DNA of 43,916 nucleotides, taken from assembly GCA_022013895.1 (NCBI GenBank), contig JAKLPK010000131.1:1-43916 (forward strand). Direction: 5' to 3'. Position 1 is the stretch's first letter, and each line of letters starts with the position of its first letter. This document shows, one piece after another, positions 1-43,916 of this stretch. The position numbers and the translations under genes were made by a program. The notes under the pieces are model-generated. The model was not told where the DNA came from, ran no database searches, and was given only the letters and a program-made list of their open reading frames with translations. Origin of the DNA: Cellulomonas sp. Lineage in GTDB: Bacteria > Actinomycetota > Actinomycetes > Actinomycetales > Cellulomonadaceae.

Positions 1-413
1 GAGGTCACGGAGGTGACCGCCGGGAGCGGGACGTCGACCTTGCCGACCCTGAGGGTCGACCCGGCGCTGGTGTAGGAGACCGAGGTGACGACGCCGCTGG
101 TGGCGGCGTTGGTGGTCGGGTCGGTCCAGGTGACCTTCTGGCCGACGAGCTGGGTCGCGGCCATCCGCTGCTGGAGCCCGAACGACTCGGCGGAGTCGTC
201 GGCCATCGCGGTCATCTGCTCGACCATCGACAGGGTCGAGCTCTGCTGCATCATCGCCGTGGTGTCCATCGGCGAGGTCGGGTCCTGGTACTTCAGCTGG
301 GCGATGAGCAGGTTCATGAAGTCCTGCCCGTCGAGGGTGTTGGTCGCCGGCTTGGATGCCGGGCCCGGCGCGGAGTTCTGACCCGTGATGTACGAGATCG
401 GTATGTCGCCCAT
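1..413 (-). CDS. flgD: Flagellar hook capping protein FlgD (truncated by window edge)
   Basis: Reverse translation from ATG at 413: MGDIPISYITGQNSAPG...TLDGQDFMNLLIAQLKYQDPTSPMDTTAMMQQ..., the typical FlgD N-terminus; lies next to fliK. Confidence 0.93.
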   Translation of the reverse strand, partial: MGDIPISYITGQNSAPGPASKPATNTLDGQDFMNLLIAQLKYQDPTSPMDTTAMMQQSSTLSMVEQMTAMADDSAESFGLQQRMAATQLVGQKVTWTDPTTNAATSGVVTSVSYTSAGSTLRVGKVDVPLPAVTSVT

Positions 414-426
414 GATGTCCTCCGGG

Positions 427-2049
427 TCAGATGACGAGGTCGAGCCCGCGGGCCGAGGAGGCCGGGGCGGTCGAGGTGGGGGTAGAGGTGGCGACGGCCG
501 GTCGACCGTCGCGGCTGGTCCGGTCAGTGCTGGCGCCCGTCGTGGTGCCGCCGGGGGCCTCGCGTCCGTCGCTCGACTGCCCCGGCGCCCAGGACCCGGC
601 CGAGCTGTCGCCGAGCCCGAGCTGGGCCGACAGACCGGCGTCGGACAGGTCGCGGCGCAGATCCTCCAGCGCGCCACGCAGCGCGGCCCGACCTGCGTCG
701 GTGGCGCCGACCAGGTCCAGGCGCACCGTGTCGGCGCTGATGTGGGCGATCACCTTGACGTCGCCGAGGTTCACCGGGTCGAGCGCGACGGTGAGCACAT
801 GGGTCCCGGCCTTGGCCCCGGACAGCGCACGCAGGTGCGCGCCGAGCTGGTCGGTGAGCGGGGTGGCGGGTGTCGCGGGGACGGCGGGCGCCGCGGGGAC
901 GGTCGCGGTCGCCGCCGGCGCCGTGGTCGGGGCAGCCACCGGGACGGCACCGGCCGGTGCCGTGGAGGCCGCGGCGACGGGCTGGGTCCCCTGGTCGCCA
1001 GCCCGGCCGGTCTGCGCCGCGGCCGGCGAGGGCGCCGCGGCTGCGGCCGATGCGACCGCGGTCGCCGGCGCGCTCTGGGCCGTCGTCTGTGCGGTCCCCG
1101 ACCGCTGGCCGGCTGCCGGCTGCTGGGCGGTCGCCAGGGCCTGCGACCAGGCGTCGGAGGTCGGTGCCGGGCCGCCGGCTGCCGTCGGTGTGCCGGTGGG
1201 ACCGGTTCCGGGCACGGCCGGCGCGGACCCGGCGGCCGGGTCCTGGCGTGCGGCGGGCGCGCCGGCGTCGCTCTGCGCCGGTGCGGCCGGGCTCACGGCG
1301 CCGATGCCGGCGACCTGGGTCGCCGGCCCCGTCGCGGGCTGGGCGGCCGCGCCGGTGGCGTCCGCGGCCGGAGCGCCGATGGTGTTGCCGGTCGGTGCGA
1401 CCGGCGGCGCCACGGCACGCTGGGCCGCGACGACGCCCGGGTCGACCGGGACTGGGACCACGTCCGTCACCGGTGCGGCCGATGTGCCGGGCCCGGCACT
1501 GCCCGGACCCGTGGCGGCGGTGCCCGTGGACGCCGGGTCGTCGGGACCCGTCGCGGTGGTGTCGGAGCGGGAGTCCGAGGCGTCGGCGCGGTTCTCGGCC
1601 GCGGAGCGACCGCCCGTGGCACGGCCGGCGCCGGAGGCCCGGCCGGAGTCGACGGGCCGACTGCGGTCGGTGCGGGTGTCGTCCGCGGCGTCGCGGCGAT
1701 CGTCCGCGGTCCGGCGGGCAGCGGTCCGGCCGGCGTCGGACCGGCCGGCAGCAGTCCGGCCGTCGGCGGTCCTGGTGTCGGCCGACCGCGTCCGCCGCGC
1801 GCTGTCGGTCCGGTCACCCGCGGCACCACGGGCCGCGTCGTCGCGGCGCAGCGCATCGGCACGGCCGGTCGTGGAGGTCGCCGCACGATCGGTGGACCGC
1901 GCGCGGGCGTCGTTGCTCGCGCTGCGGGCGACCTGAGCAGCCAGCGCACCCTCGAACCCCTGCCCCGAGCTCGCCGACGTCGTCGCGCCGGACGACGTCG
2001 AGGCCACGGCCGTCGCGATCCCGGCCCGCAGGGCCGTCACGGCGCTCAT
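427..2049 (-). CDS. fliK: Flagellar hook-length control protein FliK
   Basis: 540 aa; low-complexity Ala/Thr/Pro-rich N-terminus and a FliK C-terminal domain (HVLTVALDPVNLGDVKVIAHISADTVRLDLVGATDAGRAALRGALEDLRRDLSDAGL). Confidence 0.9.
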   Translation of the reverse strand: MSAVTALRAGIATAVASTSSGATTSASSGQGFEGALAAQVARSASNDARARSTDRAATSTTGRADALRRDDAARGAAGDRTDSARRTRSADTRTADGRTAAGRSDAGRTAARRTADDRRDAADDTRTDRSRPVDSGRASGAGRATGGRSAAENRADASDSRSDTTATGPDDPASTGTAATGPGSAGPGTSAAPVTDVVPVPVDPGVVAAQRAVAPPVAPTGNTIGAPAADATGAAAQPATGPATQVAGIGAVSPAAPAQSDAGAPAARQDPAAGSAPAVPGTGPTGTPTAAGGPAPTSDAWSQALATAQQPAAGQRSGTAQTTAQSAPATAVASAAAAAPSPAAAQTGRAGDQGTQPVAAASTAPAGAVPVAAPTTAPAATATVPAAPAVPATPATPLTDQLGAHLRALSGAKAGTHVLTVALDPVNLGDVKVIAHISADTVRLDLVGATDAGRAALRGALEDLRRDLSDAGLSAQLGLGDSSAGSWAPGQSSDGREAPGGTTTGASTDRTSRDGRPAVATSTPTSTAPASSARGLDLVI

Positions 2050-2789
2050 GAGCCGAGCCCGGCGAGCATCGCGAGCGCCGTCCGCTGGGCGAGCGCGGTC
2101 GTCGTGGAGGTGGTGCTCGACGGCGTCGTCGTGGCGCCCTCCTGCGGCAGGATCCGCCGGATGTTTGACGGCTCCTCGTAGACCTTGTGGACGCCGACTG
2201 TCCCGCCCGGTTTCGGTGCGTCGATCATCGTGTTGTTCCCCAGGTAGATGCCGATGTGGGTACCGCCGTTGAACACGAGGAGGTCGCCCGGGAGCGCCTC
2301 GTCGAGCGAGCTGACCTTCGTGCCGAGCGTCTGCTGCTCACGGGCCGTGCGCGGGACGTCGGTGACCTTCGTGACGCCCAGATCGGTGAGCGAGCGCAGC
2401 ACCAGGCCCGAGCAGTCCAGGCCGCCCTCGGACAGCGACTCCCCGCCCCACTTGTAGGCGACGCCCGTGTACTTCTTCGCATCCGCGGTCAGGTCCTGGG
2501 CACTCACCGTGCCGCCCGAGATGTCGGTACCCGCCGCGGAGGTGCCGGTCCCGGTCAGTCTCGCCAGGAGGCTGTTCAGGCTCGACGTGCCGCTCAGTCC
2601 CAGGCTGGACAGCAGGTCCGAGGAGCTCCCGCCGGGCGTGGACCGCGAGGTGGCATCGGCCAGCAGGGTCGCGAAGTCGGTCGACGAGGTCGACGACGGG
2701 GATGACGCAGACGACGCCCGCGGGTCGACCAGGGCCGACAGCTCGGACATCCGCGACCGGATGCCGTCGACCCCCAGGACCGCGGTCAT
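2046..2789 (-). CDS. NlpC/P60 (C40) family peptidoglycan hydrolase in the flagellar operon
   Basis: VAYKWGGESLSEGGLDCSGLVLRSLTDLG...PGDLLVFNGGTHIGIYLGNNTMIDAPKPG contains the NlpC/P60 Cys-His signature; overlaps fliK and is contiguous with fliJ. Confidence 0.9.
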   Translation of the reverse strand: MTAVLGVDGIRSRMSELSALVDPRASSASSPSSTSSTDFATLLADATSRSTPGGSSSDLLSSLGLSGTSSLNSLLARLTGTGTSAAGTDISGGTVSAQDLTADAKKYTGVAYKWGGESLSEGGLDCSGLVLRSLTDLGVTKVTDVPRTAREQQTLGTKVSSLDEALPGDLLVFNGGTHIGIYLGNNTMIDAPKPGGTVGVHKVYEEPSNIRRILPQEGATTTPSSTTSTTTALAQRTALAMLAGLGS

Positions 2790-3211
2790 GACGCCTCCCC
2801 CGGCCGGCGACGTCCGGCGACCTCGTCGAGCACCTTCTGCTCGGCGCGGTCGTCCTCCAGCTGGACGGCCTCGGCGTGCCGCTCGGCGAGCCGTTCGACG
2901 CTGCGGGTCGCCTGGCGGGCGGCCGTCCAGTCGGCGGTCCGCGCCGCCGTGGCCTCGGCCGCCGTCTGCTCATCGGCCTCGCGCTCGATGAGCAGGCCGG
3001 ACAGCGCGACGCGCGCGGCGATGACGGCCTGCCACGACGCGGGGTCCGCGACGTCGGGCACGACAGTGGCCCCGAGCGCCATGGCCGTGGCGGCCGCACG
3101 CTCACGTGCCTCCCGCTCACGCCGGTGCGCGGCACCGAGCTCACCCGCCGCGCGGTCCTCCTGGATGCTGCGGACCCGCAGCAGACCGGCCAACCCGAAC
3201 CGTCGGTTCAC
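2786..3211 (-). CDS. fliJ: Flagellar FliJ-like protein
   Basis: Short, charged, predicted coiled coil directly after fliI; likely GTG start (VNRRFGLAGLLRVRSIQEDRAAGEL) overlapping the fliI stop (GTGA). Confidence 0.8.
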   Translation of the reverse strand: MNRRFGLAGLLRVRSIQEDRAAGELGAAHRREREARERAAATAMALGATVVPDVADPASWQAVIAARVALSGLLIEREADEQTAAEATAARTADWTAARQATRSVERLAERHAEAVQLEDDRAEQKVLDEVAGRRRPGEAS

Positions 3212-4536
3212 GATGCCACCGCCAACCTCTCGACCAGGGCGTTCAGGTGCTGCCACGACTGGGCGGCCGGGGCGGGCTCGTCGATGCCCTGACGAAGGAA
3301 GGCGTTGATCTCGTCACCGTGCGCGACGGCCGTGTCGACCAGCGGGTTCGACCCGGTCACGTAGGCGCCCACGTCGAGCAGGTCGGAGGCCTGCTGCCGG
3401 GCCGCCATGACCGAGCGCAGCCGGGTCGCCGCCCGTCGCTGGGCGGGGGTGGTGACGCGGTTGGCCACCCGGCTGATCGAGCCGAGGGCGTCCACCGCCG
3501 GGAAGTGCCCCGCGACCGCGAGCGAACGTTCGAGCACGACGTGCCCGTCCAGGATCGACCGGGCCGCGTCCGCGATCGGCTCGTTGTGGTCGTCGCCGTC
3601 GACCAGGACGGTGTAGATGCCGGTGACCGATCCGGTCGGGCCGGTGCCGGCCCGCTCGAGCAACCGGGCGAGCAGCGAGAAGGTGCTCGGCGGGTAGCCG
3701 CGGGTCGCCGGCGGTTCACCGACCGACAGCCCGATCTCGCGCTGGGCCATCGCCACCCGGGTGAGGGAGTCCATCATGAGGACCGCATTGCGTCCCTGGT
3801 CGCGCAGGTGCTCGGCGATCCGGGTGGCGACGAAGGCCGACCGCAGACGCACCAGCGGCGGCTCGTCGGAGGTGGCGACCACGACGACGGACCGGGCCAG
3901 GCCCTCCGGACCCAGGTCGTCCTCCAGGAACTCGCGCACCTCACGGCCGCGCTCACCGACGAGCGCGATCACGGACACCTCGGCGTCGGTCCCGCGCGCG
4001 ATCATCGACAGCAGCGAGGACTTGCCGACGCCCGATCCGGCAAACAGCCCGATGCGCTGCCCCTGCCCGACGGTGACCAGCGTGTCGAGCACCCGCACGC
4101 CCAGGTCGAGCGGCTCGGCCACCCGGCTGCGCTCCAGCGGGTGCGGCGCGTGGCCCTCGATCGACCGCCACGTGACGTCGCGCAGCGGTCCCTTGCCGTC
4201 CATCGGCCGACCGAGCCCGTCGACCACGCGGCCGAGCAGCCCGTCACCGACCGGCACCCGCAGCCCGTCACCGCAGGGCCGCACCGGGGTGCCGGCCCGC
4301 AGCCCGGCCACCGGGCCGAGCGGCATGCAGCGCACGGTGCCCTCGCCCGAGGCGACGACCTCGGCGAGCACCGCATCGGCTCCCTCGCCGATCGTGACCA
4401 GACCGCCGACGGCGGCACCCGTCCCGATCACCTCGATCGTCAGCCCGACCACGGAGCGCACGCGGCCCACCGGTTCGGGCGCGGCCGCAGCCACGGCGCG
4501 CTCCCAGACGCTGCGCGACACGTCGAGGGTGCTCAC
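3208..4536 (-). CDS. fliI: Flagellar export ATPase FliI
   Basis: 442 aa; Walker A GLFAGSGVGKSS, Walker B AVLMMDSLTRVAMAQREIGLSVGEPPATRGYPPS, conserved in FliI. Confidence 0.97.
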   Translation of the reverse strand: MSTLDVSRSVWERAVAAAAPEPVGRVRSVVGLTIEVIGTGAAVGGLVTIGEGADAVLAEVVASGEGTVRCMPLGPVAGLRAGTPVRPCGDGLRVPVGDGLLGRVVDGLGRPMDGKGPLRDVTWRSIEGHAPHPLERSRVAEPLDLGVRVLDTLVTVGQGQRIGLFAGSGVGKSSLLSMIARGTDAEVSVIALVGERGREVREFLEDDLGPEGLARSVVVVATSDEPPLVRLRSAFVATRIAEHLRDQGRNAVLMMDSLTRVAMAQREIGLSVGEPPATRGYPPSTFSLLARLLERAGTGPTGSVTGIYTVLVDGDDHNEPIADAARSILDGHVVLERSLAVAGHFPAVDALGSISRVANRVTTPAQRRAATRLRSVMAARQQASDLLDVGAYVTGSNPLVDTAVAHGDEINAFLRQGIDEPAPAAQSWQHLNALVERLAVAS

Positions 4537-5261
4537 AGGTGCTCACCGGCCTGGGCCAGCACGGCGCGGGCGCGGGCCAGTGCCGCGCCGATCCTGGCGT
4601 CCAACGCCCCTTCGGCGTGCTCGGCCATGGCGTCCCCGACGGCCAGGGACGGATCGGCGACGATGCGGACCCCGGTCGGCACATCGTCACCGAGCGCGTC
4701 GAGCGCGGCGATGTCGCGCGGGTTCATCCGCACGGTCACCGCCGCCGGGTGCTCGCCCGACAGCGCCCGGGCGAGCGCCGCCCGGGCCGAGGTCGGCGCA
4801 TCGGACAGCTCGACACCCAGGATCGCCTCCGCCAGCTCGACGGCCGCCACGTGCAGCCGCGCCTCGGCCTGGGCGAGCACCGGCGCCTGACGGATGCCGA
4901 GGGCCTGCGCGGCTGCGGTGAGCGCGGTCACCAGACCGGCGTTGGCGGCCTTCATCGCCGTCTGCTGCGCGACCAGCGATGCCTCGGCCCGGGCCGCCTG
5001 CTCGTGCGCCTCCTGCGCGGCATGCCGGGCCCCGGCCGCGTACCCCGCGGCGAACCCCGCGGCGCGCGCACGTTCGTGCACGGCCTTCGTCGCCGGGTCG
5101 TCGACGCCCGGTTCGACGAGCGGCAGGAACTGCGGGGCCACGGCCGTGCGGCCGCGGTACGCGGTGGGTGCCGGGAAGGCGGGCAGCGGCGTCCGGCGCT
5201 GCCTCGGCACGACAGGTGCCGACGCCAGCAGCGGCCGGAAGCCGTCAGGCGACGTACTCAT
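4533..5261 (-). CDS. fliH: Flagellar assembly protein FliH
   Basis: Start at MSTSPDGFRPLLAS; C-terminal FliH-like VELAEAILGVEL...VRMNPRDIAALDAL...VRIVADPSLAVGDAMAEHAEGALDARIGAALARA; between fliG and fliI. Confidence 0.88.
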   Translation of the reverse strand: MSTSPDGFRPLLASAPVVPRQRRTPLPAFPAPTAYRGRTAVAPQFLPLVEPGVDDPATKAVHERARAAGFAAGYAAGARHAAQEAHEQAARAEASLVAQQTAMKAANAGLVTALTAAAQALGIRQAPVLAQAEARLHVAAVELAEAILGVELSDAPTSARAALARALSGEHPAAVTVRMNPRDIAALDALGDDVPTGVRIVADPSLAVGDAMAEHAEGALDARIGAALARARAVLAQAGEHL

Positions 5262-6246
5262 CGTCCGTGTCCCGTCGGATCGTGATCTGGCCGGACTCCT
5301 CCAGGCGGCGGATGCCCTGGACGATCTGCGACCGGGCCTCCTCCACCTGGGACATGCGCACCGGTCCGAGCAGGTCGATCTCCTCGACCAGGTTCTGCCG
5401 GGCGCGTTCGGACAGGTTGTCCAGGATCTTGGCCTGCACCGGTTCGGCGGCACCCTTCATCGCCAGTGCCAGCTCGCCGGTCTCCACGTTGCGCAGCACG
5501 AGCTGCATGGCGCGGTCCTCCAGCAGCACGATGTCGGCGAACACGAACATGAGTGCGCGGACCTCGTCGGCCAGCGCCTGGTCACGGTCCTGGAGCCCCT
5601 CGAGGATCAGCTTCTCGGTGGTCGGGTCGGCCCGGTTGATGATCTCCACCAGCGGCTGGACGCCACCGACGGCCGCCATCTCACGCGGGGCCAGGACGGT
5701 GGACGCCTTGCGCTGCAACGTCTCGGCGACGACCTGGACCAGATCGGGGGCTGCCCGTTCCATGAGCGCGATCCGGTGGGCGATGTCACCCTGCTCGGTC
5801 GGCGGCAGCCCGGCCAGGATCGCCGAGGCCTGCTCGGGCCGTAGGTGCGCGAGCACCAGGGCGATGGTCTGCGGGTGCTCACCGGACAGCAACGAGACGA
5901 CCTGGCGACCGTCGGCCTGCCGCATGAACTCGAAGGGGTCGCCGGCCAGATGGGTGCGCAGCCGATCCATCATGTCGGCGGCGCCGTCGTGGCCGAGCGA
6001 GGCCTCGAGCAGGTGCTGGGTCAGCAGGGCACCGCCACCGAGCCCCGGACCGGCGGCCGAGACGTCGTAGAACTCCTCGAGGACCTCATCGGCCACCGAC
6101 TGGTCGACCCGTTCGAGCCGCAGGATCTCGGCGCTCAGCTCCTCCATCTCGGAGACCTCGAGCTGGGCCATCACGCGCGCGGCGCGGTCGCGCCCCAGCT
6201 GCAGCAGCAGGGTCGCGGCCTTCTGCGGCCCGGTGAGCCCGCTCAT
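5245..6246 (-). CDS. fliG: Flagellar motor switch protein FliG
   Basis: 333 aa; LTGPQKAATLLLQLGRDRAARVMAQLE..., EHPQTIALVLAHLRPEQASAILAGLP, MFVFADIVLLEDRAMQLVLR. Confidence 0.97.
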   Translation of the reverse strand: MSGLTGPQKAATLLLQLGRDRAARVMAQLEVSEMEELSAEILRLERVDQSVADEVLEEFYDVSAAGPGLGGGALLTQHLLEASLGHDGAADMMDRLRTHLAGDPFEFMRQADGRQVVSLLSGEHPQTIALVLAHLRPEQASAILAGLPPTEQGDIAHRIALMERAAPDLVQVVAETLQRKASTVLAPREMAAVGGVQPLVEIINRADPTTEKLILEGLQDRDQALADEVRALMFVFADIVLLEDRAMQLVLRNVETGELALAMKGAAEPVQAKILDNLSERARQNLVEEIDLLGPVRMSQVEEARSQIVQGIRRLEESGQITIRRDTDDEYVA

Positions 6247-7838
6247 CGACGAGAACCGGACTCGGACAGCCAGCCGCGCAGCAGATCGGCGACCTCCGCC
6301 GGCTGGTCGTCCGCGAGGGCGGCGACCTGACGCCGCTTCGCCTCGATGGCCTCGCCCTCACGGGAGCGCGGTGCCTCGATCTCCACGAGGTTCGCGGCGT
6401 CGACGGCGTCCAGCAGCGCCTGCTCCTGCTCGAGCGCGGAGGACTGCAGCCCCCCGAGGTCGAGGGCCTCCCGCTTCGCACGACGTGAGCGCCGGGCGCC
6501 CATCACCAGCAGCACGATGAGGACGAGGAGCACGACGGCGGCGATCGCACCGTCCTTGATGAGGCTCTGGGTCTTCGCGGCGGCGGTCGCGGCATCGGCT
6601 TCGGCCAGCGCGGCCTGAGCTTCTTCGGCGGCGGTGGTGTCGAACGGCATCCGCTCCACCGACAGGGTGTCGCCGCGTGCGGCGTCGATCCCTGCGGCGG
6701 CGGCGATCGCGGACTGCACAGCCGTCATGTCGAGCGCGGCACCCGCGGTCGAGTTGATCGCGACGGCCACCGACTGACGTTCGACCGTGCCGGGGGCGGC
6801 GACGATGACCTCGGTGGTCTTGCCGACCGCGTTCGTCAGGTCCTCGCTCGTCGACTTGTACGAGCCGTCACCTGTGCCCGCATCCGACGGGACCGCGATG
6901 TTGTCCGGCCCGAGCACCCCGGTGGCCGAGCTGGACCCTGTCCCGGTGTACTCCTCGGTGTCGGTCGAGCTGGCCAGCGGCGGGACGGTCGGGTCGGCCT
7001 GGTAGGACTCGACCGTCTTCTGCGACGAGTCGTAGTTGAGGAGGGCCGTCGCGGTGACCGTCACGTTGCCGGCCCCGACCAGCGGGTCGAGCAGCGTGTG
7101 GATGGCGGCCTCGATCTTCGACTCGTACTCACCGGTCTGCTGGTCGGCGAGCGCACCCGTGCTGCCTCCCACCGTCGAGAGCACGTTGCCGTTCGCGTCC
7201 ACGACCGACACGTCGGACGTCGTCATCCCGGCAATCCCGGCCGACACCAGGTGGACGATGGCCTGCACCTGGTTGGCGGTGAGCTCGGTGCCGGCCTTCT
7301 CCCGGACGAACACCGAGGCGGTCGGGTTCGTCTGCTCGTCGGAGAACACCGACTCCTCGGGGATCGCCAGCTTGACGGTGGCCGACTCCACCCCGTCCAT
7401 CGAGTTGATGGTCTTGGCGAGCTCGCCCTCCATCGCCCGCTGGTAGGTGGTCTGCTGCTGGAACTCCGTCGACGTCGCCGAGAGGTTGTCCAGCAACGAG
7501 TACCCGGTGCCGTCGGAGTTGGAGGGCAGCCCCGCGGCCGCGAGCTTGATCCGCTCGGAGTAGACCGCGGCGGTCGGCACCATGACCGTCGCACCACCGT
7601 CGGCGAGCTCGTAGGTCACACCGTCGGCCGTCAGCTGGTCGACGACGGCGCTCGCATCGGTGCCGGACAGGCCCGAGAACAGCGGTGTCAACGTCGGTTT
7701 GGTCGCCCAGGAGTAGACCGCGAAGCCGATGATGAGCACGGCCGCCACCGCGATGAGGGCGAACACCCGCTGGACCAGGCTGAACTGCTTGACGGCCCCG
7801 GAGAGCTTGTCGACGGTCGACTGCAGTGCGGCGGGCAT
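6243..7838 (-). CDS. fliF: Flagellar MS-ring protein FliF
   Basis: 531 aa; N- and C-terminal TM segments, PLFSGLSGTDASAVVDQLTADGVTYEL, YQRAMEGELAKTINSMDGVESATVKLAIPEESVF. Confidence 0.97.
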   Translation of the reverse strand: MPAALQSTVDKLSGAVKQFSLVQRVFALIAVAAVLIIGFAVYSWATKPTLTPLFSGLSGTDASAVVDQLTADGVTYELADGGATVMVPTAAVYSERIKLAAAGLPSNSDGTGYSLLDNLSATSTEFQQQTTYQRAMEGELAKTINSMDGVESATVKLAIPEESVFSDEQTNPTASVFVREKAGTELTANQVQAIVHLVSAGIAGMTTSDVSVVDANGNVLSTVGGSTGALADQQTGEYESKIEAAIHTLLDPLVGAGNVTVTATALLNYDSSQKTVESYQADPTVPPLASSTDTEEYTGTGSSSATGVLGPDNIAVPSDAGTGDGSYKSTSEDLTNAVGKTTEVIVAAPGTVERQSVAVAINSTAGAALDMTAVQSAIAAAAGIDAARGDTLSVERMPFDTTAAEEAQAALAEADAATAAAKTQSLIKDGAIAAVVLLVLIVLLVMGARRSRRAKREALDLGGLQSSALEQEQALLDAVDAANLVEIEAPRSREGEAIEAKRRQVAALADDQPAEVADLLRGWLSESGSRR

Positions 7839-8140
7839 CAGGCCTGCATCCTCATGATCTCGGTGAAGGCGTCGACGGCCTTGTTGCGCAATGCGGCGGT
7901 GAGCTCGAGCGCGGTCGAGGACTTGGCGGCGGCGATCGTGTAGTCGTGCACATCGTCGAGGTCACCGGTGACGGCCTGGACCGCGAGGGAGTCCGTGTTC
8001 GACTGCAGCTGCTGGACCTGTTCGACACCTTGCAGCACCGAGGAGAAGCCGGCGCCCGTGGAGTCGGTCGTCGCCGCGGTCTGCTGCAGCGTGGTGGTCG
8101 GGGTGACGGCCGAGACTGCGGCCACCGGAAGGACGCTCAT
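7838..8140 (-). CDS. fliE: Flagellar hook-basal body complex protein FliE
   Basis: 100 aa; C-terminus SSTALELTAALRNKAVDAFTEIMRMQA typical of FliE. Confidence 0.93.
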   Translation of the reverse strand: MSVLPVAAVSAVTPTTTLQQTAATTDSTGAGFSSVLQGVEQVQQLQSNTDSLAVQAVTGDLDDVHDYTIAAAKSSTALELTAALRNKAVDAFTEIMRMQA

Positions 8141-8541
8141 CAGGACTTCCCGATCGTGAGGGCGGCCTCGTAGGCCGACTTGGCGCGGTCGATCACGGCG
8201 GCGTTCGCCTGGTAGCCACGCTGGGCCATGATCAGCTGGGTCATCTGGCTGGACAGATCGATGTCGGGCGTCTTGACGTTGCCGTCGGCATCGGCGAGCG
8301 GGTTGGTCGGGTCGTAGACGATGCGGCCGTCGGTGTCACCGGACAGCAGTGCGGCCGAGACCTGGACCCCCCCGTCGCCGGAGGTGATCTCACTGGCCTG
8401 GATGTACCGGGCCTGGAACGCGTCCTCGCTGGTCGAGGTCACGTTGTTCATGTTCGCGATGTTGTCCGACACGGCGTCGAGCCATTTGCGGGTGACGTCC
8501 ATCCCGCTGCCGGCCACACCGAGGGCCCCGAAGATCGTCAT
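8140..8541 (-). CDS. flgC: Flagellar basal-body rod protein FlgC
   Basis: MTIFGALGVAGSGMDVTRKWLDAVSDNIANMNNV...MTQLIMAQRGYQANAAVIDRAKSAYEAALTIGKS. Confidence 0.95.
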   Translation of the reverse strand: MTIFGALGVAGSGMDVTRKWLDAVSDNIANMNNVTSTSEDAFQARYIQASEITSGDGGVQVSAALLSGDTDGRIVYDPTNPLADADGNVKTPDIDLSSQMTQLIMAQRGYQANAAVIDRAKSAYEAALTIGKS

Positions 8542-8888
8542 CAGCTGGTCTTCATCGCTGCGCGGATCGCACTGAACTGACCGCTCACCGCTTGGGTCGC
8601 CAGCGAGTAGCGCAGGTTGGTGTCGACGTTGGACACCGTCTCGGTGTCGAGGTTGACGTTGTTGCCGTTCGTGTCCGTGGGCTCGAGGCTGCGCGAGGTG
8701 GTCGCGGTGACCGCGCCGCTGCCCTCGGCCACGGCGGCCTTGAGGGCGTCCTCGAACTGCACGCGCTTGGCCTGGTAGTTCGGCGTCTGGAGGTTGGCGA
8801 CGTTGTCCGCGATCGCGGTTTGGCGCGCGGCAAGGCCGTCCAGCGCGCTGTTGAGCGCGACAGACGTGACGGAATCGAATACGCCCAT
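8541..8888 (-). CDS. flgB: Flagellar basal-body rod protein FlgB
   Basis: MGVFDSVTSVALNSALDGLAARQTAIADNVANLQTPNYQAKRVQFEDALKAAV...; ATGA overlap with flgC. Confidence 0.95.
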   Translation of the reverse strand: MGVFDSVTSVALNSALDGLAARQTAIADNVANLQTPNYQAKRVQFEDALKAAVAEGSGAVTATTSRSLEPTDTNGNNVNLDTETVSNVDTNLRYSLATQAVSGQFSAIRAAMKTS

Positions 8889-8963
8889 GAAGGCCTCCAC
8901 CAACGACGGTGCAATGCGGCCGGTCCATGGCCCCCAGATGAGCGATCCGTGCTCGGCTGTCAC

Positions 8964-8990
8964 ATCGGTCCGGGCCGCCGGGGTCCTGAG
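8964..8990 (-). promoter_or_regulatory. Sigma-28-like promoter, flgB operon: CTCA-N17-ACCGATGT
   Basis: Read by eye on the minus strand: CTCAGGACCCCGGCGGCCCGGACCGATG; matches motifs at other flagellar promoters in the window (spacer 17 rather than 16). Confidence 0.5.
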
Positions 8991-9125
8991 CGATTCACCT
9001 GGCCGGACCAGCGAAGACGCCGGTTCCGTCCGAGTTGTCGGACGTTCTCACCCCTCCACCGTCCACCATCTGGACACCCCGCCCCGGCACCCGCCCGGCC
9101 CCGCCCGCGCAGAACCCCCGACAGT

Positions 9126-9172
9126 GGGCGGTCGACGAGGGCGACCCGCCGAGAGCCCGTCCTCGACCGCCC
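9126..9172 (-). terminator. Candidate hairpin downstream of the lipoprotein gene
   Basis: Inverted repeat GGGCGGTCGA ... TCGACCGCCC (10-bp arms, 27-nt loop) between the end of the fliD/S operon and the flgB promoter; no T-tract. Confidence 0.35.
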
Positions 9173-9221
9173 CGTTTCCGAGGTGCGGCCCGACCTGGAG
9201 CCGGACCGGGGTGGGGGCGGG

Positions 9222-9482
9222 TCAGTCGTCGGGGGTGGTGGCTGCGGTCTCGGCGTCGCTGGCGTCGCGCGAGGCCTCGTCGAGCGAGGTCTGGGCGTCG
9301 TCGAGAGCGCTGCCTGCATCGGCGGCCGGTGCACTGACGGTGATGAGCGGGGCGGGCACCGACGACGACGGGCTGGGCGCAACCGCAGGCTGCGCACCCT
9401 CGCACGCGGCGAGCCCGGTCGCGGCCGCGAGCAGCGCCATCGTCACGACGGTTCGCTGCGCCACCGTTCCGGCCCGGTTCAC
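9222..9482 (-). CDS. Small predicted lipoprotein
   Basis: MNRAGTVAQRTVVTMALLAAATGLAACEG... signal peptide with lipobox-like GLAAC; ATGA overlap with the upstream CDS. Confidence 0.7.
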   Translation of the reverse strand: MNRAGTVAQRTVVTMALLAAATGLAACEGAQPAVAPSPSSSVPAPLITVSAPAADAGSALDDAQTSLDEASRDASDAETAATTPDD

Positions 9483-10528
9483 CGGATCGCTCCCGTCGTC
9501 GCCGCTGCCGACGCGATGGACGCGGGCGACGCCGCCCCCGACGGTGCGGCTCCGGCGCCCTGAGCGGTCCCGTCACCGGGCGCAGACCCCGACGGTGGTG
9601 CCGCTCCCGGAACCGGTCCGGTCCCCGACGTCGGTGCACCTCCCGCGGTAGGCCCTGCTCCCGACGCCGGTGCAGCCCCACCGTCCGGCACGGTCCCCTC
9701 GGGGGCGGGCCCACCGGCGGGCACGGCCCCGTCCTCGGACGCGGTGCCCCCGGTGCCGGACGTCTGCAAGGCCCGGCCCGCGTCCAGGGCCTCCCCCGCC
9801 TCGGCGAGGGCGTGGGTCAACCGGGTGCGCAACGGGGTCAGCGCGTCGCGGTCGTCGCCGTAGTCGGCGGGGCTGACCGCGAGCGCGGCGTCGGCGAGGC
9901 CGTCGAGATCGCCGAGGGCGGAGTCGATGTGCTCCTGCATGGTGGCCAGTGGCACGGGGTCGGCTCCGACGTCCGCGAGAGCATCGTGCGCCTCCTGCAG
10001 AGCGACCAGGGTCTGCCCGGTGAGGAGATCGGCGCTCCGCACGAGGGCGACCTGCGCGAGCACCACCGTGTAGATGCGGAACTGGGTGACCGTCTGCTCC
10101 AGATGAGCGGTGGCCTGGGCCACGGTCGTGTCCGCCGACAGGGTCGTGCGCACCAGGGTCAGCCCGGCCCGGTCGGCCGCCAACGTGCCGAGGAGCTGGG
10201 CGCGGTGCGTCCCGGTCATGGTCCCGGCCGAGGTGACCCGCAGGGTCGCGGCGTCCAGCTCGGCGAGGCGACGGTCGACGGCGGCTCGTCCGGTCGCCTG
10301 CAGCCGGGACAGCTCCGCGGCCTCGGCAGCGGCCGTCGCGGCGTCGGCAGATCGGGTCGGACCAGGTCGGGCAGAGGCCGCGTCGGAGGCGGTGGGCACC
10401 GGGACCGCGGCGGACGGGACCGGGTCCGCACCGGCCACGGGGACGGCCACGGCGGGCGAACCCTCGGCGAGCGCGGCGCTGAGCAGCAGCGCGATCGCGC
10501 TCAGCGCGATGACGCCGGACCTCACCAC
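9479..10528 (-). CDS. Secreted, helical/coiled-coil protein with low-complexity Pro/Gly/Ala C-terminal tail
   Basis: Likely GTG start (VVRSGVIALSAIALLLSAALAEGSPAVAV signal-like segment); helical region LERTVTQFRIYTVVLAQVALVRSADLL-type; tail GPAPEGTVPDGGAAPASGAGPTAGG. Start is approximate. Confidence 0.65.
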   Translation of the reverse strand: MVRSGVIALSAIALLLSAALAEGSPAVAVPVAGADPVPSAAVPVPTASDAASARPGPTRSADAATAAAEAAELSRLQATGRAAVDRRLAELDAATLRVTSAGTMTGTHRAQLLGTLAADRAGLTLVRTTLSADTTVAQATAHLEQTVTQFRIYTVVLAQVALVRSADLLTGQTLVALQEAHDALADVGADPVPLATMQEHIDSALGDLDGLADAALAVSPADYGDDRDALTPLRTRLTHALAEAGEALDAGRALQTSGTGGTASEDGAVPAGGPAPEGTVPDGGAAPASGAGPTAGGAPTSGTGPVPGAAPPSGSAPGDGTAQGAGAAPSGAASPASIASAAATTGAIR

Positions 10529-10683
10529 GGTGCTCCGGGTGCGCTGGGCCGCAACGCTGCTCCGGGCGCACCAGACCGCCCACCGGCCGGCACCCCGAGG
10601 GTGGGCGTTCCCCTCGGCCTCGCCGTCTCGCGAGTGGTGAAGGGGGTGGGCGGACTGCGGTGTGGGGGAAGGGGGCGTGGTCC

Positions 10684-11013
10684 TCAGCCCTCCAGGTCGA
10701 GGAACACCGGACGGGCCGCCTGGACGGGTCGCAACGCGGTGAGCGCCGCGAGCTGACGACGATTCATCGTCATCGCCCGCCCGATCGCGGCCGCGGTGGC
10801 GAGCTGACGCTCCAGCAGCGCCCGGGCCCGGTCGGCCAGCGACGCCGGCAGCGGTCCGAGATCCGCGGGCGGTCGCCACGCGGCGAGCGCGGCCACCTCG
10901 GCGACCGACGGCAGGTGGTTGTTGTCGAGCACCCGTTCGGCGACCGCGACGTCCAGCTCGAGGGACTCCAGGGCGCTGGTCCAGGCGGAGTCCCAGGCGG
11001 TGTCGACCATCAC
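10684..11013 (-). CDS. Small helical protein directly after fliS; candidate FliT-like flagellar chaperone
   Basis: 109 aa, mostly helix-favouring, start overlaps the fliS stop (ATGA). Assignment from position only. Confidence 0.5.
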   Translation of the reverse strand: MMVDTAWDSAWTSALESLELDVAVAERVLDNNHLPSVAEVAALAAWRPPADLGPLPASLADRARALLERQLATAAAIGRAMTMNRRQLAALTALRPVQAARPVFLDLEG

Positions 11014-11456
11014 GCCACCCCGAGCATGGTCGAACCGATCTCATCGGCTCCCTGCGACGTCGCGGCTGCCCGGCTGGCCTGGGCCGATGCGGCCAGGGTC
11101 GCCTCGGCACCGCGCCATGCCTCGGCCAGCGGCACGACCACGTCGTGGCACTCGCGCGCCTTGACCACGTCACCGGTCGCCGCCGACTCGATGAGTCCCG
11201 ACAGCAGATAGCCGTAGATCGACATGAGCCTCGGGCCGCCCTCCCAGGCGACCACGTCGAGCGAGGAGATGAGCTCGGTCACGATGTCCCGGGCATGACC
11301 CAGATGGGCGGCGCCGCCGATCCGGTCGCCCGCGGCCAGCGCATCGATCCCACGCTGCAGATCGAGCACGAGCCGGTCGTAGAGCATCGTGAGCAGCCGG
11401 GCCGGGCCGACCGTCGCGACCGAGTCGGCGAGGTACGTGGTGCGAGCGTCGTACAT
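11010..11456 (-). CDS. fliS: Flagellar export chaperone FliS
   Basis: MYDARTTYLADSVATVGPARLLTMLYDRLVLDLQRGIDALAAGD...SLDVVAWEGGPRLMSIYGYLLSGLIESA. Confidence 0.95.
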   Translation of the reverse strand: MYDARTTYLADSVATVGPARLLTMLYDRLVLDLQRGIDALAAGDRIGGAAHLGHARDIVTELISSLDVVAWEGGPRLMSIYGYLLSGLIESAATGDVVKARECHDVVVPLAEAWRGAEATLAASAQASRAAATSQGADEIGSTMLGVA

Positions 11457-11464
11457 CAAGGAGC

Positions 11465-11476
11465 CCCTTCCATGGG
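11465..11476 (-). promoter_or_regulatory. CCCATGGAAGGG leader element before fliS (possible CsrA-type site overlapping the SD)
   Basis: Minus-strand CCCATGGAAGGGGCTCCTTGATG; the same 12-mer occurs in the fliC leader (13866-13877). Confidence 0.4.
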
Positions 11477-11488
11477 TCAACCGGACGA

Positions 11489-12880
11489 CTACGAGGACGA
11501 GGAGCTGAGCGACGCGATCGCTGTCGTCAGCCAGCTCGCCGTCGAGTTCAGGGTCTGCAACGAGGTCTCGAGCGTCGCCCACTGCGCCTCGAGCGCCTCC
11601 TTGCGGGAGGCGAGGATCGAGTCCCAGTCGGCGATCTTGTCCGCCAGATCCTCGATCTGGGCGTTGTCCGAGGTCACCTGCGCCGTGAGCGTGCCGTCGT
11701 ACTCGTCGGACGCCGTCGTCGCGACATCGGCGACCCGTGTCGAGATCGCGGTGAGCAGCGCCTGGGTGCCTTCGGGGTCGCTCGCGAGGGCCGCGGTGAA
11801 GGTCTCCTCGTCGAAGGAGAACGTGCCTTCGGAGTCGATCGTGATGCCGATGGTGGACGGCGAGACTCCGTCGACGTCGTAGGACCCGGCCTCGGCGAGC
11901 TGCTGGGACAGGTTGCGTACCAGGGAGTTGCCGGACAGCACACCGCCGGTCACCGAGGTGGTCCCGTCGGAGTTCGTCGTGGTGGTCGAGGCGGTGCGGG
12001 TGGAGATCTCGCTGAGCACCTGGTTGAGCTGCTCCACCAGGTTCGAGCCCAGCTTCGCGACGGCCTCGGTGTCCTGGCCGACGGTCACCGTGACCGGGTC
12101 GGTCGCTTCCTCGGTCACCGTGATGTCGACGCCGGTGAGCAGGTCGGAGAACGTGTTGGAGGACGAGGTGATCGCCTGCGCCTGGCTGGTGCCCGGCCAC
12201 AGCGTGAGCTGGGCGTCCTGGGCGGTCCGGGTGGTGGTGAGCGAGACGGCGGTCGCGGTGCCGGCCGTCACCTCCGCCTCGGTGCCCTGGTAGACGCTGA
12301 CGGTGTTGGCCGCACCCGACGTCTGACCGGTGAGCTGCAACCGGTACGCGGTGGTGCCCGAGGTGTCGGTGTACTTCACGGCGCTGGCACTCACCCCGGC
12401 ACCGGACTTGTTGATCGCCGCGGCGAGATCGGCCACCGAGGTCGCGCTCGAGGTGTCGACCTGGGTGAGGGTGTCGCCGACCTTCAGCGTGATCGAGCTG
12501 GCGCCGCCGGTGAAGTCGCTCGCGGTGGACAACGTCCCGGAGACCGAGATCTGACTGGTGGCGAGCTTGTCGACCGTGAACGAGAGCGAGCTGGCGGTGG
12601 CCGTCGAATCGGCGGTGGCCGTGACCGAGGTGGAGCTGGACGTCGCGGCGTAGGCGTTCCACGAGCTGGCCTTGGCGGCCGTCGTCGCGTTGTCGCCGAG
12701 CGATGCGACCTTCGTGTTGAGCGACTGAAGGGCAGTCACCAACGAGGTGAGGTCGGACTTCTTGTCGGAGAGCTGGGTCTGTGGGAGGGCCTCGACAGCC
12801 ATCAACGACGTGATGATCTCGGCTGTGTCCAGATTGCTGATCAGTCCGGAGATCTGTGAGGAGCTGCTCATCTCATCCAT
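11489..12880 (-). CDS. fliD: Flagellar hook-associated protein 2 (filament cap) FliD
   Basis: ISGLISNLDTAEIITSLMAVEALPQTQLSDKKSDLTSLVTALQSLNTKVASL...; C-terminal coiled coil; between fliC and fliS. Confidence 0.95.
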   Translation of the reverse strand: MDEMSSSSQISGLISNLDTAEIITSLMAVEALPQTQLSDKKSDLTSLVTALQSLNTKVASLGDNATTAAKASSWNAYAATSSSTSVTATADSTATASSLSFTVDKLATSQISVSGTLSTASDFTGGASSITLKVGDTLTQVDTSSATSVADLAAAINKSGAGVSASAVKYTDTSGTTAYRLQLTGQTSGAANTVSVYQGTEAEVTAGTATAVSLTTTRTAQDAQLTLWPGTSQAQAITSSSNTFSDLLTGVDITVTEEATDPVTVTVGQDTEAVAKLGSNLVEQLNQVLSEISTRTASTTTTNSDGTTSVTGGVLSGNSLVRNLSQQLAEAGSYDVDGVSPSTIGITIDSEGTFSFDEETFTAALASDPEGTQALLTAISTRVADVATTASDEYDGTLTAQVTSDNAQIEDLADKIADWDSILASRKEALEAQWATLETSLQTLNSTASWLTTAIASLSSSSS

Positions 12881-12906
12881 CCAGGAAGTGGTGCCGATGC
12901 GCGACC

Positions 12907-12936
12907 GGCGGCGGTGGGGGTGACCCCACCGCCGCC
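12907..12936 (-). terminator. Strong hairpin downstream of flagellin gene
   Basis: GGCGGCGGTGGGG-GTGA-CCCCACCGCCGCC: 13-bp perfect stem, 4-nt loop, between fliC stop and fliD start; no T-tract. Confidence 0.65.
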
Positions 12937-12963
12937 GCCGCGGTTGTCATCCGTTCAGGCAGA

Positions 12964-13833
12964 TCACTGCAGGAGCTGCAGCACACCCTGCGGGATCGAG
13001 TTGGCCTGCGCGAGCATCGCCGTGCCGGCCTGGGACAGGATCTGCGACTTCGTGAAGTTCACCATCTCGGAGGCCATGTCGGTGTCACGGATCCGGGACT
13101 CGGACGCCGACAGGTTCTCGACCGCCACGTTCACGCTGTTGATCGTGTGCTCGAAGCGGTTCTGGTAGGCACCGAGGTTGGCTCGGGCGGTCGACACGTT
13201 CTTGATCTGCGCGTCGATCGCGGTGATGGCCGCCTGGGCCGATGCGGCGCTGAACAGGTTCAGCCCGGTCGTCCCCGCCGACGTCGCAGCGAACGACACG
13301 GCGTCCGCGACGGAGGCCACGTTGGCCGAGGACAGGTCGACCGTGATCTGGCTGGCCGTGTCGCCGTCGGCGCCGACCTGGAAGCTCAGGGTCGAACCGG
13401 TGGCGCCCGAGACCTTGTCCAGCAGCGTCGTGCCGTTGAAGTTCGTCGAGTTCGCGATGCGGGTCAGCTCTTCGTTCAGCTGCGTCGCCTCAGTCGCGAT
13501 GTTCGTACGAGCGTCCTCGGAGTTCGAGTCGTTCGCTGCCTGGACCGCCAGGTCACGCATGCGGTGCAGGATCGAGTGGACCTCGGTGAGCGAACCCTCA
13601 GCGGTCTGGACGACGGAGATGCCGTCCTGGGCGTTGCGGGCGGCCTGGGTGAGGCCGCTGACCTGCGAGCGCAGGCCCTCGGAGATGGCCAGACCGGCAG
13701 CGTCATCCGCCGCGCGGTTGATGCGGTAGCCGGAGGACAGCTTCTCCAGCGACTTGGACAGCGAGTTCTGGGTGGTGCTGAGGTTGCGGTAGGCGTTGAT
13801 CGCCGCGACGTTGGTGTTGACCGAGAGACCCAT
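12964..13833 (-). CDS. fliC: Flagellin (compact, 289 aa)
   Basis: MGLSVNTNVAAINAYRNLSTTQNSLSKSLEKLSSGYRINRAADDAAGLAISEGLRSQ...; C-terminus SRIRDTDMASEMVNFTKSQILSQAGTAMLAQANSIPQGVLQLLQ. Confidence 0.98.
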   Translation of the reverse strand: MGLSVNTNVAAINAYRNLSTTQNSLSKSLEKLSSGYRINRAADDAAGLAISEGLRSQVSGLTQAARNAQDGISVVQTAEGSLTEVHSILHRMRDLAVQAANDSNSEDARTNIATEATQLNEELTRIANSTNFNGTTLLDKVSGATGSTLSFQVGADGDTASQITVDLSSANVASVADAVSFAATSAGTTGLNLFSAASAQAAITAIDAQIKNVSTARANLGAYQNRFEHTINSVNVAVENLSASESRIRDTDMASEMVNFTKSQILSQAGTAMLAQANSIPQGVLQLLQ

Positions 13834-13865
13834 GATGATCTTCCTCCTTGATGTGGGTCGAGTGG

Positions 13866-13877
13866 CCCTTCCATGGG
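13866..13877 (-). promoter_or_regulatory. CCCATGGAAGGG leader hairpin of fliC (possible CsrA-type GGA loop)
   Basis: Minus strand GTGCCC-ATGGAA-GGGCCAC can fold with GGA in the loop; a second AAGGA lies at the SD (TCAAGGAGGAAGATCATCATG). Confidence 0.4.
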
Positions 13878-13889
13878 CACACCTGGTGG

Positions 13890-13915
13890 ATCGGTAGTGA
13901 GCGCGGGGCCTTGAG
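13890..13915 (-). promoter_or_regulatory. Sigma-28-like promoter of fliC: CTCA-N16-ACCGATCC
   Basis: Minus strand CTCAAGGCCCCGCGCTCACTACCGATCC about 57 nt before the start codon. Confidence 0.6.
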
Positions 13916-13946
13916 AGGTTCTTTCCGCGCAATCGGGTGAACGTGC

Positions 13947-15485
13947 TCAGTCCATCGCGACCAGGCCCGGCGCGACGATCTCGAGCTGGGCGACCAGCTC
14001 GGGCATGCGCTGGGTCGGCACCCGGTCGAGGGCCTCGTCCAGGGATGCCAACGCCCGTCCGTCGTGGTAGGCGGAGAACGCGAGCGCCGCCGCGAGCGCC
14101 CGGTCGCGCGGGGCCTGGCCCTGCTCGGCCGCGAAGGCCACCAAGGTGCAGTACTCGTCGAGCCCGAGCCGGCGCAGCCGGGCCGACCACTCCACGGCGT
14201 CCTCGAAGGTGCCCTCGGTCGGCACGACCCGCGCTGCGGCGACCAGCACCGCCGGGTCGTCGGGCCAGCGCGCCACCATCGCCTCCAGCACGCCGAGCGC
14301 GGTCGCGTTCGCGACCTGGCCGCACCGCAGCGCCCACGCCCGCCGCTGGTCGGCGGTGATCACGGCGAGCAGCTCGTCCAGCGCCGGGGCACCCAGCTGG
14401 ACGGCGAGGTCGACGGGGTTGAGCACCCGCGACCCCGCACGAAGCGCAGCCGCCGCGACCTTGACGGCGTCGGCCTCCCGCCCGGCTCGGGCGAGCAGGC
14501 GGACCTCCAGATCGGCGACCGAGTCACGCCGCAGCACACCACCGGCCAGGTCCTGGCTCACGGTCGGGACCCGACCCAGCGCCGCCAACGCCCGGTCGAC
14601 GTCACCGACCTTCTCCGACAACCGGGCCTGGGCGATGTCGACCCTCGCACCCGTGGGGTCGATCTCACGCCACCGGTCGACCCACACCTGGGCGACGGGG
14701 AGCTGACCGCGCATGAGCGCCAACGCGGACTGGCCCAGCACCAGCGCCTCGGCGACCAGCGTCGGGAGCGTGCCCGGCGCCCAGGCCTCCTCCGCGACCT
14801 CCTGGGACCTGTCCCAGTGCGCTGCCAGGATCAGCGAACGTGCCAGGTGGGCGCGGGCCACCGCGACGGCCCGTTCGTCGTCGGCCGCGAGCGCCTCGGT
14901 GAGCTGGGCCTCGACGATCGCGATGTTGCGGGCGGCCTTGGTGGTGGCCAGGGTCTGGGCGTCGGCGTAACCGGAGTGCAGCAGCCGGATGCCGGCCAGC
15001 ACCGGACCGGCGGTCGGGCGGCCGTCCGTGGTGTAGATCTGCTCGTGCAGCCGGTCGCCCCAACGGTGGCCACGGCGACGGAAGATGCGGTTCGCGGTGA
15101 ACTCGTAGGGCTCGTCGAGCGAGGTGCGCGGCTGGTTGAGGATGCGCAGACCGAAGGTGCCGACCGAGGCCTTGGCCAGGTGCTTGCGCAGCGTCGCACC
15201 CTGGGACTCGAACACCTCGTCGGCGTCGATCGACAGCACCCAGTCACCGGTGGCGTGCTCCAGGGCCCGGTTGCGGGCGGCCCCGAAGTCGTCGTCCCAG
15301 TAGCCGTCGATCACCGTGTCGGTGTAGCGCCGGGCGACCTCGCGGGTGGTGTCGGTCGACCCCGTGTCGTAGACCACGATCTCATCGGCCCAGGTCACGG
15401 ACGACAGGCAGGCGTCGAGCACATCCGCCTCGTCCTTGACGATCATCACCACGCTGATCGTGGCGCGCTGCCGGTTCGCCGCCAT
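13947..15485 (-). CDS. GT2-family glycosyltransferase with C-terminal helical-repeat/TPR-like region
   Basis: [47 protein letters not shown]...[14 protein letters not shown]; directly upstream of fliC. Start MAANRQR. Confidence 0.9.
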
Positions 15486-15520
15486 GGCAGTTCCTACCCA
15501 TCCGCGCCGCACGGCGCACG

Positions 15521-15546
15521 GTCACCCGATCGGCCGATCGGGTGAC
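15521..15546. repeat. 26-bp perfect palindrome GTCACCCGATCGGCCGATCGGGTGAC
   Basis: Both 13-nt halves are exact reverse complements; upstream of the GT2 gene, overlapping its candidate -10. Confidence 0.95.
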
Positions 15547-15554
15547 GACCTGAG
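15529..15554 (-). promoter_or_regulatory. Sigma-28-like promoter of GT2 gene: CTCA-N16-GCCGATCG
   Basis: Minus strand CTCAGGTCGTCACCCGATCGGCCGATCGG. Confidence 0.55.
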
Positions 15555-15594
15555 AGATCCTTGAACCCGGTGCACGACACCCGGTGGACGACGT

Positions 15595-18500
15595 TCAGCG
15601 CAGGGCGGCCGTGAGGTCCGGGACGCCGACGTGCCGTACGGACATCTCGGTGGTCGGGTCGGCGAGGAATCCGCGCAGCGCGGCCACATCGACCACCTCA
15701 CCGGCCCGCAGCCAGACCCGGCGGTGACCGGAGGCCGTCGCCGATGCCAACCGGGGACCGTCCTCGTCCCCCGCCTCGACGACGACGACCCGGCCCGCCA
15801 CCTGCGCCGCGAGCTGCTGGGCGATACCGGCGCCGTGGTCGACGAGCACCAGCTCGACCGACCGTTCCGTGACGACGTCGACCAGGGCGATGAGCGCGCG
15901 CGCGCTGGACGTCAGGTCGTCGTCGCAGTCCACGATGAGCGACAGCCGCGCCATGGCGGCCTCCTTGCGGGCCAGCACCTCGCCGTTGCGCGCCTCGATG
16001 GCACGCCAGTCGAGCCCGTTGGCGTCGAACGTGGCGTGGCCCAGGTGGTAGACGAACGAGCCGCGGACCATGAGCAGCCGGGCGCCGACCGCGCGCAGCC
16101 GGCGGCACAGGTCGTCGTCCTCGTAGCCGCCGACCTCGAACTCCGTGTCGAAGCCGCCGAGCAGCCGCACCAGCTCGGTGCGCACGGCCAGGGCGAACCC
16201 GACCAGTCTGGTCACCGGTTCGACGACGGTGCCGCCCGCCGTCATGGCGTCCGTCGCGAGCGCTCGCACATCGTCCAGGCCGCGGACCGCCGCACCGCGC
16301 GCGGCCGCGTGCAGCTGCGGACCGGACACGAAGTTGCTCATCGGGCCGGTCGCACCGACCTCGGGGTCGGCGAACGGTGCGAGCAGCCGGTCGAGCCAGG
16401 GCCCCACCGGCAGCGTGTCGTTGTTGAGGTAGACCACCACCGGGTTGCGGGCGACGTCGGCACCCGAGTTGCAGCCTGCCGCGAAACCCAGGTTCCGCTC
16501 GTGCCGCACCACCTCGACCCTGGGCGCGAAGTCGGCGAGCACCTCGGGGGTCTCGTCCTGCGACCCGTTGTCGACGACGATCACCTGGTCGTCCTCGCGC
16601 AGCGTGTCCAGCAGGGTGTCCAGGCAGGCGCGGGTGGTCTGGGCCCCGTTCCACGCCGGGATGACGATCGAGGCGGCCGGTCGGTCGACCGGTTCGGCGC
16701 CCACCGCGGGGGGCGGGGTCGGGGTCGTGGCCCCTGCCCGGACCACGATCCGGGGTCGCCGGGCACGTCGGCGGCCGGTCACGTCGTCGAGCACACCGGC
16801 GAGCGCCGCGGTGAACCGCTGCGGACCGAACAGCTCGTCGACGTGGGCACGCCCCGCGTCGGACAGCCGCTGCCACAGCTCGTCGTCCGCCAGACCACGC
16901 AGCACGGCGGCGGCGAACGCGTCGGCGTCATCGGCCACGAGCGCGGTGCGGCCGTCCACCAGCGCCATGCCCTCAGCACCGACCGAGGTCGTGACGACCG
17001 GCAGCCCGTGGGCGAGCGCCTCACCGACCTTGCCCTTGACGCCGGCGCCGAAGCGCAGCGGCGAGACCGACAGCCTGGCCGAGCCGTACAGCTCGGCCAG
17101 GTCCGGGACCCAGCCGTGGAGCCGCACCTGGGTCGGTGCGTCCGCGATCAGATCCGCCGGAGCATGCGATCCCACCACATCGAGCCGCACGTCCGGCCGG
17201 ACGGCGAGCACCCGGGGCAGCACCTCCTCGATGAACCACCGCACCCCGTCCGCGTTCGGTGCGTGCCGGAAGTTGCCGACGAACAGCAGTCCGGACCGCG
17301 CCGCGCACGGCGCCCCGAGCTCGCCCACGGGGGCGTGCACGGTCGGCAGCACATGCACCGGCGCATCGGGCACGAGCTCGGCGAGCAGGGCCTGCTCCGC
17401 CGAGGAGACGACGAGGGTGGCGTCGGCCGCCTGGACCATCCCGAGCTCGATCTCGCGCAGCTTGGCCGGATCGGCACCGCCGGTCACCGTGCCGACCACC
17501 TGGGCCTCCCGCTCGACGCGCAGGAAGCTCAGGTCGACGGTGTCGAACACCACGGGCACCCCGGGCAGCGCCTCACGGCAGAGCCGTTCGCGTTCCACCG
17601 CGACGCCGATCCGGCACAGGACGGCGGCCACCACATCGGGTGCGATGTCCCGGAGCAGACCGACGAGGTCGCGGCCGCCGTAGCGCACCTCGACACCGAG
17701 CGCCTGGACCGCCGAGGTGTACGGCTCGGCACGCACCGGGCTCATCGGCACCAGCAGCACCCCGTGGCCGGCCTCGCGCAGCGCCGTGAGCATCGCCAGC
17801 GCGCGCACCGAACCGGCGTCGCGGTCGGGGGTGGGGACGGTGTGGTCGAACACCACGACGAGGTCGCGGCCCTGCCGACGCCGGGCCGAACGTTCGACGG
17901 CGCCCGGATCGGTCGGTGCGTGCTGCTCCGCGAGCTCGACGGCCCACCTGCGGGCGAACACCTCACGGTTGACGGCCTGCCGCGACTTCACACCCGAGCG
18001 CAGGTCGGTGCCGTGGGACACGCCCTCGTGGTGGACGACGACGGCCCGCGGTTCGTAGCACACCCGCAGCCCGGCGGCCCGGACGGCGAACGCCAGATCG
18101 GCGTCGTCGTAGTAGGCCGGTGCGTAGCGTTCGTCGAGCCCGCCGAGACCCATCAGGAAGTCCCGACGCAGCATGATCGCGGCGCCCGAGCAGTAGTCGA
18201 CGTCGCGCGGGTACGTGAAGGACGGGTCCTGGGGGTCGCCGAGCCGCCCGTAGTTCCAGCCGGTGCCGTCGGAGAAGAGGATCCCGCCGGCCTCCTGCAA
18301 CCGACCGTCCGGGTACACGAGCTGGGCGCCGACCAGACCGACGGTCGGGTCGGCCATCGTCTCGACGAACGCCTCCAGCCAGCCTGGCCGGACCTCGGTG
18401 TCGTTGTTGAGCAGCACCACGTACTCGCCACGGCAGGCGGCGATGCCCGCGTTGCACGCACCGATGAAGCCGAGGTTGTCGGCGAGCGTGACGACGACCA

Positions 18501-18696
18501 GGTCGGGCTCCTGCGTCAGCCGGGCGGCGGTCTCATCGGACGAGGCGTCATCGACGACGACGACCTCGTACGTGATGTCACCACGCACCGCCTCCAGCGA
18601 GCGCAGGCAGCGGTCCGTGTAGTCCCAGTGGTTGTGGACCGGGACGACGATGCTGACCTGCGGGACGTTCGCGGGCCTGGGCTGCGCGTGCACCAT
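15595..18696 (-). CDS. Multidomain glycosyltransferase (GT2 - GT4-like - GT2)
   Basis: First GT2 VSIVVPVHNHWDYTDRCLRSLEAV..DDASSDET..LLNNDTEV; middle GT4-like LLFVGNFRHAPNADGVRWFIEEVLP..GAGVKGKVGEALAHGLPVVTTSVGAEGM; second GT2 ASIVIPAWNGAQTTRACLDTLL..VDNGSQDETPEV..YLNNDTLPV. Confidence 0.93.
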   Translation of the reverse strand: MVHAQPRPANVPQVSIVVPVHNHWDYTDRCLRSLEAVRGDITYEVVVVDDASSDETAARLTQEPDLVVVTLADNLGFIGACNAGIAACRGEYVVLLNNDTEVRPGWLEAFVETMADPTVGLVGAQLVYPDGRLQEAGGILFSDGTGWNYGRLGDPQDPSFTYPRDVDYCSGAAIMLRRDFLMGLGGLDERYAPAYYDDADLAFAVRAAGLRVCYEPRAVVVHHEGVSHGTDLRSGVKSRQAVNREVFARRWAVELAEQHAPTDPGAVERSARRRQGRDLVVVFDHTVPTPDRDAGSVRALAMLTALREAGHGVLLVPMSPVRAEPYTSAVQALGVEVRYGGRDLVGLLRDIAPDVVAAVLCRIGVAVERERLCREALPGVPVVFDTVDLSFLRVEREAQVVGTVTGGADPAKLREIELGMVQAADATLVVSSAEQALLAELVPDAPVHVLPTVHAPVGELGAPCAARSGLLFVGNFRHAPNADGVRWFIEEVLPRVLAVRPDVRLDVVGSHAPADLIADAPTQVRLHGWVPDLAELYGSARLSVSPLRFGAGVKGKVGEALAHGLPVVTTSVGAEGMALVDGRTALVADDADAFAAAVLRGLADDELWQRLSDAGRAHVDELFGPQRFTAALAGVLDDVTGRRRARRPRIVVRAGATTPTPPPAVGAEPVDRPAASIVIPAWNGAQTTRACLDTLLDTLREDDQVIVVDNGSQDETPEVLADFAPRVEVVRHERNLGFAAGCNSGADVARNPVVVYLNNDTLPVGPWLDRLLAPFADPEVGATGPMSNFVSGPQLHAAARGAAVRGLDDVRALATDAMTAGGTVVEPVTRLVGFALAVRTELVRLLGGFDTEFEVGGYEDDDLCRRLRAVGARLLMVRGSFVYHLGHATFDANGLDWRAIEARNGEVLARKEAAMARLSLIVDCDDDLTSSARALIALVDVVTERSVELVLVDHGAGIAQQLAAQVAGRVVVVEAGDEDGPRLASATASGHRRVWLRAGEVVDVAALRGFLADPTTEMSVRHVGVPDLTAALR

Positions 18697-18742
18697 CTGC
18701 TTCCTCCGGTTCGGGCCCGGGCGGGCCGGACGCGCCTGCCTC

Positions 18743-18768
18743 ATCGGCTGCGGCGTTCACCCGTTGAG
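18743..18768 (-). promoter_or_regulatory. Sigma-28-like promoter of GT2-GT4-GT2 gene: CTCA-N16-GCCGATGA
   Basis: Minus strand CTCAACGGGTGAACGCCGCAGCCGATGAG, about 47 nt before the start. Confidence 0.55.
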
Positions 18769-18794
18769 CGGTACCAGGCTCCTGGACGCCGGGG

Positions 18795-19808
18795 TCAGGC
18801 GGGGACGCCGACACGTTGGGTGACGGGCCCTTCGCGGCGTTCGAGGACGAGGCCCAGCAGCCGCCGGTCGACCAGCTCGCCCGCGCGCACCAGGACCCGG
18901 ACGTCGTTGTTCGTCAGCGCGAGCCCGGCGGCGAACGCGTCGGCCCCGTCATCGACGGGTGCGACGCGCACCTGGCCGCCGGAGACCTGCGACGCGATCA
19001 GCTCGGCGACCGGGCCGCCGTGGTCGAGCAGCACCAGCTCGGCTTCGCGGTCCCCGCACAGGTCCACCACCTCCACGAGGGTGCCGGTGGTGGTCTCCAG
19101 ATCGGCGGTGCAGTCCAGCACGATGCTCAACGCCGGGTCGGGACGCACCAGATCGGGGTGCGCTCCGGCACTGACCAGGTGCAGCACGTAGCTGTCCTCG
19201 ACGACGACGAGCCGACGACCGGCGCGAGCCACCCGTCGGCACAGGTCGACGTCCTCGTCCGGGACGTCCGCGAAGCCGCGCGCCGACCGGAACGCGTCGG
19301 CGCGGACCGCCAGTGCGAACCCGTCGAGCTGCGGCACCCGGGTGACGGCGCGCCGGGCGGTCGCCATCGCGCCCTGCGCGTAGGCGAGAGCCGCCTCGGC
19401 CGAGATCAGCGCCGCGTCGGGGATGGGCCGGAACTGCGCACCCGAGGCACCACAGCTGAGCGGACCGGCGGCACCGACCGACGGGCTCGCCAACGGCGCC
19501 ACGAGTCGGTCGAGCCAGGGCGCGGTCACGACCGTGTCCGGGTCGAGGAAGACCAGCACCGGCGTGTCCGCCTGCGCGGCGCCCGCGTTGCGACCGGCGG
19601 CCACCCCGACGGGTTCGAGGCTGCGGACGGTGCGGACCAGGTCGGCGTGACCGGCCAGCAGGATCGGGGTGCCGTCGCTCGAGGCGTCGTCGACCACGAC
19701 GAGTCGGTCGTCCGGCCCGAGGGTGGGTCGCAGCGCGTCCAGGCAGGTGCGCAGCTCGTCGACGTCGTCACGGGCCACCACCACCACGGTGGCCGCCGGG
19801 CGGCTCAT
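18795..19808 (-). CDS. GT2-family glycosyltransferase
   Basis: ATVVVVARDDVDELRTCLDALRPTLGPDDRLVVVDDASSDGTPILLA...VFLDPDTVVTAPWLDRLVAPLASPSVGAAGPLSCG; related to the C-terminal third of the preceding large GT. Confidence 0.9.
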   Translation of the reverse strand: MSRPAATVVVVARDDVDELRTCLDALRPTLGPDDRLVVVDDASSDGTPILLAGHADLVRTVRSLEPVGVAAGRNAGAAQADTPVLVFLDPDTVVTAPWLDRLVAPLASPSVGAAGPLSCGASGAQFRPIPDAALISAEAALAYAQGAMATARRAVTRVPQLDGFALAVRADAFRSARGFADVPDEDVDLCRRVARAGRRLVVVEDSYVLHLVSAGAHPDLVRPDPALSIVLDCTADLETTTGTLVEVVDLCGDREAELVLLDHGGPVAELIASQVSGGQVRVAPVDDGADAFAAGLALTNNDVRVLVRAGELVDRRLLGLVLERREGPVTQRVGVPA

Positions 19809-20782
19809 ACGAGCACCCCCTGCGACGCGACCGCGCGGGCGGCGGCGAAGACCGCCTGGGTCTCCACGGCGAACGTCTGCTCCTGCGCCCCGATCCAGCT
19901 GCGGTAGGCGTCGAACCGGGAGGCGTGCCCGGCGTAGTCGGCCAGCACGTCCCGCAGCAGGGCGACGGTCGCCAGATCCGCGGTGGGACCGGTGGCCGGG
20001 TCGATCTTGTACTCGGCGGGGATCGGGACGTCCACCTCGTTGGCGGCACTGCCGCGCCGGCCGACGACCACGCAGGCCCCGGCGAGCGCCGCTTCGCGCG
20101 GGATCCGGTCGCGGCCCGGGTGCTCGCCGAAGTCGACGTAGGCCTTCACCTGGCCCAGGGCCAGGGCCAGCTCGGCATGTGTCATCCCCGCCAACGGCAC
20201 CCAGGTGAGGTCGGGGGCGAGGTTCATGAGCCGGGCGGTGGTCTCCATGCCCTTGGCGGGGTTGTAGGCCACTGCGTCGACCTTGGTGGAGGTGCGGGCC
20301 GCGGCCAGCTCGTCCCGCAGGCTGGTGTGCAGGTAGTCGCTGAGCATCATCGGCTCGCCGCCGCGCGCCCGCACCGTGTCCAGGGCGTACTGCGACTGGG
20401 TGAGGTGCAGCACACCGGGGCGGTGGTACAGCACGTCGAGCGGGCGCAGCGGCGTGCCGTAACGCCGCTGGTGCTCAGCGTTGTGCCGGTCGAACCAGTC
20501 GACGCTCAGCCACCACAGCGCCGGGACCGCGCGTTGCAGGCCCAGCAGCCGGTCGGCGTAGATCTCCGGTGCGATCACCACCTGGTCCGGCACATCGAGC
20601 GGACCGGTCCCGATCCGCACGTCGTAGTGCCGGTACGGCTCAGGGACGGTGGTCGGGTCACCGTCACCGAGGTAGACGATCTCGACGTCCTCGCCGAGCA
20701 GGCCCGCGGTGTGGGCGAGCTGATGCAGGGCCTCGGGACCACCGGTGACCACCCCGGCCGGGCACAGGACGACCGCACGCAC
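19805..20782 (-). CDS. Glycosyltransferase-like protein
   Basis: GTG start VRAVVLCPAGVVTGGPEALHQLAHTAGLLGEDVEIVYLGDG...AYNPAKGMETTARLMNLAPDLTWVPLAGMTHAELALALGQVKAYVDFGEHPGRDRIPREAALAGACVVVG. Confidence 0.75.
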   Translation of the reverse strand: MRAVVLCPAGVVTGGPEALHQLAHTAGLLGEDVEIVYLGDGDPTTVPEPYRHYDVRIGTGPLDVPDQVVIAPEIYADRLLGLQRAVPALWWLSVDWFDRHNAEHQRRYGTPLRPLDVLYHRPGVLHLTQSQYALDTVRARGGEPMMLSDYLHTSLRDELAAARTSTKVDAVAYNPAKGMETTARLMNLAPDLTWVPLAGMTHAELALALGQVKAYVDFGEHPGRDRIPREAALAGACVVVGRRGSAANEVDVPIPAEYKIDPATGPTADLATVALLRDVLADYAGHASRFDAYRSWIGAQEQTFAVETQAVFAAARAVASQGVLV

Positions 20783-20826
20783 GGCTGGCTCCTTCCTCGG
20801 CACGCAGGAGGCGCGCCACTCAGCAG

Positions 20827-22174
<1,348 letters not shown>

Positions 22175-22266
22175 GCCGGGCGCCCACGCGCCGCCGACCC
22201 TCACTCGTTCGGCCGAGATGCCCATGCGCCCGAGCCTCCAGGACGGGGTGAACCCGACGGATCGGG

Positions 22267-22293
22267 GTCAAGATCTAGGGGATGACACCCGAT
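22267..22293 (+). promoter_or_regulatory. Sigma-28-like promoter of EAL-HDOD 1: GTCA-N17-CCCGATCG
   Basis: GGTCAAGATCTAGGGGATGACACCCGATCGAATG, about 39 nt before the start. Confidence 0.4.
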
Positions 22294-22331
22294 CGAATGT
22301 CAGACGACCTCACCGGAAGGCACCGCCCAGC

Positions 22332-23519
22332 ATGAGTGACACCGCCGCACCGAGGTGGTCCGGCGCGGCCCTGGTCAACCAGCCCGTCGCCGACCCGTCC
22401 GGACGCGTCACGGCCTACGCGGTCCGGGCGATGGTGCCGACCCAGCACGGGGACCCCGAGGATGCGGCCGAGGTGAGCCTGGATGCGGCCTACGACGCCA
22501 CCGACCTGTCGACGTTGAGCGCCGGGCAGCCGCTGCTGGTCGATGCGACCCGCCGCGTGCTGGGCTCGGCGAACCCGGCGGTGGTGGCACGGGTCTCCCC
22601 CTCCCTGGCACGCGAGCCCGGGATCGAACGCCTCGTGGCCTGGCGCCACGCCCGCGGCCTGCACACGGCGCTGGACAACTTCACGGCCGAGGACGCCCAG
22701 CTCACGCTGCTGCCGATGACCCGGTTCGTCACGGTCGACGTGGTGCGTCAGGCCGGCCGTCTGGTCGAGCTGGCGGGCCTGGCCCACGATCTGGGCGCCG
22801 AGGTGATCGCGGACGGGGCCACCACGTGGTCCTCGGTCGAGCAGTCCTTCGCGGACGGTGCCGACCTGGTGCAGGGCCGGGTGGTCGACGACCGCGAGGT
22901 CGAGCGCGGCGGTCTGTCCGCCAACGAGATGCACTGCCTGGAGCTGCTGTCGCTGCTCGATGAGGAGCCGGTCGACCAGAACGCGGTCATCGGGCTCGTC
23001 GCGGCCGACCCCAACCTGGTGGTCGGTGTGCTGCACCTGGTCAACTCTGCGGTGTTCGCCCTGCCCCGGCCGATCGACTCGGTGCGCCAGGCGGTCGTCA
23101 TGGTCGGCCCGCGGCTGCTGCGGGCGTTGGCCAGCGCCTCGTTGACGCGGTCCAGCCGGTCCACGGTCGACGAGCTGTGGCGGGTGCTGTCACGCGCACT
23201 GGCCTGCTGGCAGCTGTCCGACGACGACGCCGGCTACACCGTCGGGCTGCTGTCGGCCGTCGCCGAGCAGCGCGGCACCGATCTGCGCTGGCTGGCCCAG
23301 ATGGCCGGGCTCTCGCAGACGACGACGGACGCCCTCGTCGACCACACCGGGCCGCTGGGCGACGCGCTGGCGTGCGTCCGCGCCCATGAGGCGGGCAACC
23401 CGTCGGTGGCGCTCCAGCTCGGGATCGACCCGCACCTGGTGTCCCGCGCCTGGTTGGAGGGGCTGCCCGAGGCGTTGGCGATCGCCTCCGCCCTGGCGCC
23501 GCCCCGGCCCGCGGTCTGA
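22332..23519 (+). CDS. EAL-HDOD protein 1 (degenerate EAL)
   Basis: HDOD: CLELLSLLDEEPVDQNAVIGLVAADPNLVVGVLHLVNSAVFALPRPIDSVRQAVVMVGPRLLRALA; EAL-like N-terminus with AYAVRAM in place of the EAL motif and FADGADLVQGRVV. Confidence 0.88.
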   Translation: MSDTAAPRWSGAALVNQPVADPSGRVTAYAVRAMVPTQHGDPEDAAEVSLDAAYDATDLSTLSAGQPLLVDATRRVLGSANPAVVARVSPSLAREPGIERLVAWRHARGLHTALDNFTAEDAQLTLLPMTRFVTVDVVRQAGRLVELAGLAHDLGAEVIADGATTWSSVEQSFADGADLVQGRVVDDREVERGGLSANEMHCLELLSLLDEEPVDQNAVIGLVAADPNLVVGVLHLVNSAVFALPRPIDSVRQAVVMVGPRLLRALASASLTRSSRSTVDELWRVLSRALACWQLSDDDAGYTVGLLSAVAEQRGTDLRWLAQMAGLSQTTTDALVDHTGPLGDALACVRAHEAGNPSVALQLGIDPHLVSRAWLEGLPEALAIASALAPPRPAV

Positions 23520-23617
23520 GCCCGGCCGCGGTCTGAGCCCGGCCGCGGTCTGAGCCCGGCCGCGGTCTGAGCCCGGCCGCGGTCTGAGCCCGGCCGCGGA
23601 CTGAGCCCGGCCTCCGA
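23516..23617. repeat. 17-bp tandem repeat (unit CTGAGCCCGGCCGCGGT), about 6 copies
   Basis: Four exact copies, one with a terminal substitution and one more degenerate; begins at the stop codon of EAL-HDOD 1. Confidence 0.95.
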
Positions 23618-23724
23618 CTGGGCCCGCCGCCGGTGCACGACATCCGTCCAGGGTGGTCGGGCCGGTCCGGACATGCGTCCGGCTCGGCCCGGGAGCTGCG
23701 CTCGGGTCGAGCCGGACGGTGGTC

Positions 23725-24633
23725 TCAGGCGCTGGCGCGGCGGTAGCCGTCGGAGCGGGCGTACCCCCGGTGCTGGGCGACCCGGTCGACCGGCGCACCG
23801 GTCGGCGCGATCCGCGGCTGCGGCAGCCCGACCGTCGTCGTGGGGGCCCCGGCGAGCGCGGCCCGGGCGGCCACGGCGGCGAAGTAGCCGCGGCGGCGGC
23901 GTTCGGCGACACCGTCCCGGTCGGGGGCGCCGACCAGATCGGGGTCGAGGTTGGCGTTGAGCCCGTCGCGCAGCAGGCCGAGGGCCTCGGTGCGCATCTG
24001 GCTGATCCGGGACTGGGTGACACCGAGCTCGTCGGCCAGGTCGGCCACCGAACGGTCGTCGAGGAAGAGTCCCTCGATCACGACGCGCAGCCGGTCGGGG
24101 AGGCAGGTGACGGCGCTGCGCAGCCAGTGCACGCGTTCGCCGGCCAGCAGCGCCTCCTCCGGTGTGTCGGCCTCGTCGCGGAAGGTCTCGGCGACGGGGT
24201 GCTCGGTCGCATCCATCGACAGCACGCGCCGCTCGGCGTCCTGACGGGCGGCGTCGACCGCGGCCACATCGGTGCCGAGGTTCGCGGCCAGCTCCTGGCG
24301 GGTCGGCGTGCGGCCGAGCGAGGCCCGCAGGGTGTCGGTCGCGTTGCCGAGCTCGCGGGCCCTGCGACGCGCCCCACGTGTGGCCCAGTCCATCGACCGC
24401 AGCTCGTCCAGGAGGGCGCCGGAGATCCGCAGCGCGGCGTACCGGGAGAACGGCACGCCGGTGGTGGGGTCGTAGGCGCGGGCCGCCATGACGAGTGCCA
24501 TGTTGCCCGCAGACATGAGGTCGTCGCGGGAGACGGTCGGCGGCACGCGGTGGAGCATGTCGCTCACGTGGTACCCGACGAGCGGCAGGTGCGAGAGCAC
24601 GAGCTCGTCAACGGTGCGGGGTTCGCTGGTCAC
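23725..24633 (-). CDS. FliA/WhiG-type (sigma-28 family) RNA polymerase sigma factor
   Basis: VGYHVSDMLHRVPPTVSRDDLMSAGNMALVMAARAYDPTTGVPFSRYAALRISGALLDELRSMDWATRGARRRARELG...SVADLADELGVTQSRISQMRTEALGLLRDGL; GTG start proposed (VTSEPRTVDEL), ATG at 24660 possible. Confidence 0.92.
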   Translation of the reverse strand: MTSEPRTVDELVLSHLPLVGYHVSDMLHRVPPTVSRDDLMSAGNMALVMAARAYDPTTGVPFSRYAALRISGALLDELRSMDWATRGARRRARELGNATDTLRASLGRTPTRQELAANLGTDVAAVDAARQDAERRVLSMDATEHPVAETFRDEADTPEEALLAGERVHWLRSAVTCLPDRLRVVIEGLFLDDRSVADLADELGVTQSRISQMRTEALGLLRDGLNANLDPDLVGAPDRDGVAERRRRGYFAAVAARAALAGAPTTTVGLPQPRIAPTGAPVDRVAQHRGYARSDGYRRASA

Positions 24634-24796
24634 GGGGGCTTTCTCGTCGCCCGGGACCACCCGCTTGAGGGTCGGAGGCGGACGAAAAACGGGGTCCGAC
24701 GATCCGGCTACCGACGGAGGAACCGGACGTTCCGGTCGGTCAGGAACGGGTGGAACCGCCCAAAACGCCCCCTGGAACCAGCCTGTGACAGGCCGA

Positions 24797-24812
24797 TGTG
24801 ATCGAGATCACA
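24797..24812. promoter_or_regulatory. CRP/GlxR-type palindrome TGTGATCGAGATCACA
   Basis: Perfect TGTGA-N6-TCACA in the divergent region between the sigma factor and flgN. Confidence 0.65.
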
Positions 24813-24930
24813 CTCCAGGTACCTTGGTCATTTTCACCCACCTGACCTGCGGCGATGGCGCATGTGGGTGGTATACGACTCGCCGATCACCCATTCGGCC
24901 AGGTCCGGCACACACTCACGCCGACGACGG

Positions 24931-24956
24931 GTCAACAGTGCGGGCACCCGGCCGAT
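24931..24956 (+). promoter_or_regulatory. Sigma-28-like promoter of flgN-flgK-flgL: GTCA-N16-GCCGATGG
   Basis: GTCAACAGTGCGGGCACCCGGCCGATGGG, about 60 nt before the flgN start. Confidence 0.55.
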
Positions 24957-25016
24957 GGGCTGGTCGAGGCCGGCCCGCGCACATCGGGGGCCGGAGCGAT
25001 TCGAAGGAGACGACCG

Positions 25017-25499
25017 ATGCCCTTGAGCCGCCTGTCCGAGGTGCTCTGGCGCGAACGCCACCTGCTCGAGCTTCTGCTCTTCAAGCTCGAGGAGGAACAG
25101 CTCATCCTGACCGCCGGCCGCACGCGGTGGCTGTCGCACGCCACGCGCGAGGTCGACAACGTGCTCGACGAGATCCGCGGTGCCGATCTGGGTCGCGCGC
25201 TGGAGTCCGAGGACGCAGCCGTCTCGGTCGGGCTGGAACCCGGTGCGAGCCTCAACCAGATCGCCGCGGCCGCACCTGAGCCGTGGAACGAGCTGCTGCG
25301 CGCCCACCGCGACGCATTCGTCGCTCTCACCACCGAGATCTCCTCGCTGAGCACCGGTAACCGCGAGCTGCTGGCCATGTCCAACCGCGCGACGCAGGAG
25401 GCACTGGCCACCCTCCAGCTCAGCGTGCAGACCTACGACGGCTCAGGGCAGAGCGCCGCCCAGGTCGCCGTCGCCCAGATGGTCGATCGGGCGTTCTGA
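25017..25499 (+). CDS. flgN: FlgN-type flagellar chaperone
   Basis: MPLSRLSEVLWRERHLLELLLFKLEEEQLILTAGRTRWLSHATREVDNVLDEIR...; RBS GAAGGAGA; overlaps flgK. Confidence 0.85.
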   Translation: MPLSRLSEVLWRERHLLELLLFKLEEEQLILTAGRTRWLSHATREVDNVLDEIRGADLGRALESEDAAVSVGLEPGASLNQIAAAAPEPWNELLRAHRDAFVALTTEISSLSTGNRELLAMSNRATQEALATLQLSVQTYDGSGQSAAQVAVAQMVDRAF

Positions 25500-26917
25500 T
25501 GTCGAGCACCTTCTCCGGCATCAGCACCGCGCTCTCCTCGCTCATCGCCCAGCGGCAGGGCCTGGACGTCTCCGCCCAGAACCTGGCGAACGCGAACACG
25601 GTGGGCTACACCCGCCAGCGGGCGACCTTCTCCTCCATCGGCGGCAGCCAGGTGCCCGCCATGTTCTCCACGTCCTCCCTCGCGGGCAACGGCGTCCAGG
25701 TGTCCGGTGTGGACCGGCTCGCCGACGCCTTCATCGACGCCCGGCTGCGGACCGCCACCGCCGACGCGTCCTACCTGACCGCGCGGACGAGCGCCTACAG
25801 CACCCTGGAGACCTCGCTCGGCGAACCTGCCACCACAGCCTTGTCTGGCCAGCTCAACTCCTTCTGGGCGGCCTGGCAGGACGCCGCGAACTACCCCGAC
25901 GCGAGCGCCAACCGCACCGTCGTCCTCACCGCCGCACAGGACGTCGTCGACAAGATCAACACCCTCGCCGACGGCATCGCCACCCAGTGGTCCGACACCA
26001 TGTCCTCCGCATCCGCCCAGGTCGACCAGGTGAACTCCACAGCGGCCTCGATCGCCGACCTCAACCACCGGATCCTGGCCCTCACCGCCTCGGGCTCCTC
26101 GGCCAACGAGCTGGAGGACCAGCGCGACCAGCTCGTCACCTCCCTGTCCGGTCTGGTCGGCGCGAGCACGAACACCCGCGCAGACGGTCAGGTCGACGTC
26201 ATGGTGGGCGGCAACGCCCTGGTCTCCGGCTCGTCGGTGTCCACCCTCGAGCTCGGCGGTGCCACGACGTTCGACCAGGTCGCGTCCGGAACCGCCGTGA
26301 CGCTCAGCTGGTCCGACCACCCGGGCGTACCCGTCGCGCTCACCGGCGGGACGGTCGCCGGTCAGCTGACCGTGCTGGCCCCCGCCGATGCGAACGGCAC
26401 GGGCGGCATCCTGGCCGAGGCGGGCGCCCAGCTCGACGCCGTCGCACAGGCGCTGGCCACCAGCGTCAACGCCCTGCACACCACCGCGCAGACCACCGCC
26501 GGTGTGGCCGGTGGCGCCGTCTTCACCTTCGGCACCGGCACGCCGTCCCAGGGACTGACCCTCGCGATCACCGATGAGGACGACATCGCCCTCGCCGATC
26601 CCGCACTCGGCACGAACGACGGCTCCATCGGGGCCGCGATCGCCAACCTCGCCACGTCCGACACCGGTGCCGACGCGGTGTGGAGCGACGCCGTGGTCAC
26701 CATCGGCTCCAAGACGTCCGCCGCGACCTCGCGGAGCACCGTGGCCGAGGCGTCCCGTTCGACGATCGAGGCCGAGCAGGTCTCGAACGCCTCGGTCGAC
26801 ACCGATGAGGAGACCATCAACATGCTCGCCTACCAGCGGGGCTACCAGGCCGCAGCGCGGGTCATGACGACCATCGACGAGGTGCTCGACACCCTGATCA
26901 ACCGGATGGCGGTGTAG
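25499..26917 (+). CDS. flgK: Flagellar hook-associated protein FlgK
   Basis: STFSGISTALSSLIAQRQGLDVSAQNLANANTVGYTRQR...ETINMLAYQRGYQAAARVMTTIDEVLDTLINRMAV. Confidence 0.97.
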   Translation: MSSTFSGISTALSSLIAQRQGLDVSAQNLANANTVGYTRQRATFSSIGGSQVPAMFSTSSLAGNGVQVSGVDRLADAFIDARLRTATADASYLTARTSAYSTLETSLGEPATTALSGQLNSFWAAWQDAANYPDASANRTVVLTAAQDVVDKINTLADGIATQWSDTMSSASAQVDQVNSTAASIADLNHRILALTASGSSANELEDQRDQLVTSLSGLVGASTNTRADGQVDVMVGGNALVSGSSVSTLELGGATTFDQVASGTAVTLSWSDHPGVPVALTGGTVAGQLTVLAPADANGTGGILAEAGAQLDAVAQALATSVNALHTTAQTTAGVAGGAVFTFGTGTPSQGLTLAITDEDDIALADPALGTNDGSIGAAIANLATSDTGADAVWSDAVVTIGSKTSAATSRSTVAEASRSTIEAEQVSNASVDTDEETINMLAYQRGYQAAARVMTTIDEVLDTLINRMAV

Positions 26918-26919
26918 CG

Positions 26920-27804
26920 ATGATCTCCCGGGTCACGAACCTGACGATCCAGCGCTCGTCGCTGGCCAACCTGCAGACCAACCTGACCTCGGTCAGCGAT
27001 CTGCAGGCCCAGCTGTCCAGCGGCAAGAAGGTCACCAAGGCCTCCGACGACCCGGCCGCCGCCGCGCAGCTCCTGTCGTTGCGCGGCGACCTGGCCCGGA
27101 CCACCCAGTACGCCCGCAACTCCTCCGATGCGACCTCCTGGCTCAACACCGTGGACACCGGGCTGCAGACTGCGTCGAGCACGTTGCGCCGGGCCCGCGA
27201 CCTCGTCATCCAGGGCGGCAACACCTCGCTCTCGCAGATCTCCAAGGACGCCCTGGCCACCGAGATCGACGGCATCAAGGAGTCGATGCTCGGCGTGGCC
27301 AACACCAGCTATCTGGGGCGCTCGGTGTTCGCCGGGACGTCGGACGCCGGCGCTGCCTTCGACTCGACCACGTACGCCTGGAACGGGATCGATGCCGCCG
27401 AGGTCAAGCGCCAGGTGTCCGATGCGACGTCGGTACGGGTCGACTCGAACGGTTCCGAGGTGTTCGGTGAGGGGACCAGCTCGGTGTTCGCCACCCTCGA
27501 CCAGATCAGTGCCACGCTGCGGGCCGGCGGTGACCCGACCACCTCGCTCAACCAGCTCGACGCGCACATCACCGATGTGAAGACCGAGCTCGCCTCGGTC
27601 GGCGCCCGGGAGAACCAGATCGAGGCCGCCACCACCACCCTCACCGACAAGGAGGCGAGCGTGAAGACCCAGCTGTCCGGTATCGAGGACATCGACCTGG
27701 CCGCGGTCATCCTGTCGCTGCAGTCCGCGAACGTGACCTACCAGGCCGCGCTCGGCGCGACATCGAAGGCGCTCACGCCCTCCCTCATGGACTACCTCCA
27801 GTGA
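26920..27804 (+). CDS. flgL: Flagellar hook-associated protein FlgL
   Basis: MISRVTNLTIQRSSLANLQTNLTSVSDLQAQLSSGKKVTKASDDPAAAAQLLSLRGDL... Confidence 0.96.
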   Translation: MISRVTNLTIQRSSLANLQTNLTSVSDLQAQLSSGKKVTKASDDPAAAAQLLSLRGDLARTTQYARNSSDATSWLNTVDTGLQTASSTLRRARDLVIQGGNTSLSQISKDALATEIDGIKESMLGVANTSYLGRSVFAGTSDAGAAFDSTTYAWNGIDAAEVKRQVSDATSVRVDSNGSEVFGEGTSSVFATLDQISATLRAGGDPTTSLNQLDAHITDVKTELASVGARENQIEAATTTLTDKEASVKTQLSGIEDIDLAAVILSLQSANVTYQAALGATSKALTPSLMDYLQ

Positions 27805-28247
27805 GCGCCGTCCGGATGGGGCCCACGGTCGCCGTGTCGACGGGTGCGGGGCAGCGTGACGTCCCGACCCTGCTGCGCATGGTCGTCCCGTTGCCCGGGC
27901 TGCCCGGGCGCACCGAGTACGCGCTGGAGGCCCTCGACGAGGTCGGGGTGCTGTTCGCCATCCGCAGCGCACCCGAGGCCGGGCCCCAGGTGCGGCTGTT
28001 CCTGGTGGCGCCGCACATCTTCTTCCCGACGTACGCGCCGCGGATCGACGCCGCGGGGCTCGACGACCCGTTCGGGCAGTCCTCACCCGAGGACCGCGTG
28101 CTCTTCGTCGTGGTGCGCCCCGCCGAGGACGACGGTCTGCCGCCCACCGCCAACCTGCTGGCCCCGCTCGTCGTGGACACCCTCACCGGCCGGGCGCTGC
28201 AGCTCGTGCTCGACGAGGACCTGCCGTTGCGGGCACCGGTCGGCTGA
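27801..28247 (+). CDS. fliW: Flagellar assembly factor FliW
   Basis: LPGLPGRTEYALEALDEVGVLFAIRSAPEAGPQVRLFLVAPHIFFPTYAPRI...VRPAEDDGLPPTANLLAPLVVDTLTGRALQLVLDEDLPLRAPV; GTG start overlaps flgL stop. Confidence 0.88.
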   Translation: MSAVRMGPTVAVSTGAGQRDVPTLLRMVVPLPGLPGRTEYALEALDEVGVLFAIRSAPEAGPQVRLFLVAPHIFFPTYAPRIDAAGLDDPFGQSSPEDRVLFVVVRPAEDDGLPPTANLLAPLVVDTLTGRALQLVLDEDLPLRAPVG

Positions 28248-28343
28248 TCCGGATCGCACCGGGCTCCCCCGTCCACCATGATGCTCCCGACCCGTCTCAC
28301 CGCCGCACCCGCTCCCCCGCCCGCCGCCGTCCCAGGAGGACCC

Positions 28344-29570
28344 GTGACCGACCTGCACGATGCGTCGTCGCGACGGTGGAGCGCACCCGCGATCCTGCGT
28401 CAACCGATCGTCCATCCCGACCGTTCGGTGTTCGCCTACGCGCTGCGGGCCCAGCCCGTGCCGCCGGCCGTCGGTGAGGCCCCTGGCCCCGATGAGGCGA
28501 CCACGGCCCGGGCCATCGACGCCGAGTACGGGTTGCTCGACCTGGCGGCGCTCTCGGGTGAGCACCCGCTGCTCATCCGCGCCACACCGCGGCTGCTGTC
28601 GGGCGAGCTGGTGCTGGCCGCCGGTCCGGTCCGGATCGTGCTCGAGGTCCCGGGCGACCTGGCCGAGTCACCCGAGCTCCCCGAGCAGCTCGACCGGCTG
28701 CGCACCACCGGTGTGCACGCCGCGATCGGCGACTACACGGGCACCCCCGCCCAGGACGCCCTCCTGGGACGGGCCCACATCGCTAAGGTCGATGCCCGGA
28801 CCGATCCGGCCGTGCTCGCCGAGCTGGTCACCCGGGTCCACGACGCGGGTGCCACGGTGGTCGCCGAGCACTCGGACACGCATGCGCTCATCGAACGCGC
28901 ACGGACCGCGCAGGTCGATCTGCTGCAGGGCCCGATGTTCGAACGCGACGGCGATGTGCTGGCGCGTGACTTCAGCGCCGGTGAGCTGCAGTGCCTCGAG
29001 CTGATGAGCCTGCTGTCCGACGACCCGGTGGACCAGGCGGCCGTGATCGGCCTGGTCGCTGCCGACCCGATGCTCACCGTCCGGGTGCTGCACCTGGTCA
29101 ACTCCTCCTCGTTCGGGCTGCCGCGCGAGATCGACTCCGTGCGCCAGGCCGTCGTGCTGGTCGGACCGCACCACCTGTCCGCACTGGCGATCTCCTCGCT
29201 GGTCGGCGCCCAGCCGAGCACCGTGGGCGAGCTGTGGGCGATCCTGTCCCGCGCGCTGGCCTGCTGGGACCTGGCCGGTGCCGACACCGGCTACACCGTC
29301 GGGCTGCTGTCGGCGGTCGCCGAGCAGCGCCACCTGGCGGTCGAGTCGCTGGTCTCCCGCACGGGCGTCTCGCAGGAGATCGCCGATGCGCTGTACTTCC
29401 ATGCCGGTCAGCTCGGCAGTGCGCTGGCGGCCGTCGTCGCCCACGAGGCGAACGACATGATGGGTGTCCTCGCGGCCGGCAAGGACCCGCGCGACGTCTC
29501 CGCGGCCTACCTCGCCGCCGTCCCTGAGGCCCTGTCGATCGCGAGCTCACTGTCCGTCGACCCCGGCTGA
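28344..29570 (+). CDS. EAL-HDOD protein 2 (degenerate EAL)
   Basis: GTG start after AGGAGGA; HDOD LELMSLLSDDPVDQAAVIGLVAADPMLTVRVLHLVNSSSFGLPREIDSVRQAVVLVGPHHLSALA; AYALRAQ in place of the EAL motif. Confidence 0.88.
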   Translation: MTDLHDASSRRWSAPAILRQPIVHPDRSVFAYALRAQPVPPAVGEAPGPDEATTARAIDAEYGLLDLAALSGEHPLLIRATPRLLSGELVLAAGPVRIVLEVPGDLAESPELPEQLDRLRTTGVHAAIGDYTGTPAQDALLGRAHIAKVDARTDPAVLAELVTRVHDAGATVVAEHSDTHALIERARTAQVDLLQGPMFERDGDVLARDFSAGELQCLELMSLLSDDPVDQAAVIGLVAADPMLTVRVLHLVNSSSFGLPREIDSVRQAVVLVGPHHLSALAISSLVGAQPSTVGELWAILSRALACWDLAGADTGYTVGLLSAVAEQRHLAVESLVSRTGVSQEIADALYFHAGQLGSALAAVVAHEANDMMGVLAAGKDPRDVSAAYLAAVPEALSIASSLSVDPG

Positions 29571-29659
29571 TCGGGCCCCGACGCCCTCAACCGCACCCGC
29601 CCTCGGCCCACGCTCACGGCCGGGTTCTGAGTGCCGTGCGCCGCGGCTAGGGTGACGGC

Positions 29660-29938
29660 ATGGGTGCCGACGGACGACCACGACTGCGACCGTCCCCGGC
29701 CCCGCTCGACGTCGACCTGCACCTGATCATGGCGGTCGGAACCGCCGGGTGGGCGCTCATCCTCATCGCCTCCGGCGTCCTGGCCCTGCTCGGGCACGTG
29801 ACAGCACCGGCCGGGGCGACCAGCGCGGCCGGCATCGCGATCGGCCTGTACGGCATGCACTGGGCCCGCAAGAACCGGACCGCGGAGCCCGACAGCGCCG
29901 CACCGCCGACGGACGGGACCGGGTCCCCGACCCCCTGA
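29660..29938 (+). CDS. Small membrane protein, DUF2530-like
   Basis: 92 aa: PLDVDLHLIMAVGTAGWALILIASGVLALLG...AAGIAIGLYGMHWARKNRTA, two TM segments. Confidence 0.7.
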   Translation: MGADGRPRLRPSPAPLDVDLHLIMAVGTAGWALILIASGVLALLGHVTAPAGATSAAGIAIGLYGMHWARKNRTAEPDSAAPPTDGTGSPTP

Positions 29939-29959
29939 CCCCGCGGTCGTCCCGCCGGC

Positions 29960-32900
29960 TCAGCCCAGGGCCTGGTCGAGACCGAGCTCATCGGCGCGCG
30001 CCGGATCGACCATGACGGCCTCGAGCGCCCAGCGGTCGGACCACCGGCCCGCACGTTGCGCCAGGGCACAGGCCAGACCGGCCAGGTGCACCGCATGCGG
30101 CACCCCGTCGGTGTCCACCCACCAGTCGACCGGTGCGCCGTCGACCCGCAGCACATCGTGCTCGACCCACTCGCGCACCTGGTCGCCGGGCTGCCCGACC
30201 GCGATCCGGGTGGGCAGCGCCTGGCGCAGACCCGGCCCCTCGATCCGGCCGTCGGCCAGCTCGGAGGCCAGCGGCAGATCGAGCATCGCCGCCAGGGCCA
30301 CGGCATCGCCCACGGGACAGGGCAGCATCGGCCCCAGATCGGCCCGTTGCAGCCACATCGGGGAGTCGGGGACGACGACGACGTCCGCTGCGACCACGCG
30401 GACCTGATCGCCGCGGTGTCCTTCCCCCGGACCGGGCGGCGTCCGGGGACGGCGCGCACCGTCCGGTCCGAGCAGCCCGGGAAGCTCCGACGGCAGCCCG
30501 CCGTGCCGCGTGCCGGTGCGCGCCAGCCCCGCCAGCGCCCGCCAGACCTGCACGGCCGCCGGGAGCTCGAGCAGGTGCCCGCGCAGCGGTTCGAGGAGGT
30601 CCGCCCAGTCGTCCAGATCGAGCTCATCGGCCGAACCGATCCCGCCGAGGGCCCGGCGCACCTGCTCATCGGCGTCGGCGAGCAGCTCGGGTGCGGGCGG
30701 CAGGATGCCGGGGAGCACGCCGTCGGTCAGGGCGAAGGGCCGGTCGAGCCCGAGACCGGCCCGGGTGCGCAGCCACCAGGTGGTGTACGAGGGGGCCCGC
30801 GCGGCCTGCTCACCGCGCACCGGGTCCACGAGGGCGTCCCGCAGCCCGCGGTCGGCACCCAACGCCGCCAGCAGCCGCGGCCAGGCGTCCGGTGCCACGG
30901 CGTCCAGATCGGCCACGGCGTCCAGATCACCCACCCAGGCGCCGGCACCCAGCCGTTCGCCCAGCTCCGCCAGGTAGTCGCCCCAGCCGTCCAGGGTCGA
31001 GGCCACCAACGCGCCGTCACCGTCGCCGTCAAGGTCGACGGCCGCCGGGTCCGCGACCACATCGGGCACCCGCACCACGACGGGGGCGGCGCGCACGCCG
31101 ACCGCCACCAGCACCCGTTCCCCGTACCGCTCGACCATGCTGCCGGTCACGGTCGCGAGCACCCGGGCGTCGAACAGGTCGTGGGCCGCCGAACCGGCGA
31201 GCACCAGACCGTGGGCCGGGGTCGGCTCACCGTCGACGGCGGGCAGCTCGACCAGGCCCAGCCAGGCCGGCAACGACCGGGACGGGTCGTCGTCGAGCAC
31301 TGCGGCGACCAGGTCGAGCACGGCCGCGGCGACCTCCCCGACCTCGTCCTGCGGGTCCTCCTGGCGGTCGAGCACCGCCGATCGCACGGCCGGATGCGTC
31401 GCCAGCCCCGCGGCGTCGGCGACGACCGCGCCGAGCCGTTCCAGCACCGGGTGGGCGGCGGCCGGGTCGACCACCCGCACCCCCCACTCGGCGAGCGCCC
31501 GGACGGTGGCGACCTCGAGGCGGTAGAGCAGCGCGGACCCGACGAGCACGGTGCCACGCACCCCACGGACCACGCGTCCGTTGGCCAGCGGCACCGGCAG
31601 CGCGGCGAGCGCCTCGGCCTGCGTCCCGACGACCGCCTCGCACGCCGCGTACAGCTCCCGCGAGCCCTCAAGGACGGCGGGCAGCTCGTCGATGACCTCG
31701 GCCAGGGGTCGCACGGGAACCCCGAGCACGTGGGCCGCCGCCGCCCGTCCGGGTGGCAGGTGCACGAGGCCCGGCAGTCTCGCGGCGAGGGCGTCGACGA
31801 GCGCCGTCTCGTGACCGGCAGGCCCGTCCAGCGCGACCGCGGCCCCGGGTTCGACCAGCCCGTCACGACCGGTGAGCAGCGGGGTGCGGGCGAGCGCGTC
31901 GACCAGCAGGGCACCCAGCCGTCCGTCGAGCTCACCTGCGGGCAGTCCGGTCGGCACGAGCGACCACACGTCCTGACCGTCGGCGGCCAACCGCCCCGCG
32001 AGCGTGGCGTACACCTGCGCGGCCTGCGCAAGGACGGCGTCGGTGAGCGGACCGGGGGCCACCCGACGCCGGGTCGGGTCCAGCGGCAGGGTCGCGACCA
32101 GCAGCGCGGGCAGGCTGCACGGGTCGTCGGTCGGTGTGGGGGCGTGCAGCACGTGCGCCCACGTCGGGTCGACGCCGGGGCGGGGCAGGGCCCAGGTGAC
32201 CCGCCAGGCGGTGCGGTCCCGTTCCTCGACCGGGCGGTCGGCCGTCAACGCCGGGTCGAGCTCACCGCAGGCGCTGCGCACGAACCACCGGGCGCCCACG
32301 TCGTTCACCCGCCGCGGCGGCCCGTCGGGGGTCTCGACGACGATCTCGACGAGACCGGGCAGTGCGAGCAGCAGCGGGTCGCCGACCGCGTCGAGCTGGG
32401 TGCGGACGCGGTCGAGCGCCTCGTCGTCGCGCAGCCGGGCGACCACCGCCGTGTCGTACCCCGGCAGCGGGCCCGCGGTGGAGACGAACGGCAGGCGCAG
32501 CACCGGCAGCCAGTCGCCGCGCCGGGCCACCTCCTGCGCCAGATCGGGTGGCGCATCGGCCAGTGCCGCGACGGTCCCGGCCAGGGAGAAGCCGACCGAC
32601 CCGGTCGCGGACCGCACCTCGATCTCGTCGGCGACGGCGCGGACGGCGGCGAAACCGACACCGAACCGACCGACGAGCCCGGTCTCGTCCCGTTTGGCCG
32701 AGGCGCGCATGGAGGCCAGTGCGGCGACCCCGGCGGCGTCCAGCGGCCGACCGGTGTTGGCGACGGTGAGCAGCGGGCCGGCGTCCTCGAGCTCCAGCCG
32801 CAGCAGCAGCCGCCCGGGCACCCCCGCCCGGACCGCGGCATCGGATGCGTTCTGGGCGAGGTCGACGAGCACGCGGTCGCGGTAGTAGCCGCGGGCGTGG

Positions 32901-33004
32901 TCCTCCTCGGTGTTCGCGTCCTCACGCAGGCGCGCGGGTGAGGCGCGCCAGGTCCCCAGGACGGCGGCTCGCAGGTCCGCCGTGCCGAAGGGATCGGTGC
33001 TCAC
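29960..33004 (-). CDS. Large sacsin-like / GHKL-type ATP-binding protein
   Basis: VSTDPFGTADLRAAVLGTWRASPARLREDANTEEDHARGYYRDRVLVDLAQNASDAAVRAG...LLTVANTGRPLDAAGVAALASMRASAKRDETGLVGRFGVGFAAV; GTG start overlaps the DUF3027 gene. Confidence 0.85.
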   Translation of the reverse strand: MSTDPFGTADLRAAVLGTWRASPARLREDANTEEDHARGYYRDRVLVDLAQNASDAAVRAGVPGRLLLRLELEDAGPLLTVANTGRPLDAAGVAALASMRASAKRDETGLVGRFGVGFAAVRAVADEIEVRSATGSVGFSLAGTVAALADAPPDLAQEVARRGDWLPVLRLPFVSTAGPLPGYDTAVVARLRDDEALDRVRTQLDAVGDPLLLALPGLVEIVVETPDGPPRRVNDVGARWFVRSACGELDPALTADRPVEERDRTAWRVTWALPRPGVDPTWAHVLHAPTPTDDPCSLPALLVATLPLDPTRRRVAPGPLTDAVLAQAAQVYATLAGRLAADGQDVWSLVPTGLPAGELDGRLGALLVDALARTPLLTGRDGLVEPGAAVALDGPAGHETALVDALAARLPGLVHLPPGRAAAAHVLGVPVRPLAEVIDELPAVLEGSRELYAACEAVVGTQAEALAALPVPLANGRVVRGVRGTVLVGSALLYRLEVATVRALAEWGVRVVDPAAAHPVLERLGAVVADAAGLATHPAVRSAVLDRQEDPQDEVGEVAAAVLDLVAAVLDDDPSRSLPAWLGLVELPAVDGEPTPAHGLVLAGSAAHDLFDARVLATVTGSMVERYGERVLVAVGVRAAPVVVRVPDVVADPAAVDLDGDGDGALVASTLDGWGDYLAELGERLGAGAWVGDLDAVADLDAVAPDAWPRLLAALGADRGLRDALVDPVRGEQAARAPSYTTWWLRTRAGLGLDRPFALTDGVLPGILPPAPELLADADEQVRRALGGIGSADELDLDDWADLLEPLRGHLLELPAAVQVWRALAGLARTGTRHGGLPSELPGLLGPDGARRPRTPPGPGEGHRGDQVRVVAADVVVVPDSPMWLQRADLGPMLPCPVGDAVALAAMLDLPLASELADGRIEGPGLRQALPTRIAVGQPGDQVREWVEHDVLRVDGAPVDWWVDTDGVPHAVHLAGLACALAQRAGRWSDRWALEAVMVDPARADELGLDQALG

Positions 33005-33807
33005 ACCTGCGGCTGCTCGGTCTCGACGTCCGGCTCGACGTCCGGCTCGGCGACCGGGGCCGAGGCCGGGGCCACCAGCTCCAGCCGCTGATCGTCGATG
33101 AGCGGGTCGGGGGCCGGCCACTGGCTCTGCTCGGGCTCGGCGTCGGTCTGGGAATGGGCGCCGCAGCCGTGATCCAGGCTGACCACCCGTCCGTCCTCGG
33201 GCGACCACTCGTTCGCGCACACCCCGAACACCTGGCCGAGCGCACCCTGGATCGGCACCAGGAACCCGCAGGTCGAGCACGCGGCGGTCGCGGCGAGCGC
33301 CCCCGCCGACGTCGGCCCCTGCGATCCGCGGTACCACCGCATGGCGGCCTCGTCGCGACCCTCCGGCGACAGGATCCGCTCCCGGGCGAGCGCGAGCTCG
33401 TCGATCGCGACCAGGTCCAGCTCGGCGTCACCGGTGGGCGTCCAGCCGGGCTCCAGGCGCGGGTCGTCGGCCCGGAACGGCAGCACATCGCCGGGGCCGA
33501 TGTCACCGGGCTGCAACCGCTGCGACCAGGGCAGCCACTCCTTGGCCAGGATCGAGTCCGGACCGGGCAGCAGGACGGCCTCGCACAGCGTGGCGACCCG
33601 GCCGCGCGGCACCCGCGCCAGGGTCACGGTCCACTGCCAGCCGCGGTACCCGCGGGCCTCGCACGCGAACCGGTGGGAGACCAGCCGCTCACCCTCCAGC
33701 GTCGAGCCGAGGTGCTCGCCGACGTCCGAGGGGTGCTCGGCGATCTCGAGTGCCGCGTCCCGGGCCAGGTCGACCGCCCGGTCGAGCACCGCGTCCTTGC
33801 CGGCCAC
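33001..33807 (-). CDS. DUF3027 family protein
   Basis: GTG start VAGKDAVLDRAVDLARDAALEIAEHPSDVGEHLG...RFACEARGYRGWQWTVTLARVPRGR...EWLPWSQRLQPGDIGPGDVLPF. Confidence 0.85.
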   Translation of the reverse strand: MAGKDAVLDRAVDLARDAALEIAEHPSDVGEHLGSTLEGERLVSHRFACEARGYRGWQWTVTLARVPRGRVATLCEAVLLPGPDSILAKEWLPWSQRLQPGDIGPGDVLPFRADDPRLEPGWTPTGDAELDLVAIDELALARERILSPEGRDEAAMRWYRGSQGPTSAGALAATAACSTCGFLVPIQGALGQVFGVCANEWSPEDGRVVSLDHGCGAHSQTDAEPEQSQWPAPDPLIDDQRLELVAPASAPVAEPDVEPDVETEQPQV

Positions 33808-33808
33808 G

Positions 33809-34192
33809 TCAGGCCTCGAAGTCGTCGGCGACGGCCCGCAGGAGCTGGGCGTACTGGGTGGCGCGGGCCTTCTCCGGGTAGCGGCCGCGACGCAGGTCGT
33901 TGCCGACCTTGTCGAGCAGCTTGATGAGGTCCTCGACGACGATCGCCATCTCGTCGGCCGAGCGGCGCCGGGCCTTGGCGACCGAGGGAACCGGGTCGAG
34001 CACCTTGACGGACAAGGCCTGCGGACCGCGTTTGCCGTCGGCCACGCCGAACTCGACGCGAGCGCCGGGCTTCGGGGCCTCGACCCCTGCGGGCAGGGCG
34101 GAGGCGTGCAGGAAGACCTCACCACCGTCGTCGCCGGCGATGAAGCCGAAGCCACGCTCGGTGTCGAACCACTTGACCTTGCCGGTGGGCAC
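33809..34192 (-). CDS. Cold-shock protein with C-terminal extension
   Basis: MPTGKVKWFDTERGFGFIAGDDGGEVFLHASAL...GPQALSVKVLDP followed by an approximately 60-aa helical extension. Confidence 0.93.
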   Translation of the reverse strand: MPTGKVKWFDTERGFGFIAGDDGGEVFLHASALPAGVEAPKPGARVEFGVADGKRGPQALSVKVLDPVPSVAKARRRSADEMAIVVEDLIKLLDKVGNDLRRGRYPEKARATQYAQLLRAVADDFEA

Positions 34193-34240
34193 CTGGCACC
34201 TCTGTGTGTCGGTCGCACCCTGGATGGGCGCGGCTGGTCA

Positions 34241-35533
34241 TCAGGGTACCGGGCTCGTGGGAGCGGTGTCGGTAGGGGTGGGCGCAGGTGCGCCCGCGGA
34301 GAAGGACCACCGGCCGGTGGTGGGGCGCGTCCGCCGCGGCTTGAGCGCCACCTGGCCGATGAGCTCGCGCCCCTCCCGCAGCCCGGTGAGCCAGGCGATC
34401 GAGATGGCCAGCGGGCTGAAGTCGTCGCCCAGGGTGACCGGAACCCCGCGGTCCGCGGCCTCCAGGTAGGCGTCGAGCGCATCGCACATGGCGCGCACCC
34501 TGGCCGTCGCAGGCGGGACGCCGAGCCACAGATCGGCCTCCGCGGGGGTCAGGTCGAGCAGCTGCGACCACAGCCGGACCACTGCTGCGGTCGCAGCCAG
34601 CAGCGGCTCGTCGGGGCACAGCAGCTGGGCTGCGCGGCTGCGGGCGACGGCGAGCAACGGCAGCTCGTCATCGTCGTGGCCCAGCTCGGCCACCATGTCG
34701 AGCACCAGGATCGAGTGGAACCGCTGACGTCCGACCAGGGCGATGGCCCGCACCAGATCGGCGACCGGCAGCCGCACCCCGGTGACGTTGTTCACCGAAC
34801 GCAGCAGGCGGGCGGCGATGGCCGGATCGGCGGCCGCGAGCCGGGCCAGCGACCGGGTCGAGGAGCTGGGGACCGAGAGCCGGCTCAGCAGCCGGTAGGC
34901 CGTCGGGTTGTGGTGGGCGAGCGACTCCCGTGCGATCACCGCAGGTCGGCTCAGCAGGTAGCCCTGGAGCAGGTCGAAGCCGAGCGTCGTCGCCAGCTCG
35001 CGATCGGCGGCCGTCTCGATGTGCTCGGCCACGAGCACCACCCCGGGCAGGAGCTCCCGCACCTGCGCGACGAGCTCGGCCAGCTCCTGGCCGCTCATCG
35101 TCGACAGGTCGATCTTCACGTAGCCGCACAGGCCGAGGAGCGCCAGCCGGGGATCGTCCGGCATCACGTCGTCGAGGGCGATGACGAAGCCCCGGTCCAC
35201 CAGCCGTTCGAGGCCCGCACGCACCTGGGCGTCGACCGGCACCCGTTCCAGCAGCTCGAGCACCACCCGGCCAGGGGTGAGGGAGACGGGCAGCTCGCCG
35301 ACGACGAAGGAACGCGGCAGGTTGACGAACAGCAGATCGGACCCGCCGATCTCGTCGAGGGCGAACTCCGTGGTCACCGCCGAGATCACCGTCGCCGTGG
35401 CCAGGTCGTCGTCGAACCCCTCCGAGCCCACCCCGGACCCGTCCGCGGAGCGGCTGGGACGGAACAGGGCCTCGTGCCCGACGAGCCGGCCGTCGATGTC
35501 CTCGATGCGCTGACGTGCGACGCACACCGTCAT
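34241..35533 (-). CDS. EAL-HDOD protein 3 (catalytic-type EAL residues apparently retained)
   Basis: VARQRIEDIDGRLVGHEALFRP..FVNLPRSFV..VLELLERV..ALDDVMPDDPRLALLGLCGYVKIDLS..VAEHIET..LLQGYLLSRPAV; HDOD LARLAAADPAIAARLLRSVNNVTGVRLPVADLVRAIALVGRQRFHSIL. Confidence 0.9.
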   Translation of the reverse strand: MTVCVARQRIEDIDGRLVGHEALFRPSRSADGSGVGSEGFDDDLATATVISAVTTEFALDEIGGSDLLFVNLPRSFVVGELPVSLTPGRVVLELLERVPVDAQVRAGLERLVDRGFVIALDDVMPDDPRLALLGLCGYVKIDLSTMSGQELAELVAQVRELLPGVVLVAEHIETAADRELATTLGFDLLQGYLLSRPAVIARESLAHHNPTAYRLLSRLSVPSSSTRSLARLAAADPAIAARLLRSVNNVTGVRLPVADLVRAIALVGRQRFHSILVLDMVAELGHDDDELPLLAVARSRAAQLLCPDEPLLAATAAVVRLWSQLLDLTPAEADLWLGVPPATARVRAMCDALDAYLEAADRGVPVTLGDDFSPLAISIAWLTGLREGRELIGQVALKPRRTRPTTGRWSFSAGAPAPTPTDTAPTSPVP

Positions 35534-35625
35534 CCCGATGTCGGGCAGCCCGGAGATTCCTCCGTACCCGCTCCGCTTCCTCACCACTGCCCCCGTCACC
35601 TGCCGCCACGTGTCCCTACGAGGGG

Positions 35626-35651
35626 ATCGACGCCTCGCACCGGAACTTGAA
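35626..35651 (-). promoter_or_regulatory. Weak sigma-28-like promoter of EAL-HDOD 3: TTCA-N16-GTCGATCC
   Basis: Minus strand TTCAAGTTCCGGTGCGAGGCGTCGATCC; one mismatch in each box. Confidence 0.3.
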
Positions 35652-35660
35652 CGAGCGCGG

Positions 35661-36953
35661 TCAACTTCGCCCGCCCGACCTCGTCGCGGCCGGGCCGCCG
35701 TCGACCCGTCGGGGGAGCAACCGGTCGACGAGCTCCCGCCCTTCCACCAGACCGGTGAACCAGGCCATCGAGACGTCCAGCGCCGCGTAGGCGCCCAGAT
35801 CGGGCAGGGGCAGGTCCCGGTCGCAGACCTCGAGGTAGGTGTCGAGCGCATCGCAGGCCGACGCCACCGCCGGCTCCGGGAGGGGCAGACCGAGCCAGGC
35901 GGCGACCTCGGGCGGATCGGCCGCCATGAGGTGCGCGCACAGCCGCACCAACGCCTCGGTGGCGGCGGCCTCGGGCACGGCGGGGCACAGCAGCTGGGCC
36001 GCCCGGGTCCGCGCCACCGCGCGGACCGGCAGCTCGTCGTCCTGGTGCCCGAACCCGGCCACGAGATCCAGCACGAGGAGCTGGTGCAGCCGTTCGCGAC
36101 CCAGCAGCGTGAGCGCCCGCGGCAGGTTGGCCACCGCCAGCCGCACCCCGCTCACGTTGTTGACCGCGCGCAGCACCCTCGCGGCGATCGCCGGGTCGGT
36201 GGCCGCCACCTCGGCCAGATCGGCCATCGACGTGCCGGGGGCGGCCAACCGGCTCAGCAGCCGGGCCGCCGTCGGGGCGTGCTGGGCCAGGATGTCCCGG
36301 CTGACCACGGCCGGTCGGGACAGCAGGTAGCCCTGCAGCAGGGTGAACCCGGCGGCGAGCGCGCGGCTGCGGTCGTCCTCCGTCTCGATCCGCTCGGCGA
36401 TGAACCGGACCTGCGGCGCCCGCGCGCGCAGCTGGTCGACCACGGCCGTGAGTGCCGGGCCGGGCACGGCGGCCAGATCGACCTTGACGAAGTCCGCGAG
36501 CTCCGCGAGCGCCAGCCGCGGGTCGTCGAGGACCACGTCGTCGAGCGCGATCAGGTAGCCGTCGCCACGCAGCCGCTCGACGCCCGCGCGCACCTGGTCG
36601 TCGACCTCGACCCGTTCGAGCAGCTCCAGGACGACCCGCCCGGGAGGGAGCGGGAGGGGCAGGCTGCCGATGACGAAGGACCGCGGCAGGTTGATGAACA
36701 GCAGGCCGTCCCCGGCGATGTCGGCCAGGTCGAGGTGGGTGGTGACCACCGCCAGCACGCCGGCGGTCGCCGCGTCGTCGTCGAACCCGGCACCACCTTC
36801 ACCGGATCCGGCAGCGGTCGCCGTCGGCCGGAACAGCAGCTCATGGCCGATCGCCCGACCCGAGACGTCCTCGATCCGTTGACGTGCGACGGCGACCGTG
36901 GCCCAGACCTCGGCCCGGTGGCACGACGTGGCATCGGGTTCGCTGACCGGCAT
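35661..36953 (-). CDS. EAL-HDOD protein 4 (catalytic-type EAL residues apparently retained)
   Basis: VARQRIEDVSGRAIGHELLFRP..FINLPRSFV..VLELLERVEV..ALDDVVLDDPRLAL..VKVDLA..IAERIET..LLQGYLLSRPAVV; HDOD LAEVAATDPAIAARVLRAVNNVSGVRLAVANLPRALTLLGRERLHQLL; tandem paralogue of EAL-HDOD 3. Confidence 0.9.
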   Translation of the reverse strand: MPVSEPDATSCHRAEVWATVAVARQRIEDVSGRAIGHELLFRPTATAAGSGEGGAGFDDDAATAGVLAVVTTHLDLADIAGDGLLFINLPRSFVIGSLPLPLPPGRVVLELLERVEVDDQVRAGVERLRGDGYLIALDDVVLDDPRLALAELADFVKVDLAAVPGPALTAVVDQLRARAPQVRFIAERIETEDDRSRALAAGFTLLQGYLLSRPAVVSRDILAQHAPTAARLLSRLAAPGTSMADLAEVAATDPAIAARVLRAVNNVSGVRLAVANLPRALTLLGRERLHQLLVLDLVAGFGHQDDELPVRAVARTRAAQLLCPAVPEAAATEALVRLCAHLMAADPPEVAAWLGLPLPEPAVASACDALDTYLEVCDRDLPLPDLGAYAALDVSMAWFTGLVEGRELVDRLLPRRVDGGPAATRSGGRS

Positions 36954-37005
36954 GGCGACCTCCCCGGAGCCCGGCCCGTCATCCGCGCCGGGCTGTCACC
37001 CACTC

Positions 37006-37031
37006 ATCGGCCGGCACTGCCGCACCCTGCA
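37006..37031 (-). promoter_or_regulatory. Weak sigma-28-like promoter of EAL-HDOD 4: TGCA-N16-GCCGATGA
   Basis: Minus strand TGCAGGGTGCGGCAGTGCCGGCCGATGAG; good -10-like box, imperfect -35. Confidence 0.3.
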
Positions 37032-37076
37032 ATGGTCCGGGCCGATATCCGTCCGAGCCGTCACCTGCAGCGACGA

Positions 37077-38303
37077 TCAGTCGGCGGACTCCTGGGCGAG
37101 GCGGTCGAGGGCGAGGCCGGCGAGCACCGCGGGGCCGACGGCCAGTGCAGCATCGGCGTACCGGGCCTGGGCCGAGTGGTTGTACGCCGCGGTCGCCGGG
37201 TCGGCACCGGGGGGTGTGGCGCCCAGGCCGAAGAACGCCCCCGGCACCTGCTCGAGCACGTAGGAGAAGTCCTCCGCGCCCGGGATGGGTGAGGGTGCCA
37301 TCGCGTACGCGCGTTCACCGAACAGTCCGACGGTGACCTCGGCGGTGCGGTCCACCTCGCCGGCGGTGTTCACCGTCACCGGGTAGCCGGGTTCGTACTC
37401 GACCGTGGCGGTCAGCCCGTGCGCGGCGGCGATGTGCTCGGCCACCCGCTGGACACCGGCCGCGAGCTTCTCCCGCCCGAGGGGGGAGAACGAGCGCAGC
37501 GTCACCTCGATGAGCGCCTGCGCCGGGATCACGTTGTTGACGGTCCCCGCCTGCAGGTGCCCGACGGTCACCACCACCGGGTCGAACACGTCGAACTCAC
37601 GGGTCACCATCTGCTGCAGCGCGAGCACGATCGAGGCGGCGACCGGCACCGGGTCCGCCGCCAGGTGCGGCATCGAACCGTGCCCGCCCCGCCCGTTCAC
37701 CGTGATCCGGGCCGAGTCGGCCGCGGCCAGCATCGGACCGGGCCGGGAGATCACCAGACCGGCCGGCAGCAACGAGCTCATCACGTGCAGCCCGTAGGCG
37801 GCGACCACCCGCTCACCGGCCGCGTCGAGCACGCCCTCCTCGATCATCAGCCGGGCGCCGCCGTCGCCCTCCTCGCCGGGCTGGAACATGAAGACCACCG
37901 ACCCGGCGATCTCCTCACGACGGGCGGCCAGCAGCCGAGCCGCGCCGACCAGACCCGACGTGTGCATGTCGTGACCGCAGGCGTGCATCACGCCGACGTT
38001 CTGCGAGGTGAACTCCTCGCCGGTGTCCTCGGTGACGGGCAGACCGTCCATGTCACCGCGCAGCAGCACCGCCGGACCGGGCCGGGCCCCGCGCAGCACC
38101 GCGACCACCGAGGTGAGCGCCGTCCCGGTGTTCACCTCCAGGCCGAGGGGGGCGAGCGCGTCGAGCACCAGCCGCTGGGTCGCCGGCAGCTGCAGCCCGA
38201 GCTCGGGGGTGCGGTGCAGCGCGCGGCGCAGCGCCGCCACCTCCGGCAGCTGGGCAGCGGCCTCGGTCCGCAGGGCGGTCAGGGTCTGCTCCGACAGGTA
38301 CAT
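37077..38303 (-). CDS. M20-family amidohydrolase / peptidase
   Basis: LRRALHRTPELGLQLPATQRLV..LLRGDMDGLPVTEDTGEEFTSQNVGVMHACGHDMHTSGLVGAARLLA..FMFQPGEEGDGGARLMIEEGVL..PGAEDFSYVLEQVPGAFFGLG. Confidence 0.94.
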   Translation of the reverse strand: MYLSEQTLTALRTEAAAQLPEVAALRRALHRTPELGLQLPATQRLVLDALAPLGLEVNTGTALTSVVAVLRGARPGPAVLLRGDMDGLPVTEDTGEEFTSQNVGVMHACGHDMHTSGLVGAARLLAARREEIAGSVVFMFQPGEEGDGGARLMIEEGVLDAAGERVVAAYGLHVMSSLLPAGLVISRPGPMLAAADSARITVNGRGGHGSMPHLAADPVPVAASIVLALQQMVTREFDVFDPVVVTVGHLQAGTVNNVIPAQALIEVTLRSFSPLGREKLAAGVQRVAEHIAAAHGLTATVEYEPGYPVTVNTAGEVDRTAEVTVGLFGERAYAMAPSPIPGAEDFSYVLEQVPGAFFGLGATPPGADPATAAYNHSAQARYADAALAVGPAVLAGLALDRLAQESAD

Positions 38304-38304
38304 G

Positions 38305-39606
38305 TCAGCTCTTCTCGTCGACGAGGAACGGTTCGCCCGCACGGGTGCCGGCCAGGGTGTCCACCGGGTACATCAACCGCTGCGACACGAGCCACGAGCC
38401 GACCGCCGAGACGGTCAGGCCGAGCGCCGCGTACACCGGCACCAGACCCAGCTCGTCACTCTTCACGAGCCACTCGGCGATGTACAGGAACGTGCCGCCG
38501 AACAGCGCGATCGCCAGACCGGCAGGCACCCCCAGACCGACGGCGCGGATCGGCACCGGGAACAGCCGGGCCCCGGCCACCGGTGTGACCCCGAGCTGCA
38601 GACCGACGCAGGCGGTGAAGATCGGCGCCGCGACCAGGTAGGGCAGCACACCGCTGGACAGGCCCCACATGAGCGGCACCACGAGGACGGCCGCGGCGGT
38701 GAACCCGGCCCGGATCACCGGGATCGGCCCGAACCGGTCGGCCAGGAACCCCGAGGCGATCATCGCCACCAGCAGTGTCACCAGCGCGACGGTGTGCAGG
38801 CTGGTCGCGGCCGCCTCGGTGTACCGCCCGGTGTGGGCGGCGAACTGCGGGAGGTAGACGCTGCCGAAGTAGACGCCCATGGTCGATCCGATGGTGAGCA
38901 TGAAGGCGAGTGCCATCCGCGGCGCATGCTTGACCAGCTGCGGGCCGATCGGATCCGCGCCCGCCGCCCTGGCCTTCTCGAACACCTCGGACTCCGGGAC
39001 TCCGCTGCGGATCCAGACGGCCAGCAGCGCGCACGCCGCGGTGACCCCGAAGGCGATCCGCCAGCCGCCCTCGCGCACCCCGTCGGCACCGAGCACGCCG
39101 AGCAGCACGGCGAGCACGATGGTGCCGGCGAGCGTGCCGAGGGCGTCCCCGGAGTAGGCGAAGGCGCCGTAGCGGTGCCGTCGGTCGGTCGGGGCCACCT
39201 CGACGACGTAGGTCGCAGCGGTGGCCACCTCACCGCCCATCGCGATGCCCTGCAGCAGCCGGGCCAGCACGACGACGACCCCCGCCCACGCACCGGCCAC
39301 CGCATGGGTCGGTGCGAGCGCGATGACGGCCGATCCGAGGGCGATGAGGCTCACCGAGGCCATCAGCCCGGTCCGCCGTCCGCGCGAGTCGGTGATCCGC
39401 CCCATGACGAAGGAACCGACCGGGCGGGCGACGAACCCCACCGCGAACACGAGGTAGGCGCTGAGCACCTGGGTCACCGGGTCGCTGCCGGCGAAGACCT
39501 GCCCGGCGAAGTACGGGGCGAGCAGCCCGTACATGGTCCAGTCCAGTGATTCGACGAAGATCCCCGCGGTGCTCGCGGTGACCACCCGCCACCGTGCTAC
39601 GGCCAT
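38305..39606 (-). CDS. MFS transporter, metabolite:H+ symporter-like
   Basis: VVTASTAGIFVESLDWTMYGLLAPYFAGQVF...VARPVGSFVMGRITDSRGRRTGLMASVSLIALGSAVIAL; multiple TM segments. Confidence 0.92.
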   Translation of the reverse strand: MAVARWRVVTASTAGIFVESLDWTMYGLLAPYFAGQVFAGSDPVTQVLSAYLVFAVGFVARPVGSFVMGRITDSRGRRTGLMASVSLIALGSAVIALAPTHAVAGAWAGVVVVLARLLQGIAMGGEVATAATYVVEVAPTDRRHRYGAFAYSGDALGTLAGTIVLAVLLGVLGADGVREGGWRIAFGVTAACALLAVWIRSGVPESEVFEKARAAGADPIGPQLVKHAPRMALAFMLTIGSTMGVYFGSVYLPQFAAHTGRYTEAAATSLHTVALVTLLVAMIASGFLADRFGPIPVIRAGFTAAAVLVVPLMWGLSSGVLPYLVAAPIFTACVGLQLGVTPVAGARLFPVPIRAVGLGVPAGLAIALFGGTFLYIAEWLVKSDELGLVPVYAALGLTVSAVGSWLVSQRLMYPVDTLAGTRAGEPFLVDEKS

Positions 39607-39717
39607 CGCGACTCCTTGTTCGATCCCACCCCGGCGCCGACGCGCAGGCTATCGCCCCGGCCGGACGGGGCACCGCGACCCGAGGGCGGGTGCCGGTACC
39701 GCCGTATCGTGGTGCGG

Positions 39718-42120
39718 ATGGTCACGTTCACCTCGGCCCTGCGGGCGCGCTCGGACACCGAGCTCGTCGAGCTGCTGCGCCGGCGACCTGACCTGGCCTC
39801 GCCGTCACCGTCCACCTTCGCCTCGCTCGCGGTGCGGGCGACCAGCCGGGCGGGGCTGGAACGGGCGCTGACCCGGCTCGACGCGGCCGCGCTGCAGGTG
39901 CTCGAAGCCGTCGTCGCGCTCGGTGAGCCGGTGGACCGGGCGGCCGTGCTCGACGCCGTCGCCGGCCCCGGACCGGGCCGGGGGACCGTCGAGCGGTCGC
40001 TGGCCGATGTGCTGGTGCGGGCCCTGCTGTGGGAGGACGCCGACGGGTTGCACGCGGCACCCGGTCTGGCCGAACAGCTCGGTCCCTACCCGGCGGGCCT
40101 GGCTCCGGCCGATCCGCGGGTGGACCGCAGCGCACCGCAGGACGTCGAGGCCGCGCTCGCCCAGGCACCCCCGGGTGCCCGTCCGGTGCTCGACGCGCTC
40201 ACCTGGGGTCCGCCGGTAGGTCAGCGCCCCGCACCGGCGACCCGGGCCGATACGGCCGTGGCGTGGCTGGTGTCGCGTGGGCTGCTGGCCCAGGCCGGCG
40301 GGCGGCGGGTGGTGCTGCCCAGACCGGTCGCGCTCAGCCTGCGCGGCGGACGCACCCATCGGGCACCGGCACTTCCCCCGGCCCCCGACGCGGGTACCCG
40401 GCTGCTGCCGCTCGAGGTGGTGGCCGCCGAATCGGCGAGCGCCGCCGCCGTCGTCGTCCGGCTGGTGACCAGGCTGCTCACGGTGTGGGGTGATCCGCCG
40501 CCCGCGTTGCGCTCCGGTGGTCTGGGGGTCCGCGACCTGCGCCGCACGGCCACCGACCTCGGGGTCGATGAGCAGGTCGCCGCCTTCGTCATCGAGCTGT
40601 CGGCGGCGGCCGGGCTCGTCGGGCACGAGGTCGTCGGCCCCGTACCGGCGTTCGCGCCCACCCAGGACGGTGACGACTGGCTGAACCTCGAGCTGGCCGT
40701 CCGGTGGTCGCTGCTGGCCCGCGCCTGGCTCGGTACGGCACGCGCACCGTGGTTGGTCGGCACCAAGGACGAACGCGGGTCGACCCGCACCGCACTGCAC
40801 CCCGACGGCCAGCGGCCGTGGGTCCCTGCGCTGCGCCGGTCGGTGCTGGACACCCTGGCCCTGCTCCCGGCCGGGAGCGCGCCGACCGCCGACGGGGTAC
40901 GCCGTCGGCTCGCCTGGCGCACCCCACGGGCCGTTCCACCGGTGGCTGCCGTGGAGGCGCTGCTCGTGGAGGCCGGCCGGCTCGGGGTGCTCGGCGCGGG
41001 GGCGTTGTCCGCCGCGGGCCGCGCACTGCTCGAACCGTCCGACGACCCCGCGGCCAGGCTCGCCGCGGACCTGCCGGAACCCGTCGACCGGATCCTGCTC
41101 CAGGGCGATCTGACCGGTGTGGTCCCGGGACGCCCGACCGATGACCTCGCGGCGCTGCTCGAACGCACGAGCGAGGTCGAGTCCCGCGGCGGGGCGCTCA
41201 CGGTGCGGTTCACGGCCGGTTCGGTGAGCGGTGCGCTCGACGCCGGTCTCGACCCCGACGAGCTGCTCGCCCGGTTGGCCGAGGCGTCCCTGGTGCCCGT
41301 CCCGCAGCCGCTCGAGTACCTGGTGCGGGACACCGCCCGACGCCACGGGCGGTTGCGCATCGGTGCCGCCGCCAGCTACCTGCGCAGCGCCGACCCGGCG
41401 CTGCTGGCACCGCTGGTGGGCGACCCCAGGCTGGTCGGGCTCGGCCTGGCCGTCCTGGCCCCGACGGTGCTGGTGGCCCAGGTGTCGGCCGTCGAGCTGG
41501 CGCAGGCGCTGCGGGCCGCCGGCCTGTCACCGGTGACCGAGGCCCCCGACGGGCATGTGCTCGACCTGGCGGCACCGCCCCGTCGGGCCCGTCCGCGGGC
41601 CCATCGTCCGGCGCCGGACGCGCACGACCCGGGCCCCGGCCTGGCCGCCGTGGTCGCGGTGCTGCGGTCCGCCGATGTGCTCGCCGATGACGAACCGCCC
41701 ACCGGCCGCTCGTCCGCCGCGGGGCTCCCCGCCGCGGGGCTCCCCGCCGCGGGGCTCTCCGCCGCGGGCGACCGCACCGGTTCCGGCCAGGCCTCCCGCG
41801 GTGGCACGGGCCGCACCCGGCCGGGAGCCCCGCCTGCACCGGCCGGCGGGACCCCACCGCCGCCCGCCGGAACAGCCGAGCCTGCCGCGGCGTTGCTGCT
41901 GCTGCGCGAGGCGCTCACCGAGCGGCAGGAGGTCTGGGTCGAGATGGTCGGACCTTCGGGCGCGCTCCAGCGCCGGCTGCTGCGCCCGGTCCGCCTGGAG
42001 GGCGGCCGGCTGCGGGCGCTGGACACCGCACGCGAGGCCGAGCTCACCGTGGCCGTGCACCGCATCGCCTCGGTGACCCGGGCCTCCACCACACCTTCGA
42101 CCACCGGGAGCGCCCCGTGA
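39718..42120 (+). CDS. Helicase-associated/XPB-SSL2-like domain protein paired with XPB helicase
   Basis: MVTFTSALRARSDTELVELLRRRPDLASPSPSTFASLAVRATSRAGLERALTRLDAAALQVLEAVVAL; 800 aa immediately upstream of and overlapping the XPB helicase gene. Confidence 0.82.
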   Translation: MVTFTSALRARSDTELVELLRRRPDLASPSPSTFASLAVRATSRAGLERALTRLDAAALQVLEAVVALGEPVDRAAVLDAVAGPGPGRGTVERSLADVLVRALLWEDADGLHAAPGLAEQLGPYPAGLAPADPRVDRSAPQDVEAALAQAPPGARPVLDALTWGPPVGQRPAPATRADTAVAWLVSRGLLAQAGGRRVVLPRPVALSLRGGRTHRAPALPPAPDAGTRLLPLEVVAAESASAAAVVVRLVTRLLTVWGDPPPALRSGGLGVRDLRRTATDLGVDEQVAAFVIELSAAAGLVGHEVVGPVPAFAPTQDGDDWLNLELAVRWSLLARAWLGTARAPWLVGTKDERGSTRTALHPDGQRPWVPALRRSVLDTLALLPAGSAPTADGVRRRLAWRTPRAVPPVAAVEALLVEAGRLGVLGAGALSAAGRALLEPSDDPAARLAADLPEPVDRILLQGDLTGVVPGRPTDDLAALLERTSEVESRGGALTVRFTAGSVSGALDAGLDPDELLARLAEASLVPVPQPLEYLVRDTARRHGRLRIGAAASYLRSADPALLAPLVGDPRLVGLGLAVLAPTVLVAQVSAVELAQALRAAGLSPVTEAPDGHVLDLAAPPRRARPRAHRPAPDAHDPGPGLAAVVAVLRSADVLADDEPPTGRSSAAGLPAAGLPAAGLSAAGDRTGSGQASRGGTGRTRPGAPPAPAGGTPPPPAGTAEPAAALLLLREALTERQEVWVEMVGPSGALQRRLLRPVRLEGGRLRALDTAREAELTVAVHRIASVTRASTTPSTTGSAP
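41716..41766 (+). repeat. In-frame 15-bp coding repeat (AAGLP-type)
   Basis: GCCGCGGGGCTCCCC repeated about 3 times, translated AAGLPAAGLPAAGLSAAG. Confidence 0.85.
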
Positions 42121-43763
42121 ACGACGGGCCACTGATCGTCCAGTCGGACTCGACCCTGCTGCTGGAGGTCGCGCACGAGCTGGCCGACGAGTGCCGCAAG
42201 GCCGTCGCACCGTTCGCCGAGCTGGAGCGGGCGCCCGAGCACGTGCACACCTACCGGCTGACCCCGTTGGGCCTGTGGAACGCACGCGCCGCAGGGCACG
42301 ACGCCGAGCAGGTGGTCGATGTGCTCCTCAAGTACAGCCGCTACCCGGTGCCGCACGCCCTGCTGGTCCAGGTGGCCGAGACGATGGACCGCTACGGGCG
42401 GCTCCAGCTGATCGACGACCCGGTGCACGGGCTGGTGCTGCACGCGGTCGACCCGGCGGTGCTGGTCGAGGTGATGCGCAGCGCCCGCACGAAGGGTCTG
42501 CTGGGCGAGCGCATCGACTCCTCCGATGTCGCTGTGCACCCCTCCCAGCGCGGGCACCTCAAGCAGGTCCTGGTCAAGCTCGGCTGGCCCGCGGAGGACC
42601 TGGCCGGGTACGTGGACGGTGAGGCGCACCCGATCGCACTGCGCGAGGACGGCTGGCACCTGCGGCCGTACCAGCAGCATGCGGTCGACACGTTCTTCCA
42701 CGGCGGTTCGGGCGTCGTGGTGCTGCCCTGCGGGGCCGGCAAGACGCTCGTCGGGGCGGGTGCCATGGCCCGGTCCAAGACGACCACGCTCATCCTGGTG
42801 ACGAACACCGTGAGCGCCCGGCAGTGGCGTGACGAGCTGCTGGCCCGCACCACCCTCACCGAGGACGAGATCGGCGAGTACTCCGGTGCCCGCAAGCAGG
42901 TGCGCCCGGTGACCATCGCCACCTACCAGGTGCTCACCACCAAGCGGAAGGGCGTCTACACGCACCTCGAGCTGCTGGACGCCCGCGACTGGGGCCTCAT
43001 CCTCTACGACGAGGTGCACCTGCTCCCGGCCCCGGTGTTCCGGATGACGGCCGACCTCCAGGCCCGGCGCCGCCTGGGTCTGACCGCGACGCTGGTCCGC
43101 GAGGACGGCCGCGAGGACGAGGTGTTCTCCCTCATCGGCCCCAAGCGGTACGACGCCCCGTGGAAGGACATCGAGGCGCAGGGCTACATCGCCCCGGCCA
43201 CCTGCATCGAGGTCCGCCTCACCCTGCCCGACGACGCCCGGATGACCTACGCGACCGCCGAACCGGAGGACCGGTACCGCCTGGCGGCCACCGCACCGGG
43301 CAAGCTCGGCGTGGTCTCGCGTCTGGTCGCGGCCCATGCCGGTGCGCCGACGCTGGTCATCGGCCAGTACCTGGACCAGCTGCACGAGCTGGCCGAGCAC
43401 CTGGGCGCCGACCTCATCACCGGTGAGACCACGGTCCGCGAGCGCCAGCGCCTCTACGCGGCGTTCCGGACGGGCGAGATCAGCCTGCTCGTCGTGTCCA
43501 AGGTGGCGAACTTCTCGGTGGACCTGCCCGAGGCGAGTGTCGCGATCCAGGTCTCCGGTTCGTTCGGCTCGCGTCAGGAGGAGGCCCAGCGCCTCGGCCG
43601 GCTGCTGCGGCCCAAGTCCGACGGCCACGCCGCGACGTTCTACACCGTCGTCGCCCGGGACACCGTCGACCAGGAGTTCGCCGCCCACCGCCAGCGCTTC
43701 CTCGCCGAGCAGGGCTACGCCTACTCCATCATCGACGCCGAAGACCTCCGCCCCACCCCCTGA
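42117..43763 (+). CDS. DNA repair helicase XPB
   Basis: LRPYQQHAVDTFFHGGSGVVVLPCGAGKTLVGAGAMA..LVTNTVSARQWRDELL..LILYDEVHLLPAPVFRMTADLQARRRLGLTATLVREDGREDEVFSLIGPKRYDAPWKDIEAQGYIAPATC..QVSGSFGSRQEEAQRLGRLLRPK. Confidence 0.97.
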   Translation: MNDGPLIVQSDSTLLLEVAHELADECRKAVAPFAELERAPEHVHTYRLTPLGLWNARAAGHDAEQVVDVLLKYSRYPVPHALLVQVAETMDRYGRLQLIDDPVHGLVLHAVDPAVLVEVMRSARTKGLLGERIDSSDVAVHPSQRGHLKQVLVKLGWPAEDLAGYVDGEAHPIALREDGWHLRPYQQHAVDTFFHGGSGVVVLPCGAGKTLVGAGAMARSKTTTLILVTNTVSARQWRDELLARTTLTEDEIGEYSGARKQVRPVTIATYQVLTTKRKGVYTHLELLDARDWGLILYDEVHLLPAPVFRMTADLQARRRLGLTATLVREDGREDEVFSLIGPKRYDAPWKDIEAQGYIAPATCIEVRLTLPDDARMTYATAEPEDRYRLAATAPGKLGVVSRLVAAHAGAPTLVIGQYLDQLHELAEHLGADLITGETTVRERQRLYAAFRTGEISLLVVSKVANFSVDLPEASVAIQVSGSFGSRQEEAQRLGRLLRPKSDGHAATFYTVVARDTVDQEFAAHRQRFLAEQGYAYSIIDAEDLRPTP

Positions 43764-43916
43764 CCCCCTCCCACCCCTCCCCCACCCCCCAACCGCCACA
43801 GCCCGCAGCAGCTGGTCGCTCAGGAGCCCCTCCCCCGGCGTGTCGCTGCCCCGGGCGCCCAGTTCCGTTCCCCCGCCCCACTTGCTCACGTTTCCCGGCG
43901 AGCCGATGACCAGGGA

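Follow-up and report, generated by a model that had tools for sequence, protein, structure and literature searches.

A conserved flagellin leader hairpin in Cellulomonas and its relatives as a probable CsrA target, and a candidate second target at the flgB rod operon

The ordering of flagellar gene expression in Actinobacteria without FlgM was left open in a 2008 genome paper (PMC2587704). The question arises again at the locus described here, a window of 43,916 nt from a Cellulomonas draft genome that carries flagellin, rod and fliW genes. In an initial annotation of this window an identical 12-mer had been noticed in the leaders of fliC and fliS, and a FliW-CsrA partner switch had been proposed for flagellin, with an extension to fliS. 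We consider it likely, from the comparison of leaders presented below, that CsrA represses fliC through two sites in its leader and that the flgB leader is a second conserved target, while fliS is not a conserved target.

CsrA, FliW and other regulators

The proposal presupposes a csrA gene, and one was found in the genome outside the window (contig C83; L001, 1501-1896, plus strand), encoding a protein of 131 aa that matches PF02599 (E 4.1e-22) and TIGR00202 (78.9 bits, cut-off 70.1). It is located 3' of flhA and an FlhF-like gene in a flagellar and chemotaxis cluster extending from motA to cheA (gene names mostly read from translations), and it does not adjoin fliW in this genome. Two residues known from characterised CsrA proteins as RNA contacts, L4 and R44, are in place in the sequence. 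The protein is about twice the usual length, with a long Pro/Ala-rich C-terminal tail following the CsrA fold. The description of the window as a FliW-encoding locus was also confirmed, with fliW at 27801-28247 (plus strand) overlapping the end of flgL. The encoded protein matches PF02623 with a modest score (E 3.8e-16; 60.5 bits, cut-off 25), and its nearest solved chain is a FliW (5dmb_A). FliD in the window was confirmed by Pfam.

Among 61 congeneric genomes, 45 encode flagellin, 45 FliW and 40 CsrA. The 16 genomes without flagellin had neither FliW nor CsrA, and the five flagellated congeners without csrA were all fragmented drafts, each in about 170 or more contigs. A sample of 148 genomes of the class contained 20 with a flagellin over the curated cut-off, 18 of them with csrA. 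We looked for a clear complete flagellated genome without csrA as a negative control and found none in the genus and class samples. The occurrence of csrA tracks the possession of flagella, which weakens its co-occurrence as evidence for CsrA control of the leaders, and because of the link with flagellin we regard CsrA in this class as essentially a flagellar protein.

FlgM was not found in this draft genome (90% complete), which agrees with PMC10746217 and, for Kineococcus, with PMC2587704. The flgN-flgK-flgL-fliW genes start in the window with flgN, whose leaders showed a sigma-28-type promoter in 44 of 60 cases and were devoid of conserved GGA hairpins (2/60), so that FliW synthesis would fall outside CsrA control. 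A sigma factor of the FliA/WhiG type is encoded at 23725-24660 (minus strand), its best NCBIfam match being TIGR02479 with 165 bits, below the cut-off of 189.6. Between this gene and an ORF ending at 23519 we observed a repeated coding-like unit (RPRPGSDRGRAQTAAGL...; 23098-23643), which suggests a tandem DNA repeat. That ORF (22218-23519) and three others (28278-29570, 34241-35851 and 35661-36953) resemble each other by eye, appear to encode signalling proteins and flank the flagellar genes; at 22268 one of the four shows a sigma-28-type promoter pattern.

The fliC leader

The flagellin gene fliC (12964-13833, minus strand, start ATG at 13833) encodes 289 aa with the Pfam domains Flagellin_N and Flagellin_C. 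Upstream of it, a pattern scan predicted a sigma-28-type promoter (TCAAG, spacer, ACCGAT; 13890-13914, minus strand) with its CCGAT part at 13894-13890. This promoter pattern was found in a narrow position band ahead of 60% of fliC genes, and transcription of fliC would likely start near 13883, immediately 5' of a hairpin (13862-13880, minus strand) that represents predicted CsrA site 1. As annotated, GTGCCC-ATGGAA-GGG-C-CAC pairs with one bulged C and an ATGGAA hexaloop; a folding program returned the same structure, whose core GCCC-AUGGAA-GGGC at 13878-13865 presents GGA in the hexaloop. The second annotated site, AAGGA at 13849-13845, does overlap the Shine-Dalgarno sequence AGGAGG, and a leader scan identified the combined AAGGAGG (13843-13849, minus strand) as Shine-Dalgarno with an overlapping ANGGA, predicted CsrA site 2. 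In the flagellin leader of this genome, one GGA lies in a hairpin loop and another on the Shine-Dalgarno; the GGA-to-GGA spacing is 25 nt here and 21-31 nt in most leaders.

This layout is common to flagellins of Cellulomonas, Nocardioides, Microbacterium, Arthrobacter, Dactylosporangium, Demequina and others, and to those of several Firmicutes. We counted stems closing an ANGGAN hexaloop in 117 distinct fliC leaders, taken without hand selection, using dinucleotide shuffles as control. Stems of at least 4 bp were found in 94 of the 117 leaders versus 0.6% of shuffles, stems of at least 3 bp in 99 versus 2.1%, and an ANGGA no more than 22 nt from the start, in the Shine-Dalgarno region, in 111. 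RNAalifold applied to 46 aligned leaders returned precisely the upstream hairpin. Pair counts gave 34 cells with double changes where shuffles gave 9.7, and 92% of cells were paired, compared with 22-60% when the partner was slid. Since the count pattern itself fixes A-GGA, invariance of the loop is better judged from the unconstrained alignment, in which the stem arms covaried around a constant loop with invariant A, G, G and A. ACGGAU and ACGGAC were the commonest loops, AUGGAA being a variant. Extra, previously unused leaders drawn later across the whole class showed the hairpin in most cases. An 18-nt single-hairpin model (R1) is unspecific genome-wide, giving the fliC hairpin E 4.2 in its own genome, and its better matches are consistent with chance; the case rests on position and conservation. 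No relevant family was returned by Rfam for 9500-16000.

The predicted location at the 5' end of the transcript, where a stem could protect the mRNA, would also suit a mere stabilising stem or a start-site structure without any CsrA role. We regard this explanation as highly improbable, as a stabiliser needs no invariant A-GGA loop and the fliC loop stays fixed while the arms change; moreover, csrA and fliW track flagellin. With two-site CsrA repression, one face of a CsrA dimer would bind the GGA of the upstream hairpin and the other the GGA on the Shine-Dalgarno, and the ribosome would be blocked at fliC. Cytoplasmic flagellin would hold FliW, export of flagellin would free it, and the freed FliW would remove CsrA and allow flagellin synthesis. 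We infer these steps from B. subtilis (PMC6529632) and C. jejuni; CsrA binding, repression, the FliW switch and promoter use at the Cellulomonas leaders are predictions from sequence. The best reading would be that CsrA, held or released by FliW, controls the translation of flagellin, and we propose the same for the rod operon.

The arrangement resembles that of B. subtilis hag, where there are likewise two GGA sites, one of them on the Shine-Dalgarno, and where csrA and fliW belong to the flagellar regulon. The hag layout is common to the Firmicutes leaders in our data set (e.g. Ureibacillus L073). Unlike in B. subtilis, csrA follows flhA and the FlhF-like gene instead of lying beside fliW, CsrA is longer with its 131 aa, FlgM was not found, and a start-codon helix and the flgB leader element are added. 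For Kineococcus radiotolerans, CsrA control of flagellin was suggested in 2008 because the Shine-Dalgarno site was matched at 9/12; csrA was noted in the motility island, and no flgM was noted (PMC2587704). The life-cycle section of that paper describes no upstream hairpin, FliW, covariation or flgB element. The flagellin part of our analysis extends this known biology by a covarying upstream hairpin beyond the Shine-Dalgarno-site proposal.

The start-codon helix was found in the MFE fold of the fliC leader (13827-13859, minus strand), with GACCCA (13859-13854) pairing to UGGGUC (13832-13827). It covers the U and G of the start codon together with codons 2-3 and leaves the Shine-Dalgarno in the loop. 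The upstream arm often, although not universally, tracks codon 2 (GACCC/GGGUC, GACUC/GAGUC, GAGCC/GGCUC): Nocardioides and Aeromicrobium have GACUC opposite GAGUC, Xylanimonas and one Demequina have GAGCC opposite GGCUC, and leaders with ATGGCA or ATGAGA are without the helix. Because an automatic alignment (A2) misplaced the upstream arm, a swap test was used, in which own pairing reached 12.5 versus 10.8 for permuted partners and was matched by none of 1000 permutations, kinship not being controlled. The helix is likely, though not proven, to be present in many Micrococcales and Propionibacteriales.

Directly upstream of fliC (13947-22174) we observed glycosyltransferase-like genes, of which 13947-15512 is Pfam-confirmed, and an ORF resembling UDP-galactopyranose mutase. 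This region is possibly a flagellin glycosylation cluster.

The shared 12-mer and the fliS leader

The window contains two exact copies of the 12-mer CCCATGGAAGGG and no others, both on the minus strand and in the two leaders for which it had been annotated, at 13866-13877 (33-44 nt before the fliC start) and at 11465-11476 (9-20 nt before the fliS start). Its identity by itself is weak evidence of shared function, because identical 12-mers on the same strand are abundant in the window (1599 pairs versus about 540-740 in first-order Markov sequences). Across species, 16 of 9828 pairings of fliC with fliS leaders shared a run of at least 12 bases; such a match would be rare for a pair named beforehand, yet this pair was noticed and not pre-named, which again makes the evidence weak. 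Judged by conservation, the fliC element lies far beyond chance and the fliS element does not.

The gene fliS (11010-11456, minus strand, start ATG at 11456) encodes the flagellin export chaperone (Pfam FliS). The 12-mer copy does overlap its Shine-Dalgarno, as had been noted, and just 3 bp (CCC/GGG) enclose the ATGGAA loop there. For the alternative hairpin AAGG-GGCT-CCTT, which had also been suggested, the letters are present. Folding of the fliS leader yielded no structure that exceeds shuffles (z 0.29 and 1.36). Comparison with relatives' leaders showed that the copy is not conserved, the hairpin missing from the rest of the genus as well as from the two closest relatives, whose FliS proteins are 73-75% identical. 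Stems of at least 4 bp were found in 1 of 84 fliS leaders, with 0.35 expected. Those of at least 3 bp occurred in 8 of the 84, including a Nocardioides clade with a 3-bp hairpin on the Shine-Dalgarno, versus 16 of 573 other flagellar leaders (Fisher p 0.007). A sigma-28-type promoter was sought ahead of fliS and found in none of the 84 leaders, so that this leader is in fact the intercistronic gap between fliD and fliS.

Control of both fliC and fliS by CsrA through the shared 12-mer, as initially proposed, would fit the exact identity of the two copies, the ATGGAA hexaloop with its 3-bp stem on the fliS Shine-Dalgarno, and the excess of such 3-bp hairpins, that of the Nocardioides clade among them. 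We nevertheless judge it rather improbable in view of the missing hairpin in the nearest relatives and the rest of the genus, the single leader with a stem of at least 4 bp, and the general frequency of identical 12-mers in this window; fliS also has no second paired site close by and no promoter of its own. The proposed switch can be retained for flagellin, for which the leader sites, csrA and fliW are all present, but its extension to fliS is not borne out. fliS would most simply be read as having a strong Shine-Dalgarno (GGAAGGGG) and, upstream of it, a match that arose by accident, and the look-alike site is probably not a CsrA target. Because a few Nocardioides carry the 3-bp version on the Shine-Dalgarno, a private regulatory site at fliS is possible.

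The flgB rod-operon leader

The gene flgB (8541-8888, minus strand, start ATG at 8888) is the first of the rod/basal-body operon flgB-flgC-fliE-fliF-fliG, as assigned from ORFs and from coding starts and leaders that are homologous in relatives. We screened the leaders of seventeen genes of the window and the csrA cluster for GGA hairpins at all loci and found an excess at flgB. An excess at flgL in the same screen was an artefact, as the query had matched flagellin paralogues. A first scan of flgB leaders with 6-nt loops only was an undercount (11/67), and the scan was widened to loops of 6-8 nt once the sequences had been read.

In this genome a predicted sigma-28-type promoter of the flgB operon (TCAG, 17 nt, CCGAT; 8964-8989, minus strand; pattern scan) precedes two hairpins on the same strand, each with GGA in a 7-nt loop; the transcript is predicted to start near 8957, which would place the pair at its 5' end. 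Hairpin 1 (GAGC-ACGGATC-GCTC, 8940-8954) was recognized by conservation, and hairpin 2 (GGCC-ATGGACC-GGCC, 8918-8932) by conservation and by a covariance model (R2); the Shine-Dalgarno follows about 20 nt 3' of hairpin 2. The promoter pattern was found ahead of 76% of flgB genes, and the typical pair behind it is GAGC-ACGGATC-GCTC and GGCC-ACGGATC-GGCC. Both stems had at least 4 bp in 39 of 41 aligned actinobacterial leaders, with a GGA-to-GGA spacing of 20-26 nt (mode 23). The two exceptions are a row truncated by the excerpt and a row with a 3-bp stem. No other such pair exists in the window. Model R2, whose training alignment includes this leader, scored it with 59.8 bits and the next site in the genome with 25; these secondary matches (at most 25 bits) were rejected as coding DNA by eye. 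In the class sample, the element was present in 10 genomes, nine of which had csrA and the tenth of which is 80% complete. Comparing the flagellar regions of six genomes, this one and five congeners, showed GGA hairpins accompanied by another ANGGA at short distance as a recurrent feature of fliC and flgB only.

The arms of hairpin 1, GAGC/GCTC, are almost invariant, so that covariation cannot tell whether this hairpin is an RNA element or a DNA operator. Together with the position immediately 3' of the promoter, this would be compatible with repeats that serve as DNA operators for a transcription factor unrelated to CsrA, with fliC still being CsrA-controlled. We consider such operators unlikely, if somewhat less so than the control of fliS discussed above, since A-GGA in the flgB loop is invariant besides the arms, while the second loop base varies, and the loop is the same as in fliC. 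In addition, the arms of hairpin 2 change in pairs (GGCC/GGCC, GCCG/CGGC, CGCC/GGCG, AGCC/GGCT, TGCC/GGCA), a signal blurred by loop length, and the hairpin spacing is near that of CsrA-bound flaA (PMC4894983).

The flaA leader of C. jejuni carries two GGA hexaloops separated by 21 nt, a distance close to the 18-nt optimum of a CsrA dimer; CsrA binds them, and FliW acts as its antagonist (PMC4894983). With its adjacent hairpins flaA is nearer to the flgB leader than to the fliC leader and represents the closest precedent for flgB, although the tandem hairpins are on flagellin itself in C. jejuni and on the rod operon here. As a CsrA target, the flgB operon may be subject to repression, to message stabilisation, or its message may titrate CsrA in the manner of C. 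jejuni flaA mRNA. Given the distance between hairpin 2 and the Shine-Dalgarno, direct overlap is a less evident route to repression. No previous report of the flgB element was found in the searched literature (CsrA with flgB, Cellulomonas, Nocardioides or Microbacterium), in which few subscription papers were covered. The system is of a known kind, with flgB as a proposed new conserved target; CsrA would thereby have two conserved flagellar targets in this group, and the leaders provide a deep alignment for CsrA RNA recognition. A CsrA-type element on both the rod operon and flagellin would be a concrete answer to the ordering question, namely translational control by an RNA-binding protein and its protein antagonist. 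More speculatively, and as a tentative possibility only, FliW-switched CsrA acting on the flgB operon and fliC might set the order and balance of assembly at translation in Actinobacteria without FlgM and with shared sigma-28-type promoters, replacing the FlgM checkpoint.

Two further GGA hairpins were observed in flagellar regions. One, a 6-bp hairpin (GGCGCC-ATGGAG-GGCGCC; L209 2586-2604, plus strand) with no counterpart in five congeneric flagellar regions, lies between fliL- and fliM-like genes of this genome. The other, seen in a single congener (G020) and not in the others, lies ahead of an flbD-like start (MIVVTR...; L215 4935, plus strand).
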